This document shows, piece by piece, positions 1 to 64,000 of a stretch of DNA of 64,000 nucleotides (positions within the stretch are counted from its first letter, which is position 1; each line of letters starts with the position of its first letter). The stretch spans positions 1 through 64,000 of the IMG/VR virus record IMGVR_UViG_3300033143_004581; one strand, given 5' to 3'. This DNA is from a virus. The notes under the pieces are model-generated. The model was not told the origin of the DNA. It saw only the letters and a program-made list of their open reading frames with translations, and made no database searches. Made by a program: the position numbers and the translations under genes.

Positions 1-9
1 TAAATGAGT

Positions 10-68
10 AAAACGTCACTTTTTTTCGCAAAAAGTGAGAAAACGTCACTTTTTCACGCAAAAGTGAT
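10..68. repeat. Tandem stem-loop repeat, left cluster
   Basis: Two adjoining copies of a 29-30 bp unit that starts AAAACGTCACTTTTT and folds into a hairpin (CACTTTTT pairing with AAAAAGTG around a short CGC-type loop). The second copy is a variant with a CACG loop. No ORF uses the repeats convincingly. The same unit recurs at 149-237. Confidence 0.85.
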
Positions 69-120
69 AACGCCCTATGATTTAAGCGATAGGGGCTCGC
101 TATGTTCCAATCATGATTGG

Positions 121-148
121 GCTCATTTATTTTATAGTGTAAATGAGC
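121..148. other. Short perfect hairpin between repeat clusters
   Basis: GCTCATTTA at 121-129 is the exact reverse complement of TAAATGAGC at 140-148, separated by 10 nt. It directly precedes the second cluster of tandem stem-loops and its right arm repeats the TAAATGAG found at the very start of the window. Function is not evident. Confidence 0.6.
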
Positions 149-237
149 AAAACGTCACTTTTTTTCGCAAAAAGTGAGAAAACGTCACTTTTTTTCGCAA
201 AAAGTGAGAAAACGTCACTTTTTCACGCAAAAGTGAT
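149..237. repeat. Tandem stem-loop repeat, right cluster
   Basis: Three head-to-tail copies (149-178, 179-208, 209-237) of the same 30-bp hairpin unit seen at 10-68, the last one again the shorter CACG variant. A further related hairpin follows, with CTGGTTTT (245-252) pairing to AAAACCAG (261-268), also preceded by AAAACGT. Units abut without spacers, so this is not a CRISPR array. Confidence 0.85.
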
Positions 238-332
238 AAAACGTCTGGTTTTTTTACCATAAAACCAGGTAACGTGATGAACGTTTTACTGATGTGAAAA
301 CGTTCAAAAAAACCATCTGTTTTTTCAATTCT

Positions 333-592
333 ATCAAAGAGCCAGAACCATGTCAACCGAAAAAATCACAACCCAAATCCTTTAACCCTCAAAGACAAAC
401 CCACTTTATCAGAGAGCCAGAACCATGTCAACCGAAAAAATCACAATCCAAATCCTTTAACCCTCAAAGACAAATCCACTCTATCAAAGAGTCGGAACCA
501 TGTCAACCGAAAAAATCACAACCCAAATCCTTTAACCCTCAAAGACAAACCCACTTTATCAGAGAGCCAGAACCATGTCAACCGAAAAAAAA
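333..592. repeat. 75-bp direct repeats, 3.5 copies
   Basis: Three complete 75-bp units begin at 333, 408 and 483, with a partial fourth from 558 to about 592. They start ATC(A)(A/G)AGAG and contain ACCATGTCAACCGAAAAAA. Because 75 is a multiple of three, a proline- and lysine-rich reading frame stays open through them, but there is no convincing ribosome binding site and the frame runs on into an inverted repeat, so I treat the stretch as repeat DNA rather than a gene. A single inverted copy of the first 33 bp lies at 1381-1413. Confidence 0.85.
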
Positions 593-636
593 TCCAATGA
601 TATTCAGACCCCATCCCCAGGCCCCATACCCTCAAA

Positions 637-750
637 ACCCATGCCAAAAATTGCCAGAATCCCGTATGGGCGATTTTGGGGCGGTCATGAGGGGTATCAT
701 ATGGGCCAGATGAAATCGTCCCTTATATGCAAAATGGTGAATGTAAACCC
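637..750 (+). repeat. Left arm of large imperfect inverted repeat
   Basis: About 113 bp that reappear as a reverse complement at 1156-1267. Shared blocks include TTGCCAGAATCCCGTATGGG, GGCGGTCATG, GGTATCATAT and CGTCCCTTATATGCAAAATG. Only scattered substitutions separate the arms. The arm is notably richer in G and C than the rest of the window. Confidence 0.85.
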
Positions 751-810
751 ACAAAATAAAAAATCCACTGTAAACCCTTTATTTCATTGATTATATATGT
801 ATAAAATAAA

Positions 811-1095
811 TGAACCTCATTCACTGACTGAACCTTACTCACTGACTGAACCTTACTCACTGACCGAACCTTACTCACTGACTGAACCTTACTCACTAAC
901 TGAACCCAATTTATTGACCGAACCTACTGAACCTTACTCACTGACTGAACCTCATTCACTAACTGAACCTCATTCACTAACTGAACCCAATTTATTGATC
1001 GAACCTCATTCACTGACTGAACCCAATTTATTGACCGAACCTCATTCACTAACTGAACCCAATTTATTGACCGAACCTCATTCACTGACTGAACT
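811..1095. repeat. 18-bp minisatellite (TEPYSL frame)
   Basis: About sixteen copies of an 18-bp unit of the type TGAACCTTACTCACTGAC, with variants ending in TTTATTGACC or CATTCACTGA. A frame from 797 to 1120 reads Thr-Glu-Pro-(Tyr/His/Asn)-(Ser/Leu)-Leu repeats. No Shine-Dalgarno sequence precedes its ATG, and the stretch sits exactly between the two arms of an inverted repeat, so a protein product is possible but unproven. Confidence 0.8.
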
Positions 1096-1155
1096 ATATT
1101 TTCTATTTGATATTAAATAGTTTACATGGTATTTTTAAATAAATATCATTTTATT

Positions 1156-1267
1156 GGTTTACATTTACCATTTTGCATATAAGGGACGATCTCATCCGGC
1201 CTATATGATACCACCCATGACCGCCACAAAACCGCCCATACGGGATTCTGGCAATTTTGGGCATGGA
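1156..1267 (-). repeat. Right arm of large imperfect inverted repeat
   Basis: Reverse complement of 637-750. Reading the minus strand gives the same succession of blocks, from CATGCCCAAAATTGCCAGAA to AAAATGGTAAATGTAAACC. The arms enclose roughly 400 bp that is mostly the 18-bp minisatellite. Confidence 0.85.
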
Positions 1268-1323
1268 TTTTTGGGTCCTGTATGGTGGAAAAACGGCCCA
1301 ATATCATTGAAAAAAATTTCCAG

Positions 1324-1352
1324 TTGACACAATCAAATCTATTTGATATAAC
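1324..1352 (+). promoter_or_regulatory. Sigma70-like promoter
   Basis: TTGACA at 1324-1329, a 17-nt spacer and TATAAC at 1347-1352. It lies about 90 nt before the 75-aa gene at 1441 and is the best match to the vegetative consensus in the first 2 kb. The leader between them contains the inverted copy of the 75-bp repeat. Confidence 0.6.
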
Positions 1353-1380
1353 ATAACCATCTTCGAAAATTTGGGTTGAA

Positions 1381-1413
1381 TTTTTTCAGTTTACATGGTT
1401 CTGTCTCTTTGAT
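1381..1413 (-). repeat. Inverted copy of the 75-bp repeat start
   Basis: These 33 bp are the reverse complement of 333-365 with three mismatches. Weaker similarity continues to about 1360. It extends the inverted-repeat symmetry of the region so that the outermost matching blocks are 333 and 1413. Confidence 0.75.
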
Positions 1414-1440
1414 AGTTAATTCATAACAAAAGGTGATTAT

Positions 1441-1668
1441 ATGAAAAAAGAACAGATCATTGAAAAAATGAAAGAAAAGGGATGGACAGTTGACAGGTGG
1501 AATCACCTGAAATATAATAACTACAGATTGAAAATGCAAAGCAAGTCGGTAAGGTTTGAAAGAAAAGAAAATAAATCGTGGTTTAAAATCAATTCAAGAA
1601 CTCTTTACTATAAAGACATAAACGATTCGGTTCTTGAAAGAATTGACAAGATTGTTAAAACGCGATAG
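1441..1668 (+). CDS. Small basic protein of unknown function
   Basis: 75 residues, lysine- and arginine-rich, starting MKKEQIIEKMKEKGW; an AAAGGTG ribosome binding site lies just upstream of the ATG. The sequence has an N-terminal helix followed by a likely beta-rich part with several Tyr, Trp and Phe residues. I do not recognise the family. It is the first clear gene after the repeat region and is followed by another very small gene and the tRNA cluster, a usual place for early host-takeover genes in T4-like phages. Confidence 0.7.
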   Translation: MKKEQIIEKMKEKGWTVDRWNHLKYNNYRLKMQSKSVRFERKENKSWFKINSRTLYYKDINDSVLERIDKIVKTR

Positions 1669-1713
1669 TATAAAAATCAAAAACATTAACCTTTAAAATA
1701 GGAAAATATAATA

Positions 1714-1884
1714 ATGGCTAGAGTAAGAATAAAGTTCATTATTGAATATGATATGTATGCAGAAAATTATCCAGATAATATTTCCGTAGAAGAAATGATG
1801 GAAATTGATAGACAAAATGCTATAGATGATCCATATTCTTTTATGGATATGGGTAATTTATCAGTAGAAGCCGAATTGGTTTAA
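1714..1884 (+). CDS. Small acidic protein of unknown function
   Basis: 56 residues (MARVRIKFIIEYDMY...), with a GGAAAA element upstream. It opens with a beta-strand-like MARVRIKFIIEYD and then becomes acidic and methionine-rich (EEMMEIDRQN). No family recognised. It sits immediately before tRNA genes and ends 12 nt before the first tRNA-like sequence. Confidence 0.6.
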   Translation: MARVRIKFIIEYDMYAENYPDNISVEEMMEIDRQNAIDDPYSFMDMGNLSVEAELV

Positions 1885-1896
1885 TGGTGTAAATAT

Positions 1897-1971
1897 AGTG
1901 GGTTCTTCCAATAGGTAGGATTTTCGGCCGATAACAGAAAGATGAAGGTTCGATTCCTTCACCCACTACCA
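1897..1971 (+). tRNA. tRNA-Ile(GAU)-like, atypical
   Basis: 75 nt including an encoded CCA. Acceptor stem AGTGGGT/ACCCACT, T arm GAAGG-TTCGATT-CCTTC, and a three-pair D stem. The anticodon arm is unusual: stem TTCGG/CAGAA has a G-A mismatch at 30-40, and the loop CCGATAA would give anticodon GAT but with C instead of the nearly universal U at position 33. It could be a decayed tRNA, a specialised one, or the identity may be misassigned. Confidence 0.55.
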
Positions 1972-1980
1972 TCTATTTTT

Positions 1981-2055
1981 TCTAAGGTAGCTTAACGGTA
2001 GAGCGTATGACTGTTAATCATAAAGATGTAGGTTCGAATCCTACCCTTAGAGCCA
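1981..2055 (+). tRNA. tRNA-Asn(GUU)
   Basis: 75 nt with encoded CCA. Acceptor stem TCTAAGG/CCTTAGA, D arm GCTTAACGGTAGAGC, anticodon arm TATGA-CTGTTAA-TCATA giving anticodon GTT, and T arm GTAGG-TTCGAAT-CCTAC. All stems pair without mismatches. It is part of a tight cluster of four. Confidence 0.95.
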
Positions 2056-2061
2056 AAAAAT

Positions 2062-2135
2062 GGGGGTATAATTCAATGGTAGAATAGCTGTCTCTTAAAC
2101 CGTTAATTAGGGTTCGATTCCCTGTGCCCCCACCA
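2062..2135 (+). tRNA. tRNA-Lys(CUU)
   Basis: 74 nt with encoded CCA. Acceptor GGGGGTA/TGCCCCC, D arm ATTC-AATGGTA-GAAT, anticodon loop CTCTTAA giving anticodon CTT, T loop TTCGATT. The anticodon stem GCTGT/ACCGT contains one T-C mismatch and a G-U pair, so folding is slightly weak there. Confidence 0.85.
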
Positions 2136-2140
2136 ATTTT

Positions 2141-2219
2141 GGCCCTGTAGCATAGTTTGGTTTAATGCGCTTGGTTGTCAGCCAAGAGATCGTCGGTTCA
2201 AATCCGTCCAGGGTCGCCA
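2141..2219 (+). tRNA. tRNA-Asp(GUC)
   Basis: 79 nt with encoded CCA. Acceptor GGCCCTG/CAGGGTC, perfect anticodon stem CTTGG/CCAAG around loop TTGTCAG giving anticodon GTC, and T arm GTCGG-TTCAAAT-CCGTC. The variable region is a little long (about six nt). Confidence 0.93.
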
Positions 2220-2273
2220 TTTAATGTTTTATTATAATAATGTGTAAACTTTAAAACATGAAAGGGATTTAAA

Positions 2274-2450
2274 ATGACCAATAACAAGAAAGTTTACGTC
2301 GCCAAGAAGGGTAAGATTCTGTTTGGTAATACTCGCAAGGGAACCCCGCGTTCGTTCAAGGACATTGAAACCGCCAGGAATTTTGTCAAAAACCTGATTT
2401 GGGTTTCCAAGGATCTGACTCCGTCTGATTTTACTTACATCAATGGCTAA
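2274..2450 (+). CDS. Small, strikingly GC-richer basic protein
   Basis: 58 residues, MTNNKKVYVAKKGK..., ending DFTYING. A GAAAGGGA ribosome binding site precedes the ATG and a strong terminator follows immediately, so it can be a single-gene unit. Codon choice differs sharply from the neighbours: GTC, GCC, AAG, CTG, ACC, CCG and CGT abound in a genome that otherwise prefers A/T-ending codons. That suggests either selection for very high expression or recent transfer. Family not recognised. Confidence 0.8.
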   Translation: MTNNKKVYVAKKGKILFGNTRKGTPRSFKDIETARNFVKNLIWVSKDLTPSDFTYING

Positions 2451-2485
2451 AAATAAGGCGGGTGACACTACCCGCCTTATTTTTC
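2451..2485 (+). terminator. Strong intrinsic terminator
   Basis: Perfect 13-bp stem AAATAAGGCGGGT (2451-2463) with ACCCGCCTTATTT (2470-2482), a 6-nt loop and a T-run. It directly follows the stop codon of the 58-aa gene. Confidence 0.9.
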
Positions 2486-2559
2486 TGTTATTTATTATGC
2501 ATGATAAACTTTTTATTATATATAATAAATAGCAGAAAATAAACCAAAGGAAAGAGACC

Positions 2560-2748
2560 ATGTATGCCATAAAACTTGGCAAATATTTTATTTCTGGATT
2601 TGATGAAAAATATCAAATAATTCAAATAACAAACAATATTGAATTAACAAAAAAATTCAAAACAAAAAAGTCTGCATATAAATGGTGTGAAAACCACAAA
2701 AATTCAAAATCTATTGTAAATGAAATTTACAATGTAATGGAGATATGA
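2560..2748 (+). CDS. Small protein of unknown function
   Basis: 62 residues starting MYAIKLGKYFISGF, with an AAAGGAAAGAGA ribosome binding site. The pattern is a beta hairpin followed by a lysine-rich helix (KKFKTKKSAYKWCENH). Such short KTKKSAYKW proteins occur widely as uncharacterised phage genes. Its stop codon overlaps the start of the next gene in a TGATG arrangement, implying translational coupling. Confidence 0.75.
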   Translation: MYAIKLGKYFISGFDEKYQIIQITNNIELTKKFKTKKSAYKWCENHKNSKSIVNEIYNVMEI

Positions 2749-2870
2749 TGCATTTATATATTATAGTATCTATATTATCTGTAATTGGGTTTTGGTTTAT
2801 CATCGAAACCCTTTTTACTCATGCAAAGGAGATATGTTATGAAATGTATCAAAAATGTAAAAACCGGTGA
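2748..2870 (+). CDS. Small single-pass membrane protein
   Basis: 40 residues beginning MHLYIIVSILSVIGFWFII, one continuous hydrophobic segment of about 20 residues, then a charged cytoplasmic-type tail with three cysteines or histidines. Its ATG overlaps the preceding TGA and its 3' part overlaps the next gene in another frame, whose ribosome binding site lies within it. It could be a membrane-acting early protein; no family recognised. Confidence 0.6.
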   Translation: MHLYIIVSILSVIGFWFIIETLFTHAKEICYEMYQKCKNR

Positions 2871-2982
2871 AATTACAAGACATAGAGACGAATTTGCCCG
2901 TGAAATGGTTGAAACGGGTAATTATGTTTATTGCTCAAAAATGGAATGGAAGAATTACACCGAAAGCAAGAAAAGAGGATAA
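2839..2982 (+). CDS. Small protein of unknown function
   Basis: 47 residues starting MKCIKNVKTGEITRH. I chose this ATG because AAAGGAG lies seven nt upstream; an in-frame start further upstream has no such site. The sequence resembles short phage proteins with a KNVKTGEI beta-hairpin followed by a helix (DEFAREMVETGNYVY). Overlaps the end of the membrane protein gene by 32 nt. Confidence 0.75.
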   Translation: MKCIKNVKTGEITRHRDEFAREMVETGNYVYCSKMEWKNYTESKKRG

Positions 2983-2993
2983 TAATGGGTTTT

Positions 2994-3023
2994 GTTTACC
3001 TTGAGTTGATATTATGATATATA
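2994..3023 (+). promoter_or_regulatory. Early-type promoter (GTTTAC)
   Basis: GTTTAC at 2994-2999, an 18-nt spacer and TATATA at 3018-3023, about 45 nt before the DUF932 gene. The GTTTAC box recurs at several transcription-unit starts in this window and resembles the -35 box of T4 early promoters. Confidence 0.55.
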
Positions 3024-3067
3024 TAAAGATATAATCAGATATCAACTCATTAACAAAGGAAACGAAA

Positions 3068-3907
3068 ATGTACAGAGAAGACAGAAATCCATTTTTTAAG
3101 GTTGCAAAGGAACCCCTGTTCACAAGCAGTGGGTTGCAAGCAGACAAAGTTGCGTTAGTTAACACTGAAACGAATGATATTTTGGGTGTTGTTTCACCAA
3201 CTTATGAAGTCGTTGAAAACGCTTTTATTGGTAATCTATTCGATGAAGCAACAAAAAATTTCGCTGTTGATAGAAAGGAAGATCATCTTGACGCCAAAAC
3301 AAAGCGATGGAAACGTCATATCATTTTGAATGATGAGCGTTTTAGCTATTTCATTCAAAAAAATGATATAGTTGGTGTCATGATTGAAGCCTGGAATGGT
3401 TTCACTGGTAAAATTTCGTTCGGATATAACATCATGGGTTTTCGATGGGCCTGTACAAATGGGCTCGTCACTGGAAAGAAAAAGATTTTTTCCGAATCAT
3501 ATTCCCATGCTATCAATAATCCAGAAAAGTTGGCCGAATCGTTTACAAGAAAATTTAATATGTTTAGTGAAATCACGGAAACTTGGAAACAATGGGCTGA
3601 TATTCCGTTTGATCAAAACGACTTCATTGAATTTGTCGAGTATTATAAGAAGCCTTCTAGTGATGAAAATCGCGAAAAGTCAAATCACCAATTTCTTCCA
3701 CCGAAAGTTGCTGATACGATTATTGAAATGTATCCTGAAATAATGGCAGTTGATAAAACTCTTGAAAAAAACAAATGGGGTGCTTTCAATGTTCTGACAA
3801 ACATTTCAACTCATAAAACAGCGGCTCGTAATGGTTCTAATCTATTCAGTAACAGATACCAGAGCGTTAACCGTCTCGCTTCTGAATTATTCACTTGGAA
3901 AAAATAA
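3068..3907 (+). CDS. DUF932 family protein
   Basis: 279 residues. The N-terminal half has the DUF932 pattern: a short LFTSSGLQADKVALV strand pair, then DILGVVSPTYEVVEN followed by a helical part and an aromatic-rich core (GFRWACTNGL). DUF932 proteins are common in phages and plasmids; a role in DNA metabolism or recombination has been suggested but not established. It has its own promoter upstream, an AAAGGAAACG ribosome binding site and a strong terminator immediately downstream, so it is a monocistronic unit that is likely expressed early and strongly. Confidence 0.8.
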   Translation: MYREDRNPFFKVAKEPLFTSSGLQADKVALVNTETNDILGVVSPTYEVVENAFIGNLFDEATKNFAVDRKEDHLDAKTKRWKRHIILNDERFSYFIQKNDIVGVMIEAWNGFTGKISFGYNIMGFRWACTNGLVTGKKKIFSESYSHAINNPEKLAESFTRKFNMFSEITETWKQWADIPFDQNDFIEFVEYYKKPSSDENREKSNHQFLPPKVADTIIEMYPEIMAVDKTLEKNKWGAFNVLTNISTHKTAARNGSNLFSNRYQSVNRLASELFTWKK

Positions 3908-3908
3908 C

Positions 3909-3937
3909 AAAGTGCGGGCAATGCCCGCACTTTATAT
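3909..3937 (+). terminator. Intrinsic terminator after DUF932 gene
   Basis: AAAGTGCGGGC (3909-3919) pairs perfectly with GCCCGCACTTT (3923-3933) around a three-nt loop, followed by a T/A-rich tail. It begins two nt after the stop codon. Confidence 0.85.
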
Positions 3938-3952
3938 ATTGGGTGATAAAAT

Positions 3953-4378
3953 ATGGAACTACTGTTCTCAAAAAAAGGAATACCATATATACAAGTTGAT
4001 GATACAATGTTGATTTTTTCATCTATTGGGATGAAAAATGATTCATATAAGTATATTGTTTTATCAAAGAAAAAAACAACTACTGTAAATGTAAGTGGTG
4101 CAAAAGCAAAAAAGAAAAAGAAAGTTAAAATATCCGAACAGGTAAACGGTTGTTATAACATGAATTTGAAAAAAACAACCGCACCAAACGATGTTAAAAA
4201 AGTAATTTCACCCGTAATTACCGAATTTTTAAGAAAATCAATAAATAAGTACTTGAAAAATGGATATTTCCCAAAAAGTAAAATATATGACTTGAAAAGG
4301 GATATCGAAAAAATAAGCGAGGACGATCCAACTGATTTTTGGGAAGATGATCCAACTGCTGATGAAAGTTACGATTGA
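3953..4378 (+). CDS. Unknown protein with acidic Trp-containing tail
   Basis: 141 residues. The central part contains a run of lysines (AKAKKKKKVK), and the C-terminus is strongly acidic: EDDPTDFWEDDPTADESYD. No domain recognised. The acidic tail with an embedded Phe-Trp resembles short acidic-Trp stretches in three proteins of the ubiquitin-like cassette 10 kb downstream. The gene sits alone between a terminator and the promoter of the RCC1 array. Confidence 0.7.
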   Translation: MELLFSKKGIPYIQVDDTMLIFSSIGMKNDSYKYIVLSKKKTTTVNVSGAKAKKKKKVKISEQVNGCYNMNLKKTTAPNDVKKVISPVITEFLRKSINKYLKNGYFPKSKIYDLKRDIEKISEDDPTDFWEDDPTADESYD

Positions 4379-4382
4379 TTTT

Positions 4383-4412
4383 GTTTATTTTTCCAGCCCA
4401 TTTATTTAAAAT
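4383..4412 (+). promoter_or_regulatory. Early-type promoter for RCC1 array
   Basis: GTTTAT (4383-4388), 18-nt spacer, TAAAAT (4407-4412), about 80 nt before the first RCC1 gene. The 112-bp gap also contains AGCCCAT/ATGGGCT (about 4395-4423), a 7-bp stem with a long AT loop that overlaps the -10 box and might be regulatory. Confidence 0.5.
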
Positions 4413-4491
4413 ATAGATGGGCTCAAAAAATAAGCAAAGATATATCATCATAACAAATAATTGAACCAAAAATCAACAAAGGAAAATAAAA

Positions 4492-5592
4492 ATGTCATTA
4501 TATCATAAATTAAATGAAATTTTAGACAAATCCGATAATGAAACTGTTTATGATTTATATACCTGTGGTTGTAGATTATACTTGAATGATTCGTTCTTTA
4601 AATACAGATTAACACTACTTGGTAGCACTAATTATGTAATTAAAATAGTTTGTAGTAATAGCCATTTATTAGCTATCAATGATTTAGGTGAATTATATGC
4701 TTGTGGTGAAAACACTTACGGTCAATTAGGATTAGGTGACAAAGAAAATAGATCAACACCAACAAGAATAGGAAGCAAATCTAATTGGAAGGAAATATCT
4801 TGTGGTGAATATCATTCACTTGCTATAAATGATCGTGGTGAATTATATGCCTGGGGTAGTAATTGTTATGGTCAATTGGGCTTGGGTGATGAAGAAGATA
4901 GATTAATACCAACGCGAATTGGAAACAGATCAAATTGGGTTAAAATATCTTGTGGTAGATATCATTCACTTGCTATTAATGATCGCGGTGAATTATATTC
5001 CTGGGGTCGTAATTATCATGGTCAATTATGTTTAATCAATATGAAAAATAAGTTAGAACCAACACTAATAAAAAATATATCTAATTGTGTTAATATGTCT
5101 TGTGGTGAATTTCATTCGTTAGCTATTAATAATCGCGGTGAATTATACGCTTGGGGATATAATTATTATGGTCAATTAGGATCAGGTGATAGAACAAATA
5201 GATCAACTTTAACGCGAATTGGAAGTAAATCAAATTGGAAGGAAATATCTTGTGGTGTGTTTCATTCATTTGCTATAAATGATCGTGGTGAATTATATGC
5301 TTGTGGTAGTAATTATCATGGTCAATTGGGATTAGGTGATAAAAAAGATAGATTAATACTAACACAAATATGGAACAAATCAAATTGGGTTAAAATATCT
5401 TGTGGTAGATATCATTCATTGGCTATTAATGATCGCGGTGAATTATATTCCTGGGGTAGTAATTATCATGGTCAATTGGGCTTGGGTGATAAAATAGATA
5501 GATTAACACCAACGCTATTAGAAAAAGAATCAAATTTAATAGAAGTATATGCTGGTAGTGTTTGTTCATTTTTGTTGAAGAAGCATGAATAA
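4492..5592 (+). CDS. RCC1-repeat beta-propeller protein, paralogue 1
   Basis: 366 residues. After a conserved leader (MSLYHKLNEILDKS...TVYDLY) it consists of seven RCC1 blades of about 51 residues, each with the pattern ISCG-x-YHSLAINDRGELYAWG-x-N-x-x-GQLGLGD-x-x-x-R-x-x-PT. In eukaryotes and bacteria this fold is a seven-bladed propeller used as a protein-binding scaffold (for example RCC1 on Ran and chromatin, and some bacterial effectors). There is no signal peptide or membrane segment. The fourth blade is degenerate (GQLCLINMKNK). AAAGGAAAATAAAAATG serves as ribosome binding site. First of five tandem paralogues; its target is unknown. Confidence 0.9.
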   Translation: MSLYHKLNEILDKSDNETVYDLYTCGCRLYLNDSFFKYRLTLLGSTNYVIKIVCSNSHLLAINDLGELYACGENTYGQLGLGDKENRSTPTRIGSKSNWKEISCGEYHSLAINDRGELYAWGSNCYGQLGLGDEEDRLIPTRIGNRSNWVKISCGRYHSLAINDRGELYSWGRNYHGQLCLINMKNKLEPTLIKNISNCVNMSCGEFHSLAINNRGELYAWGYNYYGQLGSGDRTNRSTLTRIGSKSNWKEISCGVFHSFAINDRGELYACGSNYHGQLGLGDKKDRLILTQIWNKSNWVKISCGRYHSLAINDRGELYSWGSNYHGQLGLGDKIDRLTPTLLEKESNLIEVYAGSVCSFLLKKHE

Positions 5593-5604
5593 AGGAAAAT
5601 AAAA

Positions 5605-6687
5605 ATGTCATTGTATTATAAAACAAATGAAATTTTGGATAGATTTAATAATGAAACCATTTATGATTTATATGCTTGTGGGTATGAATCGAATTTAAAA
5701 GGTTTGTCTTTTGGGTCAAAATTAATATTACTTGATAGTATTAATGGTGTAATTAAAATATTTTGTAGTAATTATCATTTGTTAGCTATTAATAATCGTG
5801 GTGAATTATACACTTTGAATTATAATAGTAAAGATAGTATAATATCACGGGTTGGGAATGAATCAAATTGGGTTAAAATATCTTGTGGAAGATATCATTT
5901 ATTAGCTGTCAATGATCATGGTGAATTATACACTTGGGGGTATAATATTCATGGTCAATTGGGTTTAGGTGATAAAGAATATAGATTAGAACCAACACAA
6001 GTAGGAAGCGAATCAAATTGGAAAGAAATAGCTTGTGGTGAGAGTCATTCATTAGCAATAAATGATCGTGGTGAATTATATTCTTGGGGTCGTAATTATT
6101 ATGGTCAATTGGGTTTGGGTAATAGAGAATATAGATTAATACCAACACGAGTTGGAAATAGTTTGAATTGGGTTAAAATAGCTTGTGGGAGACATCATTC
6201 ATTAGCTATTAATGATCGTGGTGAATTGTATGCTTGGGGTGATAATTATTATGGTCAATTAGGCTTGGGTGATATTTTAAATAGATTAGAACCAACGCGA
6301 GTTGGAAGTGAATCAAATTGGAGAAAAATAGCTTGTGGTGAATATCATTTATTGGCTATTAATGATCGCGATGAATTGTATGCTTGGGGTCGTAATTATT
6401 ATGGTCAATTGGGATCTGGTGATGAAATAGATAGATCAGAACCAACACGAGTAGGAAATGAATCAAACTGGAAAAAAATTGCTTGTGGTCGGTCCCATTC
6501 ATTAGCCATTAATGATCGTGGTGAATTGTATGCTTGGGGTAATAATACTCGTGGTCAATTAGGATTAGGTGATAAAATAAGTAGATCAACACCAATACGA
6601 GTAGGAAGCAATTCAAATTGGGTAGAAGTGTATGCTGGTAGTTTTTGTTCTTTTTTGTTAAAGAAACATGAGAATAAAGGAAAATAA
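5605..6687 (+). CDS. RCC1-repeat beta-propeller protein, paralogue 2
   Basis: 360 residues, the shortest copy. Blade 2 has lost the GQLGLGD turn and reads LYTLNYNSKDSII, while the other blades are regular. The last residues, KKHENKGK, read through into what is the ribosome binding site of the next gene because of a two-base difference from copies 1 and 3. Spacing to copy 1 is 12 nt and to copy 3 is 2 nt, so the array is certainly one transcript. A 54-nt stretch at 6482-6535 is identical to 9822-9875 in copy 5, a sign of sequence exchange between copies. Confidence 0.9.
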   Translation: MSLYYKTNEILDRFNNETIYDLYACGYESNLKGLSFGSKLILLDSINGVIKIFCSNYHLLAINNRGELYTLNYNSKDSIISRVGNESNWVKISCGRYHLLAVNDHGELYTWGYNIHGQLGLGDKEYRLEPTQVGSESNWKEIACGESHSLAINDRGELYSWGRNYYGQLGLGNREYRLIPTRVGNSLNWVKIACGRHHSLAINDRGELYAWGDNYYGQLGLGDILNRLEPTRVGSESNWRKIACGEYHLLAINDRDELYAWGRNYYGQLGSGDEIDRSEPTRVGNESNWKKIACGRSHSLAINDRGELYAWGNNTRGQLGLGDKISRSTPIRVGSNSNWVEVYAGSFCSFLLKKHENKGK

Positions 6688-6689
6688 AA

Positions 6690-7790
6690 ATGTCATTATA
6701 TCATAAACCAAATGAAATTTTAGACAAATCTGACAATAAAACAGTTTATAATTTATATGTTTGCGGATATGAATCAGGCTTTAATAGTTTGTTTACATGG
6801 ACTCAATTAACTTTACCCGGTAGTGTTGATAATATAATTAAGATTGCTTGTGGTGGGAATCATTCATTAGCTATCAATGATCGTGGTGAGTTGTACGCTT
6901 GGGGTTATAATGATTATGGTCAATTAGGATTAAGTGATAATGAAAATAGATCAGAACCAACACGAGTTATAGATAAATCTAATTGGTCTAAAATAGCTTG
7001 TGGCTACGATTATTCATTGGCTATTAATAATTTAGGTGAATTATATGCCTGGGGTTATAATAGTTTTGGTCAATTAGGTTTGGGTGATGAAGAAAATAGA
7101 TCAATACCAACGCGTGTAGGAAATAAATCAAATTGGAAAAAAATAGCTTGTGGATTGTGTCATTCATTAGCTATAAATGATTTAGGTGAATTATATGCCT
7201 GGGGTTATAATGATTGTGGTCAATTGGGATTAGGTGATAATGAAAATAGATCAACACCAACACGAGTTGGAAGTGATTCAAATTGGGTTAAAATATCTTG
7301 TGGTTATGATTATTCATTAGCTATTAATGATTGTGGTGAATTGTATGCTTGGGGTGATAATTATTATGGTCAATTGGGTTTGGGTGATAATGAAGATAGG
7401 TTAACATTAACACGAGTAGGAAATGAATCAAATTGGAAAGAAATAGCTTGTGGATGGTGTTATTCGTTAGCTATCAATGATCGTGGTGAATTGTATGCTT
7501 GTGGTAATAATGATTGTTGTCAATTGGGTTTGGGTGATAAAGAATATAGATCAGAACCAACACGAATAGGAAATGAATCAAATTGGAAGAAAATAGCTTG
7601 TGGTGGATATCATTCATTAGCTATTAATAGTTTGGGTAAATTGTATGCTTGGGGGTATAATGGTGATGGTGAATTAGGATTGTGTGATAGAGAAGATAGA
7701 TTAACACCAACAAGGGTAGGGAATGATTCAAATTGGGTTTGTATATATACTGGTAATTTTTGTTCCTTTTTGTTAAAAGAACATGAATAA
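6690..7790 (+). CDS. RCC1-repeat beta-propeller protein, paralogue 3
   Basis: 366 residues and the most regular copy: the YAWG and GQLGLGD elements are preserved in nearly every blade, with IACG in place of ISCG. Surface positions just before the SLAIN strand vary between blades and copies (YDY, LCH, WCY, GYH), which is where a propeller would present its binding face. An 87-nt block at 6996-7082 is identical to 8259-8345 in copy 4. Confidence 0.9.
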   Translation: MSLYHKPNEILDKSDNKTVYNLYVCGYESGFNSLFTWTQLTLPGSVDNIIKIACGGNHSLAINDRGELYAWGYNDYGQLGLSDNENRSEPTRVIDKSNWSKIACGYDYSLAINNLGELYAWGYNSFGQLGLGDEENRSIPTRVGNKSNWKKIACGLCHSLAINDLGELYAWGYNDCGQLGLGDNENRSTPTRVGSDSNWVKISCGYDYSLAINDCGELYAWGDNYYGQLGLGDNEDRLTLTRVGNESNWKEIACGWCYSLAINDRGELYACGNNDCCQLGLGDKEYRSEPTRIGNESNWKKIACGGYHSLAINSLGKLYAWGYNGDGELGLCDREDRLTPTRVGNDSNWVCIYTGNFCSFLLKEHE

Positions 7791-7802
7791 AGGCAAATAA
7801 AA

Positions 7803-8915
7803 ATGACATTGTATTATAAAACAAATGAAATTTTAGATAAAATTAACAATGGAACCGTTTATGATTTATATACTTGTGGTTGTAAATTAAATTCTGATGG
7901 TTCATTTACCTGGACTCAATTAACTTTACTCGGTAGTGTTGATAATACAATTAAGATTGCTTGTGGTTTTAATTATTCATTAGCTATTAATAATGATAAT
8001 AATTTATATGCTTGGGGTAATAATTATTATTATCAATTGGGTTTAGGTGATAGAGAATATAGATTAGAACCAACACAAGTAGGAAGCGAATCAAATTGGA
8101 AAGAAATTGCTTGTGGTGGATATCATTCATTGGCTATTAATAATCGTGGTGAATTATATGCTTGGGGTGATAATAATCATGGTCAATTGGGATTGAGTGA
8201 TAGAGAATATAGATTAATACCAACGCGAGTAGGAAATAGTTTGAATTGGAAAAAAATTGCTTGTGGCTACGATTATTCATTGGCTATTAATAATTTAGGT
8301 GAATTATATGCCTGGGGTTATAATAGTTTTGGTCAATTAGGTTTGTATGATAGAGAAGATAGATTAATACCAACACGAGTAGGAAATGAATCAAATTGGA
8401 AAAAAATAGCTTGTGGTTATAATCATTCGTTAGCTATTAATGATCGTGGTGAATTATATGCTTGGGGTCGTAATGATTATGGTCAATTAGGTTTAGGTAA
8501 TGAAGAAAATAGATTGACACCAACACGAGTAGGAAGCGAATCAAATTGGGTTAAAATAGATTGTGGTTATGATCATTCATTAGCCATTAATGATTGTGGT
8601 GAATTGTATGCCTGTGGTCATAATAATCATGGTCAATTAGGATTAGGTAATAATGAAAATATGTTAACACCAACAATGGTAGGGAATGAATCAAATTGGA
8701 AAAAAATAGCTTGTGGTAGATATCATTCGTTAGCTATTAACAATAATAATAAATCATATGCTTGTGGTCGCAATTACTATTGTCAATTAGGAATATATGA
8801 TAGAGAAGATAGATTAATGTTAACACGAGTAGGAAATGAATCAAATTGGTCGGAAGTATATGCTGGTGATTTTTATTCATTTTTGCTAAAAGAACATAAA
8901 AATAAAGGCAAATAA
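7803..8915 (+). CDS. RCC1-repeat beta-propeller protein, paralogue 4
   Basis: 370 residues. Blade 1 carries NNDNNLYAWGNNYYYQLGLGD and blade 7 NNNNKSYACG, asparagine-rich variants of the usual NDRGELYAWG. The C-terminus ends KEHKNKGK as in copy 2. The N-terminal region is closest to copy 3 (TWTQLTL-GSVDN), and later blocks match copies 2 and 3, so the gene looks like a mosaic. Confidence 0.9.
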   Translation: MTLYYKTNEILDKINNGTVYDLYTCGCKLNSDGSFTWTQLTLLGSVDNTIKIACGFNYSLAINNDNNLYAWGNNYYYQLGLGDREYRLEPTQVGSESNWKEIACGGYHSLAINNRGELYAWGDNNHGQLGLSDREYRLIPTRVGNSLNWKKIACGYDYSLAINNLGELYAWGYNSFGQLGLYDREDRLIPTRVGNESNWKKIACGYNHSLAINDRGELYAWGRNDYGQLGLGNEENRLTPTRVGSESNWVKIDCGYDHSLAINDCGELYACGHNNHGQLGLGNNENMLTPTMVGNESNWKKIACGRYHSLAINNNNKSYACGRNYYCQLGIYDREDRLMLTRVGNESNWSEVYAGDFYSFLLKEHKNKGK

Positions 8916-8917
8916 AA

Positions 8918-10024
8918 ATGACATTATATTATAAACCAAATGAAATTTTAGATAGATCTAATAATGGAACCGTTTATGATTTATATGCTTGTGGATATAA
9001 ATTGAATCCAGAAGATTTATATTTTGTACCAGAATTAACATTAATTGATAGTATTAATAACATGATTAAAATATCTTTTAGTAGTAACCATTTATTAACT
9101 ATCGATGGTTCCGGTAAATTGTATGCTCGTGGTTTTAATGTTTATGGTCAATTAGGATTTGGTGACACAATAAATAGATCATTACTATCACAAGTAGGAA
9201 ATTCTACAAATTGGATTGAAATTGCTTGTGGTTATAGTCATTCATTAGCTATTAATGATCGTGATGAATTGTATGCTTGGGGTAATAATATTTATGGTCA
9301 ATTAGGATTAGGTGATAAAATAAGTAGATCAACACCAACACGAGTAGGAAATGAATCGAATTGGAAGAAAATTGCTTGTGGATTATATTATACTTTAGCA
9401 ATAAACAATCGTGGTGAATTGTATGCTTGTGGTTATAATGGTGATGGTCAATTGGGATTAAATAATTATATTAGTAAATTATCGTTAACACGAGTAGGAA
9501 GTGAATCAAATTGGGTTAAAATAGCTTGTGGTGGATATCATTCGTTAGCTATCAATGATTCTGGTGAATTGTATGCTTGGGGTTATAATGATGATGGTCA
9601 ATTAGGATTAGGTGATACAAAAAGTAGATCAACACCAACACGAGTAGGGAATGATAATTGGAATGAAATATCTTGTAATGGATATCATTCGTTAGTAATA
9701 AACAATCGTGGTGAATTATATGCTTGTGGTTATAATGATGATGGTAGATTGGGATTAGGTGATACAGAAAGAAGATTATTACCAACACGTGTAGGAAATG
9801 AATCGAATTGGAAAAAAATATCTTGTGGTCGGTCCCATTCATTAGCCATTAATGATCGTGGTGAATTGTATGCTTTTGGTGATAACTATTGCGGTCAATT
9901 AGGATTTGATGATAGAGAAAATAGGTTAACACCAACACGTGTAGGAAATGAATCAAATTGGGTCGAAATATATGCTAGTAACATTTATTCTTTTTTTGTT
10001 AAAAAAAATATAATAGTTACATAG
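8918..10024 (+). CDS. RCC1-repeat beta-propeller protein, paralogue 5
   Basis: 368 residues, the last and most divergent copy. The first blade is altered (ISFSSNHLLTIDGSGKLYARG), one blade has a one-residue deletion (VGNDNWNEI) and the C-terminus has lost the KEHE ending shared by the others (VKKNIIVT instead). No terminator is visible between it and the metallophosphoesterase gene 70 nt downstream. Confidence 0.9.
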   Translation: MTLYYKPNEILDRSNNGTVYDLYACGYKLNPEDLYFVPELTLIDSINNMIKISFSSNHLLTIDGSGKLYARGFNVYGQLGFGDTINRSLLSQVGNSTNWIEIACGYSHSLAINDRDELYAWGNNIYGQLGLGDKISRSTPTRVGNESNWKKIACGLYYTLAINNRGELYACGYNGDGQLGLNNYISKLSLTRVGSESNWVKIACGGYHSLAINDSGELYAWGYNDDGQLGLGDTKSRSTPTRVGNDNWNEISCNGYHSLVINNRGELYACGYNDDGRLGLGDTERRLLPTRVGNESNWKKISCGRSHSLAINDRGELYAFGDNYCGQLGFDDRENRLTPTRVGNESNWVEIYASNIYSFFVKKNIIVT

Positions 10025-10094
10025 AAGGAATCATAAAATAGAAAATGTAGTGTTTGTTTGTCCCAATTACCATTCACAACAATAAGGAGAAAAA

Positions 10095-10686
10095 ATGAAA
10101 GAACAAGAAAGAGGAAACGCGCTCATTAGCCGTAAAGGTAATTATTTCTTTACGGCTGATGAGCACTAGCTATTATTTTCATAAAAATATAATTAGATAT
10201 AGCAATAGACCATTCAATGATATTAATGAAATGAATGAAGAAATGATATATCGTCATAATTCTGTTGTAAAAAAAGGTGATATAACTATTCACGCTGGTG
10301 ATTTTCTTCTTGTTAGTGACAAAGATTTAGCTGAAAAAATAATAAAAAGACTTAACGGAAAACATATTTTTCTTATGGGTTCGCATGATAGATGGTTGAA
10401 AAATAATCAAAGAAATGCTGGTTATATTCTTGAACTCAAATATAGAAAACAACTTATTGTAATATGTCATTATGCAATGAGAACATGGAACAGAAATCAT
10501 TATAATTCATGGCATCTATATGCTCATTCTCATGGACGTTTACCGTCCATTGGAAAATCAATGGATATAGGTGTTGATTGTAACAATTATTATCCCTTTT
10601 CTCTTGATCAAATTATTTCTATAATGGAAACAAAAGAAGATAATCCAAATCTCATAGTTAATGGTAAGAAAAAATATGATAAATAA
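10095..10686 (+). pseudogene. Metallophosphoesterase with frame change near the start
   Basis: Calcineurin-like metallophosphoesterase split over two frames. The first frame starts at 10095 behind a strong AAGGAG site and encodes 24 residues ending NYFFTADEH then TAG; the second (from about 10165) continues YYFHKNIIRYSNRPF and runs to 10686. Together they give the usual phage pattern with D-x-H, GD (HAGDF), a GSHD variant of GNHD, and HYAMRTWN plus HSHG near the end. Removing four nt (TAGC) or a +1 shift at the TAG joins them. A 17-bp hairpin lies just before the junction. It may be a disrupted gene, a sequencing error or a recoded gene; the downstream frame alone lacks the first metal-binding motif. 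Confidence 0.75.
10121..10164 (+). other. Long hairpin ending at the metallophosphoesterase frame change
   Basis: GCTCATTAGCCGTAAAG (10121-10137) pairs with CTTTACGGCTGATGAGC (10148-10164) with a single T-G pair; the loop is 10 nt. It lies inside the first coding frame and ends two nt before the TAG. No T-run follows, so it does not look like a terminator. Confidence 0.8.
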
Positions 10687-10688
10687 TT

Positions 10689-10717
10689 GTTTACATTGTT
10701 AATATATCTGATATAAT
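10689..10717 (+). promoter_or_regulatory. Early-type promoter for tRNA-Leu
   Basis: GTTTAC (10689-10694), 17-nt spacer, perfect TATAAT (10712-10717). The transcript would begin some 20 nt before the tRNA-Leu acceptor stem. Confidence 0.75.
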
Positions 10718-10778
10718 AAAAACAAAATTGTGTTATAATACTTGCCCGAGTGTCGGAAATGGTATACGAAAGAGACTT

Positions 10779-11268
10779 TAAGGAGTTATTTATTGTTGTT
10801 ATATGAAAATTGTAAAATATACGGACCTTATAAAGGAAAAGATAATAGTTATAATCTATCCTTGTCTTTTATATGTCCAATATATAATAAACAATTTTCA
10901 ATGTCTGGAAAAAACTTAGTGACGCAATTCAAAATAGAAAAAAGGTAAAGTTGAATCATTTTATAGTAGATCATGTGCTGGAAAATATGGTAAATCTATA
11001 CAACTTGGTTCAAATAAAGGTGAAATAAAAGAAATAATTCCAGAATACACAACAATAAAAACTGAATTGAGCCTTCAAGAGGAAACTTTTGAAGTGGACG
11101 CCGCTAAAACGGGGAAACCTTAACAGATTACGCTGATGGCAATCCCGTGCTAACCGAAAGGTGAGTGTAGAGACTTTACACGGCGCACCTAAATCTTTTA
11201 CAAAAGACATGGTGAAGAGCAAGTCCAGACCACAAACTCATTGAGGCTACGAAAGTAGTAGTGGTAAG
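10779..11268 (+). ncRNA. Group I intron (T4 td-like core) in tRNA-Leu
   Basis: 490 nt. P1 forms between exon GACTT and internal GAGTT (10783-10787), leaving the expected U-G pair at the 5' splice site; the intron ends in G at 11268. The core has AATTGAGCC, CTAAAACGGGGAAACCT and CAATCCCGTGCTAA, all very close to the T4 td intron, then a P7-like AGTCCAGACCACAAACTC and a GNRA hairpin CTAC-GAAA-GTAG (11247-11258). This places it near the T4 IA-type introns rather than the cyanobacterial tRNA-Leu intron. Splicing should be autocatalytic. Confidence 0.9.
10785..11040 (+). pseudogene. Decayed HNH homing endonuclease inside the intron
   Basis: Two out-of-frame pieces. The first reads YENCKIYGPYKGKD, the start typical of phage HNH homing endonucleases, then jumps directly to FICPIYNKQFSMSGKNL, which normally belongs to the C-terminal zinc finger. 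The second, in another frame, reads YSRSCAGKYGKSIQLG, the family's usual C-terminal end. The whole HNH catalytic region between them is missing, two zinc-ligand cysteines have become tyrosine (CPIY, FYSRSC), and the frame is broken. The intron has therefore lost homing activity of its own. Confidence 0.75.
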
Positions 11269-11351
11269 AAAATCTCTCGGTCAAATTGACCATGTGGGTT
11301 CAAGTCCCACCTCGGGCACCATAAACGATATTAATTACAGGAAACAATAAA

Positions 11352-11513
11352 ATGAATAATCCAATAAATGATTACGATTATTTTTCAAAATGGTATGATG
11401 AAAAAGAAAAAGAATTTCATACTTGTGTATTAAGCAAAAAAGAAATGGTCTATTCGGCTTTTCTTGAAGGAATAAAATATTGTAAAATGAAAAAAGGGGA
11501 AATGATAATTTGA
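11352..11513 (+). CDS. Small protein before clamp loader
   Basis: 53 residues (MNNPINDYDYFSKWYDEKEKEF...). Acidic first half, basic end (KYCKMKKGEM). Starts 30 nt after the tRNA-Leu CCA end and its stop codon overlaps the TTG start of the clamp-loader gene, so it is probably the leader gene of the replication operon. No family recognised. Confidence 0.6.
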   Translation: MNNPINDYDYFSKWYDEKEKEFHTCVLSKKEMVYSAFLEGIKYCKMKKGEMII

Positions 11514-12400
11514 CTGATATATGGACTTTTAAATATGAGCCAAAAACATTAAAAGATATGATCCTTGAACCTGAATTAAGAAAAAAACTTAATAAGGTAA
11601 TTAAGGATATACCTAATTTTATGCTTTATGGACCAGCCGGTGTTGGTAAAGGAACATTTACAAAAATTCTTTTAAATAAAACTAAAATTGATTATATCTG
11701 GATAAATGCTTCCGATGAAACAGGAATTGATACCATTCGTGGTAAAGTCAAGAGCTTTGCTACCGCAAAAGGCGTAACACCTTTGAAAATGGTTGTTTTT
11801 AATGAAGCATCCGCTCTTTCAAAAGGTGAATCTGGTTCACAAAAAATCTTAAAACAACTAATAGAAGATGTTTATAAAGTTACAAGATTTTGTTTCTTGT
11901 TTAACGAAGAACATATGGTTATTCAAGAACTAAAATCTCGATGCAGTACATTCAAAATCGGATCACCTCCAGCAAAAGATATATTCAATTTCTGTACTAA
12001 AATTTTAAAAAATGAAAAAATTAAATTTGACAATAAAACTATTGTTGAAATTATTAGAAAATGTTATCCAGATATTAGAAAGACAATTCAAACATTACAA
12101 GAAAACTCAATAAATGGAAAATTGATAAGTAGTGGTGTATATGAGCCAAAAACATATGAAGATGTTTTAAATTATATGAAGAATCAAAATTTTGATGAAA
12201 TTCGCAAAACTCTCAGAAGTGGTGAAATTGATTATGTTGGTTTCTATAAATTCTTATTCGATAATGTTGGTGAATTTAAAAGCCCAGGTGATGCTATCAT
12301 TTTAATAGGTGAACATCTTCATAGGCATAATGTTTCATATATTCCAGAAATTAATTTTATGCATATGTATATGAGAATGTTGAAACAGGGAATGATATAA
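11510..12400 (+). CDS. 44: Sliding clamp loader ATPase subunit (T4 gp44-like)
   Basis: 296 residues, an AAA+ protein of the RFC/gp44 class (T4 gp44 has 319). Walker A is GPAGVGKG near residue 42, the Walker B position reads NEAS instead of DExx, and the arginine-finger SRC motif follows near residue 146; the C-terminal helical collar is present (FPDIRKT-type sequence YPDIRKTIQ). It would assemble with gp62 to load the gp45 clamp on primer ends. Start is TTG, overlapping the upstream stop, with GGGG about ten nt before it. The gene is followed directly by 62 and 45. Confidence 0.9.
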   Translation: MTDIWTFKYEPKTLKDMILEPELRKKLNKVIKDIPNFMLYGPAGVGKGTFTKILLNKTKIDYIWINASDETGIDTIRGKVKSFATAKGVTPLKMVVFNEASALSKGESGSQKILKQLIEDVYKVTRFCFLFNEEHMVIQELKSRCSTFKIGSPPAKDIFNFCTKILKNEKIKFDNKTIVEIIRKCYPDIRKTIQTLQENSINGKLISSGVYEPKTYEDVLNYMKNQNFDEIRKTLRSGEIDYVGFYKFLFDNVGEFKSPGDAIILIGEHLHRHNVSYIPEINFMHMYMRMLKQGMI

Positions 12401-12843
12401 TGGGGTTTAAAGATTTACCGAAAGTAACTGAATCAAAAGAAGTTGAAGAAAAATACAATGGACCAACTATATTTCAACTTCTTTATAAGATTTTCACAAA
12501 ATCAAATAAACATGAATATAAAGGAGAAGTTATAAAGAAAAACACTACGTTTCTTATGAATTTATGGCTTTCTCATGAAAATGATTTGATACCAATTTTA
12601 AATGAAATTACAAGAACAGATCTAAATTTAACAAATAATAAAGAAAAAATTATATTCGAATACTTGATGAATAAAGTACCTAAAGGTAAAAATAGGTTTA
12701 TCAAGTATGCTAAAAAAAATAAAAAAGATTTACAAAAAGAAAAAAGAATAGTAGAATTAACAGAAAACTATAAAACTATATCCAAAACAGAAGCAACAAA
12801 TATAGTGAATTCTCTTGAAAGATTAAGTGAGAAAAAACAATGA
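12400..12843 (+). CDS. 62: Clamp loader small subunit (T4 gp62-like)
   Basis: 147 residues. The conserved stretch FEYLMNKVPKGKNRFIKYAKK matches the FNYLM..VPRGKRYGKWAK region of T4 gp62. Rather short compared with T4 (187). The start ATG shares its A with the stop codon of 44 (TAATG), and the stop overlaps the start of 45 (ATGA), so the three genes are translationally coupled. Confidence 0.8.
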   Translation: MGFKDLPKVTESKEVEEKYNGPTIFQLLYKIFTKSNKHEYKGEVIKKNTTFLMNLWLSHENDLIPILNEITRTDLNLTNNKEKIIFEYLMNKVPKGKNRFIKYAKKNKKDLQKEKRIVELTENYKTISKTEATNIVNSLERLSEKKQ

Positions 12844-13574
12844 ATATTAATACAAAAAATTTTATTGATTTTATAAAAAAAGCAACAATGAATTACAGTA
12901 TTGAAACTGTAAGGATGAATTTTACTAAAGAAGGAAGAGTGAAAACAAGAATGACAACATCCAGCCATGACGCAATTGTCATTCTCGACATTGAAAATAA
13001 TATTTTAGACGAAAACGATGAATTAGAGTTCAATTTCAGTGAACCAAGTAAGAATATTGTACCATTATTGAAATTATTCAATGAACATTCAAAAATCAAA
13101 ATAAATGATTCAAAGATTTATATAAATGATGGTAATCAAAATACAAAAATATTTTTTTGTTCACCAAGAATAGTAAATATTTTTGATAGAGAATTTGCTG
13201 ATGATTTTGATTATTTTTTTGAAATATATATGTCAAATATCATTACAGAAATTTTATCTATTAAAAAAATAGGACAAAGATTTGGTAAAATTTATTTTAC
13301 TGTAAAAAACGAAGAATTGTTTATTGAATCAACTGATAAATCAAATAGATATTCAAATGTTTTGAGTTACAAAATTTATAAGGTTAATGGTACAGATGAT
13401 CTTGAAATGGCAATAAATTATAAAAATTTTATTAACTTGATGTCAATTATTGGCGAAAACATAGAAGATTTTATTTTAAAACTTTCTTATGATAAAGAAA
13501 GTGAAAGAGGATTAGTAACAGTAACATCAAAAGATTATTGTGAAAAATATTTTATTCAAACATGTGAATTGTAA
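12840..13574 (+). CDS. 45: Sliding clamp / DNA polymerase processivity factor (gp45-like)
   Basis: 244 residues (T4 gp45 has 228). Recognised by position, length and clamp-like pattern: an N-terminal MNINTKNFIDFIKKA strand-helix, a long FNFSEPSKNIVPLLKLFNEH helix and alternating beta strands in both halves. It would form a ring that tethers polymerase to DNA and, in T4, also activates late transcription through gp33/gp55. In T4 the order is 45-44-62, whereas here the clamp comes last and is followed by the ubiquitin-like cassette. Confidence 0.82.
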   Translation: MNINTKNFIDFIKKATMNYSIETVRMNFTKEGRVKTRMTTSSHDAIVILDIENNILDENDELEFNFSEPSKNIVPLLKLFNEHSKIKINDSKIYINDGNQNTKIFFCSPRIVNIFDREFADDFDYFFEIYMSNIITEILSIKKIGQRFGKIYFTVKNEELFIESTDKSNRYSNVLSYKIYKVNGTDDLEMAINYKNFINLMSIIGENIEDFILKLSYDKESERGLVTVTSKDYCEKYFIQTCEL

Positions 13575-13575
13575 T

Positions 13576-13604
13576 GTTTACATTTATATCAATATATTGT
13601 ATTC
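13576..13604 (+). promoter_or_regulatory. Early-type promoter for the ubiquitin-like gene
   Basis: GTTTAC (13576-13581) begins one nt after the clamp stop codon; a weak -10 (TGTATT at 13598-13603 or GTATTC one further) follows after 16-17 nt. It would allow the ubiquitin-like gene to be expressed independently of the replication operon. Confidence 0.45.
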
Positions 13605-13634
13605 TGTACAAAAATAACAAAGGAGGATAATAAC

Positions 13635-13907
13635 ATGGAAGAATATGATGAGGTTTGGTCAACAAGAGACGAAAGTAACGAATCGGAAACCGAATTTACT
13701 GGTACTGGTATTGTTGTTAATGGTTCATTTTTCTCAGTTGAAAGCGGAAGTAATTTCAAGGAAGAGATTTCAAAAGTCACTGAAAATGTAGGTCTTGGGA
13801 AGTTCAAGGTCTATCTGAATGGTGAAAAAATCAAACCTTCCGAAGCACCTTCAACATTTGAAGAAGGAATGAAGGTTGAAATTGTTCCTTATGATATTGC
13901 TGGTTAA
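13635..13907 (+). CDS. Ubiquitin-like (beta-grasp) modifier protein
   Basis: 90 residues. An acidic flexible tail (residues 1-22, containing DEVW) precedes a beta-grasp pattern: hairpin GTGIVVNGSFFSVE, helix NFKEEISKVTENVG, strand KFKVYLNGEKI, and final strand MKVEIVPYDIAG. It ends exactly at Ala-Gly, where ThiS, MoaD and ubiquitin end in Gly-Gly, so no processing may be required. AGGAGGATAATAAC is the strongest ribosome binding site nearby. Genes for E2-, E1- and JAMM-like proteins follow, as in bacterial ubiquitin-like operons (for example the PRTRC and Bil types). A terminator isolates it from them, suggesting higher expression of the modifier. Confidence 0.8.
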   Translation: MEEYDEVWSTRDESNESETEFTGTGIVVNGSFFSVESGSNFKEEISKVTENVGLGKFKVYLNGEKIKPSEAPSTFEEGMKVEIVPYDIAG

Positions 13908-13926
13908 AAAATATCATAATCTGTAA

Positions 13927-13958
13927 AACACCCACTGTTTTTACAGTGGGTGTTAATT
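13927..13958 (+). terminator. Intrinsic terminator after the ubiquitin-like gene
   Basis: AACACCCACTGT (13927-13938) pairs perfectly with ACAGTGGGTGTT (13943-13954) around TTTT; AATTTG follows. The T-run is short, so some read-through into the downstream enzyme genes is likely. Confidence 0.75.
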
Positions 13959-13983
13959 TGTATTTTTATTTAAAGGAATAAAA

Positions 13984-14838
13984 ATGAAAGAGTTACAAGA
14001 ATTACAAGAAACAAGGGAAAAAATTATAGATTATATCAATAAAATTGATATTTCAGATGTTAAATCAAATGAAATTTCAATTCGTATTGGTAATGAAGTA
14101 ATTGTTTTTTCTCAATCCAATAAATATAATCTTTCTTCAATAGAAGAAGAAATTCGTGAAGAATTAAAAGATAAGGTAAATGAAAAATTAAAGGCTATTG
14201 GTGAAAAATTAAAAGAGCGCATTGAATACGCCTCTAATATGATTGATACTTATAAAAGCACTTATGAAATAGAAAAGAAAAAATTAGAGGAAAAAATTAA
14301 AAATGCTTTTATCATGCCTGAAATCACATTAGAGCATGCTAAAAAGGGTCTTTCTGTTGTCAGAGGAAATAGAAATGATGAATTTATATGGATTATGAAT
14401 GGTGTCTATAATCCAAAATTTGTTGACAAAAGAATGATCGAAAAGAAGTATAGATCAATGATGTTAACACAAATTGTGTTTCTTGTAACAACAAAAAACG
14501 ATAAAGTTACTGGTTTGGATATTGTAAAACCAATTGGATTAGGAAGATTTGATCATTATCATACCGGTTGTTGGGGTGATTTTAAATATTCAAGAAAATG
14601 GTCAACACCTGATGATATAATTCAATTAGTAAAAGAAGCAGAAATTGTTCTCGAAACAATCAATTCAATGTCGCTTGCTGATAGATCGCCTGAAAATTTG
14701 CCTCGTTTTTCTACTTTAAAAAACCATCTACTAAACGAAGGTGAAAGTGACGGTGAATCAATATCAAACAAACATCTTCTAAGAGCAGGTGTGACGGAAT
14801 CATCAAGAAACGATTCAGATGAGGTATGGGGATCATAA
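13984..14838 (+). CDS. E2-like conjugating protein with N-terminal coiled coil
   Basis: 284 residues. Residues 50-110 are a charged coiled coil. The C-terminal part has the arrangement seen around the active site of ubiquitin-conjugating enzymes: GRFDHYHTGCWGDF with candidate catalytic Cys196 shortly after His191/His193, then W-S-T-P (206-209) and a long helix DIIQLVKEAEIVLETIN followed by SP. That resembles HPN-x-C...W-x-P...helix of E2 and PRTRC-type E2-related proteins. The C-terminal tail contains SDEVWGS, echoing the DEVW of the modifier. Its stop codon abuts the E1 start. Identification is from pattern only. Confidence 0.6.
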   Translation: MKELQELQETREKIIDYINKIDISDVKSNEISIRIGNEVIVFSQSNKYNLSSIEEEIREELKDKVNEKLKAIGEKLKERIEYASNMIDTYKSTYEIEKKKLEEKIKNAFIMPEITLEHAKKGLSVVRGNRNDEFIWIMNGVYNPKFVDKRMIEKKYRSMMLTQIVFLVTTKNDKVTGLDIVKPIGLGRFDHYHTGCWGDFKYSRKWSTPDDIIQLVKEAEIVLETINSMSLADRSPENLPRFSTLKNHLLNEGESDGESISNKHLLRAGVTESSRNDSDEVWGS

Positions 14839-15444
14839 ATGAACGAAATTTTATCAAGACAAAACTATATTGATTTGGATAAAGACCAATCTATCATAAT
14901 TGTTGGTTGTGGTGGAATTGGTTTTTGGGTTGCAAAAATGGCAGCAATGTCTGGTATAAATAAAATTCGCCTCTTTGATTCTGATGTTCTCGATATAACA
15001 AATTTGAACAGAATAGATCTGCCATTGAAATTTCTTAATAAAAATAAAGCCGATATAACAAAACTTGTTATAAAACAAATTAGACCAGATTGTGATGTTA
15101 TATCTTTCCCGTTTAATTTCAATGAAACATTTGCTAGTATGTTAGACGGAACATATGATTGGTTAATTGATTGCACAGATAAGATATCATCACAAGAGAA
15201 AAATGAAAAAATAGCTATTAGTGAAGAATGGAAATATATGAAAGCCGGTTATGATGGTGAAAACTTCTCAATTTCAAATGAAGTTGCTGATTGGGGTGAA
15301 TTTCAGGATGGTTATTCTATAACACCATCTTGGGTTGTTCCAGCAGTTATTGTATCTTCTTTAACAATAGCTAAAATAATGAAGTATAAAAACGCTGAAG
15401 TTTGTTCTGATGTTAAAAATGTTTTTAACTCAAAAAGAGGATAG
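14839..15444 (+). CDS. E1-like (ThiF/MoeB) adenylyltransferase
   Basis: 201 residues, a minimal ThiF-fold domain. Nucleotide-binding loop GCGGIG at 23-28, acidic DSDVLDITNLNR at 47-58 (Asp, Asn and Arg that bind ATP and the modifier tail), and DCTDK at 111-115. It should adenylate the C-terminal glycine of the modifier. The usual catalytic cysteine domain is absent; Cys112 and Cys189 near the C-terminus are the candidates for a thioester, or transfer may go directly to the E2-like Cys. ATG begins directly after the previous TAA; the JAMM gene begins two nt after its stop. Confidence 0.88.
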   Translation: MNEILSRQNYIDLDKDQSIIIVGCGGIGFWVAKMAAMSGINKIRLFDSDVLDITNLNRIDLPLKFLNKNKADITKLVIKQIRPDCDVISFPFNFNETFASMLDGTYDWLIDCTDKISSQEKNEKIAISEEWKYMKAGYDGENFSISNEVADWGEFQDGYSITPSWVVPAVIVSSLTIAKIMKYKNAEVCSDVKNVFNSKRG

Positions 15445-15446
15445 AA

Positions 15447-16235
15447 ATGGAAAGAAATAAAATGGCCAAAAATAGGAAATATAACATGAAAATCGAAGAT
15501 GATTTTTGGGAAAATGATATCAAAGAAGTTAAAGAATGTAGTAAAGCACCAGAAGAATTAAAAATTATAATGAATATTCTGCCTGCTCAAAAAATAAAAC
15601 TTTTGAATGAAAAATTCAAAAACATTGAATGGTTGGCTTATTTGGTCGGTGATGGATTAGAAGTTAAAGATTTATATATTCCTTATCAAGAAGTTTCGTC
15701 TGTTACGGTTGATAATATCAAATCACCAGAATATAATAGAATGAATATCATAGGTGTTATACATTCTCACCATAATATGAATAATTCATTTTCTGGTACA
15801 GATGATGAATATATCAATAAAAACCATGATATATCAATTTGTGTAAGTTCAAATATGAACATGAATGCTCAAGTAAGATGGAAAACACCTTGTGGTTCTA
15901 TAAAAATAATTAAAGGTGTTGTTGATATTATTTATGATAAAGATATCTCATGGGTTGAAGAATTTCTTGAAGAAGTTGATAAAAGAATAAAGAAAAAGTT
16001 CATCAATTTATCAGGCATATATCATGACTGGCAGTCATATAAAAATCACCTCCATAATAATCAAAAATTAATCGACGATTATGATTACGATTACGATTAC
16101 GATTATGATTTTAATGATGATGATTATAATTTTAATGATGATGGTATAGAAGAAATTGATGATGTAATAAATAACATGACAATTGATAAAGAAATGGAAT
16201 TATATAAAGATATGATGTTGGATGATGATGAATAA
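15447..16235 (+). CDS. JAB/JAMM metalloprotease (deubiquitinase-like)
   Basis: 262 residues. A complete JAMM signature is present: Glu61 (EWLAYLVG), H106-S-H108, seven residues, Ser116, two residues, Asp119. Such zinc peptidases remove ubiquitin-like modifiers or trim their precursors. The N-terminus has an acidic-Trp stretch (EDDFWEND) like those in the modifier and E2-like protein. The C-terminus has a Tyr-Asp repeat (DYDYDYDYD) encoded by GATTAC-type repeats at 16079-16110, then Asn/Asp-rich sequence. Ribosome binding site AGAGGA five nt before ATG. The last gene of the cassette, closed by a bidirectional terminator. Confidence 0.9.
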   Translation: MERNKMAKNRKYNMKIEDDFWENDIKEVKECSKAPEELKIIMNILPAQKIKLLNEKFKNIEWLAYLVGDGLEVKDLYIPYQEVSSVTVDNIKSPEYNRMNIIGVIHSHHNMNNSFSGTDDEYINKNHDISICVSSNMNMNAQVRWKTPCGSIKIIKGVVDIIYDKDISWVEEFLEEVDKRIKKKFINLSGIYHDWQSYKNHLHNNQKLIDDYDYDYDYDYDFNDDDYNFNDDGIEEIDDVINNMTIDKEMELYKDMMLDDDE

Positions 16236-16260
16236 AAAAGGGGGTTAACCCCCTTTTTTT
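16234..16260. terminator. Bidirectional terminator
   Basis: AAAAAAGGGGGTTAACCCCCTTTTTTT is a perfect palindrome with A-run and T-run on opposite sides. It ends both the ubiquitin-like cassette (plus strand) and the convergent HExxH gene (minus strand). Confidence 0.9.
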
Positions 16261-16930
16261 ATTGCATTGTTTCTATATATTTCAATAATCTTTTCATAAA
16301 TTTCTTAAAAACCAAATTATTTTTACCAAATGTTTCAACATATCTTCTATATGTTTTAGACCCCTCAAGTTTACTTGTCCTTAATACTTCTATTGAAGCC
16401 TGATATGCAAAAGCATCCAATTCTTCTGGTATTGCTAAATAAGTTTCATCATATTCATAATCACCTGGTCCATATTTTTGTGTAAATTTATCACCAGATT
16501 TTGATGCTTGTTTTATATGAACAACTTCATGTGATAACAAATCTAATAAATCTTGTAAAAATTGATTTTGTTTTATATTATAAAATTTTGATACATTTTT
16601 AGCAAACCTTTTAAAATAACTAGAAAAACCTTTTACAACACCAATTTCAACAAAATATTTTGTATCATTTTTTTCTGTATCTGTTATTATCCATGCTTTA
16701 GCATAACTGATATACTTCTTTATTTTCTTACTTTTACCATGTTTTGATAATAAAAATATTATATTATATCTACTAAATGTTCCATTTAATATCTTTATCA
16801 TCATATCATCATTAACATTCCAACCATGTTTTATCATAACTCTACCAACATTTCCTATAGAATTATTTATTATTTTAATAACTCTATCTATTATTCTATC
16901 TCTATGAATAAATCTTTCTAATCTAGACAT
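16259..16930 (-). CDS. Putative HExxH zinc metallopeptidase
   Basis: 223 residues from the ATG at 16930, chosen because GGAG lies seven nt upstream; an in-frame codon 28 residues earlier would lie at the predicted transcription start. Zinc signature SHEVVHIKQ (His134, Glu135, His138) with a possible third ligand in IPEELDAFAY (Glu169/170). The N-terminus is rich in Arg and Ile (RLERFIHRDRIIDRVIKIINN). No signal peptide. The substrate is unknown. The only minus-strand gene in the first 22 kb, it has both an early-type promoter and two late-type TATAAATA boxes. Confidence 0.65.
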   Translation of the reverse strand: MSRLERFIHRDRIIDRVIKIINNSIGNVGRVMIKHGWNVNDDMMIKILNGTFSRYNIIFLLSKHGKSKKIKKYISYAKAWIITDTEKNDTKYFVEIGVVKGFSSYFKRFAKNVSKFYNIKQNQFLQDLLDLLSHEVVHIKQASKSGDKFTQKYGPGDYEYDETYLAIPEELDAFAYQASIEVLRTSKLEGSKTYRRYVETFGKNNLVFKKFMKRLLKYIETMQ

Positions 16931-16961
16931 ATAATCTCCAATTCTATAAAAAATATTATAA

Positions 16962-16981
16962 TATTTATATAAATATTTATA
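16962..16981 (-). promoter_or_regulatory. Pair of T4-type late promoter boxes
   Basis: TATAAATA on the minus strand at 16962-16969 and again at 16974-16981, 30-50 nt upstream of the HExxH gene. TATAAATA is the -10 consensus recognised by T4 gp55-RNA polymerase. AT-richness makes chance matches plausible. Confidence 0.5.
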
Positions 16982-17018
16982 TAAAATGCTTATATTTTCC
17001 CCGCGCGAACCCATGCAT

Positions 17019-17047
17019 ATTATAACAGAATTTCAGGAAATGTAAAC
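17019..17047 (-). promoter_or_regulatory. Early-type promoter, minus strand
   Basis: On the minus strand GTTTAC (17042-17047), 17-nt spacer and perfect TATAAT (17019-17024). It drives the HExxH gene; transcription would start near 17012, which rules out the most upstream in-frame start codon. Confidence 0.8.
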
Positions 17048-17070
17048 AATTTTTTTAAGTAGGAGGGAAA

Positions 17071-17649
17071 ATGTTTTTCAGAGAAGCTTATAATAAAACA
17101 ATGGCACATGAAGGATATTATAGTAATGATTCTATAGATAGAGGTGGTGAAACATATAGAGGAATATCAAGAAATAAACATCCCTATTGGCCAGGATGGT
17201 TTCTAATAGATAGAATGAAAAATGATCCAAATTTTCCAGAATGTTTAAAATCAAACAAAGAATTAAACGATTTGGTTCCGTCTTTTTATAAGAAAAATTT
17301 TTGGGATGTTTTTAAAGGTGATAAAATAACTTCAAAAATCATTGCAATGGAACTTTTTGATACAAGTGTTAATATGGGACATAGAAAAGCTGTAAAATTT
17401 TTACAAAAAAGTTTAAACGCTCTAAATAGAAATGAAAGAAATTATCCCAATATAGAAGAAGATGGTATTATGGGACCACAAACATTAAAAACTTTGAAAC
17501 GATACTTAGATATAGATAGTGATTATTATCTATTTCTATTGATGAATATATTACAAGGAAGTTTTTATATTGATATAATGAAAAATGATGAAACACAAGA
17601 GAAATATGCAAGGGGGTGGTTATCAAGGGTTATGCTTATGAAAAATTAA
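17071..17649 (+). CDS. Endolysin, GH108 N-acetylmuramidase
   Basis: 192 residues. The N-terminal GH108 domain has the catalytic motif AHEGYYSNDSIDRGGETYRGIS with Glu14, followed by DLVPSFYKKNFWDVF; the C-terminal part (NMGHRKAVKFLQKSLNALN... EEDGIMGPQTLKTL) is the peptidoglycan-binding 3 domain that usually accompanies it. It cleaves the glycan strand of the host wall for lysis. No signal peptide, so release presumably needs a holin not identified here. TAGGAGGGAAA is a strong ribosome binding site. Confidence 0.9.
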   Translation: MFFREAYNKTMAHEGYYSNDSIDRGGETYRGISRNKHPYWPGWFLIDRMKNDPNFPECLKSNKELNDLVPSFYKKNFWDVFKGDKITSKIIAMELFDTSVNMGHRKAVKFLQKSLNALNRNERNYPNIEEDGIMGPQTLKTLKRYLDIDSDYYLFLLMNILQGSFYIDIMKNDETQEKYARGWLSRVMLMKN

Positions 17650-17678
17650 TTTACAATTAAAATATTATATGATATTTT
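17650..17678 (+). promoter_or_regulatory. Early-type promoter for the PIN-PhoH gene
   Basis: TTTACA (17650-17655), 17-nt spacer, TATTTT (17673-17678), starting just after the endolysin stop codon and some 40 nt before the PIN-PhoH start. Confidence 0.45.
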
Positions 17679-17717
17679 AAAATAAAACTAATAAAAGGAG
17701 ATTTATTCAAAACTTTT

Positions 17718-19016
17718 ATGAAAAAAATTATTACGGATACTAATGTTTTAATAGATGATCATAGAATACTAAACAAATTATCAGAAAAATATGATAAAAT
17801 ACAAATACCATTAACAGTAATAAAAGAATTAGATAAACATAAGTTCAACCCTGATTTATCATATAGTGCAAGAAAAGCAATACATGCTATATTAGATTTT
17901 AAGGAAAAACATGAAAATAAAATAGAATTCATTTTAAATGATTTTGAAATAAATGATAATGATTTAAAAATCATACAATCAGCTAAAAAAGAAAATTCAG
18001 AAATAGCTACAAAAGATGTTTCTATGTCATTGATAGCTGATTCTATGGGAATAAAAACAATATTATATGATATTATAGTAAATAATTTATTTAAACCATA
18101 TATAAAATTAAATATAAATGATACATCAAATTTTTTAAATTTTGAGAAATCTTATACAAAAGAAAAATATGATGATATATTTGAAAGAATAAACACTATA
18201 TCTACTGAAAATAAGTTAAGAAAAAATGGATGGATGTTCATTTTTCTTTATGACAATGATACAATACCAGAAATTATATATGCCCATAACCCAATCAGAA
18301 AAGAATTTACTAGAATTGATAATAATCCTCTCTATAGAGAAATTGAAGTAGAAAATGGAATAAAAATAAAAGCTCTTGATGAATATCAATTATGTGCTTT
18401 TTATGCTTTTAAAGAAGCACCTAATGTTCTTTTAACAGGAAAATGGGGTACTGGAAAAACATTACTAAGCACATCATATTCTATAGGAAAATCAAAAAGA
18501 AAAGTTTTTATATCAAGACCACCAATAGGAATAAATAAAAAATATGACATTGGTTTTTTACCAGGTAATATGGAAGAAAAGATGCTTTCATGGTTTGCTG
18601 GGGTACTTTCATCACTTTATTATTTATATTCAAACACAAGAAATCAAAAAATAAAAGATATTGAATATGATTATGTAAAGGATAAAGTTTTCTTTTCAAA
18701 ATTCGAAACAGTACCATTAAATGCAATACAAGGTATGTCATTATTAAATGGTGATATTCTATTGATAGATGAAATACAACTTATTGATATTGATTATTTA
18801 AGCATGATTCTTTCAAGAAGCGGTAATAATAGTAAAATAATTCTTTTAGGTGATGTAAAACAAACATATGGGGTAGTAAAACCATCAGAATCTGGATTAT
18901 TAAAATTACTCAGATTACTACCACATAAAAATTTAGCTTATATTGACTTACAGATACCATATAGATCTGGATTATTAGAACTAGCAGATAATTTACAGGA
19001 TAGTATTATATCATGA
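17718..19016 (+). CDS. PIN-PhoH fusion (PhoH2-like RNase/RNA helicase)
   Basis: 432 residues. Residues 1-125 form a PIN domain (ITDTNVLIDD start with acidic residues, VIKELDKHK, later TKDVSMSLIADSMGI), and about 230-425 a PhoH ATPase with Walker A GKWGTGKT, FISRPP, Walker B LLIDEIQ and LLGDVKQ. In bacteria PhoH2 proteins unwind and cleave RNA. The phage protein could degrade host transcripts or act in phage RNA turnover. Its stop overlaps the start of the next small gene (ATGAAAATGA), so it heads the operon of small proteins with a shared N-terminus. Confidence 0.88.
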   Translation: MKKIITDTNVLIDDHRILNKLSEKYDKIQIPLTVIKELDKHKFNPDLSYSARKAIHAILDFKEKHENKIEFILNDFEINDNDLKIIQSAKKENSEIATKDVSMSLIADSMGIKTILYDIIVNNLFKPYIKLNINDTSNFLNFEKSYTKEKYDDIFERINTISTENKLRKNGWMFIFLYDNDTIPEIIYAHNPIRKEFTRIDNNPLYREIEVENGIKIKALDEYQLCAFYAFKEAPNVLLTGKWGTGKTLLSTSYSIGKSKRKVFISRPPIGINKKYDIGFLPGNMEEKMLSWFAGVLSSLYYLYSNTRNQKIKDIEYDYVKDKVFFSKFETVPLNAIQGMSLLNGDILLIDEIQLIDIDYLSMILSRSGNNSKIILLGDVKQTYGVVKPSESGLLKLLRLLPHKNLAYIDLQIPYRSGLLELADNLQDSIIS

Positions 19017-19201
19017 AAATGAAAAATTATATTACAAACGAAGCGGCTTATATTGGTAATATTGGATTTGAAGAGCTTGTAAAATTTTATAAAATAGCCG
19101 ATAAATCTGATATCAAAAAAATGGAAGAAATTATTAAAAATAATGAATGGATTGCTTTTAAACGTCTCATAAGAAAAGTGACGAGGGTTAATTTGAAATG
19201 A
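19013..19201 (+). CDS. Small protein with capsid-targeting-like N-terminus
   Basis: 62 residues, MKMKNYITNEA then a helical, charged body (EELVKFYKIADKSDIKKMEEII). The first ten residues resemble the leader found in the following genes and in T4 internal proteins (MKTYQEFIAE). The cleavage motif is less perfect here (I-T-N-E rather than L/I-x-E). Overlaps the PhoH stop and the next start codon by four nt each. Confidence 0.65.
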   Translation: MKMKNYITNEAAYIGNIGFEELVKFYKIADKSDIKKMEEIIKNNEWIAFKRLIRKVTRVNLK

Positions 19202-19539
19202 AATTAAAACAATATCTTATAGAAAAAAAAGTATATCTTGATGATGAAAGAAAACCACCAACTGGATGGGTTCTTGTAAAAACACCAAAAGAAGCAATAG
19301 ATTTACTTAAAAAGAATAACGTGACAGATATAAGCTTGGATCATGATTTAGGTAATGATGAAGTAATAGGTACTGGATATGATGTATTAAAATGGATAGA
19401 AGAAAAAGTATATTTTGATAAATCTTTCAGATTACCTAATATAACTATTCATACAGCCAATCCATCTGCTAGGAAAAAAATGGAAGCCGCTTTAAAATCT
19501 ATATTAAAAATATACAATAAAAGAAATTTAATAAATTAG
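19198..19539 (+). CDS. Receiver-like (cREC) protein with capsid-targeting-like N-terminus
   Basis: 113 residues. After MKLKQYLIE the sequence VYLDDERKPPTGWVLVKTPKEAIDLL...ISLDHDLG...GTGYDVLKWIEE fits the cyclic-phosphate-processing receiver-like (cREC) family, which has a REC fold with paired Asp residues (LDDER, LDHDLG) and is often associated with RNA-repair or conflict systems. The leader carries L-I-E, a match to the T4 gp21 protease site. If packaged, it would enter the next host with the DNA. Confidence 0.75.
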   Translation: MKLKQYLIEKKVYLDDERKPPTGWVLVKTPKEAIDLLKKNNVTDISLDHDLGNDEVIGTGYDVLKWIEEKVYFDKSFRLPNITIHTANPSARKKMEAALKSILKIYNKRNLIN

Positions 19540-19553
19540 GAGGATATTTGATA

Positions 19554-19793
19554 ATGAATAACATAGATAAAAAAATCAATAAGTATATTATGAATGAAAA
19601 GTTTGAGGCAGATAGAGTAAATCAAGATAAAAAATTAATGAAAAAAATACTTGATATAACATCTTATATTGAATGGGATATAGCAGCAGCTTTAGATGTT
19701 TGTTTTGAAATTCTTACAGATGTAAATGCTCATTCAGAAGCTAAAATGATAGAAAGAGAATTTGAAAAAATTAGAAAGAGATCTGGAAGATGA
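19554..19793 (+). CDS. Small protein with capsid-targeting-like N-terminus
   Basis: 79 residues starting MNNIDKKINKYIMNE. I chose ATG 19554 over an in-frame TTG at 19548 because the DNA from this ATG (ATGAATAACATAGATAAAAA) is identical to the start of the gene at 20360. The body is helical (DIAAALDVCFEILTDVN). A TTAGGAGGATAT site precedes it. Function unknown. Confidence 0.7.
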   Translation: MNNIDKKINKYIMNEKFEADRVNQDKKLMKKILDITSYIEWDIAAALDVCFEILTDVNAHSEAKMIEREFEKIRKRSGR

Positions 19794-20350
19794 GATTTAA
19801 TGAATATTTAATAACAGACGAATATATTAATAATTTTATTAATATTTACTGTTTATCAAACAATGAATTAAATGAAATGTCAACAGAGACATTTAATGTG
19901 ATTAAAAAAGTTGGTGATAAACTTGGTGTTAGAGTAAAAAAATCTGAAAGTATTTTCACATATCTTAAAAGAGCTGGTAAGAATCTTAATGATTTATTTC
20001 GATTATCTTGTTTATATTTATTAACAGATATAACCGATAACAAATCAAGAGATTTAATAATCAAAGATGCTAAAGAAATAATAAATAAGATTGATAGAAA
20101 AGAACTTGTTGCTTTTTTATTACAGATAGACAAAGCTTCTTTTGGATTAACAGCTCATATAAGACATGTTTTTCAATCTGTTTTTGGTTTAGAAATAGCT
20201 ACTTATAACAAGTGGTTAGAAGATAGAGAATATATAGAAAAGGAATTAAGACATATAAAAAATATCATGAAAAAAATGGGTCTTGATAATACTAAAGAAA
20301 TGGATCTATTGTTAAAATTTCAAAAGGGAATAGAAGATTTAATTAAATAA
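19790..20350 (+). CDS. Unknown helical protein with capsid-targeting-like N-terminus
   Basis: 186 residues, MRFNEYLITDE followed by an almost entirely helical body, including GDKLGVRVKKSESIFTYLKRAGKNLNDLFRL, LLQIDKASFGLTAHIRHVFQSVFGLEI and a charged C-terminal coiled coil (EYIEKELRHIKNIMKKMG). No family recognised. Start overlaps the preceding stop (ATGA). Likely a virion internal protein by its leader. Confidence 0.7.
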   Translation: MRFNEYLITDEYINNFINIYCLSNNELNEMSTETFNVIKKVGDKLGVRVKKSESIFTYLKRAGKNLNDLFRLSCLYLLTDITDNKSRDLIIKDAKEIINKIDRKELVAFLLQIDKASFGLTAHIRHVFQSVFGLEIATYNKWLEDREYIEKELRHIKNIMKKMGLDNTKEMDLLLKFQKGIEDLIK

Positions 20351-20359
20351 GGATAAAAT

Positions 20360-20590
20360 ATGAATAACATAGATAAAAAAATTAATAAATATCTTATAAA
20401 CGAAAATAAAAAATGGTTAAATGTTTATAATAAATGTAAAAAAGAAATAAAAAGAATAGACAAACAACTTGATGAATATATAAAAAGTAATAATAAACCA
20501 ACTTATTATACAAATGATATAGAAACAGAAATAAAAGAAAATTTGGAATTAACTTTAATACTTTTAAAAAAGATATATTTAACGGAATAA
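20360..20590 (+). CDS. Small helical protein with capsid-targeting-like N-terminus
   Basis: 76 residues beginning MNNIDKKINKYLINEN, where I-N-E fits the gp21 site. The remainder is a lysine-rich coiled coil ending LLKKIYLTE. The leader is nearly identical in DNA to the one at 19554, while the bodies are unrelated, as if one leader has been joined to different payloads. Confidence 0.7.
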   Translation: MNNIDKKINKYLINENKKWLNVYNKCKKEIKRIDKQLDEYIKSNNKPTYYTNDIETEIKENLELTLILLKKIYLTE

Positions 20591-20594
20591 TATT

Positions 20595-21299
20595 ATGAAA
20601 TTCGAAAATTATTTAATAACAGAAGGAATTAATGATAAGGGAATTTTTAAAGCTGTTTTTATGGTTGGGTTCCCTGGTGCTGGAAAATCATTTGTAATAA
20701 CTAAAATAAAATCTGGTGAAGTAGAACCAAGAATTGTAAATACTGATAAATTTTTTACATTATTTAAAGATAAATGGAACGCGTGGGAAAAAATTGGTGG
20801 AAAAGTAAAAACAATAAACAAAAAACAACTGGCTCTTTATATAAATTCAATGTTACCAATGTTTATAGATGGAACAGGATCTAGCACAAGTTTGATTCTT
20901 AGGCGTAGAGGTATATTAGAAAGCTATGGATATGATGTAGCGATGGTTTTTATTAACACATCTATAGAAACATCTTTGGAAAGAGCTTCAAAAAGAGAAA
21001 GACAGGTCGATCCAGAATTTATAAAAAGTGCTTATGAACAAATAAATAAAGCAAAACCGTTTTATAGATCAAAGTTTTCTAATTGGATGGAAATTGATAA
21101 TGATGTTGGAGAATTGACAGATTCAGTAATTTTACATGCTTTTAAGGTAACGAAATCATTTTTTAATAGTGAAATAATAAATCCAATAGGCAGAGAATAT
21201 AAAGAAAAAATGATAAAAAATGGTTGGAAATATCTTAGTCCAAACATAATAGAATTATCTGATATAGAAAGATCATTACAAAGTTGGTATGTAAGATAA
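20595..21299 (+). CDS. P-loop kinase (zeta-toxin/PNK-like) with capsid-targeting-like N-terminus
   Basis: 234 residues. Leader MKFENYLITEG (I-T-E site), then a P-loop GFPGAGKS (25-32), NTDKFF, FIDGTGSSTS, VFINTSIETSLERASKRER (lid-type arginines) and QINKAKPFY. This is the layout of zeta-toxin and polynucleotide-kinase-like AAA/P-loop kinases. The substrate could be a nucleotide sugar, polynucleotide or protein and cannot be told from sequence. A kinase carrying a packaging leader would be a plausible injected effector. Starts four nt after the preceding gene. Confidence 0.8.
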   Translation: MKFENYLITEGINDKGIFKAVFMVGFPGAGKSFVITKIKSGEVEPRIVNTDKFFTLFKDKWNAWEKIGGKVKTINKKQLALYINSMLPMFIDGTGSSTSLILRRRGILESYGYDVAMVFINTSIETSLERASKRERQVDPEFIKSAYEQINKAKPFYRSKFSNWMEIDNDVGELTDSVILHAFKVTKSFFNSEIINPIGREYKEKMIKNGWKYLSPNIIELSDIERSLQSWYVR

Positions 21300-21319
21300 A
21301 ATTTTAATGAGGTTAAAAA

Positions 21320-21574
21320 ATGAAATTTCAACAATATTTAAATGAAAAAACTTTTGCCATAATAACAAATATAGGTTTTATAGCTGATTTTTTTGATGAT
21401 AAAAGACCTGTAGAAGTTACTGATGTGTTAAATTACGTAAGAAGATTTGATAAAGAAAAAGATGCTAAAAAATGGGCAAAGGATAATATAAATTTAAAAA
21501 CAAATAATAAAATAAAAACATATAGAATTGTTGATTTAGATAAATATATTGATGATAATATACATTTAATATAG
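21320..21574 (+). CDS. Small protein with capsid-targeting-like N-terminus
   Basis: 84 residues, MKFQQYLNEKT (L-N-E site) and a mixed alpha/beta body (FADFF-type IADFFDDKRPVEVTDVLNYV, YRIVDLDKYIDD). No family recognised. AATGAGG upstream may act as a weak ribosome binding site. Confidence 0.65.
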   Translation: MKFQQYLNEKTFAIITNIGFIADFFDDKRPVEVTDVLNYVRRFDKEKDAKKWAKDNINLKTNNKIKTYRIVDLDKYIDDNIHLI

Positions 21575-21583
21575 GAGAGTAAA

Positions 21584-21898
21584 ATGGGAATAAGAGAATA
21601 TCTTCTTACAGAAGAAAGACTTAATAAAAAAGATAGAGAATTTCTTTTTAATATTATAAACAAAGGACTCAAAAATAACAAAATTACTTATACTTTAAAA
21701 TCATTTGAAAGAACTTATTCAGATGATGAAAGAGAAATTGAAATTAGAAAAATTGGTGGTATGCCTGTTTTTGAATACAATGCTGATCATTTTGAATTGA
21801 CAAATACATTAGTTGATATTTGTGATTTATTAGGAATAGAGTTTAAAATAGATACTGAAAGAAATACAAACACAACATATTTTAAAATAATTAAGTGA
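21584..21898 (+). CDS. Small protein with capsid-targeting-like N-terminus
   Basis: 104 residues, MGIREYLLTEE (L-T-E site), preceded by TAGGAGAGTAAA. The body looks like a two-layer alpha/beta fold (EIEIRKIGGMPVFEYN, DICDLLGIEFKID). Function unknown. Confidence 0.68.
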   Translation: MGIREYLLTEERLNKKDREFLFNIINKGLKNNKITYTLKSFERTYSDDEREIEIRKIGGMPVFEYNADHFELTNTLVDICDLLGIEFKIDTERNTNTTYFKIIK

Positions 21899-21908
21899 AA
21901 GGTATATA

Positions 21909-22181
21909 ATGAAAAAACTTAGATTTTTATTAGACGAATCAGCTAATAAATTTAAGCCTGGTGATTGGATAAATGGTATAAATGAAGAAGGCAATGAATA
22001 TAATGGAATATTCATTGCCTCTATCAACAAAAACACTGATATTATTGCTTCTTGGGACAAAGTTGGTAAAATAAGAAGAAAATCTTATATTAATATATTA
22101 GATGGTAAATTAATTGAAAAACCAAAAGACGCACCAAAAGATCTTAAAAAATTTGCTAAAAACCACAATCTATGGATTTAA
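21909..22181 (+). CDS. Small SH3-barrel-like protein with capsid-targeting-like N-terminus
   Basis: 90 residues, MKKLRFLLDES (L-D-E site), then KPGDWINGINEEGNEYNGIF and IIASWDKVGKIRRKSYINI, a strand-rich GDW...IVxSWDxxG pattern reminiscent of small SH3-like barrels. Last gene of the plus-strand run. It overlaps the convergent uvsW gene by 12 nt and no terminator is visible between them. Confidence 0.68.
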   Translation: MKKLRFLLDESANKFKPGDWINGINEEGNEYNGIFIASINKNTDIIASWDKVGKIRRKSYINILDGKLIEKPKDAPKDLKKFAKNHNLWI

Positions 22182-23612
22182 TATATCTTTTATATTAAAT
22201 TTATCACCTTCTCTATATTCAAATTCTTTAACATCAAATCCTTCCTTAACGTAAAAATCATATCTTTTATTTCCATGAGATTTTAAATACTTTACATGAT
22301 CATGAATATCAAAAACAATAGAACCATTCTTTTTATTTGAATGTTTTCTTAATGTTCTTCCTATTGATTGAATAACTCTTATTTTTGATTTAAATGGTGA
22401 TGCTAAAACCATATACTTTAAGTTTGGTATATTTATTCCAGTAGAAAAAATACCATAAGTAGCTATAATTATTATATTATTTTGTTTTAAACATTTTTTT
22501 CTCCATTCTTCTCTTAATTCAACTTTATCCCTACCAGATAAAAATATTATTTCTTTGTTCTTTATATCACTTAAATAATGTTTTAAAACATCACCTTCTT
22601 TTTCTACTTTACCAACAAGATATAATATGTTATGATCAACATTAATAGCAATTTGTTTAAGAAAATTCATTCTATATTCATTGTTGAATATAATATCTTT
22701 TACTTCATTATAATCAAAATCTTTGAAATTCTTACCAATATATTTCAAATTTATCATTTTTAAATTACATTTACTTATATATCCCTCATCTGATAAAAAA
22801 CCAGATCTATATTCTCTTAAAATCGGACCCAAATATGACTTAACTGACCAGTTATCAAGATCGTTATTATGCATAGTTCCGGTAAAACCGAGACGATATA
22901 TTGAGTTTTTTGATTTAAATAATATTTTCTTTAATTCATGGGCTTTTGATTGATGAACTTCATCAATTATAATACATTCATATTCCATTAATTTGTTATG
23001 ATTACTTTTCAATGTTTGCCACGTTGATATGGTTATTTTTTTATCCCATTCTTTACTATTAGAATGTACTCTACCTATAATATTACTTTCTATACCATAA
23101 TTAATCATATCACTATAAAACTGCTCAACAAGACTTATTGTAGGAACAACTATTATAAATTTTTTTAAATCATTTTTTAATAATACTTTTATTATATATG
23201 ATATGATTAGACTTTTCCCACTCGCGGTCGCTGAAACAATAATACCTTTAGTGTATCTTAAACATTTTTCTATACAATCTTTTTGATATGGGTATGGTTT
23301 TAACTCTAAATCTTCTATTAATTTATATTTTTTTCCTTTAAATAATTGTTTTATTTCATCATCGACTTTTAATTTAATATCAGAAAAATATTTTTTATGA
23401 ACTTTTATATAATCAAATAATAAACCATAAGGAAAAATACCGGTATCTGATATTAATGATGTTTTTCCGTTCCATATTCCAGCTCTATAATTCGGCATAA
23501 ATTGATAATTTGGTACATATCTTGTAAATTCATCTTTCATGAACTGAAAATATTTGATATCATCAGATAATATTTGTATTTGCATTGTGTCTATTTGTTT
23601 TAATCTAACCAT
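22170..23612 (-). CDS. uvsW: UvsW-like DNA helicase
   Basis: 480 residues (T4 UvsW 503). An N-terminal domain (NYRAGIWNGKTSLISDTG) typical of UvsW precedes an SF2 helicase core: SATASGKS (Walker A), DEVHQSK (DExH), LGFTGTM, and QSIGRTLRKH (motif VI). UvsW unwinds branched recombination intermediates and R-loops, promoting the switch from origin- to recombination-dependent replication. Coupled to the upstream uvsY-like gene; the stop and start codons of the two share one base at 23612. Confidence 0.92.
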   Translation of the reverse strand: MVRLKQIDTMQIQILSDDIKYFQFMKDEFTRYVPNYQFMPNYRAGIWNGKTSLISDTGIFPYGLLFDYIKVHKKYFSDIKLKVDDEIKQLFKGKKYKLIEDLELKPYPYQKDCIEKCLRYTKGIIVSATASGKSLIISYIIKVLLKNDLKKFIIVVPTISLVEQFYSDMINYGIESNIIGRVHSNSKEWDKKITISTWQTLKSNHNKLMEYECIIIDEVHQSKAHELKKILFKSKNSIYRLGFTGTMHNNDLDNWSVKSYLGPILREYRSGFLSDEGYISKCNLKMINLKYIGKNFKDFDYNEVKDIIFNNEYRMNFLKQIAINVDHNILYLVGKVEKEGDVLKHYLSDIKNKEIIFLSGRDKVELREEWRKKCLKQNNIIIIATYGIFSTGINIPNLKYMVLASPFKSKIRVIQSIGRTLRKHSNKKNGSIVFDIHDHVKYLKSHGNKRYDFYVKEGFDVKEFEYREGDKFNIKDILNP

Positions 23613-24025
23613 TATAACATCCCACTCATATTTTTAGAATATGAAGACATGCACCATTGTCTTTTTTCAAAAGCACTTGCACAAATTTTAAAAAAATCAA
23701 CTCTTATCTTTTGTTTTCTTAATATTTCTTTCATTTTTACTACTTTTGGATCACCAGGTAAATAATATTTTTCTATTTCGGTTTTTTGAAGCTGCTCGCT
23801 TATTTCAAACCTATAATAATTATATCTTTCTCTTAGTAATTTATTATATTTATCTTCTAAATCATCATAAATAGCTTGTTCTTTCATTTCAAGCTCTTTA
23901 TAATGATACATCATAAATGTATTTTTTTGAAGCTCTTCTTGGATATTAAGATTGTCAAATTTTATTTGTTCTTCTATTGGATGTTCTTTTTTAAGTTCTT
24001 CTATAATTTTGTCTTTATCTATCAT
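23612..24025 (-). CDS. uvsY: UvsY-like recombination mediator
   Basis: 137 residues from the ATG at 24025 (an in-frame ATG at 24043 adds six residues but has no ribosome binding site, whereas GGAG precedes the second). The C-terminal part, DPKVVKMKEILRKQKIRVDFFKICASAFEKRQW, matches the helical VLKV...LDFCSGALDAIKSRG region of T4 UvsY, and T4 UvsY also has 137 residues. It would load UvsX recombinase on gp32-coated DNA. Neighbourhood with uvsW, as in T4, supports the call. No uvsX is in the window. Confidence 0.7.
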   Translation of the reverse strand: MIDKDKIIEELKKEHPIEEQIKFDNLNIQEELQKNTFMMYHYKELEMKEQAIYDDLEDKYNKLLRERYNYYRFEISEQLQKTEIEKYYLPGDPKVVKMKEILRKQKIRVDFFKICASAFEKRQWCMSSYSKNMSGML

Positions 24026-24066
24026 ATACAATAAATACTCCATTTTTAAATTTCTATACTTTATTT

Positions 24067-24096
24067 ATAATAAAATATATATAATATAAAGTAAAC
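24067..24096 (-). promoter_or_regulatory. Early-type promoter for uvsY-uvsW
   Basis: Minus strand GTTTAC (24091-24096), 18-nt spacer, TATTAT (24067-24072). Divergent with a plus-strand promoter whose -35 box lies only seven nt away. Confidence 0.6.
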
Positions 24097-24102
24097 AATA
24101 TA

Positions 24103-24131
24103 TTTACTCTATGGTTTTTTTATAGTATAAT
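24103..24131 (+). promoter_or_regulatory. Early/middle-type promoter for the helicase operon
   Basis: TTTACT (24103-24108), 17-nt spacer, perfect TATAAT (24126-24131), about 30 nt before the gene at 24160. The -35 box is close to the T4 early consensus. Confidence 0.65.
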
Positions 24132-24159
24132 ATCAATATTCTTAATAAAGGAGTTTATC

Positions 24160-24534
24160 ATGAAAATATTTGAAGCAAATATTGTTGCCAGACAAAAAAC
24201 AAAATGGATAATGGGAAAGATTGATGATTATAATTTCATCGAAGAAAAAAGAATTAAAAAACTATCTGATATCAATGATTATAAAAAATATATTAACATA
24301 AATGTTTTTTTCAAAAAAATGGGACTTAATGAAAAATATTTGAAAAAAGCTTTAGAAAAAAATAAATTTGATTCTGTTTATGTTTTACCATCATCAGTAA
24401 TAGTTTCACCAAAAACACATAATGAATATTTTTGGAAAAAAATAAATAAAAAATGTCTTACATGTTCAAAAAAATGTAAACAATCTTCAAAAATTCAAAT
24501 AATTAGGTGCCCATTTTATGAAAAAAACGTATAA
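24160..24534 (+). CDS. Unknown protein with C-terminal cysteine cluster
   Basis: 124 residues. The C-terminus has CLTCSKKCKQ...IRCPFY, four to five cysteines that could bind zinc. The N-terminal part is lysine-rich and helical. The gene overlaps the helicase start by 17 nt, so it is the first gene of the gp41 operon. In T4, gp59 and gp61 work with gp41, but I see no clear resemblance to either. Confidence 0.65.
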   Translation: MKIFEANIVARQKTKWIMGKIDDYNFIEEKRIKKLSDINDYKKYININVFFKKMGLNEKYLKKALEKNKFDSVYVLPSSVIVSPKTHNEYFWKKINKKCLTCSKKCKQSSKIQIIRCPFYEKNV

Positions 24535-26320
24535 AACTGATCCAGAAATATTAGAAAGAATTATAATAAAAAGTTTATTTATTGATGAAAAATATGCTGT
24601 TATTGTATCTTCTGTTTTCGAAGAAGATTATTTCACAAAACCAGAAACATCTAAAATATTTGGATGTGTGAAAGATTATTTCACAAAATATAATAAAATA
24701 CCAGATAGACAAATAATATATTCTATTGTTGATGATAAAGAAAAAATAGAAGAAGAATTTAAAGAAATAGATGCGATTGATTTCAATCTTACAAAAAATT
24801 ATGATTTTTTATTAGATGAAACAAACTCCTATCTCAAAGAACAAGCGATAAAAAAGGCTATATTAAGATCTGTAGATGTTATTGATAAAAAAGAAGATAT
24901 TTCTTTAATTAGAGAAGAAATTGAAAATGCTATATGTAAAGATATTAACATAGATTTAGGACTATGTTATTTTAGAGATATAAGTAAACGATTGAAAGAA
25001 ATTTTTTCAGCATCAGAAATAAGAGTACCAACATATTTTCCACAATTTGATGAATATATTTCTGGCGGATTTCCACCATTTACTTTGTCTGTAATAGTTG
25101 CAAGAATTCACGGAATGAAATCGAATACGTTAGCCAATTTTGCATCAAGACAGGTTATTAATGGTCATAATGTTGGTTTAATTTCACTTGAAATGAGTGA
25201 AATGGCTTTTTCTCAAAGATTTGATAGTATTTTTTCTTTACTTGATATTAATAGAATGTATTCATCAAGTAATAGAAAAAAATTGATAGAAAAATTAAAA
25301 AAATTAAAGGAAAATGAAAAGCGTGGTGAACTTTTCATTAAACAATTCCCAACAGGTGATGCTAGCGTTGATGATATTAAAAGATATATGAGAGAATTGT
25401 TGATAAGAAAAACACCACTTGATATTCTATATGTTGATTATATCAACTTAATGAAACCATCCAGTGGTAGAGATGATGGTTTATATATGAAGGTAAAGAG
25501 AATCGCGGAACAATTAAGAGCTCTTTCATTTGAATTTAAAATTCCTATTGTATCGGTATCACAATTAAACAGAGAAGGTTCTTTTGTTGGATTTGAAGAT
25601 GTTGATTTTAATTATATTGGTGAATGTTTAGATCCAAATACTTTAGTAAATCATAAAAAATATGGTAAAATTAAAATGATGGATCTTAAAATTAATGATG
25701 AAATAGAGGGTAAAAATGGATATGTTAATGTTAAGAATATATCAAAAAAGAAAAAAAGGAAATTTATTATCAAAACAAAAAGTGGAAAAGAAATAATTTG
25801 TAGTGAAGAACATAAATTTCCTACAAAAAATGGATTAAAAAGTATTAAAAATGGATTAAAAAAAGGAGATATTTTATATAAAAAAGATATAATTACAAAA
25901 ATGTATCAATTTTATAAAGGAAAATATATGATAATAGAAGATGAAATTATAGAAATAATAGAAACAAACGAATATATTGATATGATTGATATAGAAGTAT
26001 CTGATGATAATTTATTTTTTGCTAATGATATATTAACACATAACAGTTTAGGAATTCCAGCTACCGCAGACTTTATGGCAATTTATGGAACAGATGATAA
26101 TAAAATGGTTTATGAAAATGAATTACTTTATAAAATTGTTAAAAATCGCTTAGGTGGACAAGTAGGTAAAATTGATAGTATTTATTATGATTCAAGAACA
26201 TTGAAAATGTATGATGTAACAGAAGAAGAATTATGGATGAAAGATGCTGAAACAACATCTGATTCAAGAGAACCATACACTAGAAGAAGCCAGCCAGAGG
26301 GAAATAGTAGAAGAAGATGA
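24518..26320 (+). CDS. 41: Replicative DNA helicase (gp41/DnaB-like) with an intein
   Basis: 600 residues: extein 1-369 and 510-600 (460 residues joined; T4 gp41 has 475) around a 140-residue intein. The RecA-like core includes GHNVGLISLEMSE, DILYVDYINLM (Walker B), IPIVSVSQLNREG and, after the intein, SLGIPATADFMAIYGTDD. The Walker A loop reads ARIHGMKSNT (Lys201, Ser202), not a standard GxxxxGKS/T. It would unwind DNA at the replication fork together with a primase. The intein interrupts the conserved ESxGxPATAD stretch right after Glu369, close to the active site, as inteins commonly do. Confidence 0.92.
   Translation: MKKTYKTDPEILERIIIKSLFIDEKYAVIVSSVFEEDYFTKPETSKIFGCVKDYFTKYNKIPDRQIIYSIVDDKEKIEEEFKEIDAIDFNLTKNYDFLLDETNSYLKEQAIKKAILRSVDVIDKKEDISLIREEIENAICKDINIDLGLCYFRDISKRLKEIFSASEIRVPTYFPQFDEYISGGFPPFTLSVIVARIHGMKSNTLANFASRQVINGHNVGLISLEMSEMAFSQRFDSIFSLLDINRMYSSSNRKKLIEKLKKLKENEKRGELFIKQFPTGDASVDDIKRYMRELLIRKTPLDILYVDYINLMKPSSGRDDGLYMKVKRIAEQLRALSFEFKIPIVSVSQLNREGSFVGFEDVDFNYIGECLDPNTLVNHKKYGKIKMMDLKINDEIEGKNGYVNVKNISKKKKRKFIIKTKSGKEIICSEEHKFPTKNGLKSIKNGLKKGDILYKKDIITKMYQFYKGKYMIIEDEIIEIIETNEYIDMIDIEVSDDNLFFANDILTHNSLGIPATADFMAIYGTDDNKMVYENELLYKIVKNRLGGQVGKIDSIYYDSRTLKMYDVTEEELWMKDAETTSDSREPYTRRSQPEGNSRRR
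25625..26044 (+). other. Mini-intein in the helicase gene
   Basis: Encodes residues 370-509 (140 aa). Starts with Cys (CLDPNTLV), has the block B sequence SEEHKFPT and ends DILTHN followed by Ser of the C-extein, so all splice residues are canonical. Only two short Hint blocks are present with no room for a homing endonuclease. The middle is very lysine-rich (KKKKRK). Confidence 0.92.
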
Positions 26321-26886
26321 TAACAAAAAAACAACATAAAATGTTAAAATTATTAGATAAAAACATTTTAAAATGTGAAAAATGTAATTTATATAAAAAT
26401 GGTAGATGTAAACCATATTATGATCCAAATAATGTAAAATATGTTATTATAGGTGAAGCACCAGGAAAGAATGAAATTGAAAATGGTATACCATTTATAG
26501 GAAATGATGGTATTATATTATGGAAATCAATGAAAAAATTTGGTTTTGAAAGAAAAGATTTTTTGATAATAAATTCAACAAATTGTAGACCAGTAAATGG
26601 TACAAGAAACGGAAAACCAATTAAAAATCAAAAAGAATCATGTTTTGAATGGGTTAGAAAATATATTAAAGTATTAGATCCAGATAATTGCATGATCCTT
26701 GGTTCCCATGCTTTAAGTATTTTTTCTAAAGATTTGAGTATAACACAATATTGTGGTGAAACATTTATATTTGATGGTTTTAGTTCAAAATTTACAGTTA
26801 ATATTCATCCAGCATATTGTTTATACAATCCATCTAAAATAGAAATTTTTGAAAATAGTATAAAAATGTTTAAGGAGGCATTATGA
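26317..26886 (+). CDS. Uracil-DNA glycosylase superfamily (family 4-like)
   Basis: 189 residues. CEKCNLYKNGRC at residues 19-30 fits the Fe-S cluster ligands, VIIGEAPGKNE-(N/G)IPFIG is the family 4 active-site loop, and NIHPAYCLYNP is the HPxxLL-like distal motif. Such enzymes remove uracil from DNA. The start overlaps the helicase stop (ATGA). It stands next to dUTPase, so the two may together keep uracil out of phage DNA. Confidence 0.88.
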   Translation: MITKKQHKMLKLLDKNILKCEKCNLYKNGRCKPYYDPNNVKYVIIGEAPGKNEIENGIPFIGNDGIILWKSMKKFGFERKDFLIINSTNCRPVNGTRNGKPIKNQKESCFEWVRKYIKVLDPDNCMILGSHALSIFSKDLSITQYCGETFIFDGFSSKFTVNIHPAYCLYNPSKIEIFENSIKMFKEAL

Positions 26887-27323
26887 CAATTGTTGATGTT
26901 AAATTTGTTAAACTTTGTGAAGAAGCAAAAATACCAACATACGCGACTGATGGGTCCGTTGGAATGGATTTTTATGCTCTTACTCACGCAGTTATTTTTC
27001 CGAATTCTACATTTTTAATGAGAACAGGAATTAAAATGCAGTTACCAAAAAATACAGAAATGGTTATAAGACAAAGAAGTGGTATTAGTTTGAAGTTTCC
27101 AAATTATATAGCAATAAGTGTTGGAACAATAGATAATGATTATACAGGAGAAATAAAAATACCATTAGTAAATCACAGAAAAGATACTAAGATGATAGTA
27201 AATCCTGGTGATAAAATAGCACAAGGTATTATACATCCAATATATAAAGCAAATCTAATACAAGTTGAAAAACTCGAAGAAACAATTAGAGGCGAAGGTG
27301 GTTTCGGACACACTGGAAATTAA
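26883..27323 (+). CDS. dut: dUTPase (trimeric)
   Basis: 146 residues, normal length. All five motifs are present: ATDGSVGMDFYAL (1), RSGISLKF (2), GTIDNDYTGEIKI (3, with catalytic Asp), NPGDKIAQGI (4) and RGEGGFGHTG (5). Hydrolyses dUTP to dUMP and pyrophosphate, lowering uracil incorporation and supplying dUMP for thymidylate synthesis. Start ATG overlaps the preceding stop (TTATGA) behind AAGGAGGC. Confidence 0.95.
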   Translation: MTIVDVKFVKLCEEAKIPTYATDGSVGMDFYALTHAVIFPNSTFLMRTGIKMQLPKNTEMVIRQRSGISLKFPNYIAISVGTIDNDYTGEIKIPLVNHRKDTKMIVNPGDKIAQGIIHPIYKANLIQVEKLEETIRGEGGFGHTGN

Positions 27324-27333
27324 AGGAGAAAAA

Positions 27334-27867
27334 ATGTTAGCTAAAAAAACTTCAAAGAGAATGAGATTTTTGGAAAATGTGATAAATGCCATGATTCATG
27401 AAGAAATTTATGGAACAATAGATTATAGAAAGAAAAATGAAAGTGAAATAAAGCAGTTTATTTATCCGAAAATGATAGATAAAATTTCAGAATATTATAC
27501 AAAAGAAAATAATTTAAGTGAAGAAAAAGCTAGATTAAAAGCTCGTAAAAATCTTTTGTGGGAAGGTAATGTAAAAACAACAGTTAATAATTTTACTTTA
27601 TTCGGTGTTCAACATAGACCGGATATGGTTATTTCTGATAGTAATATGAATATTGCTATAGAAATTAAAAAAGGTGATGATGGTTCTTCCATAAGATCAG
27701 GAATAGGACAATCAATTGTTTATTCACAGGTTTTTGATTTTACAATATTCTTATTTATAGATACAACAAAAACAAATGACATACTTAATTCAGTAACAAG
27801 TGGAAAAGAAAAAAACATTATTTGTAATTTGTGGGATAATTATAACATTTTTTTCACAATCATTTAG
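27334..27867 (+). CDS. PD-(D/E)XK-type nuclease-like protein
   Basis: 178 residues from the ATG behind TAAAGGAGAAAA. The catalytic pattern is visible: PDMVIS, then NIAIEIKKGDDG (the E-x-K), and SSIRSGIGQSIVYS, a helix with Gln/Tyr as in restriction-endonuclease-like folds. An internal helix-rich part (NNLSEEKARLKARKNLLWEGNVKTTVNNF) could bind DNA. A role in host DNA degradation or repair is likely but undefined. Its end overlaps the convergent minus-strand gene by eight nt. Confidence 0.7.
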   Translation: MLAKKTSKRMRFLENVINAMIHEEIYGTIDYRKKNESEIKQFIYPKMIDKISEYYTKENNLSEEKARLKARKNLLWEGNVKTTVNNFTLFGVQHRPDMVISDSNMNIAIEIKKGDDGSSIRSGIGQSIVYSQVFDFTIFLFIDTTKTNDILNSVTSGKEKNIICNLWDNYNIFFTII

Positions 27868-28468
27868 ATGATAATTCATCATATATTTCATAGTTTTCTG
27901 ATGTTGTATTTAATACATAATAATAATCACATTTAAAAATGACTTCATTTTTATATTTTGTAGATAAATTTAAACCTTTATTGTAATGATATTTTTTAAT
28001 AATATCTTCTATAATATCGGCTCTTTTTTCAAACGTATTTTTTATAAGTTTTTCACTTGATATTTTTCTTTCAGAAACAGCTTTTATATTTAATAATTCG
28101 GTATATAAATCTTTTACTTCTCTTGACCATATATATTGAAAATCACCAACTGGAACAAATATATATATATCACCGTAATCTTCTAAATCATCTGAATCCG
28201 GTGATGTGAAAATACCTTCGCTTCTTACGTACCATCCGAAATATTTTTTAAACATTTCATCAATTCTTTTATGAACATAAAAAGGGGTGTCTCTTGGTTT
28301 TCTATCCTTTCTTGATTTTATTTTTTTAAAATCAGTTGATAAACCATCAATACCCCTATAAAAATAAGATTTTTTCTTTATAACCTTGAAAAATTTAGAA
28401 CATTCTTTTTCTAATATTTGTTTTTTTCTTTCTTTATTCTCTCTTGTCAAATATTTATAATAATTCAT
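27860..28468 (-). CDS. Unknown; possible ADP-ribosyltransferase-fold protein with packaging-like N-terminus
   Basis: 202 residues, beginning MNYYKYLTREN, similar to the leaders of the 19-22 kb genes though without a clean L/I-x-E. The body YFYRGIDG...RKDRKPRDTPFYVHKRID...FGWYVRSEGIFTSPD...YGDIYIFVP...YIWSREVKDLY has the R-G, R-S and aromatic positions expected of an ADP-ribosyltransferase-type fold, but this is a pattern reading only. It is the last gene of the minus-strand virion module, adjoining the baseplate genes. Confidence 0.4.
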   Translation of the reverse strand: MNYYKYLTRENKERKKQILEKECSKFFKVIKKKSYFYRGIDGLSTDFKKIKSRKDRKPRDTPFYVHKRIDEMFKKYFGWYVRSEGIFTSPDSDDLEDYGDIYIFVPVGDFQYIWSREVKDLYTELLNIKAVSERKISSEKLIKNTFEKRADIIEDIIKKYHYNKGLNLSTKYKNEVIFKCDYYYVLNTTSENYEIYDELSSK

Positions 28469-28479
28469 TTTATCCTTTA

Positions 28480-29697
28480 TTATCCTTTAGAAATTGTTGA
28501 TATTATTCTATTTACTTCTTTAATTTCTCTTGCTTTCTTTTCATATTGACTCATTTTTATTTTTGATTGTCTTATTAAACCAAGGGTTTCTCTACCCTTT
28601 TCATATTTTCTTATTTGTCCTTTAAGTATTCTCCAAGCATCATATATAGCGCCTTCTCTTTCATTATTAGAATAAACTCTATTTATAGGCTCCTCTTGAA
28701 AATAAACATTAACTCTACTTTCATTACCAATTGTTGATGAATACAATGGTTCAATTTCCACAAGAGTAAGTGTTAAATCACATTTCAAAGGATATCCTCT
28801 TATATAAGGCCCTGTCCATGTTGGTTGAACTGATTTTAAAGCACACCAATTACTATAAATTAGATTATTATTATTAGCATAGTTATCATATGTTTTAAAT
28901 TTGAATACATATGGTGCTTCTATATAAACAGAACCTTCATGTTTTTGTGGACATGATAATTTCATCAACCAAAAAACAGGCAATGCTATTTCTTTTACTG
29001 GATTTTTAAAAGCAGCTAAATGAACAGTAAAATTCCATTCTCGTCTTTGAGATCCAGAATATACAAGAGGGCTATCGATTCTTGTTTGTGGGATACCAGT
29101 TTCTGGACTAACATTTTTTAAATAATTTGTCAATGTTGATGTATCGCTTTCTTCCCAGGACTGAACACCTTTATCTACAAGTTGTTGTATATTAGTACCT
29201 ATTCCTCTTAAATCAGCTTTTAATTTTGTTCCTGTTTGTAATAAACCACCTAATCTATTAACCCATGATTCATATTCAGTCCAATCATGAGAAACTGTTT
29301 CCATCATTTCTTCTGGTGCTATAAAACTAAAATCATAAACAGGTTGTGTGTCATCTACTTGTATTCTACCACCTTTTACCGTTGATGTTTGACTTTTTAA
29401 TTTTTTTCCTAGCAAATGTATCCATGTTAAATTATTAAAATTAGAATAAAAACCACCAACAGGATTTTTATATACTATAGTACCATGATTTTCAACATCA
29501 GTTGAAAGAGTTTTACCTAATTCTACAGCATCATCATCTGCTAAGCCAAACCCAACTAGATATTTTTTGGCTTCATTTTGAAGAATATCAGATATACTTG
29601 TTTGGAAATCATCAGTATTAACTCTTAAAATATTTTTTCCTGTTGATCTTATATCTTCTATTGTGTTTCTGGTTTTATCTAATATCTGAAAAGCCAT
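28480..29697 (-). CDS. Baseplate tail-tube initiator/cap (T4 gp48/gp54-like)
   Basis: 405 residues (T4 gp48 364, gp54 320). It follows the tape-measure gene as 48 and 54 do in T4. The C-terminal half (YSGSQRREWNFTVHL, then PTWTGPYIRGYPLKCDLTLTLVEIEPL) has the tail-tube-like barrel pattern in which cross-strand segments precede a final LTLTLVEI strand. Only one such gene is seen, so it may combine both roles or its partner lies outside the module. Confidence 0.6.
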   Translation of the reverse strand: MAFQILDKTRNTIEDIRSTGKNILRVNTDDFQTSISDILQNEAKKYLVGFGLADDDAVELGKTLSTDVENHGTIVYKNPVGGFYSNFNNLTWIHLLGKKLKSQTSTVKGGRIQVDDTQPVYDFSFIAPEEMMETVSHDWTEYESWVNRLGGLLQTGTKLKADLRGIGTNIQQLVDKGVQSWEESDTSTLTNYLKNVSPETGIPQTRIDSPLVYSGSQRREWNFTVHLAAFKNPVKEIALPVFWLMKLSCPQKHEGSVYIEAPYVFKFKTYDNYANNNNLIYSNWCALKSVQPTWTGPYIRGYPLKCDLTLTLVEIEPLYSSTIGNESRVNVYFQEEPINRVYSNNEREGAIYDAWRILKGQIRKYEKGRETLGLIRQSKIKMSQYEKKAREIKEVNRIISTISKG

Positions 29698-29710
29698 TTT
29701 TTATAATCCT

Positions 29711-32305
29711 TTAATAATTAAAAGCATGAGAAATGATTGAAATTTCATTTGTTCCTTTTATATTATAGTTATTATTATAAATATTACCACTATTACTTAC
29801 AATATGGTTGAGTGTTTTTTGTTTTGATTCTCTCTTTTCTCTTTCCGTTTGTAATCGTAATTCTTTTTCTCTTTTTTCTTTTTCTATTTTTTCAACATCT
29901 TGATCCTTTTCATCTATAGATGTAGATCCTATTATTGGATTATATAATTGATCAATATTATTTAATTCATCGTCTTTTAACAAAAAATGACCAATTTTTG
30001 AGTTTTTAAACCAATCTATAATTTCATTCTTAATATTTATAAAATAATTTTTTATAGAATCAAATATACCAAGAAAAGAATTAACAGTGTTTTTTATAGA
30101 ATTTTTGATCTTATCAATTTTTTCATTAAAACCAATTTTCTCAAGTAATGGTTTTACAAAATCTTCGATTAAAAAATCGAAAGCTCCTATAATTTTTTCC
30201 TTGAAAAAATTAAAAATTTTACCCCATGTATCTAATAAAATATTACCAATGTTTGTTAGTGGTGTAATCCAATCACCACCAGTGAAAAGATTGAAAACAA
30301 GTCCTAATGTATTTTTAATAATATTACCAATATCAGAAAAAATATCTTTCATTAAATTAAAAAGATCAGTAAAATGACCTCTTAAAAATATTATAGTGTT
30401 TACTATTGGTTCTTTATTCTTTTCTATTAAATCAGATATAAAACTAAATGTATTTGTTATTAAATCCAAAAAACCTTTAAAATTACTCATTACACTTTCT
30501 ATTATAAGAGCCCCTGTTCCACCTTCTGGAACCTCCATTCCTAAAAAATTTAATATATTATCAGCTATCCACCCAACAAGCCTAGCTGGTAATTCTATTA
30601 AATCTTTAACAACAAACATTAAACCATTTTTTATTTTATCTATAATTGTTCCTTCTTCACTAATAAATCCTTTTATAAATTGTATAACAGATATTATTGG
30701 TTGAAAAAATCTAGTAAAAGCTTTGAATCCTAATAAAAATCCCTTTTTAAACAAAGTTGGAAAATATTTTCCTATTTTTCCAAACTGTTTAGCAAAATCT
30801 ATAAGTTTATCTAAAGGTTTTAATATTTCTCTAAAAACACTAAATGTACTGAAAATTTTACCAACAATTTTTATTTTTGATAAAGCTTGAATTGTTTTTG
30901 ATAAAATTGTAAATGGTATCATGAATTTAGAGACAATACCACCTAAAATAACACCAATTATAAGCAATGGTCCTAATATAACATCTTTAATTTTTTGCCA
31001 AATAGATTTTTCAGGACTTTCTATTTGTTCTTTTTTTTCTCGTCTTTTAAATATATTTAAAATTTTACCAACATCATCTTTTATCTTTTCTGTTACATTG
31101 TTCTTTGATAAATTAAAAAAACCAGAAAAAACACTTTTAAATATATTTACTGTAGATGATAATATGGATTTTGTAAAATCCATTAATTTGCTTATTTCGG
31201 GACCAACTATTTCTTCTATACTTGAATTTATTATATTAAATGCATTAACAAATCCTTTTTCCAAACTATCTTTTATACCAATTACTATTGGTGGAAAAAA
31301 GTTTTCTTTTAATGATTCTAAAAAATCAGAATAAAATCTTTTTTCGTTATTATCATCTTCTTTTTTATCAATAGATTGTGGTTCTTTTCTAATGATAAGC
31401 TGACTGAATTTTTCTAATGATTCTGAAAAACCAGAATAAAATTTTTCTTTATTACCATCATTTTCTTTTATAATAACAGGTGGAAAAAAATTTTCTTTTA
31501 ATGATTTTAAAAAGCTATATCTTTCCAAATTGTTATCATTTTCTTTTTTATCAATAAGTTGAGGCTCATTTCTAACAACAATCTTAGGCTCTTTTTTATC
31601 AATAAGCTGATAAAATTTCTCCAATGATTCTAAGAAGCTAGAGTAAAACTTTTCTTCATTGTTATCAATAAGTTGAGGCTCATTTCTAACAACAATCTTA
31701 GGCTCTTTTTTATCAATAAGCTGATAAAATTTCTCCAATGATTCTAAGAAGCTAGAATAGAACTTTTCTTCATTGTTATCAATAAGTTGAGGTTCGTTTT
31801 TAACAACAATATTAGGTTCATTTCTAACAACAATTTTAGGTTCGTTTCTAACAACAATCTTAGGCTCTTTTTTATCAATAAGCTGATAAAATTTCTCCAA
31901 TGATTCTAAGAACCTAGAGTAAAACTTTTCTTCATTGTTATCAATAAGTTGAGGCTCATTTCTAATAACAATCTTAGGCTCTTTTTTATCAATAAGATGA
32001 CTAAATTTCTCCAATGATTCTAAAAAGCTAGAGTAAAACTTTTCTTCATTGTTATCGTTTTCTTTAATTATAAAATCTTTTCCTTGATCATATTCAAAAG
32101 AATTTATCAATTTTGTTATGTTTAATATATCAGATGTTTTATTTTTAAAAGTTTCTTTTATATTATTAATAATTTCTTTAGAATCACTAATAATTGGAAA
32201 GAATTTTTTTGTTAAATTATCTAATTTTTCATAATTCTTTATATTATCATTTTGATCTGATTTTGATCTTAAATTATCTTTCCAATTCTTTTTTTCATCA
32301 TTCAT
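29711..32305 (-). CDS. 29: Tail tape measure protein (T4 gp29 position)
   Basis: 864 residues from the ATG at 32305, preferred to one nine nt upstream because GGAG is then ten nt away. The N-terminal third contains tandem 38-residue repeats (NNEEKFYSSFLESLEKFYQL..., residues about 85-252, plus degenerate copies to about 337). The centre has hydrophobic segments (ILGPLLIIGVILGGIVSKFM) and long amphipathic helices; the C-terminus is a charged coil (EKIEKEKREKELRLQTEREK). Length sets the tail length. Preceded by the tail-assembly chaperone gene, followed by the tube-initiator gene. Confidence 0.85.
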   Translation of the reverse strand: MNDEKKNWKDNLRSKSDQNDNIKNYEKLDNLTKKFFPIISDSKEIINNIKETFKNKTSDILNITKLINSFEYDQGKDFIIKENDNNEEKFYSSFLESLEKFSHLIDKKEPKIVIRNEPQLIDNNEEKFYSRFLESLEKFYQLIDKKEPKIVVRNEPKIVVRNEPNIVVKNEPQLIDNNEEKFYSSFLESLEKFYQLIDKKEPKIVVRNEPQLIDNNEEKFYSSFLESLEKFYQLIDKKEPKIVVRNEPQLIDKKENDNNLERYSFLKSLKENFFPPVIIKENDGNKEKFYSGFSESLEKFSQLIIRKEPQSIDKKEDDNNEKRFYSDFLESLKENFFPPIVIGIKDSLEKGFVNAFNIINSSIEEIVGPEISKLMDFTKSILSSTVNIFKSVFSGFFNLSKNNVTEKIKDDVGKILNIFKRREKKEQIESPEKSIWQKIKDVILGPLLIIGVILGGIVSKFMIPFTILSKTIQALSKIKIVGKIFSTFSVFREILKPLDKLIDFAKQFGKIGKYFPTLFKKGFLLGFKAFTRFFQPIISVIQFIKGFISEEGTIIDKIKNGLMFVVKDLIELPARLVGWIADNILNFLGMEVPEGGTGALIIESVMSNFKGFLDLITNTFSFISDLIEKNKEPIVNTIIFLRGHFTDLFNLMKDIFSDIGNIIKNTLGLVFNLFTGGDWITPLTNIGNILLDTWGKIFNFFKEKIIGAFDFLIEDFVKPLLEKIGFNEKIDKIKNSIKNTVNSFLGIFDSIKNYFINIKNEIIDWFKNSKIGHFLLKDDELNNIDQLYNPIIGSTSIDEKDQDVEKIEKEKREKELRLQTEREKRESKQKTLNHIVSNSGNIYNNNYNIKGTNEISIISHAFNY
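31550..32053 (-). repeat. 114-bp repeats inside the tape measure gene
   Basis: Four full units (38 aa each; the second carries two extra eight-residue RNEPKIVV-type inserts) with nearly identical DNA, then three degenerate units down to about 31295. Copy number changes here would alter the protein length in steps of 38 residues. Confidence 0.9.
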
Positions 32306-32329
32306 GGTTTTCATACTCCATAATAAAAA

Positions 32330-32367
32330 AGCCTAAAGGATATGATTTCCTTTAGGCTTTTGAATAT
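32330..32367 (-). terminator. Terminator between chaperone and tape measure genes
   Basis: AAAGCCTAAAGGA and TCCTTTAGGCTTT form a 13-bp stem around TATGATT (about 32336-32360). Read on the minus strand it is followed by a T-run. It overlaps the last codons of the frameshifted chaperone product, so it may also limit read-through into the tape measure gene. Confidence 0.75.
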
Positions 32368-33289
32368 CCTTTTGAATATCCCTTTAACTCATCATTTTTT
32401 TCTTTTACTAATAATGAATAAAACAATTCTCTTTCAAAATCCGGTATTAAATTACTATCAGAAATACTTATATTTGCATATCTGGATAAATAATATTGTT
32501 GTCTTATTATATCATCAAGACTAATACCAGAAAATAATTTAAGGATTACAAAAAAAAATTATTAACAGGAACTTCTATTGATTTTTCCTCATATCCACAA
32601 TTTTTACATTTAACTGAATATTTAAAATCAACACCAAAATTATTATCAGAATACCAATTTACTATTTTTTCATATAAAGAAGTAGGTATATTTTCTATTA
32701 AGAATTTTTTATCATCTAAATTAATATTATTATCTTCACCATCTGGTGTTATGATACCTATAATACCACAAGCACTTGTTGTCATTGCTAAATCTACGTT
32801 ATATTGTGTTTCGTTTCTTACATCTTTTATAGATTCATATACTTCTTTTTGAGCGCCTCTTATAATATGAGACATTCTTACGGAAATATCATCTGTTAAT
32901 TTAACAACATTATTTATTTTTTTATCTTTTAATCTTGTTACACTTAAATCATTTAAATCTATTGTTTGTATATTTTGTGAATTACATTTTTTGCACTTAA
33001 ATTCAAACTTATAAGATTCACCTTTTGTTCTCTTTCTTATTTCAAGTAAAAGAAAGTATCTATCTTGAAGATATAAATCATCTATATCAAAATCCTCTGT
33101 CACAACACATGATTCTATAAGTTTATCTAGAGCTAATTCTATTCTTTCTGGACTATCATCATTTTCGTATATTAATAACTTTTTTAAATCACCAGTAATA
33201 ATCGGTTTAAATTCTATTTCTTTTCCACTTCCAGGTAAAACACATTTAAAAGTATATACATTTAAATACTTTTTAAAATCATTTGACAT
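32352..33289 (-). CDS. 26: Tail/baseplate assembly chaperone (T4 gp26-like) with probable -1 frameshift
   Basis: The zero frame gives 247 residues (stop at 32546) with two zinc-ribbon pairs, FKCKKCNSQ and VKCKNCGYEE, matching the T4-type baseplate hub assembly family in position. Just before its stop the coding strand has a run of nine T (32550-32558), and a -1 slip on T-TTT-TTT opens a second frame that continues LKLFSGISLDDIIRQQYYL...YSKGYSKA for about 65 more residues to 32352. A short and an extended chaperone made by -1 frameshifting just before the tape measure gene is the classic lambda G/GT arrangement. Confidence 0.8.
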
Positions 33290-33312
33290 ATTTAAAACTC
33301 TCCTTTAATTAA

Positions 33313-33843
33313 TTATTGAGCTTTTCCTTCATAAAACGCATGACGTTGATATGAAAATGTAACATCAAATTGAGCCACATCAATATTAGAATAATCCAAC
33401 GAAACAGCACCAACTGATTGAGGCCATGCGCCAAAAAGTTTATATGTAAGCATTGGATCACCATTATAATCAAGCAAATATAAAATTTGATCCATCATAT
33501 AATTATCCGGTACTTCAAATATATTTGTTTCGGGATCATGTATGTATTGTAACCATCTTTCATAAGCTAATCTAATCTTACTATTAATATCAACATTAAA
33601 GGTTACTGTAAAGGCAGCGTATTCATGACGACCAGCCATTTTAAAATCATATCCTTGCCATGGAACCGTTATTTCTGTTAAAGATGATTCCGGTAAACTT
33701 GTTGATCTAACAAGATATTGAGCATCTTCTGTTGTTATACCAAACCCAGCTGGAAACATTGGTCTGAAATAAAACAGATAAGATCTGGCACCACCTCTAA
33801 ATTTTGCTCTAAATTGATCAAGGTTGAAACCTTCTGTTGCCAT
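33313..33843 (-). CDS. 19: Tail tube protein (T4 gp19-like)
   Basis: 176 residues (T4 163). Recognised by GARSYLFYFRPMFPAGFG, LVRSTSLPESSLTEITVPWQGYDFKMAG, and DVTFSYQRHAF at the end, a beta-barrel protein whose hexamers stack to form the inner tube. It follows the sheath gene as in T4, with its own late promoter and GGAGGATTTTATACA leader. Confidence 0.92.
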   Translation of the reverse strand: MATEGFNLDQFRAKFRGGARSYLFYFRPMFPAGFGITTEDAQYLVRSTSLPESSLTEITVPWQGYDFKMAGRHEYAAFTVTFNVDINSKIRLAYERWLQYIHDPETNIFEVPDNYMMDQILYLLDYNGDPMLTYKLFGAWPQSVGAVSLDYSNIDVAQFDVTFSYQRHAFYEGKAQ

Positions 33844-33877
33844 TGTATAAAATCCTCCATATTTTTTTATCTACAAT

Positions 33878-33885
33878 TATTTATA
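33878..33885 (-). promoter_or_regulatory. T4-type late promoter for gene 19
   Basis: TATAAATA on the minus strand, about 35 nt before the tail tube start codon and downstream of the sheath terminator, which makes an independent promoter necessary. Confidence 0.7.
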
Positions 33886-33904
33886 TATAAAAAATTAATT
33901 TTTT

Positions 33905-33943
33905 TAATAACATCGCGGTTTTATTACCCGCGATGTTATTTTT
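33905..33943 (-). terminator. Terminator after the sheath gene
   Basis: AATAACATCGCGG pairs with CCGCGATGTTATT around an AT loop, with T-runs on both sides. Located three nt beyond the sheath stop codon. Confidence 0.88.
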
Positions 33944-33946
33944 TTA

Positions 33947-35707
33947 TTAAGAACCAGAAGCTATCAATTCAGTAAAAGAAGCCCCTGTTTTTGTAGCTAT
34001 CATGTTAAGAACAATAAATTCAGCTGCTCTTGTTGGTTTTATATAACAATCAACCCACAATTCATTTCTATCTATTCTTTCCGGTGTATTGTTTCTTTCA
34101 TCACATACAACCATGTAATCATAAATACCTCTTCTTGATTTAACATCTCTCAAGAATGGATCAATCATATTTACAATAAGAAGTCTTGTAAATTCATCAT
34201 TGGGTTCAAACAAGAAATACTTCAAAGCTGTACTAAGAGCCTTTTCAAGAATCATGAATAATCTTCTTACATTAATTCTATTAAAAGCTGAAGATTTATC
34301 CAATAATGTTTTTTGACCCCAAACAACCTTGCCTTGACCAGAAAATGATACAATTGGATTAATACCATTTTTATAAAGAATATCTCTTTCACCTAATGTT
34401 GGACTCCATGCTAATCTTCTTATATTTGTCAAAACAGCTCTATTTAAACCAGCGGGAGCAAACCAAGGATCTGAAACATCATCAGTATTAGCAAAAACAC
34501 CAGCTATATAACCAGAAGCAGGAATCCAACGATATTTCGCATTCCATTTATCATAAACTTCTAACCAGTTACCATAAAGAGAAGCGTAACTTGTGTTTTC
34601 ATTTAATGTTACTTGTCTATATGTTCTCAAAGAAGTCGCTTCTGATCCACTATTATTAATAACATCTGATCCTTGACAATCAAGAATTGCTATAGCATCT
34701 TTTCTGCTTTCACAAATAGATACCAATTCTTGTTTTACTGCTAGTGGTTTATCAGAATCAATAAATATATTAACATCTATTTCTTCATCATTACTGTAAA
34801 GATTATAAGCATCTATAATATCATTTTCAGTTACAGTATCCGTTACATATTCATCACTTGTATTCGATCCACCATCGAATGAAATATAATCAGTAGTATA
34901 ATAATCAGAAACATCTTGTTCTTTTAATGTCGATTTTATAGCCATTCTAATATATTTTGATTCATTATTTACAACATTTTCACAAAATATATTTTTTCCT
35001 TCATCATCTATAGCTCTTGTTTTTGTTGAAACAACAAATGTCTCTACAATATCAAAACTATTAGTATTTGATTGTTCAGCTGCCTTAATTATTATTAGAA
35101 ATTTATCATTTGTATCTAATGGTGCATCAATATCAACCAAATCATTATAAAGACCGTCACTTAAACTATTTCCGTTATTTCCACTAGTTGCCATGTTATA
35201 AGTATTTCTACCAACAACAGCTATTTTGATATAATTACCCCACTCGCCTCTTGAATTTGCTATAAAAGCCATATCAGAATCAGATTCAACACCACTTGAA
35301 AATGATACTTCATCAGCAAATTCATCTGGATTTTTTGATGAAAAATCAGTTAAAATATAAGCATCATTAACTGTATATCCCGTAAAAGATGAAGCAGATA
35401 AAGCAAGAGAACCATAACATCCAGCAAATGTTGAATTTTCCGGCATTACTCTTGTGCAGTATAATTTATTACCATACTTCAAATATCCCATAGCTGACAA
35501 CATATCTTTATAACAATTAGCTACATTTGTTGGTTCCCCAAAAACTTCGACCAAATCATCTCTATTTGTTATAAGTTGTTGTTTTAACTCTGGACCTTTC
35601 CATGTATCTCTTAATGCTATAACAGCAATAGAAGTTGCAACAGCTGGAATAGTTGTAGTTAAATCAATTTCATTAACATCAACCACGGGGCTTAAATAAA
35701 AAGCCAT
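33947..35707 (-). CDS. 18: Tail sheath protein (T4 gp18-like)
   Basis: 586 residues (T4 659). Conserved elements include the N-terminal SPVVDVNEIDLT, TSIAVIALRDTWKGP, AYILTDF, the C-terminal GRVVWGQKTL-type GQGKVVWGQKTLLDKSSAFNRINVRRLFMILEKAL split over the assembly domain, and KPTRAAEFIVLNMIATKTG at the end. It forms the contractile outer layer of the tail. A late promoter and TAGGAGGAATAA site precede it. Confidence 0.95.
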   Translation of the reverse strand: MAFYLSPVVDVNEIDLTTTIPAVATSIAVIALRDTWKGPELKQQLITNRDDLVEVFGEPTNVANCYKDMLSAMGYLKYGNKLYCTRVMPENSTFAGCYGSLALSASSFTGYTVNDAYILTDFSSKNPDEFADEVSFSSGVESDSDMAFIANSRGEWGNYIKIAVVGRNTYNMATSGNNGNSLSDGLYNDLVDIDAPLDTNDKFLIIIKAAEQSNTNSFDIVETFVVSTKTRAIDDEGKNIFCENVVNNESKYIRMAIKSTLKEQDVSDYYTTDYISFDGGSNTSDEYVTDTVTENDIIDAYNLYSNDEEIDVNIFIDSDKPLAVKQELVSICESRKDAIAILDCQGSDVINNSGSEATSLRTYRQVTLNENTSYASLYGNWLEVYDKWNAKYRWIPASGYIAGVFANTDDVSDPWFAPAGLNRAVLTNIRRLAWSPTLGERDILYKNGINPIVSFSGQGKVVWGQKTLLDKSSAFNRINVRRLFMILEKALSTALKYFLFEPNDEFTRLLIVNMIDPFLRDVKSRRGIYDYMVVCDERNNTPERIDRNELWVDCYIKPTRAAEFIVLNMIATKTGASFTELIASGS

Positions 35708-35746
35708 AATTTTATTCCTCCTATATATAAATTTATAACATTACAT

Positions 35747-35773
35747 TTTACTTATATTTATAAAAAATATAAT
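35747..35773 (+). promoter_or_regulatory. Plus-strand promoter for the ribbon-helix-helix gene
   Basis: TTTACT (35747-35752) and TATAAT (35768-35773) with a 15-nt gap (16 from TTTTAC). It overlaps the divergent late promoter of the sheath gene. Confidence 0.45.
35755..35762 (-). promoter_or_regulatory. T4-type late promoter for gene 18
   Basis: TATAAATA on the minus strand, 48 nt upstream of the sheath start codon. Confidence 0.7.
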
Positions 35774-35784
35774 AAAAAATCATA

Positions 35785-35802
35785 AATACTACAAAAAGTA
35801 TT
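35785..35802. promoter_or_regulatory. Candidate operator
   Basis: AATACT-ACAAAA-AGTATT is an inverted repeat, followed at 35809 by a further AGTATTACA. It sits between the -10 box and start codon of the ribbon-helix-helix gene, a good position for autoregulation. Confidence 0.4.
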
Positions 35803-35817
35803 ACAAGGAGTATTACA

Positions 35818-36024
35818 ATGTCTGTACAAAAAAAGAAAGAAGTAAAAAACAGAATATATTCAATAAGAATAAATGATGATATTTACGAAAAAATAAATTA
35901 CATAAAAAATAACACAAAACATAATATTGATATAGCTAGAAGTTTTAGATCTATGATATATGAAATATATCATGATATAAAATCAAGTGAAAAAAATCAA
36001 AATTCTATATATCCAGAAGTTTAA
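35818..36024 (+). CDS. Ribbon-helix-helix DNA-binding protein
   Basis: 68 residues. NRIYSIRINDDIYEKINYIKNNT has the strand-helix pattern of Arc/MetJ-type repressors, followed by a second helix (DIARSFRSMIYEIYHDI). It is the only plus-strand gene in the tail module, sits head-to-head with the sheath gene and ends inside the end of the convergent tube-like gene. An ATTACAAGGAGTATTACA leader gives a strong ribosome binding site. It may regulate itself and the overlapping sheath promoter. Confidence 0.7.
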   Translation: MSVQKKKEVKNRIYSIRINDDIYEKINYIKNNTKHNIDIARSFRSMIYEIYHDIKSSEKNQNSIYPEV

Positions 36025-36536
36025 CTATAATATTCTTCTTTTAATTCAAAACGATCATATTCAAACGAAGCAGTACACTCAAGGTTTTGTTCACCTTCTC
36101 TGTAACTAAGTGTTACTTCATTAAGAGCGGTTATCCATAAATCAACAAAAAATATTCTAAACACTTCATTTTGAAAATTATCAACAATTCTTAATGTTGC
36201 ATCAACAGCATAATTGCTTTTTAATTCAGCTAAGTTGTTTTTATTATTATGAATATACATCAACCATTTATATAAAACCTTCCAATTATAAAAATTAGAA
36301 TCAACTGTAAATGATACATTCCAGGGTTCAAAAACAGCTGGAGCAGCCGCGAATTTTGATGTGGCACCCATCCATTTATCTTCTTCCATTGCAATAGTGA
36401 CACCTGGAATAATAGTTGAATATATATTAATTGTTAATTCATCAGTTGCAGCAAGTGTATTCTCTGTTGGTATTTTAGGAAAAACCAATTCAAAATTACT
36501 TGAAGATGATTTATTAATATTTGTACTTAATGACAT
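36021..36536 (-). CDS. Tail-tube-like virion protein
   Basis: 171 residues. Pattern NFELVFPKIPTENTL...IIPGVTIAMEEDKWMGATSKFAAAPAVFEPWNVSFTVDSNFYNWKVLYKWLMYIHN...FVDLWITALNEVTLSYREGEQNLECTASFEYDRF is that of a gp19-type tube barrel. It is probably a tube paralogue such as a tail terminator-proximal or hub element. It overlaps the plus-strand ribbon-helix-helix gene end by four nt. Confidence 0.65.
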   Translation of the reverse strand: MSLSTNINKSSSSNFELVFPKIPTENTLAATDELTINIYSTIIPGVTIAMEEDKWMGATSKFAAAPAVFEPWNVSFTVDSNFYNWKVLYKWLMYIHNNKNNLAELKSNYAVDATLRIVDNFQNEVFRIFFVDLWITALNEVTLSYREGEQNLECTASFEYDRFELKEEYYS

Positions 36537-36547
36537 TCTTTAACTCC

Positions 36548-36793
36548 CTAATCAAATTCTTTCATTTTATTATCGAAAGCTTTTTTTAAATAATTTATAA
36601 CATCGTCATCGAAACCAACACCCATTCTCCATTTTTTCACATGCTTGTTTAAATCATTATAAATTTTATCTAAATCTTTTTTAGACTTAGCTTTATCTAT
36701 TTTTTTACCAATTATTCTTTTTGCCATTTTTAAATCAGATGGACCAATATCCCCTTCATATAAAAATTTATCAATTTTTTCAACAACAGTCAT
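36548..36793 (-). CDS. Small protein with capsid-targeting-like N-terminus (copy A)
   Basis: 81 residues, MTVVEKIDKFLYEGD (L-Y-E site), helical and lysine-rich, with KHVKKWRMGVGFDDDV in the second half. It is a paralogue of the gene at 36962-37165, sharing the first 13 residues and the KKW-R-x-G-x-GF motif. A GGAGGAATATT site precedes the ATG. It sits inside the tail gene cluster and probably joined it by a local duplication. Confidence 0.7.
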   Translation of the reverse strand: MTVVEKIDKFLYEGDIGPSDLKMAKRIIGKKIDKAKSKKDLDKIYNDLNKHVKKWRMGVGFDDDVINYLKKAFDNKMKEFD

Positions 36794-36805
36794 AATATTC
36801 CTCCT

Positions 36806-36960
36806 TTAATCAAATATTTCATAACTATTTAAAACACCAACATCTGGATCATATACATTTGTTATTGAATATAAAGAGCTTCTGATTCAGCACCAGATGC
36901 ACCAGATGTAAAAACAGTTTCAGTTGATCCATCTATATATAACCCTCTATAATCATTTAG
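36806..36960 (-). pseudogene. Duplicated 3' end of gene 15
   Basis: About 150 bp nearly identical to 37181-37342, which includes the last codons of the gene 15 homologue and the intergenic DNA after it (phrases CAACATCTGGATCATATACA and GGTTATATATAGATGGATCA on opposite strands). It lacks an 11-bp segment and has no start, so it is a dead fragment left by a tandem duplication of [gene 15 end + small gene]. Confidence 0.85.
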
Positions 36961-36961
36961 T

Positions 36962-37165
36962 TTATCTTTTTCCTTTCATTATATATGATAAAAACTCCAT
37001 ATCGTTTTCGAAACCAGAACCCTCTCTCCATTTTTTCACACGCTTATTTAAATCTTTATAAATTTTATCCAACTCTTCTTCGGACTTTTTATTCTTTTTT
37101 CTTCTTACCATTTTACCAATACCCCTTTCATATAAAAATTTATCAATTTTTTCAACAACAGTCAT
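36962..37165 (-). CDS. Small protein with capsid-targeting-like N-terminus (copy B)
   Basis: 67 residues, MTVVEKIDKFLYERG, the diverged duplicate of the 36548 gene, shorter in the middle and with its own C-terminus (EFLSYIMKGKR). The leader and upstream 40 nt (GGAGGAATATT) are identical in the two copies, whereas the bodies have drifted, again suggesting that the N-terminus is under stronger constraint. Confidence 0.7.
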   Translation of the reverse strand: MTVVEKIDKFLYERGIGKMVRRKKNKKSEEELDKIYKDLNKRVKKWREGSGFENDMEFLSYIMKGKR

Positions 37166-37220
37166 AATATTCCTCCTTTAATCAAATATTTCATAACTAT
37201 TTAAAACACCAACATCTGGA

Positions 37221-37979
37221 TCATATACATTTGTTATTGATTGATTTTATATAAAGAGCTTCTGATTCAGCACCAGAAGCCCCTGATGTGAAAACAGTTT
37301 CAGTTGATCCATCTATATATAACCCTCTATAATCATTCCATGTATCCTCGTTTGTATAAATTTTATTAATAATTTTTTTAATCAAATTACGATCTGTATT
37401 AACTGGTTGAAAAATATAAGATTGAATGGTAAAATCAAGATTCCATCTTATAACTCTCATACTATCATCTGTCATTTCAAATTCAAAATCAGGTGTACAT
37501 GAATTAAATACAACTTTCGTATCTAATGTAGCATCTGCTTCTGGGATATATATCTTCATAACAACATATGGATTAAAATATGGTAAAATTTGTTCTAATA
37601 TTTGATCAGCATCAGACATCCATAATGACCATATACTAAGTGATGTTGTTATATCATAAGGAACTGGATTTATAAAACGAGACATTAAACCAGCACTAGC
37701 ATCAGCGCTTTTTAATATTTTATGAAGTTTATTAACCTGTCTATCTACAGCAAAATTTATTCCAGTAACAACCATAGACATTATTGGAAGCATTTGATCA
37801 TCTTTTCTTTCATGAATCCAATACCATATTTTTTGCTTTCCACCAAGCTTTAATGGAACTGTAACATATTTCTTTACAGTTCCATCTGAATTATATCTAG
37901 CAACTTTAATATCATTAAATAAATCAAGCATCTGTATTAAAGTTTTTCTTATAACATGGTAATAATAATAAGCTTTCAT
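37221..37979 (-). CDS. 15: Tail completion / sheath stabiliser (T4 gp15-like)
   Basis: 252 residues (T4 272). YYYHVIRKTLIQMLDLFNDIKVAR, YDITTSLSIWSLWMSDADQILEQILPYFNPYVVMKIY and RVIRWNLDFTIQSYIFQPV match the T4 gp15 pattern (VEQILPYFQPHF and IEWSLTFEVNGWMYPPV). It caps the tail and joins it to the neck. The start overlaps the stop of the upstream gene by one base. Confidence 0.9.
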   Translation of the reverse strand: MKAYYYYHVIRKTLIQMLDLFNDIKVARYNSDGTVKKYVTVPLKLGGKQKIWYWIHERKDDQMLPIMSMVVTGINFAVDRQVNKLHKILKSADASAGLMSRFINPVPYDITTSLSIWSLWMSDADQILEQILPYFNPYVVMKIYIPEADATLDTKVVFNSCTPDFEFEMTDDSMRVIRWNLDFTIQSYIFQPVNTDRNLIKKIINKIYTNEDTWNDYRGLYIDGSTETVFTSGASGAESEALYIKSINNKCI

Positions 37980-38764
37980 TAATTAATTTTTTCCTTTATA
38001 ATGTTTTTTATTTTTAACTCATCAAAAAAACTAAATTCGTTTTCACCTATAAACATACATTCTGTATCCATCCATACTTCTCTTTCAGATTTTAATTTAT
38101 TTAATTTTTTTGTATCAATTACTTCAAAATTTTTTGGGCTAAAAAGCTCTATTAAAATATTAAATAAACCACGTTTTTTAAATTCATCATAATTTATAAA
38201 TTCAAATATTATTTTATTTCTATTATTTACCTTTTTATCAATTTCATCACAAGCTTTTTTAAGATCTTCATATGTTTTAATGTTTATATTAACATGTTTT
38301 TCAAAAAATATATCTAACTCATCTAAAAATGTTACTATAGATTTAATTCTAGCTTTTTTAATTCCATAAAAACTATACCATATATCACTTTCTGGACAAA
38401 CACCAATTTTAGATCCATTTATCGGAAAAACAACATACAATACATTACCATATGCTACTCTTCTAGTTGAACATATTATTTGTCTTTTTGGAAATTTTTT
38501 CCAAGATTGATCATTATTAATTATTAATGTATAAAAATTCGGATTACTAATACTGATTCTTTCTTTTTTTCCTCTTGTGTCTATATAAAGATAGTTACCT
38601 TTTGATGTTCCTCTAAAAATTCTTGTATTTGATTTCCTATAAAAATCAAGAACATCAGTACATTTGTTTTTAATAAAATCCATTGCTTCTTCTGGTTTTA
38701 TTATCTTTGTTCTTCTATATATTAAATCTGATTCATTCAATAGAAAATTCTTGAATTTAGTCAT
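37979..38764 (-). CDS. Possible ADP-ribosyltransferase-like protein with capsid-targeting-like N-terminus
   Basis: 261 residues. The leader MTKFKNFLLNESDL contains L-N-E. The body has TRIFRGTSKGNYLYIDTR, WKKFPKRQIICSTRR, YGNVLYVVFP, PESDIWYSF and, near the end, REVWMDTECMFI: an R-G...S-T...E-x-x-like succession compatible with an ADP-ribosyltransferase fold. T4 packages its own ADP-ribosyltransferase Alt with an analogous leader, so the comparison is attractive but unproven. It is inserted between the neck gene 14 and tail gene 15. Confidence 0.45.
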   Translation of the reverse strand: MTKFKNFLLNESDLIYRRTKIIKPEEAMDFIKNKCTDVLDFYRKSNTRIFRGTSKGNYLYIDTRGKKERISISNPNFYTLIINNDQSWKKFPKRQIICSTRRVAYGNVLYVVFPINGSKIGVCPESDIWYSFYGIKKARIKSIVTFLDELDIFFEKHVNINIKTYEDLKKACDEIDKKVNNRNKIIFEFINYDEFKKRGLFNILIELFSPKNFEVIDTKKLNKLKSEREVWMDTECMFIGENEFSFFDELKIKNIIKEKIN

Positions 38765-38778
38765 TTTTATACCTTTAA

Positions 38779-39408
38779 TTAGTAACCATAAATACTTGTA
38801 TCTATATCATTATATCCATGAATATCATCTGATTGTTCTTCTAACCATTCATTATCACCATACGCTGTAACTGGTGTTGTCATTGTACTATCTGGTGTTT
38901 TCAATATTTCTTTAGCTGAATCTGATTGTTCTGTAAATCTGAATGGTTTTAGTATAAACTCCCAAACAAGTTTTTTAAGTTGAAATATTTTTGCTTCTTC
39001 ACCAACATCAACTATTTCATAATTTCTTTCATTCCAAATTGTTTGGATAACATCACCTGGTTTTGGATCATAAGAAGTACTAACATCTCTATTAAACGTA
39101 TATTTAGGTATCATAGCATATTGTATAATATCTTCTGATGTAATACCAAAAGTATTCGTCATTGTTGTTTCTTCTGTTACATCATACAATACTTTTGTTT
39201 CATATGGGCCTAAATATTGAACTTCATCAGACGGTTCACCATATAAAGTATCTTCATTTATTTCAGTACTTCTTACCCAATATTTTATTTTGATGCCACT
39301 AATATCATTAAATTCAGTTATGGTTTCTTGAAAATAATTATATTCTGGATTATCTTCAGTACCATAAAGTTCCCATTTAGGTTTCGCTAGCATTGATGAC
39401 TTTGACAT
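38779..39408 (-). CDS. 14: Neck protein (T4 gp14-like)
   Basis: 209 residues (T4 256). SGIKIKYWVRSTEINEDTLYGE, TNTFGITSEDIIQYAMIPKYTF and PKPGDVIQTIWNERNYEIVDVGEEAKIFQLKKLVWEFILKPF correspond to the gp14 layout (virion neck, head completion), split here for quotation. It starts inside the stop of the upstream coiled-coil gene (ATGTCAAAGTC with TAATG overlap). Confidence 0.78.
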   Translation of the reverse strand: MSKSSMLAKPKWELYGTEDNPEYNYFQETITEFNDISGIKIKYWVRSTEINEDTLYGEPSDEVQYLGPYETKVLYDVTEETTMTNTFGITSEDIIQYAMIPKYTFNRDVSTSYDPKPGDVIQTIWNERNYEIVDVGEEAKIFQLKKLVWEFILKPFRFTEQSDSAKEILKTPDSTMTTPVTAYGDNEWLEEQSDDIHGYNDIDTSIYGY

Positions 39409-39740
39409 TATTTACCTTCATTAATTTCTTTAATTCTTTTTATTATTTTTTCATTAGATTTCATTACTATTGTTAAAGCTTCTTCTAACGAATCTATTCT
39501 TTTCTTTAATTTTTCTATTTCATTTGATTCATTAAAAAATTGTTGACGTTTTTGTCTTTCTATCATTCTTCTATCTAATTCATCCATAGCTAATTTTTCT
39601 TTGGATGTTAAATCATTACCATATTCATCTTTTATTCTACCATTTGGATTTTCTGGTGTCGGTTGTTCTATAATCAATTTTTTCTTAAACTCGGGGTTCT
39701 TTAACATTTTTTCATAAATTGACTGTATTTTTGTTGACAT
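39408..39740 (-). CDS. Coiled-coil protein in the neck cluster
   Basis: 110 residues, almost wholly charged helices (KLAMDELDRRMIERQKRQ, EIEKLKKRIDSLEEAL). Residues 25-45 contain a Pro/Asn-rich loop (PTPENPNGRIKDEYGN). No T4 counterpart recognised between genes 13 and 14. It could be a small neck or core component. Coupled to gene 14 by overlapping stop and start. Confidence 0.6.
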   Translation of the reverse strand: MSTKIQSIYEKMLKNPEFKKKLIIEQPTPENPNGRIKDEYGNDLTSKEKLAMDELDRRMIERQKRQQFFNESNEIEKLKKRIDSLEEALTIVMKSNEKIIKRIKEINEGK

Positions 39741-39785
39741 GATTCCCTCACTTTATAGATTTTTGTTCAGTAAATTTGTTTTATT

Positions 39786-40556
39786 TTAACCACAAATTAT
39801 CGTATATCCTTCATAATTTTCTTCAAGTCTTAGTGTTTCTTCTAGTTGTTGCATTTCTTCTTTACCCTCTGAAACCAAAGAATCACCATCAAGAGATATT
39901 CCAGTATTTCCAATAGAATTAAAATTAGCAAATTTTCTTCTTATCATACCTAATGTAACTTTACACATTGATGTTGCATAATCAAGAATCCAATCCGATG
40001 AATAGAAAAAATCATTACTATCACCATTTGACCAAGAATCATTAACAGTACTTCCTTCTATCATAAAAGTTCTTAATAAAATATAACTATTATTAGTTGT
40101 TGGTGCTGGATTTATTTCCAATTGATTCGTATATTTATGATATTTCCAATTATAATTTGATACAACATATTTATCTAATGTTTCAACAAAATCTCTTGCT
40201 ATATGATATGATATTAACGTATAACCAGTACCACTACCATCTAATAATAAATCATAAAATCCCCTATTATAAAGAAAATTTTCTATTGTAAAAAGACTGT
40301 TTATCCCGCTAATACCTCTATCATCATATGAAATAACTTCCACAACACCAACCGGAAGATCATATATTTGTTGACCAGCTGATAATGCAAGAGTAAAATA
40401 TGTTTCTTGTGTAGCATTACCAACAGCCCACTTAATATATTTATCTCTAGCATAATCTATAGAATCATATATTTGTGAAATATCAAGTTCTACTTTGACA
40501 ACTGGATAACCTAATCTTCTTTTTATTTTATTCGCTAATTCTATCTTTGTTGTCAT
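39786..40556 (-). CDS. 13: Neck protein (T4 gp13-like)
   Basis: 256 residues from the ATG at 40556, chosen over an in-frame TTG four codons upstream because GGAGAATAGA directly precedes it. KIELANKIKRRLGYPVVKVELDISQIYDSIDYARDKY is the N-terminal signature of gp13-like head-tail connectors, split by LGYP. ILDYATSMCKVTLGMIRRKFANF closes the helical part. It forms the neck with gp14. Confidence 0.85.
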   Translation of the reverse strand: MTTKIELANKIKRRLGYPVVKVELDISQIYDSIDYARDKYIKWAVGNATQETYFTLALSAGQQIYDLPVGVVEVISYDDRGISGINSLFTIENFLYNRGFYDLLLDGSGTGYTLISYHIARDFVETLDKYVVSNYNWKYHKYTNQLEINPAPTTNNSYILLRTFMIEGSTVNDSWSNGDSNDFFYSSDWILDYATSMCKVTLGMIRRKFANFNSIGNTGISLDGDSLVSEGKEEMQQLEETLRLEENYEGYTIICG

Positions 40557-40596
40557 TCTATTCTCCAATTTGACTTATTCATTTTTATATTATTTA

Positions 40597-42144
40597 TTAA
40601 TCTGTAAAATTTTTATCATATAACCACGACCAATCTTCTTCAAAATCAATTTCTACATCTGATAATATACCCCATATATCACCATCTTCTTCTTGTTTTT
40701 TAAAAGAATAGGATTCATCTAATATATCCATTTCTATTATATAAGTTCCCCAAAATAAAGCATCGACCAAATCATCTGGTTTACTTTTACCAAAAAATTT
40801 ATCATTTTCTTCTACAAAAGATCCAAGTTCTTCTATTGTTTCAACATCAACAACTTCTAAACTACCATCTTCTATAAGTTTTTTCATTAATAATACAGCT
40901 TTTGGTTTTGTTGTTCTTGTCGATCTAATACCCAAATTTTTTTCTTTTGTTCCTGTATTAACAACACCTTCGTTTTCATAATCCCACCATAATCTTTGAA
41001 CTACAGCAGAACCTTCACCATTATTTTCTATCATAATATATGCTCTATTATAATAGTATGATAATCTATTTATAATTTCTGAAAAATTATAAACATCTGT
41101 TTTATTATCCTGAAAAACACATACTTGTTTCATTTTAACAGGATTTAAGCTTTCTATTTTCAATATTTGAATAACAGAGCTGTTTTCACCAGTACCTTTC
41201 GCTGAATCAATACCAGCAACATATAAAGCGCCTTTTTCTGGTTCCTCATATATTCTTAATCTATTATTCATATCTATTTTTATAGGATCTATATTCAAAG
41301 ACAACAAATATTTCAACACAGTAGGATCAATAACAGTATTAGTACTTCCAAGAAATTCTACAGCAAATTCTTGATTGAATTGTGTTTTTCCTAGATTTTT
41401 TATTTGTTCCTCGGCCCATTTCTTATTTCTACCAGGAACTTTATCCCAAGTTACTTTACTAGTTATAAAAGTATTAAGACCAGATTCACCTTTTGAATAT
41501 ATTCTATGAAATAAATTATATAAACCATTAGGGGTGCTTATAATGACTATTTTAGATTCCGTAGATGCTGAAATGGTTGGATAATTAGCAGCCCAGAACG
41601 CTTCGGCTTGATTACTTGGAACAAAAGCAAACTCATCACATAATAAAAAATTAAGAGTTTCACCACGAAAAGCATCTGCTGTCGTTGCGGATACAACCAA
41701 CCTAGTGCCATTATCAAATGTAATAAATGTCTTTGAATATTCTACAACACCTGGTTTTATCCATTTTGGAAGCTGTTCCCACATTCTTTTTATTCTAGAA
41801 AGAATCATTTTAGCTGAAGATTCTTTATTAGAAACAATACCAATAACTTTATCTTTATTAAACATCGCATACCAAAGAATATAAACAGCAACTACAGTAC
41901 TTTTACCACTTTGACGACTCCATAATCCACAAAAATGTCTATTATTTTTTAAATCTTTAAGAAGTTTTTTCTGATATCTATATGGTTTGAATGGTATTTC
42001 GCCTTCATCTGGATTAACAATTTTAACATATTTAATAAATTCAAATATATCAAGAGAACAAGCCAAAAGCTCTTCTATTTGCTCTTCAGTATATTCTACT
42101 TCTTCTCTTGGTTTCTTAACAAATCTATCATATTTAATTGGCAT
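40597..42144 (-). CDS. 17: Terminase large subunit (T4 gp17-like)
   Basis: 515 residues (T4 610). ATPase domain: Walker A SRQSGKST near residue 78, Walker B LLCDEFAF near 168, coupling motif STPNG. Nuclease domain: AGIDSAKGTGENS (first Asp), IENNGEGSAVVQ and DDLVDALFW (last acidic pair). It cuts concatemeric DNA and drives packaging. The C-terminal end is acidic (VEIDFEEDW). In T4 it follows gene 16 directly; here about 7.7 kb of extra genes separate it from the 16-like gene. Confidence 0.95.
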   Translation of the reverse strand: MPIKYDRFVKKPREEVEYTEEQIEELLACSLDIFEFIKYVKIVNPDEGEIPFKPYRYQKKLLKDLKNNRHFCGLWSRQSGKSTVVAVYILWYAMFNKDKVIGIVSNKESSAKMILSRIKRMWEQLPKWIKPGVVEYSKTFITFDNGTRLVVSATTADAFRGETLNFLLCDEFAFVPSNQAEAFWAANYPTISASTESKIVIISTPNGLYNLFHRIYSKGESGLNTFITSKVTWDKVPGRNKKWAEEQIKNLGKTQFNQEFAVEFLGSTNTVIDPTVLKYLLSLNIDPIKIDMNNRLRIYEEPEKGALYVAGIDSAKGTGENSSVIQILKIESLNPVKMKQVCVFQDNKTDVYNFSEIINRLSYYYNRAYIMIENNGEGSAVVQRLWWDYENEGVVNTGTKEKNLGIRSTRTTKPKAVLLMKKLIEDGSLEVVDVETIEELGSFVEENDKFFGKSKPDDLVDALFWGTYIIEMDILDESYSFKKQEEDGDIWGILSDVEIDFEEDWSWLYDKNFTD

Positions 42145-42187
42145 AAAAAATTCCTCTATTACAAATCACTTATTTCGGGCATAAAAA

Positions 42188-42222
42188 AACCCTTCCATAC
42201 TTATTTATATGAAAGGGTTCTT
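42188..42222 (-). terminator. Hairpin terminator before gene 17, with late-promoter box in the loop
   Basis: AACCCTTCCAT and ATGAAAGGGTT form an imperfect stem (with one or two mismatches) flanked by A- and T-runs, ending the dehydratase transcript. The loop contains TATTTATA (42202-42209), i.e. TATAAATA on the minus strand, a possible late promoter for gene 17 58 nt downstream. Confidence 0.7.
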
Positions 42223-42253
42223 TTTATAGAAGAATTTTTAATAAACTATATTG

Positions 42254-43237
42254 TTACAACCATTTATCTTGATTTTCTAAAGTCCATAAAACAGTACTTT
42301 TCAATGATTCATCTATTGTCATCGGAACAGTCCATCCAATTGATTCCATTTTAGAACCATCTAAAGCATATCTCAAATCATGCCCTGGTCTTGAAGAATG
42401 AAAATCTACCATTTCATACTTTAATTTCTTATTCATTATTTCAGCAATCTTTTTTGCTAAATCAAGATTTGATATCTCTTTTTCACCAACAATATTATAT
42501 TTTTCTCTTTGTTCTGATTTATCTAGCAAAAAATGTAAAGCATTAGCTAAATTTCTTGCGTGAATATAAAATCTAGACCCAGAAATCTTTCTATTTTTAT
42601 CTGAATGAATATAAATTACTTCATCATCTCTTAGTTTTTTAATAACCATTGGTATGAATTTTTCTGGATGTTGTCTTTCACCAAAAATGTTCATCGTATG
42701 TGTTATAAATCCCGGTAAACCATAAGTATTCATATAAGCTAGTGATAATTCTTCACCACCAGCTTTTGTTGCTGAATAAGGATTTGTACTGTTATATCTA
42801 TCCCATTCCTTGTAATTAACACCAATTGGTGCTGGACCAAAAACTTCATCCGTTGAAAAATAATTAAATTTCAATAAATTATCACATTTCAATGCGAAAT
42901 CCAAAATATTCATTGTCCCAATTACATTGGAATAAACAAAAGGTTTTGGATCTTTTATAGAATTATCAACATGGCTTTCCGCGGCTAAATGTAAAATATA
43001 ATTAGCATCTTTGTTTTCTCTATACACACCTTCTGATATCTCTCTAGTTATATCAACAGAAAAGAAAGAAACTCTTTTTTCATCAAAAGCTTTTATATCT
43101 CTTATTCTATTTAATCCTCTTGAAGAATATGTTAGCTTGTCAAATATTACAATTTTCCAATTAGTATTTTTTAAAAAATGTTCTACAACATGATGCCCAA
43201 CAAAACCAGCACCACCAGTTATTATAATTTTCTTCAA
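42254..43237 (-). CDS. rmlB: dTDP-glucose 4,6-dehydratase-like SDR
   Basis: 327 residues. TTG start behind GGAG, directly after the SpoVR stop. NAD-binding GGAGFVGHHVVEHFLK, catalytic YSATKAGGEEL (Y-x-x-x-K) and FSTDEVFG are typical of the RmlB family of sugar-nucleotide dehydratases. It could make a modified sugar donor for the glycosyltransferases encoded at 57.8-64 kb, or alter host surface sugars. Confidence 0.9.
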   Translation of the reverse strand: MKKIIITGGAGFVGHHVVEHFLKNTNWKIVIFDKLTYSSRGLNRIRDIKAFDEKRVSFFSVDITREISEGVYRENKDANYILHLAAESHVDNSIKDPKPFVYSNVIGTMNILDFALKCDNLLKFNYFSTDEVFGPAPIGVNYKEWDRYNSTNPYSATKAGGEELSLAYMNTYGLPGFITHTMNIFGERQHPEKFIPMVIKKLRDDEVIYIHSDKNRKISGSRFYIHARNLANALHFLLDKSEQREKYNIVGEKEISNLDLAKKIAEIMNKKLKYEMVDFHSSRPGHDLRYALDGSKMESIGWTVPMTIDESLKSTVLWTLENQDKWL

Positions 43238-44770
43238 TTATTTTTTCTCCTTATCAAGAATTATATCACTAGTAAAATCACCATCTTTTTTATCAATAAC
43301 AAATATAACACTTTTATTATCAACTATTGTTTTCAATAAAACCTTTTTACCCCATATATTATAAATATGTTTCATTGTTTCTTCAGCATATTTCAAATTT
43401 AAATTAACACCACTCCATTCATGATTAAGAAACAATTCACCTCTTTCTGAATAATTTCCATCAACCACAGTTATTTTAGGAATTCCATTATTAGAAAATA
43501 ATGATACTATTAACCTTTTAATATCTTTTGCATCACTATCTGTAATAATATAATCTTCATGGGTTCCTGTATCATGTATTACATAAACATACATTTTAAG
43601 ATCTTTGATCAATTCTGGTGTTAAGAAATCCTGCATGAAGAACCAATCAGTATATTTTTCTAAAACTGAAAGAACCTTTTCCCATCCTTTATTTTCACCA
43701 GTATCCCATTCTTCTTTCTTCTTTTTATTTGTTTCTTCTTCATATTCTCTACCATGTCTTCCTTTATCCCATCTTTTTATAATATCTTCCCATATTTTAG
43801 ATCCGATAAGATAAGGATTCATACTAAATGGATTTTCAGCTTTTACAAGTGAATTGGAATAATTAAATTGTGCATGTTCGCTTGTTGTAAGAATATTTTC
43901 ATCAAACAATTTATTCATAATATATTCATGAACTATTACAGCAAATCCCTCATTCATGAATTTTGTATTAATAATTGGCCAATAATATTGACCAAGTGTT
44001 TTAATAACCTTTAAAATATCAATGGACCAATTATCAAGTATTCGTGATCTGTCTATAATATATTGTAAAATATCATCTGTTGGTTCTACTGGTGTTCTTG
44101 TGTTCAAATCTTTCCATAGATTTTGATTAAAAAGTTCTATATCAGATTCTATTACAGGCTTATTTCTTATACCTGAAAGTATTCCAAATTGTGATGTATC
44201 TGACTTATGAGCTTCCTTTCTTTCTTGTTCATATATTCTTTTAATTTTTTGTTCTTCTGTTTCGTTATCAAAAGGATTAGTGTGTAAATACAGTGAATGA
44301 GCAGCATCTACAATCTTTTCAACTTCATCTATACCATATTTTTTCTCATACTTGTTAAATCTTTCCTTGGCATCAAACATATAATCAATAATATCTTTTT
44401 TAGAATTTTTAAAATATTCATTCATTGTAAAAAATGAAGTATGACCAATAACATGGGCCATAACAAGAACTTGTACAGCAAAAGTATTTGATTTCATTAA
44501 ATAAGCTCTTGCTGGATCTGAATTTATCACAACTTCATATGGTAAAGAAGGATTAACATTCTCATTTATTGTTCTCAATCGTTCATAATCTCTACCATAT
44601 TTCCAGTTAGAAATGTTAGTTGGGATATTATACGACATAATTTCTAACATTTTTTGATCAGGAACAATATCAAATTCAACAGGACAAGTCTTTAATTTTA
44701 AATCCTCTGTCGCTATTTGCATTATTCGTTCTTCGATTTTTAATAGTCTCTGAAGTTCTTGTTTATTCAT
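43238..44770 (-). CDS. spoVR: SpoVR family protein (YcgB-like)
   Basis: 510 residues, the same length as E. coli YcgB. Conserved stretches include FDIVPDQKMLEIMSYN, HVIGHTSFF (with the family's His motif), NEGFAVIVHEYIMNKL and NPFSMNPYLIGSKIWEDI. The biochemical role of SpoVR is unknown; in bacteria it is nearly always encoded with PrkA (YeaG) and YeaH, as here. Start overlaps the stop of the inserted homing endonuclease by eight nt. Confidence 0.93.
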   Translation of the reverse strand: MNKQELQRLLKIEERIMQIATEDLKLKTCPVEFDIVPDQKMLEIMSYNIPTNISNWKYGRDYERLRTINENVNPSLPYEVVINSDPARAYLMKSNTFAVQVLVMAHVIGHTSFFTMNEYFKNSKKDIIDYMFDAKERFNKYEKKYGIDEVEKIVDAAHSLYLHTNPFDNETEEQKIKRIYEQERKEAHKSDTSQFGILSGIRNKPVIESDIELFNQNLWKDLNTRTPVEPTDDILQYIIDRSRILDNWSIDILKVIKTLGQYYWPIINTKFMNEGFAVIVHEYIMNKLFDENILTTSEHAQFNYSNSLVKAENPFSMNPYLIGSKIWEDIIKRWDKGRHGREYEEETNKKKKEEWDTGENKGWEKVLSVLEKYTDWFFMQDFLTPELIKDLKMYVYVIHDTGTHEDYIITDSDAKDIKRLIVSLFSNNGIPKITVVDGNYSERGELFLNHEWSGVNLNLKYAEETMKHIYNIWGKKVLLKTIVDNKSVIFVIDKKDGDFTSDIILDKEKK

Positions 44771-46436
44771 TTATATCCCTTTCATATTCAAATAATATAT
44801 TACCACAATCCCATATTCTATGATAATTATTTTCTATCATATTTTCATATTCTGTTAGATTGGGATCAAATTTTTCTAATATTTTTGATAATCTATCCTT
44901 TCTAAAATTAAACCTATGATATCTTTTACATTCACTTTTATTAAAATACCAATAATTTGGCTTAGTATTATGAACAAATTTAAAATTTAAAATATTATAT
45001 AGATTTCCATTACTCCATCTTCTATCAGCAAATGAAATAATTTTATCAAAATTATAATTTTTTAAAAAATAATTAAATAATTTAGAGGCAGATCCAACAA
45101 TTATATATTCATAATCTGAACAAAATCTACTTAATTCAAAACAATATTTCAAATTAGGATTATGGCCTTTAGATATATTTAATTTTCTAAAAGTCATCAC
45201 AGAAACAAGATTTTCATTATAAAAAAGACCTAATCGTATAGAAGAAAAATCATCACCTTGTATATGAAATTTATTCAAAAAATCTGATTTTACTTTGTTA
45301 CTAATTTCTTTAACTTCACATTTTCTAGCGAATAATTTTTTTGAATTATTTAAATTAATATTATACAGTATTCTTTTTTCAACAATATCTCTTTTAAACA
45401 ACCACTCATCTTCAAATATTGTTATAAGTCTATATCCGGCTTTGTTACATAAATCCAATTTGTTTAGATGATAATTCTTATCATTTATGTTTGTTTCCGA
45501 ATGCCAGTATAAACCACAATATTCTATTGCTGTCTTTTTATCTGGTATTACAATATCTAATTCAAATGGACTAATTATATTCCTATCTCTTTTTAATATA
45601 TCACCATTATACACGCTTTTTAAAAAAAAGTATATTTCGTTTTCTGCTTTTGATTCTATATGTGAACAAGATGGACATCTTGTTCCTTGTTGCCAACTAT
45701 TCCATATAATTTTATTAATATGACCTATAGGACATTTATATTTTAAATAAGAAAAAGCATTATCATATGTTTTTGATAATAATTCATATCCTTCTTTTTC
45801 AAATTCGCTTTTTATGTATTCGTAATCATGTTTGTTTATCAAATTTCTTTTTTCATCATAGCAAAATTTACATCTTGATCCACTAATCCAACTATTCCAA
45901 GATATATATCCTATATGATTATTATTACACCTATATTTTAATTTTTCCTTGTTATTTTCATATGTTTTTGATAATAATTCATATCCTTCTTTTTCAAACC
46001 CACTTTTTATATATTCGTAATCATGTTTTATATTACCATTACATATATAACACCTACATCCTCTTTTCCAACTGATCCAAGTTATAAAATACTCATGACC
46101 ATTAGGACAAATATATCTTAATTTGGTATTATTACCTTCAAACTCATCTATACTTGTTAATAATTTATATCCTTCCTTTTCAAAATTACTTTTTATTTTA
46201 TCATAAAATGCTTTTTTTCTTTTATATTTTTTTTCAATATTTCTACAAAATGGACACTTTTCCTCATTTCTATTCCACTTTATCCATTTTATAAAAAACA
46301 CATGATTATTCTTACATAAACACTTTAAATCAATTTTATTATTTTCATATTCCTTGGATAAAAGAAAATAACCAGCTTTTTCTATTTCATTCTTTACATA
46401 ATCATATGACAACTTATTCACTACATTTTCCTTCAT
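44763..46436 (-). CDS. Free-standing homing endonuclease (Vsr-like, multi zinc finger)
   Basis: 557 residues. Residues 1-260 are about five tandem fingers of roughly 65 residues (EKEGYELLSKTYEN...LKYRC-x4-H...WNSWISGSRCKFC). The catalytic part, PFELDIVIPDKKTAIEYCGLYWHSE...YHLNKLDLCNKAGYRLITIFEDEW, is the Vsr-like EDxHD homing nuclease signature. A C-terminal domain ends KILEKFDPNLTEYENMIENN, almost the same as in the 50410 gene. It is inserted between yeaH and spoVR with overlapping start and stop codons, so it does not break the operon. Confidence 0.85.
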   Translation of the reverse strand: MKENVVNKLSYDYVKNEIEKAGYFLLSKEYENNKIDLKCLCKNNHVFFIKWIKWNRNEEKCPFCRNIEKKYKRKKAFYDKIKSNFEKEGYKLLTSIDEFEGNNTKLRYICPNGHEYFITWISWKRGCRCYICNGNIKHDYEYIKSGFEKEGYELLSKTYENNKEKLKYRCNNNHIGYISWNSWISGSRCKFCYDEKRNLINKHDYEYIKSEFEKEGYELLSKTYDNAFSYLKYKCPIGHINKIIWNSWQQGTRCPSCSHIESKAENEIYFFLKSVYNGDILKRDRNIISPFELDIVIPDKKTAIEYCGLYWHSETNINDKNYHLNKLDLCNKAGYRLITIFEDEWLFKRDIVEKRILYNINLNNSKKLFARKCEVKEISNKVKSDFLNKFHIQGDDFSSIRLGLFYNENLVSVMTFRKLNISKGHNPNLKYCFELSRFCSDYEYIIVGSASKLFNYFLKNYNFDKIISFADRRWSNGNLYNILNFKFVHNTKPNYWYFNKSECKRYHRFNFRKDRLSKILEKFDPNLTEYENMIENNYHRIWDCGNILFEYERDINE

Positions 46437-47734
46437 TTACTATTTTTTTCAAATAGAAAGTGTTTCAAAGCATTCCATATATCTTCCTTTTTTCTTATTC
46501 TTGCTAACAAGAAATGTTTATCTTCGTTTTTATAAAAATTACTACCATCGATACTTTTTATTTTAAAATTCCATTTATTTTTTATAGTTGACATTAAAGA
46601 CCATTGATTGTTATTAAATCTATTTTCTGGGCATATTTCAGTATATCCTAACATATTAATCTTTTTATCTAACATTTTACTTATTTCTGAAATTGTTTTA
46701 TCAACATCCCAATCATCACCATCACTATTATACATACAATAAACATTCCATTCTTCAACTGGATATTCCGTGTCAATAAGATGGTTAGCTAATTCAAAAG
46801 CCGATGCACATTTTGTACCACCAGATTCCGCCTTTCTAAAAAATGTATCTTCATCAACAAGAGCGGCTTCTGTTGTATGTTGAATAAAACGAATTTCTAC
46901 ATTATCATAAACTTTTTTCAAAAACTCAACCATCCAGAATAACATAGAACGAGCAAGATATTTCTTATCAATTGTCATTGAACCAGAAACATCCATCATA
47001 GCAATAACAACAGCTCTACTATGTAATTCATAGGCTTCTTCTATTTGTTTAAATCTTAAATCATCATCATTAATATAAATACCTTCCATAAATCCATTTA
47101 ATTCACCATTTTTAATTATCTTTATTGCTTCATCAATATCACCTTTAGTTTGAAGAATAGCTCTTCTACCTTCTTCATATTCACATCCAGTTTCGTCCAT
47201 TATTTCACCAATCATGGAAATTGTTCTTTTCATTGCTTCCATGATAGTTTTTTTCTTATGAACTCTTGGAATAATTCCTTTACGGGATATTGTTTCAAAT
47301 TTCCAACCTTTAGGAACAAGTTGCTGTTTTTTTGTTTTTTCTTCTATCCAGGGTAATCCTAAATCCTCGAACATTATTTTTATCAAATAATCAATATCAA
47401 CTTCTGTTTCTAAATAATCATCACCTAGCTGATCACCAGCGTTACCATCTTTACCTTTTCCAGTAACCCTACGTCCTATAATATCACCGGGATCACCTTC
47501 GCCTTGTCCAATACCACCTTTATGTCCATTATAATCATATATAAACTTAAAATCTTTTAAACCTTTTACAGGAATTCTTACTTTTTTTCCTTCTCTTTTG
47601 GTTATAATAGATTCTTCAGAAATAACATCCCTAACATTTTTACGAATAGTTTCGTCTATTTTTTCTCTATGACGAGCAGCATCTTTTTTTCCACGTTCTG
47701 AAAGATCCCATGAATCATGATATATAATTGCCAT
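46433..47734 (-). CDS. yeaH: YeaH family protein (DUF444, VWA-like)
   Basis: 433 residues (E. coli YeaH 427). N-terminal RGKKDAARHREKIDE and the Gly-rich GHKGGIGQGEGDPGDIIGRR are DUF444 hallmarks; the C-terminal half is a von Willebrand A-type domain with VIAMMDVSGSM (MIDAS DxSxS), SGGTKCASAF and MYNSDGDDW. It accompanies the PrkA kinase in bacterial stress operons and probably acts in one complex with it. A terminator-like hairpin separates it from the upstream prkA gene. Confidence 0.93.
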   Translation of the reverse strand: MAIIYHDSWDLSERGKKDAARHREKIDETIRKNVRDVISEESIITKREGKKVRIPVKGLKDFKFIYDYNGHKGGIGQGEGDPGDIIGRRVTGKGKDGNAGDQLGDDYLETEVDIDYLIKIMFEDLGLPWIEEKTKKQQLVPKGWKFETISRKGIIPRVHKKKTIMEAMKRTISMIGEIMDETGCEYEEGRRAILQTKGDIDEAIKIIKNGELNGFMEGIYINDDDLRFKQIEEAYELHSRAVVIAMMDVSGSMTIDKKYLARSMLFWMVEFLKKVYDNVEIRFIQHTTEAALVDEDTFFRKAESGGTKCASAFELANHLIDTEYPVEEWNVYCMYNSDGDDWDVDKTISEISKMLDKKINMLGYTEICPENRFNNNQWSLMSTIKNKWNFKIKSIDGSNFYKNEDKHFLLARIRKKEDIWNALKHFLFEKNSK

Positions 47735-47790
47735 ATAAATCCCCTTTAAATAATAACAAAAGTTTCACCCAAAACAATCTTATGTATAAT

Positions 47791-47832
47791 TAAAAAGGAG
47801 TATTATACATTAAAACAATAATACTCCTTCAC
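47791..47832 (-). terminator. Hairpin between prkA and yeaH
   Basis: AAGGAGTATTAT (47795-47806) pairs with ATAATACTCCTT (47818-47829); on the minus strand a T-run follows. It suggests that prkA is made in excess over yeaH and spoVR. Confidence 0.8.
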
Positions 47833-47844
47833 TATTTCCAACTA

Positions 47845-49803
47845 TCAGGATTCCTTTCGAATAACTTCAGCAACAAAAGAAAGTAGAATATTAGCACATT
47901 CTTTACAATATCCTCTTTCAATAAGTTTCTCCAAAGCATCCTCTCTCTTTTTAGTAGCTTTTGGATTAACATTTGTTGTATCAGCAATAGAAAGAGAAAC
48001 AACATTTTTAAGGTCCTTCATAAGTTTCTTTTCAATAGCTTCTTTTAAAGGATCATAATCATTATAAGTAAATTCTCTTCCCTGTCTCAAAACACTTGAT
48101 TCATGAACAAAAATTTGATTACGAAACTCTTTCTTCGAATTTTCAGGAACCTCAATTAATTCCTCAAGAGAACGCATCAACTTTTCATCTGGATTTGAAT
48201 ATTCACCAGTAATACTATCATAGACCTTTTCTTTCTTACAAAACGCAGTAACATTTTTCATATAATTATTAAATAATGCTTGTGCTTGTTCTTCATATGC
48301 ATAAATAAAAGCCATATTTACTTCTTTTTTAGCTATTTCCTTATATTCAGCGGCAATAGATTCCTTACCACCAATTAACAAATTAAGAAATTCCTTCTTT
48401 TCTTCATCACTTATACCAATATGATGTTCAAAATTATTCCTAAGTGCTTTTATAACATCAATTGGATTAATACATTTCTTGTCTTCTTTCATACCAAGAG
48501 CAATATTAAGAGCATTGATAATAAATCTTGGTGAAATACCAGTCATACCCTCGCCGTTTTTTCTACCTTCTGCGAGAAGTTCTTTAAGATTTATTTCACT
48601 TCTCTTAAACTCTTGTGTTTCCTCACCATTATAAATCTTCATCTTTTCAATTAAAGACGAAACTTTAGTAGATTTTTTCAAACGACTCAAAACGGCAAAT
48701 TGAGCAGCAATTTTTAAAGTATTTGGTGCTATATGAATTCCACGAAAATCTGATTCTTTAATCATCTTTTCATATATTTTAATTTCATCATCAACTTTTA
48801 AATTCCAAGGAACAACAACCGGATACATTCTATCATGAAGAGCCTCATTCTTCTTATCTGACTTAAAAGAATCAAATTCCGTTTTATTTGTGTGGCCGAT
48901 GATTAATGTATCAATATACATTTGAGGAAAACCAGGCGCCTTGATTAATTGTTCTTGTGCTGCTGTAATGAGAATATAATGAAATTTAATATCAGCCTTT
49001 AAAATTTCAATATATTCAATTAAACCACCATTAGCAACTTGAAGCTCACCATTAAACTCATAGGCCCTTGGATCTGTTTCGGAATAACGAGACATTTTAG
49101 CAAAATTTACTCTACCTATAAGCTCAGAATGATCCTGGCTTTTAGGATCACTTGGTTGAAACGTACCAATACCAATTCTTCGTTGTTCTGAAAATTTAAT
49201 ACTTTCTACTGGTATATCTTCCCATTTTACATTACCATTTTCATCTGTAAAGTTTTCATCAATCATATGTTGACAAACTGGGCAAAGTGTCCCTTCTATT
49301 TTAACACCAAGTTCATTCATCCAAAATTCTCTATCTTCAAGAGGAATTGCATGAAGTGGTTCTTCATGAATAGGACATCCCTTAATAGCATATTTAGGTG
49401 TATCATCCGATTCCAATCCCTTTTTGATAAGAGAAGCAATCGTACTCTTTCCAGAAGAAACAGGACCAACCATAATCAAAATACGCTTACCTGTTTCTGT
49501 TCTACGAGCAGATGCCTTCAAAAATCTCATTATATCATGAATTGCTTCATATGTACCAAAAATCTTCCCATCAAAGAAATTATATTTTACCAAATCTTCA
49601 TATCCAGTGATTTTAAGATCATCATCAATAGGCGACGTGCCGTATTTCATTATCATGTTATAAATACGACCTGGAGCAAAATTAGCAACATTTGGATTTT
49701 CCTTTACTTTATCCAAATACTGTAATAGAGTACCACTAAAGTTTTCAACAGTCTTACTCTTTCGTTGTTCATTAATTAAATCCTGAAAACTTTTTTTAGA
49801 CAT
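47845..49803 (-). CDS. prkA: PrkA serine protein kinase (YeaG-like)
   Basis: 652 residues (E. coli YeaG 644), from the ATG at 49803 behind AAAGGAGAATGTG. AAA-type N-terminal domain with Walker A MVGPVSSGKST, cysteine pair GCPIHEEPL...CPVCQHM, YIDTLIIGHTNKTEFDSF, and the C-terminal PrkA kinase-like domain (YEEQAQALFNNYMKNV, ETFTYNDYDPL-type REFTYNDYDPLKEAIEKKL). In enterobacteria YeaG is a stress kinase/AAA protein linked to nitrogen starvation and persistence. Its presence in a virion gene cluster is unusual. Confidence 0.95.
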   Translation of the reverse strand: MSKKSFQDLINEQRKSKTVENFSGTLLQYLDKVKENPNVANFAPGRIYNMIMKYGTSPIDDDLKITGYEDLVKYNFFDGKIFGTYEAIHDIMRFLKASARRTETGKRILIMVGPVSSGKSTIASLIKKGLESDDTPKYAIKGCPIHEEPLHAIPLEDREFWMNELGVKIEGTLCPVCQHMIDENFTDENGNVKWEDIPVESIKFSEQRRIGIGTFQPSDPKSQDHSELIGRVNFAKMSRYSETDPRAYEFNGELQVANGGLIEYIEILKADIKFHYILITAAQEQLIKAPGFPQMYIDTLIIGHTNKTEFDSFKSDKKNEALHDRMYPVVVPWNLKVDDEIKIYEKMIKESDFRGIHIAPNTLKIAAQFAVLSRLKKSTKVSSLIEKMKIYNGEETQEFKRSEINLKELLAEGRKNGEGMTGISPRFIINALNIALGMKEDKKCINPIDVIKALRNNFEHHIGISDEEKKEFLNLLIGGKESIAAEYKEIAKKEVNMAFIYAYEEQAQALFNNYMKNVTAFCKKEKVYDSITGEYSNPDEKLMRSLEELIEVPENSKKEFRNQIFVHESSVLRQGREFTYNDYDPLKEAIEKKLMKDLKNVVSLSIADTTNVNPKATKKREDALEKLIERGYCKECANILLSFVAEVIRKES

Positions 49804-49820
49804 CACATTCTCCTTTTCTA

Positions 49821-50273
49821 TTAATCAGATTCATTGTCTCTTTTAATATCTTCTAATTTTTTTAGAATATCTTCTCTTGAAGCAATAATAATATTTTGAT
49901 TTGTTGGTCTTGATAGTTTTTTATTCTTTAACCTTATTTTTATTTTTTCCAATAATACCATTTTATCACGAATTTGTAAATATTTATTATAATTTTTATC
50001 TGAAATTATTTCCTTACTTGCGTTTGTAACACTATTAATCAATTGACCGGCTACTTCAACTAATCTTGATGAAAAATTTCCATTCTCCATTTCTTCTTCG
50101 ACTCTATTAAGTATTCTATTAGCTCTTTCTATATTAGATTCTAATACTTTTAAAGCATTTATAGCTTTTTCTTTTTCAATAATATTACCTTCTTCATCGA
50201 TATCAATAATTTCATCACCTGAAAAATCTATTTCAAATTCTTCTTCTAATGATTTTCTATTTAAATCAGACAT
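49821..50273 (-). CDS. 16: Probable terminase small subunit (T4 gp16-like)
   Basis: 150 residues (T4 gp16 164). Acidic N-terminus (EEEFEIDFSGDEIIDIDEEG), a central helix pair (ALKVLESNIERANRIL and SSRLVEVAGQLINSVTNASKEII) and a C-terminal NQNIIIASREDILKKLEDI, which aligns by eye with the NIQNATVFMGSPTELMDEI end of T4 gp16. The identification rests on this weak match, on length and on position among head genes. It would recognise DNA and regulate gp17. Confidence 0.55.
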   Translation of the reverse strand: MSDLNRKSLEEEFEIDFSGDEIIDIDEEGNIIEKEKAINALKVLESNIERANRILNRVEEEMENGNFSSRLVEVAGQLINSVTNASKEIISDKNYNKYLQIRDKMVLLEKIKIRLKNKKLSRPTNQNIIIASREDILKKLEDIKRDNESD

Positions 50274-50316
50274 CTATATTTTCTCCTATGTATAATATAT
50301 AGAAATATTTATTAAA

Positions 50317-50346
50317 ATAATATAACATTTTTAGATAAATGTAAAC
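50317..50346 (-). promoter_or_regulatory. Early-type promoter, minus strand
   Basis: GTTTAC (50341-50346), 18-nt spacer, TATTAT (50317-50322), upstream of the 16-like gene and hence of the prkA-yeaH-spoVR block. An AATAAATA box near 50305 might serve late transcription. Confidence 0.55.
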
Positions 50347-50348
50347 AT

Positions 50349-50378
50349 ATTTACAAGAAAAAGAAAAAATGATATAAA
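50349..50378 (+). promoter_or_regulatory. Early-type promoter for the homing endonuclease gene
   Basis: ATTTAC (50349-50354), 18-nt spacer, TATAAA (50373-50378), some 30 nt before the ATG at 50410. Divergent from the minus-strand promoter with adjoining -35 boxes. Confidence 0.5.
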
Positions 50379-50409
50379 TATGGTTAATGACTAAATAAAG
50401 GAAAATTCA

Positions 50410-51849
50410 ATGATAATAAGAAGAAACGATTTTGGAAATATTGATGATTTGTCACAAAATTCCCACAAAAAAATATGGTTTACCTGTGAAAAATGCGGCA
50501 TTGGTGTTCTTCAATCTTATAGAAACTATTTAAAACAAAAAAATGGTAAACTTTGTAGATATTGTAGAAATTCAATAACATCAAATAATTCAAGAAAAAT
50601 AGTATCAGAAAAAATGAAGGAGAAATGGAAGAATGTAGAATATAAAAGAAAAATGAGTAAAAAATTATCAGACGCGTGTAAAAAATCATGGGAAAATGAT
50701 AATGGTAAAAGAAGAAAAAATTTAATAAAAAACAATCCCATGTTTGATAAAAAAATATCTAAAAAAGTATCAGAATCAGAAGCAACATCAATAGAAGAAT
50801 TAAAAAAATTATGTGAATATTATAATTATGAATTTATAGAAAGAATTTTAGGAAAACGTGGTGGTGTTGTTATAAAATTTAAATGTGATAAGGGACATAT
50901 ACAAGAAAAAAGACTAGATGTTTTCAAAAGAGGATCTTATGGTTGTTATGAATGTAATAAAAAATCATCAGTTGGTGAAAATGAAATATATAAGTTCTTA
51001 AAAGAAAATAATATAAAAGTAGATAAAAATTCAAAATCAATAATATATCCATTTGAATTAGATATTGTAATACCAAATAAAAAAATAGCAATAGAATATT
51101 GTGGTTTATATTGGCATTCAGAAACAGTAAAAAGAGATAAAAATTATCATTTAAATAAATTAAATTTATGTAATGAAGCTGGATATAGGCTTATAACAAT
51201 ATTTGAAGATGAATGGAAAAATCATCAAAATTTAATAAAAAATAAATTATTACATATACTTGGAAAATCAAACAGTGAAAAAATATATGCTAGAAAATGT
51301 GAAATAAAAGAAATTGAAACAAAAACAGCAAGAAATTTTTGTAATGAAAATCATATACAAGGATATAACAATTGTTCTATAAAATTGGGATTATATTATA
51401 ATAAAGAATTGGTTTCTTTAATGACATTTTCAAAACCATCTTTATCAAAAGGATATAAAGGAAAAAACGAAAACATTTGGGAGCTCAATAGATATTGTAC
51501 TAATAAAATAGTTATTGGTGGTGCTGGTAAGCTGTTAAATTATTTTTGTAATAATTATGAATGGAAAGAAATTTTTTCATTTGCTGATAAAAGATGGAGT
51601 GATGGGAATTTATATAATAAATTAGGATTTGAATTATTATATGAAACAAAACCAAATTATTTTTATTTCAATACAATTGATAACAAAAGATATCATAGAT
51701 TTAATTTTAGAAAGGATAGATTACCAAAAATATTAGAAAAATTCGACCCAAATCTAACAGAATATGAAAATATGATAGAAAACAATTATCATAGAATATG
51801 GGATTGTGGTAATTTTAAATTTGTTAAAACAAAAGAACCAAGGCCATAA
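50410..51849 (+). CDS. Free-standing homing endonuclease (Vsr-like with NUMOD3-like region)
   Basis: 479 residues on the strand opposite to its neighbours, inserted between the major capsid and 16-like genes. N-terminal finger (FTCEKCGIG...CRYCRN), then MKEKWKNVEYKRKMSKKL...NPMFDK, a NUMOD3-like DNA-binding stretch, a second finger (FKCDKGHI...CYECN), and the EDxHD nuclease part YPFELDIVIPNKKIAIEYC-GLYWHSE...ITIFEDEW. The C-terminal 170 residues are close to those of the 44763-46436 gene, so the two share ancestry but have different DNA-binding front ends. Confidence 0.85.
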   Translation: MIIRRNDFGNIDDLSQNSHKKIWFTCEKCGIGVLQSYRNYLKQKNGKLCRYCRNSITSNNSRKIVSEKMKEKWKNVEYKRKMSKKLSDACKKSWENDNGKRRKNLIKNNPMFDKKISKKVSESEATSIEELKKLCEYYNYEFIERILGKRGGVVIKFKCDKGHIQEKRLDVFKRGSYGCYECNKKSSVGENEIYKFLKENNIKVDKNSKSIIYPFELDIVIPNKKIAIEYCGLYWHSETVKRDKNYHLNKLNLCNEAGYRLITIFEDEWKNHQNLIKNKLLHILGKSNSEKIYARKCEIKEIETKTARNFCNENHIQGYNNCSIKLGLYYNKELVSLMTFSKPSLSKGYKGKNENIWELNRYCTNKIVIGGAGKLLNYFCNNYEWKEIFSFADKRWSDGNLYNKLGFELLYETKPNYFYFNTIDNKRYHRFNFRKDRLPKILEKFDPNLTEYENMIENNYHRIWDCGNFKFVKTKEPRP

Positions 51850-51868
51850 AGACCTTGGTTCTCATTTT
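51834..51868. terminator. Bidirectional terminator between endonuclease and capsid genes
   Basis: AGAACCAAGG (51834-51843) and CCTTGGTTCT (51853-51862) pair perfectly around a 9-nt loop. It overlaps the last codons of the homing endonuclease and serves the convergent major capsid gene on the other side. Confidence 0.8.
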
Positions 51869-51885
51869 ACTTATTTTTGGTTCAA

Positions 51886-53073
51886 TTAGGGAAGATTGGT
51901 AACAGAGATCTTTTGATAATAATTCTTCGCACCAAACAGGTGTGTATGAATAGCGTATCTACTCATAAGACCCATTGAAGGTTGGAAAGAATCTTCAAAA
52001 GTAGCTCTTGAAACCAATAATTGAATATAAGGTAGATAAATAACACCTGTATCATATTCAGACGCACCCTTATAACCAAGAATCATTTGATCATTGGCTT
52101 GGAATGTATCTCTATAAAGATTCATTCTTCCACCAAGACTACCGACTCTAGCAACACCAGTAACAGATGTATTAATATTACCCATTACAGGAGCGATAGT
52201 AAAGTCAGCCAATGTTTCCAAAACAGCAGAAACATTAGGATTAGCGATTACCCAATTAGCGGAACCACGTCTTGTATATGTAGCAATAACATTAGATCTA
52301 CGAACCATATAATTATAAAGTTCACGATAACGTTCAGCTTCCCATCTACCTCTATAAGAACCAGATGCTGAATAACTCCATGTATTTACATAACTTGTAG
52401 TACCATCATCGGTAAGAACCGATTCGATTCTTGCAACAAGTTCACGGTCAATTTCAGCTGTGATTTCGTAAGAAAGAATATCCATCAATTCTTCCTCAAG
52501 ATTTAGACCATGCATAGCCTTCAAATCTTGAGCAATTTCAAGTGACCAACGGCTTCTTAACTTACGTGTCTTAGCTTCAACTTGAGCCTTTTCTATTGTT
52601 GTATTAACTTCATTAATAGCAGTACCATCACCGATACCAAGACCAACATTTGTAGTTTCATCAGATCCCAAAGCCTCACCAGCTGATGTGACATGAGAAC
52701 CAGTATATGAACTATCAATTGTATTGTATCCAAGTTCAACATTTGATGCACTGTTATATGTTTGACCAGCTCTAAAACGAAGAGCGAAAGCCAATCCAAT
52801 AGGACCAGTCAAAGGTTGAACACCAACCAAATCATGAGCAATTAATTCAGGGAATGTTCTACGAACCATAGGAACAGCAATCTTATGAAACATACCAGAT
52901 GTAGCATAAGTTGACGCACCAAGGCTGTCATTACCCATAGATGTAGCTTCCATTAAATAATTATGCTCATTTTCCAACATAAGAGCAGTTGTTTGTTTAA
53001 TTTTTTCATTCTTAAAAGAAGATCCCTCATTAAGGACTTCTTCCCACTTTTTTACTAAGTGTGATAAATTCAT
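51886..53073 (-). CDS. 23: Major capsid protein (T4 gp23-like)
   Basis: 395 residues (T4 521). FPELIAHDLVGVQPLTGPIGLAFALRFR is the diagnostic gp23 stretch, split here as HDLVGVQPLTGP and GLAFALRFR. Other matches are RSRWSLEIAQDLKAMHGLNLEEEL and the end MGLMSRYAIHTHLFGAKNYYQ. Candidate prohead protease sites are L-N-E at residues 14-16 and L-M-E at 40-42; the latter is nearer to the T4 situation. GGAGGATAAT precedes the ATG. Confidence 0.95.
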   Translation of the reverse strand: MNLSHLVKKWEEVLNEGSSFKNEKIKQTTALMLENEHNYLMEATSMGNDSLGASTYATSGMFHKIAVPMVRRTFPELIAHDLVGVQPLTGPIGLAFALRFRAGQTYNSASNVELGYNTIDSSYTGSHVTSAGEALGSDETTNVGLGIGDGTAINEVNTTIEKAQVEAKTRKLRSRWSLEIAQDLKAMHGLNLEEELMDILSYEITAEIDRELVARIESVLTDDGTTSYVNTWSYSASGSYRGRWEAERYRELYNYMVRRSNVIATYTRRGSANWVIANPNVSAVLETLADFTIAPVMGNINTSVTGVARVGSLGGRMNLYRDTFQANDQMILGYKGASEYDTGVIYLPYIQLLVSRATFEDSFQPSMGLMSRYAIHTHLFGAKNYYQKISVTNLP

Positions 53074-53089
53074 TTATATTATCCTCCTA

Positions 53090-53839
53090 TTAAATTCTAC
53101 TTTCTTTTAACACATTTACATAACTCTTTAAATGTGCCTTAAATGGGTTGTCTTTATCTTCTTCATTTAAATTATTTTCTGTTTCCAAGACACCCTTTCC
53201 TTCTTCTTCATTACCTTCTTCTTTCTTTTCTTCTTCTAACATACTCTTTGCACTTTCCAAAACAATATCAAATTTCTTATCAATTTCCTTCTTATCAACA
53301 ACACCACCTAGAATATTAAAAACATATTCTTTTTGTGATTCTGTTAATCCATCTGTTTTCTTTCTCAAATAAAGCTCAGCTGACAATGCTTGATTATCTT
53401 CCTTTAATTCAAGAGTTTCATCAATTGTCTCATCGAGTTCTTTTTTGAGATTTAGAATTTCTTCCTTGGCTTCCTTTAACAATGATTTAACCTCATTATC
53501 TAACAATCCTTCATCAATAGATAAACGAACCTTAAATTGTTCGATAAGATCATGATAAAGTTCACCCTTTCTGGCATATTCCAAAATATTATCTGGAATA
53601 ACCATTTCTTCTTCAATTATAGAATCTACGAAATTCGAAAATTTTGAAGTGATTTCTTTCTTATAGTCCTCAAACTTTTCTTCATATTCTTCAATCAATC
53701 TTTCTTTTTCTTCTTTCAGAGAAGATTCCAAAAGTTCTTTAGACTTAACTTCTATAATTGAACTAAGCTTTTCTTTAATCTTAGATTGTTCTTCTTCATC
53801 TAATTTTTGTACTCCCAAAATTTCCAGAAGCTTATCCAT
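53090..53839 (-). CDS. 22: Prohead scaffold/core protein (T4 gp22-like)
   Basis: 250 residues from the ATG at 53839, selected because TTAAGGAGGAAGTTAATAAC precedes it; an in-frame ATG 25 codons upstream would lie beyond the late promoter box. Nearly all acidic helix and coiled coil (DEEEQSKIKEKLSSI, EEILNLKKELDETIDETLEL), with a short C-terminal SYVNVLKESRI containing L-K-E. It sits between the protease and capsid genes as in T4 and would be degraded during maturation. Confidence 0.88.
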   Translation of the reverse strand: MDKLLEILGVQKLDEEEQSKIKEKLSSIIEVKSKELLESSLKEEKERLIEEYEEKFEDYKKEITSKFSNFVDSIIEEEMVIPDNILEYARKGELYHDLIEQFKVRLSIDEGLLDNEVKSLLKEAKEEILNLKKELDETIDETLELKEDNQALSAELYLRKKTDGLTESQKEYVFNILGGVVDKKEIDKKFDIVLESAKSMLEEEKKEEGNEEEGKGVLETENNLNEEDKDNPFKAHLKSYVNVLKESRI

Positions 53840-53874
53840 GTTATTAACTTCCTCCTTAAATAATTTTCTATTAC

Positions 53875-53882
53875 TATTTATA
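53875..53882 (-). promoter_or_regulatory. T4-type late promoter for gene 22
   Basis: TATAAATA on the minus strand, 36 nt before the gene 22 start codon, within the first codons of an otherwise open upstream frame. Confidence 0.7.
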
Positions 53883-53914
53883 AAAATTGTTAATTTTTTA
53901 CAAAAATTAAACAA

Positions 53915-54502
53915 TTATAAACTTTTTTCTATATTTTCAATAACTTGCCAAATTTGTTTTCTATGATATTCTTTCGCTTCTTCTATTGTTGGTTCTTTAG
54001 GAATATCGAATTCTCTACCTTCATATATACCATTTACCCAAGAAGAGGGATTGCTTGGTTCGGAAACTAAATCATATGTTAAAAGATTAAAATCTTCATT
54101 AACAAAACCATCTTCATTAACGGTTCCCAAACCTCTTGAAGATATTCCCAACCTACCTTCTTTTATAAGCTCTTTGGCTATTTTACCATTTGGTGTATCA
54201 AGAACCTTAGCTTTACCATAAACATCATTCCCTTTCCAATCCAATTCTAATGTTAAAATAGCAACTTTATCAAGATTAATATCCGGTGTTGATGGATGTG
54301 AAAGTTCACCAAAGCAACACTTCTTTGATATTTTACTTTCATTTAATCTTGTAATTTCTCTTTCAAGTAATTCTTTTTTATACATTCTTTTATTATGATT
54401 CTGAACATCAGCACTAGAAAAAACTCCAACAATATACATTGAACCGGTACCAGATTCTGATATTTCAAAATCATAAGACATTTCAGTAATTAATTTAGCC
54501 AT
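53915..54502 (-). CDS. 21: Prohead maturation protease (T4 gp21-like)
   Basis: 195 residues (T4 212). Serine protease of the herpes/gp21 fold: KCCFGELSHPSTPDI carries the catalytic His, GRLGISSRGLGTV the catalytic Ser. The T4 enzyme cuts after L/I-x-E; that motif recurs in the N-termini of many small proteins in this window. Located between the core gene and portal as in T4. Confidence 0.93.
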   Translation of the reverse strand: MAKLITEMSYDFEISESGTGSMYIVGVFSSADVQNHNKRMYKKELLEREITRLNESKISKKCCFGELSHPSTPDINLDKVAILTLELDWKGNDVYGKAKVLDTPNGKIAKELIKEGRLGISSRGLGTVNEDGFVNEDFNLLTYDLVSEPSNPSSWVNGIYEGREFDIPKEPTIEEAKEYHRKQIWQVIENIEKSL

Positions 54503-54513
54503 TTTTAGACTCC

Positions 54514-54705
54514 TTAATCTTCTTCTGTATTTTCTTCTGAATCTTCTTCGGAATCAACATCACTTTCAATATCCTTTTCAAGACCCAGTTTATCTTTAAG
54601 AATTTTATTTCTTTGTTTTATAAATTCTTTCCTTATAATTTCCTTAGCATCAACATATTCTTCTTCTTCAAACTTATCCAAAGCATCCTTAATTTTGTCA
54701 CTCAT
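54514..54705 (-). CDS. Small acidic prohead core protein (gp67/gp68 position)
   Basis: 63 residues from the ATG at 54705 (AAAGGAGATTTTGAAA upstream). The end is extremely acidic (SDVDSEEDSEENTEED), the middle basic and helical (RKEFIKQRNKILKDKLG). Position between portal and protease matches T4 genes 67 and 68, whose products are core components; the sequence itself is too short and biased to choose between them. Confidence 0.65.
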   Translation of the reverse strand: MSDKIKDALDKFEEEEYVDAKEIIRKEFIKQRNKILKDKLGLEKDIESDVDSEEDSEENTEED

Positions 54706-54726
54706 TTTCAAAATCTCCTTTATATT

Positions 54727-54734
54727 TATTTATA
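54727..54734 (-). promoter_or_regulatory. T4-type late promoter for the core genes
   Basis: TATAAATA on the minus strand, about 22-29 nt upstream of the small core gene start. Confidence 0.6.
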
Positions 54735-54752
54735 TTTTTTATATTTTTTTAA

Positions 54753-57179
54753 TTAATATTGGCTTTCTTCTTCTTTTATACCCAATTTCGTTTTATCATA
54801 TTCCTTATATTTAACATTATCCATAATTTCATCATCAGACCATTTCAAATACTTCTTCATCAAATAATACTTAGAAAATTCTTGCCTATCAGCCATTATC
54901 TGATAATTATTAAATCTTGTTTCAAGGAACATTTGATCCATTTGTTCCTTATAGTGTGATGGTCTATTTAAATACAATTCAAAACTGCTTTTACTTAAAC
55001 CATATTGTTTCTTTAAGCCAGTAAATGCCAAATGTATTAAAAACGTATCTAATAAAGAATCAGAAAATTTAGATTGTTGTCTTTCAAGAAATTTTGCCCA
55101 TTTTATTTCATCACGAGATATTTCAGATGTTTGACTACCACCAAAAACAATATCCGCCTCTCTTTTTTCTTGACCAGCAGTTACTCTTGAAAGAGGATAT
55201 TTCAAAGCCCTGTAAAGTTTTCTTGAAAAATAATATATATCTTCTAATTCAGAAAAACCGGCTGGATTACCACCTATAGAAGTAACATCAGAACCACGTC
55301 CATCAGCACTATTTTTAACAAAAACCCCAACACTTAAAGCAAAATTATGATTTTCACCAGGATCTTCAATTGTCAAACAACCTGTATCTTCTTTTATATC
55401 CAATTTTTCAACATATAATACATTAATTTTTTCAAATTTCATGTATAATGGCATAAGAGATTGATTTGGTTTTAATTCATCAGCTCTACATTCAGAACCA
55501 TCTCTTAAAACAAATTTATGATCTGGTGTAACATCAACATATTCATTATTATCCAAATGAACTCTAACAATTTCAGCATTTTTTCTTGTAACACCAGCCC
55601 ATTTAACTTTACCTCTTATAATTTTACCTGTTTTTTGATCAACGGAATAAACTTCATGTTTTTTACCTTCATTGTGTTCATCTATCAATTGTTTTAAAGA
55701 AATTTTTTCACCATCCAATAAATCAATGTAAGTATTTGAAATCCTTAGACATTGTGGAAGGTAGAAATTTTCAAGCATAGAATTTCTAATAAAAACAAGT
55801 GGTTGAGAATTTTGACTTACAGCAAAGTTATGATTACCTTCTACTTCTATACATCCAGTATCATCTTTTTCTTGTAAATATTCAATTTTCGATACTTTTT
55901 TATCTATTCTTTTATATAATGGCATAAGAGATTGATTTATTTCCAATTCATCTGCTCTGCGTTCAGAACCATCTCTTAAAATAAACTTATGATCATATGT
56001 TGTATCAATATAACTACCATTATCAAACCATACTCTTATAAGTTTTTCATTTTTACGAGTAATTTTAGCATGCTTTATTTTACCAGGCTCTATATTTAAT
56101 GTTTTTTGATTTATAGTATAAACCCAATTTTCTTTACCTTCATTATGCTCTTTTATAATTTCATCCAAAGTTAAATATCTGCCATCTAATAAAGGAATCT
56201 CAGTGTTTTTTCTTATACACATAATATCCGGTTCATTTGAAAGTGTTCCGGTAGTTGGGTTATATGTTTGTTTCTTTGTCATTTTTTGTTTAATTTTTTC
56301 AACAAACTTTAATGACTTATCTCTAGGCATGTTACCTGTATCAATCTTAAAAACTAATCTTTCAGGTGCTCTAACTATTCTATAAATAACAACAGATGTT
56401 TCTAAAAGCTTTAATTGATTAAATGGTATTCTAGCCTTTTCAAGAAAACCTCTTACTTGATGAATTGTGTTTGAATAAACACCATAATTTATATAACCTA
56501 TCTGGCTTGGATTAAATACAATCAAATTTCCCTTTTCTTGAAGTTTAATAGCTTCTTCATATGATGAAGGCTTTCTTGGCCTGTTTTTTAAATATTGAAA
56601 GAAATAAATTATTTTTCCTGTTTTTGGATCTGAAATAAAATCCATTGTTTCGGTTGGAAGTTTTTTAATACCAATAATACCCCTTTTGGGATTTTTTTCA
56701 TCTATTATTCTTTCATAATAAACTTTTCCATCTATCATATATGTATGAAACATATCCCAAAGAATATTTCTTAAATCTATTCTTTTTTCAAAAACTTCTA
56801 CATATTCGTTATGTATGTTTTTTATTATATTATCATTTTCAGTTAATTTTTTATCTATTATATCAAAATTTATAACTTTATTATCTGAATTCAATTGAAT
56901 GGCTTCATTTGTAGCATCTTCTATAATATCTGAAATTTCAGATGTTTCTGCCATTCTTCTATATTCCATTAATCTATCAATTTCATTTGAATATGTTTTA
57001 TTTATATAATTATTATAAAAAACATTAAAAGAAGATAATCCAACATTACCAAATCCCTCTATTGGTACATTAGCCGGAAGCCCCTCTCCTGTAGATTTTT
57101 CTTGACTAATAGAATCTTCTACTTTTTTAAAAGCATCTATATTTTCATTAATATTAAACAACTTATGATACCAAGCCAT
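54753..57179 (-). CDS. 20: Portal protein (T4 gp20-like) with two inteins
   Basis: 808 residues made of extein 1-320, intein 321-466, extein 467-476, intein 477-623 and extein 624-808. Joined exteins give 515 residues (T4 gp20 524). Extein landmarks: LMEYRRMAETSEISDIIEDATNEAI split over the clip region, VYYERIIDEKNPKRGI, NQLKLLETSVVIYRIVRAPERLVFKID-type sequence, and, across the splice junctions, EPDIM-SMLENFYLPQ-SADGRGSDVTSIGG, matching the T4 MSMMEDYWLPRRDGKGTEVTTLPGG region. Twelve copies form the DNA gate of the head, so both inteins must splice before assembly. Confidence 0.93.
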   Translation of the reverse strand: MAWYHKLFNINENIDAFKKVEDSISQEKSTGEGLPANVPIEGFGNVGLSSFNVFYNNYINKTYSNEIDRLMEYRRMAETSEISDIIEDATNEAIQLNSDNKVINFDIIDKKLTENDNIIKNIHNEYVEVFEKRIDLRNILWDMFHTYMIDGKVYYERIIDEKNPKRGIIGIKKLPTETMDFISDPKTGKIIYFFQYLKNRPRKPSSYEEAIKLQEKGNLIVFNPSQIGYINYGVYSNTIHQVRGFLEKARIPFNQLKLLETSVVIYRIVRAPERLVFKIDTGNMPRDKSLKFVEKIKQKMTKKQTYNPTTGTLSNEPDIMCIRKNTEIPLLDGRYLTLDEIIKEHNEGKENWVYTINQKTLNIEPGKIKHAKITRKNEKLIRVWFDNGSYIDTTYDHKFILRDGSERRADELEINQSLMPLYKRIDKKVSKIEYLQEKDDTGCIEVEGNHNFAVSQNSQPLVFIRNSMLENFYLPQCLRISNTYIDLLDGEKISLKQLIDEHNEGKKHEVYSVDQKTGKIIRGKVKWAGVTRKNAEIVRVHLDNNEYVDVTPDHKFVLRDGSECRADELKPNQSLMPLYMKFEKINVLYVEKLDIKEDTGCLTIEDPGENHNFALSVGVFVKNSADGRGSDVTSIGGNPAGFSELEDIYYFSRKLYRALKYPLSRVTAGQEKREADIVFGGSQTSEISRDEIKWAKFLERQQSKFSDSLLDTFLIHLAFTGLKKQYGLSKSSFELYLNRPSHYKEQMDQMFLETRFNNYQIMADRQEFSKYYLMKKYLKWSDDEIMDNVKYKEYDKTKLGIKEEESQY
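55311..55751 (-). other. Second mini-intein in the portal gene
   Basis: Encodes residues 477-623 (147 aa). Starts CLRISNTYIDLLDG, has TPDHKFVLRDGS as block B and ends VGVFVKN before Ser624. The penultimate residue is Lys instead of the usual His. It shares EHNEGK, DQKTG, TRKN, HKF-LRDGS, RADEL and NQSLMPLY with the first intein, so the two are related. Confidence 0.9.
55782..56219 (-). other. First mini-intein in the portal gene
   Basis: Encodes residues 321-466 (146 aa). Starts CIRKNTEIPLLDG, contains TYDHKFILRDGS and EVEGNHNFAV, and ends LVFIRN before Ser467 with Arg as penultimate residue. There is no endonuclease domain. Only ten extein residues separate it from the second intein. Confidence 0.9.
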
Positions 57180-57192
57180 TATTTAGCTCCTT

Positions 57193-57777
57193 TTAAAAAT
57201 TATCAACTAAATCATCTCTAACTGAAAATGAAGGTACTAAAATAATTGTACCTCTATCTTTTTCAGTACCCCATGCAATTTCATAATTTGATTTATCAGA
57301 ATTTGGCCTACCACCTATCCATTTATATATAGCTCTTTCAGAATAAACACCAGTTTCTTCATTTCTTTTCATCATTGCTTCATAATCAATTAAAGCCTGT
57401 TCTATATAACCTATTTCTGATGTTTTACATCCTATATAAAAACCAGGTTGGATTTTTTTAAAAGGTAAAGAAATAGATAAAAAGAAAGCAGGTAAAGTAA
57501 TAAATCTAAAAACAAACCAATGATTTCCTGAATTCCAAGGATTTGTTGCTGGTTCTTGAACAAAATAATCCGTACTCCAAAACTCTTTCTTATAAAATTT
57601 TGGAATTGGTCTAGTAATTTTACCAATCATAAAATCCAATTTTATTCCACCATATGCAGCAGCATGAACACTATCACTATATCTCGATGGTCTTATTTTA
57701 GGTTTATATTTACCAATATTAAAAAACCAACCCTTTTCATCTCTTCCTAATTCTATTGATATACCTTTAGGAATCAT
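57193..57777 (-). CDS. Unknown protein upstream of portal
   Basis: 194 residues. MIPKGISIELGRDEKGWFFNIG and HWFVFRFITLPAFFLSISLPFKKIQPGFYIGCKTSE suggest an all-beta, partly hydrophobic protein; FRFITLPAFFLSISL could be membrane-associated or a buried strand pair. Charged C-terminus ends VRDDLVDNF. Not recognised. Its start overlaps the end of the glycosyltransferase gene by 11 nt, so it may belong to that unit and not to the head genes. Confidence 0.7.
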   Translation of the reverse strand: MIPKGISIELGRDEKGWFFNIGKYKPKIRPSRYSDSVHAAAYGGIKLDFMIGKITRPIPKFYKKEFWSTDYFVQEPATNPWNSGNHWFVFRFITLPAFFLSISLPFKKIQPGFYIGCKTSEIGYIEQALIDYEAMMKRNEETGVYSERAIYKWIGGRPNSDKSNYEIAWGTEKDRGTIILVPSFSVRDDLVDNF

Positions 57778-60403
57778 TTAAAGCCTCCCTTACTTTATTC
57801 ATAACCATGTCTGGTGTTATATTTTTAGTACATTCAAAATCTTTATTCTCAGGACACCAAAACCAATTACCTCTATCAAATTCATGTTTTGGATTATTCA
57901 TACATCCATGACAAACATTTTTATTTATCACTCTATAAATATCACTTGGTTCGTTCCAATCCTGTGTACAACCAGAAATCATAACAACTGGTTTACCAAG
58001 AGCCCAAGCAATCCAAGCTAATCCAGAACTAACACCTATAAATAATCTACTTCTATATATGTTATTTATAGTTTCTTCTATTTTTCTATCAGTATTATTT
58101 ATAATATTTTTTAAATTTGTTGGTTCTTTACTGATAACCTTTACTTTATAACCAATATCATTTATTCTATTCACAAGCTCTTGCCAACCATTTTCATAAT
58201 TCCAATATTTACACATAGCAGTAGAATGTTCTGATAATGTTATTATATCATTATCAAAATCATCTATTTCTGGTTTAACAAATTTTGGTCTTATCTCTTT
58301 AAATTCTAAACCAAGAATATCACTTGATATTTTTTGAAGTGGTGTTGATTCCCAATGATTTTTGTTTCTTGTTAAATCATTATGCCAACATCCAATCCAA
58401 TACATATCATATAAATTTTCAACAACACTACCTGGATTAACAAAATTTAATTCTGGATAATTTTTTTGGAAAAATTGATTATGAAATGTAGAAACAAAAA
58501 CATTACAGTTCCATTTTTTTCTAAATTCTTCTACATATGGAAACCAAGCTATTGTATCACCTATTGATTTACTATTCAAATGAATGTATACATTTTTACC
58601 AGCTGCGTTATACTTATATTCAGAAATAATTGAATTATCATATGTATCAGTTATTCTTATATTCCATTCAGTAAACCATCTTCTGCTTGGAGAAGACCAC
58701 ATATTACCTTGTAATATAGATGAATGAACAGTATTACCATTATCTATAAATTCGACAAGGTATTTTTTATTATGATTTTTTGGCCATATACTAACTTTAG
58801 CATAATCAACAAATGTTACATCATAGTTAAAATCCTTAATTTTTTCATCATTTTTAAAAATAATTTTGTTATTATCATACATATCTTCGGTTGTTAGTAA
58901 ATCATAAATTACTTTACCTTCATATAAAATTTTAATGTTTTTATTAACTTTAAATTTCCCAAGATTCAATAGTTTTTCTGAATCATATTCATCAAATATA
59001 TTATACTTATCATATACTATATTCAATAAAATTCTTTTATTTTTTGGTTTTATATAAAGATACAAATTATCATCGTTTTGATTGATGACTGGATATATCT
59101 TAAATTGGTTTAAATCACCAAATCCGAATACTGATGATGAATTAAAAGAATCTTGATTGTAATCAGATATTTTATAATTATCATCACAAATTTCTTTCAA
59201 ATAATGAAAAAATACTCTTTCTAATTGATATCCATTTGGTCTATTTGAATAATACTCATCTTTACTATTAACAGAATCAATTATTTTTAAAGCATCTTTA
59301 GTATATAATCCAAATAAAAACGTTGATACATATCCCTTTTTATAAGAATCTTTTTCATATTCATACAAAACAGCTTTTGTTTCATCAAGCTCTTCTATAA
59401 AATTTTCACTAAATTTATATACATCATCAATAACACAATCATATTCTATATAAAATATTCTGTCTTTTTTCAGATACTTAGCAAAATTAAAAGCATTCCT
59501 CCATGAACACCATATAGAATAATCATGATGATATGGATATGTTATATCAATTTTATAATCTTCACTATTAAACCATAACTTACTGTTTATATTATATTTT
59601 TTATAATCTTTTTTCTCTAAAAGCTGATTATCCTTATCATATAAATAATAATCAGCTTTATTTTGAATATATGAAGGAACTGGATAATGTGAAACAAGCA
59701 TAATTTCACAACCAAATTGTTTAACTTTATCAATACACTTGATTAACTCTTGCTCTTTTTCTTCTGTATCCGTCCATGTTCCTATGATAAAAATATCATT
59801 TTTTAGCTTAAAATAAGGTATCTTACTATATTGAAATCTTTCAAAATCTTTCCTATAAACATCAAATACTTTATTAATTACATCTTGATTTTTATAATAA
59901 GAATCATAATAAATTTGATCAACAGGACCAGAATATTTTTTATCAACACTCCAATTAAATTTTATCCCAATTTTTTCACAAATGTTTTTGAAATCTTCTT
60001 TAAGATTTTCATATTTTCCTATATGGTTAATAAGACGCCTATCACCATCAAAAACCCAATATGATTGGGGATAGAAATGATAGGAATTTTTATTATTAAT
60101 ATCAGCAAATTTTTCCAATCCACCATCTAATACAAAATCATAAAAATATTTATATTTCAATATCATTTTTTGTAATAATAAATCATTTATATTACCATCA
60201 CCACCATTTAAAATCCAATTATAAGCACTTACAAGCCTATAATATGGATTTCTAACAAAACAAAAAGAATCAGATCTATAATTTTCAATAAGATCCATTT
60301 TTCTTTTGTTCGAATCATGTCCTATAATATTGATATTATTACGATTTAAATTAGATGAAATGAAGGTGCTGGCTGTTTTTGGCATACTAAAAAAAACTAT
60401 CAA
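57767..60403 (-). CDS. Sulfotransferase-glycosyltransferase fusion
   Basis: 878 residues with at least three parts. Residues 1-200: a sulfotransferase-like domain with FFSMPKTASTF (5' phosphate loop for PAPS) and CFVRNPYYRLVSAYN (3' phosphate site). Residues 205-450: an alpha/beta glycosyltransferase-like domain (GTWTDTEEKEQELIKCIDKV, IEYDCVID). Residues 610-878: a heptosyltransferase-like GT-B domain ending with a cysteine cluster (CHGCMNNPKHEFDRGNWFWCPENKDFECTKNIT, given here in outline), resembling autotransporter O-heptosyltransferases. It may decorate virion proteins or alter host surface sugars. Confidence 0.75.
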   Translation of the reverse strand: MIVFFSMPKTASTFISSNLNRNNINIIGHDSNKRKMDLIENYRSDSFCFVRNPYYRLVSAYNWILNGGDGNINDLLLQKMILKYKYFYDFVLDGGLEKFADINNKNSYHFYPQSYWVFDGDRRLINHIGKYENLKEDFKNICEKIGIKFNWSVDKKYSGPVDQIYYDSYYKNQDVINKVFDVYRKDFERFQYSKIPYFKLKNDIFIIGTWTDTEEKEQELIKCIDKVKQFGCEIMLVSHYPVPSYIQNKADYYLYDKDNQLLEKKDYKKYNINSKLWFNSEDYKIDITYPYHHDYSIWCSWRNAFNFAKYLKKDRIFYIEYDCVIDDVYKFSENFIEELDETKAVLYEYEKDSYKKGYVSTFLFGLYTKDALKIIDSVNSKDEYYSNRPNGYQLERVFFHYLKEICDDNYKISDYNQDSFNSSSVFGFGDLNQFKIYPVINQNDDNLYLYIKPKNKRILLNIVYDKYNIFDEYDSEKLLNLGKFKVNKNIKILYEGKVIYDLLTTEDMYDNNKIIFKNDEKIKDFNYDVTFVDYAKVSIWPKNHNKKYLVEFIDNGNTVHSSILQGNMWSSPSRRWFTEWNIRITDTYDNSIISEYKYNAAGKNVYIHLNSKSIGDTIAWFPYVEEFRKKWNCNVFVSTFHNQFFQKNYPELNFVNPGSVVENLYDMYWIGCWHNDLTRNKNHWESTPLQKISSDILGLEFKEIRPKFVKPEIDDFDNDIITLSEHSTAMCKYWNYENGWQELVNRINDIGYKVKVISKEPTNLKNIINNTDRKIEETINNIYRSRLFIGVSSGLAWIAWALGKPVVMISGCTQDWNEPSDIYRVINKNVCHGCMNNPKHEFDRGNWFWCPENKDFECTKNITPDMVMNKVREALNDS

Positions 60404-60409
60404 AATAAA

Positions 60410-63400
60410 TTACCTCCAAAAAAATAACATTTTCTGGCTATTATTATTACCTAAATGTAACAAATAACTATTAAAACCTTTATCCCTGATAAAACTTATT
60501 AAATCATTAAGAACCTTCTCATCTTTTTTAAAATGTGAATGATGATATTCTAATGAAATTTTCTTAATTTTATCATAATTTTTAATACTATACAAGATAG
60601 AAAGTTCAGATCCTTCAGTGTCTATTTTCAAAAAATCTATCCTATCAAATAATCCATTATCAAAAAAATAATCAAGTTTATAACAATTTGTTTCTATATA
60701 AACATCACTATCACTAAATATTGTATGCCCACCTATATGAGGAATTTTATATAATTTTATTTTTCCATTGTAATCTGTTATAGCGCAATTAAATGGATAA
60801 CAATTTTTTGGTACATTCTTTTTTAACAAAGAAAATGAATATGGATCGGGTTCAAATAAATATATTTTATTTACTCCTCTTTCAGCAGCATAATTTGAAA
60901 AAATACCAATATTAGCACCAATATCAACTACAATATCAGATCCATCTATTCTCATTTCTGGAATATACTCATAGTCTTTGTGATTATATATTTCATGATA
61001 CATACCAACATACCATGAATTTTTTATTGCTTTATCAACAACACTTCCGCTCATATCAGTACTAACATCAATTTTTTTATTATGACTTATCCAAACTTCC
61101 AATGGTTTTCTATTATCATTGTTAATTAAATCAAAAAAACTATCAATAATATTCAAATCCTTTTGACCATGAAAATAAATAACATCGTTTTTATTAGCTG
61201 GAATATATTGCCATCCTCTTTCCTCACCAAAATTATATGGACCATCTTTTTCCAAAAATGTTTTAAATCTTTCTATTGGTTCATCACATAAACCAGTTTC
61301 AAAATTCGATAATGGTAAATATTTATCAAATTTATACTTCCATCTTAAAAGATTATCAAATCCTTCATCATTCCAGTAACATAAACGAGTATAATCTTTT
61401 TCTGATAAGGATTCATACATATCTATTATTTCTTGAAAAAACCATTTACATTTCTTGTTGAAAATAAAGAAACTAGCATGAGATAACAAAAAACCATTTC
61501 TCTCTATTTTATAGTATTCACAAAGTTTTTCGTTAAAATTTTGTACAGCCTTTTCACCATCAATAGTTTTCCAAGCTACATAGTCATCAAGAATATGTCT
61601 ATCTGGAATGGGATAATTATCTAACTGATTGAAATAATTTCTAACCTTATTAATGTTTTTATTAACAATAGCATCGCTATCTATCCAAACAAACTTAGTA
61701 AAATCAGTATTTTCTATAGCATCTATACAGCTTCTTTGTTTGAAATACCATATATCGTTTTTACTATTTATATCCAAATTCAATCTTTTAGGAATGACAC
61801 AATCATAATTATCATAATTTATATCACAATTTATACCATAAACAAGTATATTCATATCAGAATATTCTGATATACTTTTCACCAATTTTTCAGTAAGAGG
61901 AATATAATTTTCATCACAAGCTGTTATAAACACAACATCATTTTTTCTACTAATCTTTTGTAAAACACCTATACCAGCCCATGATTGTTTCTCATTAAAT
62001 TCAATTTTTTTACCTTTCAATTCATTCCAGAATTTACTAACATAACAATCACTCTCTCTATGATACTGACTATCATTTATATCATGAAATAATATAAAAC
62101 CATTATCTTTTACAAAATCTTCATACATTTCGTAATCTTTTTTAACACCATCATATGTATGATCACCATCAATAAAAAGAACATCAAGTTTTTCACCATT
62201 TAAAACATTTTTAACCTTTTCTCTTGTTTCTTCATTATGTGAATCACCTGATATTATATTAACATTATTAATAAGATTTTTGAGATTAAAATCTCTAAGA
62301 TAAACATTATAATTATCATGACCAAATTTAGAATGCGGCATATCAACGCTTATTTTTTTACCAGAAAACAAAGAAGACAAATAATATAAAGTACCACCTT
62401 TATCAGTACCTATTTCCATATAATTATTCATTTTTCCTAATGATTTTAAATAATTATACAAACTCTTTATTTCACTTTCTACTTGATTCATGCCAAGATC
62501 TTTACTTACCATATAATTATCATATACTAATTCATTTATAATATTATTCGCTATTTTTGCTACATTTTCCCAGGTAAAAATACCACTAACAATTTTAGAA
62601 CCATTCAAAGCAATTTTTTTCTTTGTTTCATATTCTTCTTTTACTTCTCTCATTTTTTCAACAAGATCATCAAAATCTGGTTCTGACCACAATCCTGGTG
62701 GATCATCATATCCTAATAACTGATAAGGTTTTTCCATTGATTTTATTCTAACTTTTGTTGAAATATTATCAGCAAAATCAAGCTGAGCACCATAATCACT
62801 ACAAATAGTAGGAACACCACAAGCTATCGCTTCTATTAATGGTAAATTAAAACCTTCCGCTCTTGAGCAAGAAACAAAACAATTACAATGTTGTAATAAT
62901 CTAATATATTCATCTTCAGGTAAAAATGATAAAAATATCAATCTATTATCATTTGGAATGTTATAATATTCTAATCTTTCTTTTGTTGATTTACATCCAT
63001 CAGTTGGAAAAGGATTATCAACAAGACAAATCATTTTGATATCCTTTTCTTTAGGAAAGGCTTTAAGAAATGATCTTATTATTTCTGTGGTTGATTTTCT
63101 ATGCTCCCATCTACCAACAAGAAAAAAAGTAAAAACATCATTATCAATAGTTTCTGTTGTTGGATGATATTTAATTATATTAACACCCTCTGGAACTATT
63201 TTAACCTTTTCAGCTGGATATCCTTGTTCTATAGAACAATCCCTTTGCCATTTTGAAGGAACCCATAATTGATCAAATTCTAATAACCTTGAGAAAAATT
63301 GTTCCGGTTGTCTTGTGCTTTCCCATACATTATAAGCAATTTTAATATTGTTACCATAATCAAAATGATATGGGTTATCTTTTGGTTGATCCCAATAATA

Positions 63401-63613
63401 ATAATGATTTGTTGTTTCAAGAACTATATTGATTGGATTTTTTGGAAATGGGATACCCAATAAAGGATGTTTATATGGGTATCCGGTGGAAAAACTTCTT
63501 ATAGATATTGGTAAATCTGATACTTTACTTAAAGCAGTAAAAAAATTTCTCGAATGATTAGCATATCCAGTCGTACCAAGAAAAGAACAATGCCCTATAA
63601 TACCATCAATCAT
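60410..63613 (-). CDS. Four-domain glycosyltransferase-methyltransferase fusion
   Basis: 1067 residues. 1-370: GT4-type glycosyltransferase (YNVWESTRQPEQFF, LVGRWEHRKS, SCSRAEGFNLPLIEAIACGVP with the E-x7-E signature). 375-560: class I methyltransferase (MEIGTDKGGTLYYLSSLF, LDVLFIDGDHTYDGVKKDYE). 565-830: a GT8-like region (FVWIDSDAIVNKN, DSD motif). 860-1067: FkbM-type methyltransferase (VVDIGANIGIFSNYA, YLFEPDP, FLKIDTEGSEL). It probably builds and caps a glycan in one polypeptide. The start codon lies seven nt after an upstream AGGAAG and 17 nt from the next gene. Confidence 0.85.
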   Translation of the reverse strand: MIDGIIGHCSFLGTTGYANHSRNFFTALSKVSDLPISIRSFSTGYPYKHPLLGIPFPKNPINIVLETTNHYYYWDQPKDNPYHFDYGNNIKIAYNVWESTRQPEQFFSRLLEFDQLWVPSKWQRDCSIEQGYPAEKVKIVPEGVNIIKYHPTTETIDNDVFTFFLVGRWEHRKSTTEIIRSFLKAFPKEKDIKMICLVDNPFPTDGCKSTKERLEYYNIPNDNRLIFLSFLPEDEYIRLLQHCNCFVSCSRAEGFNLPLIEAIACGVPTICSDYGAQLDFADNISTKVRIKSMEKPYQLLGYDDPPGLWSEPDFDDLVEKMREVKEEYETKKKIALNGSKIVSGIFTWENVAKIANNIINELVYDNYMVSKDLGMNQVESEIKSLYNYLKSLGKMNNYMEIGTDKGGTLYYLSSLFSGKKISVDMPHSKFGHDNYNVYLRDFNLKNLINNVNIISGDSHNEETREKVKNVLNGEKLDVLFIDGDHTYDGVKKDYEMYEDFVKDNGFILFHDINDSQYHRESDCYVSKFWNELKGKKIEFNEKQSWAGIGVLQKISRKNDVVFITACDENYIPLTEKLVKSISEYSDMNILVYGINCDINYDNYDCVIPKRLNLDINSKNDIWYFKQRSCIDAIENTDFTKFVWIDSDAIVNKNINKVRNYFNQLDNYPIPDRHILDDYVAWKTIDGEKAVQNFNEKLCEYYKIERNGFLLSHASFFIFNKKCKWFFQEIIDMYESLSEKDYTRLCYWNDEGFDNLLRWKYKFDKYLPLSNFETGLCDEPIERFKTFLEKDGPYNFGEERGWQYIPANKNDVIYFHGQKDLNIIDSFFDLINNDNRKPLEVWISHNKKIDVSTDMSGSVVDKAIKNSWYVGMYHEIYNHKDYEYIPEMRIDGSDIVVDIGANIGIFSNYAAERGVNKIYLFEPDPYSFSLLKKNVPKNCYPFNCAITDYNGKIKLYKIPHIGGHTIFSDSDVYIETNCYKLDYFFDNGLFDRIDFLKIDTEGSELSILYSIKNYDKIKKISLEYHHSHFKKDEKVLNDLISFIRDKGFNSYLLHLGNNNSQKMLFFWR

Positions 63614-63630
63614 ACTTTAATAATCTTCCT

Positions 63631-64000
63631 TTACATATTTTTTTCAAACCAATTTTTAGCTATATCCAGTATTCTGTTCTTATCTTTGTCATAATTACCA
63701 ATATGGTACATTAAACCATAATCCTTTACATGAAATAATTCATGATATTTTAATCCATATTTAGCTAAATTTCTCGATATAATATATTCATCAACACATT
63801 TTCTTGGTGTATAAATATTTTCCATCATTTCTTCTTCGGTTAAGTCCTGTGGAAATTCCCATAAATCATGTGTTAATCTTGAAGTAGCAATCAAACAACT
63901 AGACAATCCTATATTTCTACCATCACGAATGAAATATTTATCTAATCTAAATTTATCAGATATTTTATATTCATCTTTATTACCAACCACTCTTGGATCA
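63631..64000 (-). CDS. C-terminal part of a protein cut by the window edge
   Basis: At least 123 codons are open to the window end, reading ...DPRVVGNKDEYKI...; a GTG at 63990 is in frame but has no ribosome binding site, so the real start lies beyond 64000. CLIATSRLTHDLWEFPQDLTEEEM and ELFHVKDYGLMYHIGNYDKDKNR suggest a nucleotide-sugar or glycan-related enzyme of the same cluster, but the fragment is too short to classify. Confidence 0.7.
   Translation of the reverse strand, partial: DPRVVGNKDEYKISDKFRLDKYFIRDGRNIGLSSCLIATSRLTHDLWEFPQDLTEEEMMENIYTPRKCVDEYIISRNLAKYGLKYHELFHVKDYGLMYHIGNYDKDKNRILDIAKNWFEKNM

Follow-up and report, generated by a model that had tools for sequence, protein, structure and literature searches.

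The window analysed here, a 64,000-nucleotide stretch of a virus record (IMGVR_UViG_3300033143_004581), carries four consecutive open reading frames on the + strand between positions 13,635 and 16,235, and this compact set adjoining the sliding-clamp gene looks like a complete ubiquitin-type tagging pathway. The first gene (13635..13907) encodes a candidate ubiquitin-like (Ubl) modifier of 90 aa with an acidic disordered N-terminus that includes an EVWS motif, a beta-grasp core at approximately residues 25-86 and a C-terminus ending in YDIAG. It is followed by genes for a 284-aa E2-like protein (13984..14838) containing FDHYHTGCWG, a 201-aa E1-like adenylation enzyme of the ThiF/MoeB type (14839..15444) with the motifs GCGGIG, DSDVLDITNLNR and DCTD, and a 262-aa JAB/JAMM metalloprotease (15447..16235) with the pattern EW...HSHHNMNNSFSGTD and an acidic low-complexity C-terminus.

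Upstream on the same strand lie two neighbours that are conserved in relatives, a gp44-like clamp loader large subunit (11510..12400; phrog_168, 1.8e-61; same order in relatives) and a gp62-like clamp loader small subunit (12400..12843; named from synteny, with a Pfam Phage_clamp_A match of 5.8e-4 that is below the cut-off), and then a gp45-like sliding clamp (12840..13574; phrog_223, 9.3e-7, and synteny), which is a candidate client of the pathway. Only 60 bases separate the end of the clamp gene from the start of the Ubl gene, and the head and tail genes are found elsewhere, on the - strand. A preliminary description of this DNA had recognized the four reading frames as a modifier, an E2-like protein, a ThiF-type E1 and a JAMM protease in the replication region of a T4-like phage. 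Profile matches, the modelled Ubl fold, conserved residues and the gp44/gp62/gp45 genes directly upstream bear out the modifier, the E1, the protease and the location, and the gene neighbourhood proved to be conserved, but the cysteines that the description had proposed as catalytic in the E1 (Cys112 and Cys189) did not hold up.

Conserved features of the four proteins

The AlphaFold model of the 90-aa protein (pLDDT 77.8, core 79-90) has the element order bb-a-bb-b, and the great majority of its best 50 Foldseek matches in the PDB are proteins of the ubiquitin fold (SUMO, ubiquitin, ThiS, TtuB, Ufm1), with E values of 0.01-0.1, TM scores of 0.4-0.6 and probabilities of 0.9-1.0 for most matches. 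Model and matches together support the suggested beta-grasp fold at moderate strength. The A-G near the end is conserved in 22 of 23 Ubls (the sole exception, at locus L144, ends in ASAS) and is followed by 0-5 further residues, a C-terminus that by its sequence is like that of a Ubl precursor and has a Gly, terminal or exposed by processing, suited to adenylation. Profile searches with Pfam, PHROGs, PADLOC and NCBIfam matched no family to either the Ubl or the E2-like protein.

The E1-like protein matches Pfam ThiF (2e-24) and, in the PDB, TcdA, MccB, NAE, Cap2 and MoeB. Residues R7, GxGGxG, D47, D49, N55, R58, K70, D111 and D114 are invariant in 22 and 33 sequences, and N57 is the one exception among the conserved adenylation residues, such that the full adenylation set of the E1/ThiF superfamily (GxGGxG, DxD, NxNR, K, D and an Arg finger) is present. 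A conserved catalytic Cys for a thioester intermediate is lacking: the crossover position is Ser164 in 33/33 sequences, and in the E1s of two other phage lineages this crossover-loop position is always Cys (group A, 39/39; group B, 32/32). The two cysteines proposed earlier are therefore unsupported, Cys112 because it is part of the adenylation motif DCTD and Cys189 because it is not conserved. An E1 without a conserved thioester Cys also fits a sulfur-carrier role.

For the protease, the match to Pfam Prok-JAB (2.8e-6) scores 27.6 bits against a cut-off of 25 bits. E61, H106, S107, H108, S116 and D119 are invariant in 24/24 and 36/36 sequences, and the E...HxH-x7-S-x2-D pattern of JAB/JAMM (MPN+) metalloproteases is complete with an intact metal site, as had been read from the window. 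H106 and H108 both belong to this protein and not to the E2-like protein, whose histidines are H191 and H193.

The E2-like protein is laid out as a coiled coil (50-107), a strand meander (123-181), an H191-Y-H193..C196-W-G198 loop, a helix (209-222) and a disordered C-terminal tail that ends in a conserved [DE]xVW[ST]-type motif. The H-x-H-x2-Cys pattern noted at the outset is present: Cys196 and H193 are invariant (23/23 and 33/33 ungapped sequences), H191 is conserved in 22/23 and 32/33, and H248, downstream of Cys196, in 21/23. The model has the element order of E2s (strand meander, Cys loop, helix). A Foldseek search with it found no significant E2 match (UFC1 only, E 1.8), and profiles of the E2-like families matched no known E2 in the PDB. 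Homology between the T4-like family and those of the other phage lineages is visible only at the motif. Of 107 E2-like proteins, 91 contain H-x-H-x(2,20)-C-x-G, compared with 6 of 569 other ORFs that are 250 aa or longer; within each family, invariance is found chiefly at the residues of this motif. We call the 284-aa protein E2-like on the basis of its position in the cassette, the H-x-H...C-x-G signature common to two other phage cassettes and the predicted strand order. The VW motif was also considered as a clamp-binding peptide shared with the polymerase and was rejected, since family-B polymerases of the same lineage have FFG/FFN/FFS-type ends rather than VWST.

Recurrence of the gene set among phages

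Loci were retrieved by a JAMM DNA pattern and then by alignment queries. The order gp44-gp62-gp45-Ubl-E2-E1-JAB on one strand was found at 26/26 E2-selected viral loci (one of which ends with its contig before E1), and order and strand are identical in all 38 of the 38 gp44-selected loci that have all four genes. Although protein identity is only 27-54%, the catalytic residues are practically invariant. This recurrence of four genes after the clamp, in the same order and on the same strand, is far beyond chance, and the conserved neighbourhood in related phages on which the preliminary description had staked its reading is thus present. All four genes are absent from six related gp44-selected loci with more than 5 kb of sequence past the clamp, and L194 has Ubl and E2 with no detectable E1 or JAB, so presence is near all-or-none across the gp44-selected loci. 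Some relatives do without the set. Neither an E3 nor a substrate gene can be seen. Scanning viral contigs with the E1 or the gp44 protein singly gave no matches, and tblastn of phages and plasmids with the window E1 returned mostly ordinary TcdA/MoeB-like genes.

Analogous cassettes exist in at least two other phage groups. In crAss-like phages a Ubl-E2-JAB-E1 cassette follows the primase gene and precedes the UDG gene; in crAss001, a cultured gut phage of Bacteroides intestinalis, it comprises gp79-gp76, and the gp79 Ubl contains the stretch KKIKSGAMSR. Existing annotation of the crAss-like cassette names only a thiamine biosynthesis protein and a metalloprotease-domain protein, the rest being hypothetical proteins. 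In a third phage lineage the cassette precedes Sak4-like and primase-helicase genes. Both of these lineages have the H-x-H...C-x-G signature at the same cassette position, and their cassettes appear to be functionally parallel to the T4-like one, again among replication and recombination genes.

A possible conjugation pathway and its alternatives

We consider it fairly probable (approximately 0.6) that the four genes constitute a compact, reversible Ubl conjugation pathway of the T4-like replication module. Where a phage encodes an extension, JAB would cut the Ubl precursor back to the Ala-Gly end, as suggested by the conserved A-G with its variable tails and by the intact metal site of JAB. 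The ThiF-type E1, presumably as a homodimer, would adenylate the Ubl C-terminus, an activity to which its conserved adenylation residues point, and the Ubl would then move to the E2-like protein, at Cys196. As Ser164 is invariant in the E1 and takes the place of the crossover-loop Cys, the likely route would be either that the E2 Cys attacks the Ubl-adenylate directly or that transfer passes through an E1 oxyester. The E2-like protein, using its coiled coil or the C-terminal VW motif, might attach the Ubl to a target amine, from which JAB may later take it off again.

We infer that the phage conjugates the Ubl to a protein. Synteny would place the substrate in the replisome; the target would most likely be a phage replisome or DNA-metabolism protein, with the adjacent clamp as a first, speculative candidate. 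A search for acceptor lysines in gp45 found only K14 and K143 to be nearly invariant, which is not diagnostic. More broadly, we tentatively suggest that several tailed-phage lineages might possess a reversible Ubl pathway of their own that acts on proteins of the replisome, perhaps on the sliding clamp in T4-like phages. This would be a viral counterpart of PCNA ubiquitination and SUMOylation, with a divergent H-x-H...C-x-G E2 and, in T4-like phages, an E1 with Ser in place of its catalytic Cys.

Other explanations would assign the same genes different roles. The 284-aa protein might be a substrate or adaptor rather than an E2, leaving E1, Ubl and JAB as a minimal, E2-free conjugation system of the SAMP type. 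The lack of an E2 fold match, the long coiled coil and the resemblance of the E1 to MoeB/UbaA-type enzymes are consistent with this, but it is unlikely because the invariant Cys lies in H-x-H-x(n)-C-x-G, a helix is predicted next to it as in E2s, and two other lineages carry this signature at the corresponding place in their cassettes. A sulfur-carrier system, in which a ThiS/MoaD/CysO-like Ubl receives a thiocarboxylate through the E1, JAB releases the product as in CysO/Mec+ and sulfur is accepted or transferred by the 284-aa protein, would account for the MoeB/ThiF architecture of an E1 without a conserved thioester Cys and for ThiS being among the best Ubl fold matches. Nevertheless, the genes that recur at the locus are clamp and clamp loader rather than any of sulfur metabolism or tRNA thiolation, there is a fourth protein, whose H-x-H...Cys motif is invariant, and the parallel phage cassettes retain the E1 crossover Cys; we regard this explanation as quite improbable.

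Alternatively, conjugation might serve another target. Bacterial E1/E2/JAB systems work in antiphage defence, and one of them, Bil, conjugates a Ubl so as to disturb the assembly of phages (Millman 2022 and Hor 2024, cited in PMC13373217); the cassette has also been lost from some related phages. Both would fit a phage that attaches a modifier to, or removes one from, a host immune protein (of CBASS, Bil or a similar system) and not its own replisome. Such counter-defence is also unlikely given that the cassette occupies a fixed site in the core replication operon of nearly all lineage members, not a variable anti-defence region, and that the parallel cassettes of other phages are in replication modules too. 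The least probable of these possibilities is that the target is a virion or structural protein, or that Ubl and JAB serve assembly as lambda TAPI and TAPK do: lambdoid tail clusters do hold Ubl and JAB pairs (PMC1779556), but the present set includes an E1 and an E2-like protein, and it adjoins the + strand clamp loader and clamp genes, away from the - strand head and tail genes.

If the conjugation pathway is real, its presence as a complete set in the core replication operon of phages would make Ubl signalling a viral tool as well; to our knowledge, bacterial Ubl pathways of known function act mainly in antiphage defence. Phages may thus tag proteins while copying their genomes, much like our own cells. 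Cultured phages such as crAss001 would allow one to ask what the targets of a prokaryotic Ubl pathway are when defence is not its role, and how an E1 without a catalytic cysteine would pass a Ubl to an E2.

Comparison with known systems

We found no paper describing the cassette in the literature searched. Operon type 6d of Iyer et al. 2006, which we take to be the PRTRC cassette, likewise has a stand-alone Ubl with a C-terminal Gly, an E2-like protein, a ThiF E1 and a JAB in one operon. Its E2s have a downstream His but no upstream one (PMC1779556), whereas the phage E2 has conserved H191/H193 upstream of C196 in addition to H248 downstream. The phage cassette further differs in the Ser for the E1 crossover Cys, the order Ubl-E2-E1-JAB and its core replication locus, and the fifth helical gene and ParB neighbour are not seen at it (none of the ten cassette and flank proteins is ParB-like by Pfam or PHROGs). 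The NCBIfam PRTRC models gave no match above cut-off (PRTRC_A, 12.5 bits vs 101.8; no match to B or C) and PRTRC_ThiF had no match in G000; groups A and B weakly resemble the PRTRC_ThiF and PRTRC_A models.

Bil (BilABCD) also distributes Ubl, E2, JAB and E1 over four genes, and its order Ubl-E2-JAB-E1 is that of phage groups A and B. However, BilA has two Ubl domains, BilD has inactive and active adenylation domains plus a Cys domain, and BilB has a CEHH motif (PMC11354881), none of which defining features is found in the phage-borne cassette with its single 90-aa Ubl, 201-aa E1 without a Cys domain and H-x-H before the Cys. Type II CBASS shares a JAB protease and, in Cap2, an adenylation domain related to that of the phage E1. 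In contrast to the phage set, with separate E1 and E2 and a beta-grasp modifier, Cap2 fuses E1 and E2 in one protein, which conjugates the CD-NTase itself; no CD-NTase is among the neighbouring genes scanned, and PADLOC E1-E2 models match only across the E1 part.

Among phages, lambda TAPI (Ubl) and TAPK (JAB) are likewise a phage-encoded beta-grasp protein and JAB peptidase, but they are tail assembly genes without E1 or E2, unlike the present set in a replication operon. Finally, the sulfur-carrier systems MoeB/MoaD and ThiF/ThiS and the noncanonical E1s UBA5/UBA4/ATG7 share with it a minimal adenylation enzyme and a small beta-grasp partner. In ATG7 the catalytic Cys sits on the crossover loop (PMC12355090), where the phage E1 has Ser, and the phage set differs from all of these in adding an E2-like protein and a JAB protease.

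Gene content and setting of the cassette

The source virus record comprises 67,130 bases, most of which lie in the window, and includes T4-like genes for the major head protein, portal, tail sheath, terminase, a DnaB-type helicase and a DNA helicase. Immediately 3' of the clamp loader (gp44, gp62) and sliding clamp (gp45) genes, we confirmed four consecutive plus-strand ORFs at 13635-16235, encoding a ubiquitin-like protein (Ubl; 13635-13907), an E2-like protein (13984-14838), a ThiF-type E1 (14839-15444; Pfam match, 2e-24) and a JAB protein (15447-16235; Pfam match, 2.8e-6, above the cut-off). Neither the Ubl nor the E2-like protein gave a convincing match in the family libraries searched, Pfam included. 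The preliminary description of this set as a ubiquitin-like pathway stands as regards gene content and is mostly right in its reading; its choice of E1 cysteines does not stand, and the E2 assignment is tentative as to fold.

Elsewhere in the window, five tandem plus-strand ORFs of 360-370 aa (4492-10024) probably encode beta-propeller paralogs: RCC1-like repeats are visible in the last of them, and phage families of the RCC1 type (regulator of chromosome condensation) match the first. Directly after the JAB gene, on the minus strand, a 251-aa ORF with an HExxH motif (HEVVHIKQ; 16259-17014) probably encodes a metallopeptidase-like protein and is followed by a GH108 endolysin gene at 17071. Beside the portal gene (57767-63613, minus strand) are genes for two very large proteins, a glycosyltransferase-methyltransferase of 1067 aa and a sulfotransferase-like protein of 878 aa, which possibly have a role in glycan modification. 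Two related HNH homing endonucleases lie amid structural genes (44763-46436, minus; 50410-51849, plus).

Cassette conservation among T4-like relatives

A DNA pattern for HSHHxMxxxFSGTD matched at least 119 viral contigs, several of which carry near relatives of all four proteins. Searching with an E2 alignment yielded 26 viral loci, plus a bacterial MAG contig identical to one of them; the order gp44-gp62-gp45-Ubl-E2-E1-JAB occurs on a single strand in 26/26 viral loci, one being cut before E1. An independent gp44 search returned 78 loci, a set that overlaps with the first, many loci coming from the same contigs. All four cassette genes are present in 38 of these, in identical order (38/38), and in five more the contig ends after Ubl or E2. 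Six gp44-found loci that extend over 5 kb past gp45 have none of the four genes, and no cassette is seen with remoter gp44 relatives (about 28-33% identity). Presence is nearly all-or-none; at one locus (L194 5317-8369) Ubl and E2 are present with neither E1 nor JAB detectable, and two functionally uncharacterized ORFs (364 aa and 217 aa) occupy the expected E1/JAB place. From this gene order and pattern of presence and absence it follows that the cassette behaves as a single unit at a fixed position, widespread in the T4-like lineage and dispensable in some members. Catalytic residues are unchanged among the relatives, although protein identity to the window is only 27-54%.

Two relatives (L195, L196 10920-12662) have two adjoining ORFs (329 and 248 aa) before E1, both matching the E2 profile, which read as a duplication or a split gene. 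The family-B DNA polymerase of two relatives is apparently in two ORFs about 1.3-1.4 kb apart (L156/L162, L157/L161), probably split by homing-endonuclease insertion.

Parallel cassettes in other phages

The find is larger than first reported, since no fewer than three lineages of phages carry parallel cassettes. Group A (54 contigs by clustering), which includes crAss-like phages, has the order DnaB - ATPase - primase - Ubl - E2 - JAB - E1 - UDG/exonuclease, and group B (46 contigs) the order Ubl - E2 - JAB - E1 - Sak4-like ATPase - primase/helicase. crAss001 gp79-gp76 form a complete group A cassette, whose annotation reads thiamine biosynthesis protein for the E1, metalloprotease domain-containing for the JAB and hypothetical for the remaining two. 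The cassette also occurs in Flavobacterium phages, Fpv1 among them (group A). In Fpv1 (L167 3223-3972) an opposite-strand endonuclease gene interrupts the JAB gene, and the downstream piece starts exactly at LIHSH, the JAMM motif; this looks like a homing insertion at the most conserved site.

Profile comparisons show clear homology of E1, and of JAB, between all three lineages, and tie the T4-like E2 and Ubl to groups A and B at the motif level only. The E2-like proteins of groups A and B are long, look related to each other and have H-x-H...C-x-G as their main invariant residues, a signature found in 91/107 E2-like proteins versus 6/569 other ORFs that are 250 aa or longer. In the Ubls of groups A and B a conserved S-G lies close to where the presumed beta-grasp stretch ends, and 0-184 residues come after it.

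Active sites, proposed pathway and known systems

AlphaFold models the Ubl as a beta-grasp (bb-a-bb-b). Ubiquitin-fold proteins, including SUMO, ubiquitin, ThiS, TtuB and Ufm1, make up the great majority of the model's best matches in the PDB. Because E-values are 0.01-0.1, support for this predicted fold is moderate. An A-G lies near the C-terminus in 22/23 sequences, followed by 0-5 variable residues, as is typical of Ubl precursors. The JAMM site is complete in every JAB sequence. The modeled E2-like protein has the element order of E2s (coiled coil, strand meander, H191-Y-H193..C196-W-G198 loop, helix), but Foldseek gave no significant match, so the E2 fold is a putative one. All T4-like E2-like members end in a short [DE]xVW[ST]-type tail, and this acidic-VW/YW motif recurs near the N-terminus of many Ubls (E2 ...SDEVWGS and Ubl MEEYDEVWS in the window), which suggests a shared docking partner.

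The T4-like E1 retains the adenylation residues. The crossover-loop Cys is invariant in the E1s of the two other lineages (39/39 and 32/32 in the alignment), and that position in the T4-like E1 is an invariant Ser164 (33/33), so the cysteines proposed earlier, Cys112 and Cys189, are not catalytic candidates. As the noncanonical E1 ATG7 has its catalytic Cys on this loop (PMC12355090), the Ubl may pass from the adenylate directly to the E2 Cys, or via an oxyester. The JAB would both mature and remove the modifier, the E1 would adenylate it and E2 Cys196 would carry it. Replication proteins are a speculative target, suggested by synteny with the clamp and clamp loader in T4-like phages and, for groups A and B, with genes of primase, helicase and recombination functions. 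Less probable rival explanations are that the cassette is a sulfur-carrier system, that it works without an E2, or that it serves counter-defence or virion modification.

No description of a cassette like this within a phage replication module turned up in the literature searched; most subscription papers and preprints were outside its reach, and novelty is therefore probable rather than proven. The window proteins fail the PRTRC models in profile searches, the PRTRC cassette being, we assume, operon type 6d. This bacterial operon type is the nearest described kind, but its E2s lack the H-x-H found upstream of the Cys in the window E2 (PMC1779556). Bil differs in domain make-up (PMC11354881), type II CBASS differs in its E1-E2 fusion and its substrate, and lambda TAPI/TAPK, unlike the window cassette, come without E1 and E2.
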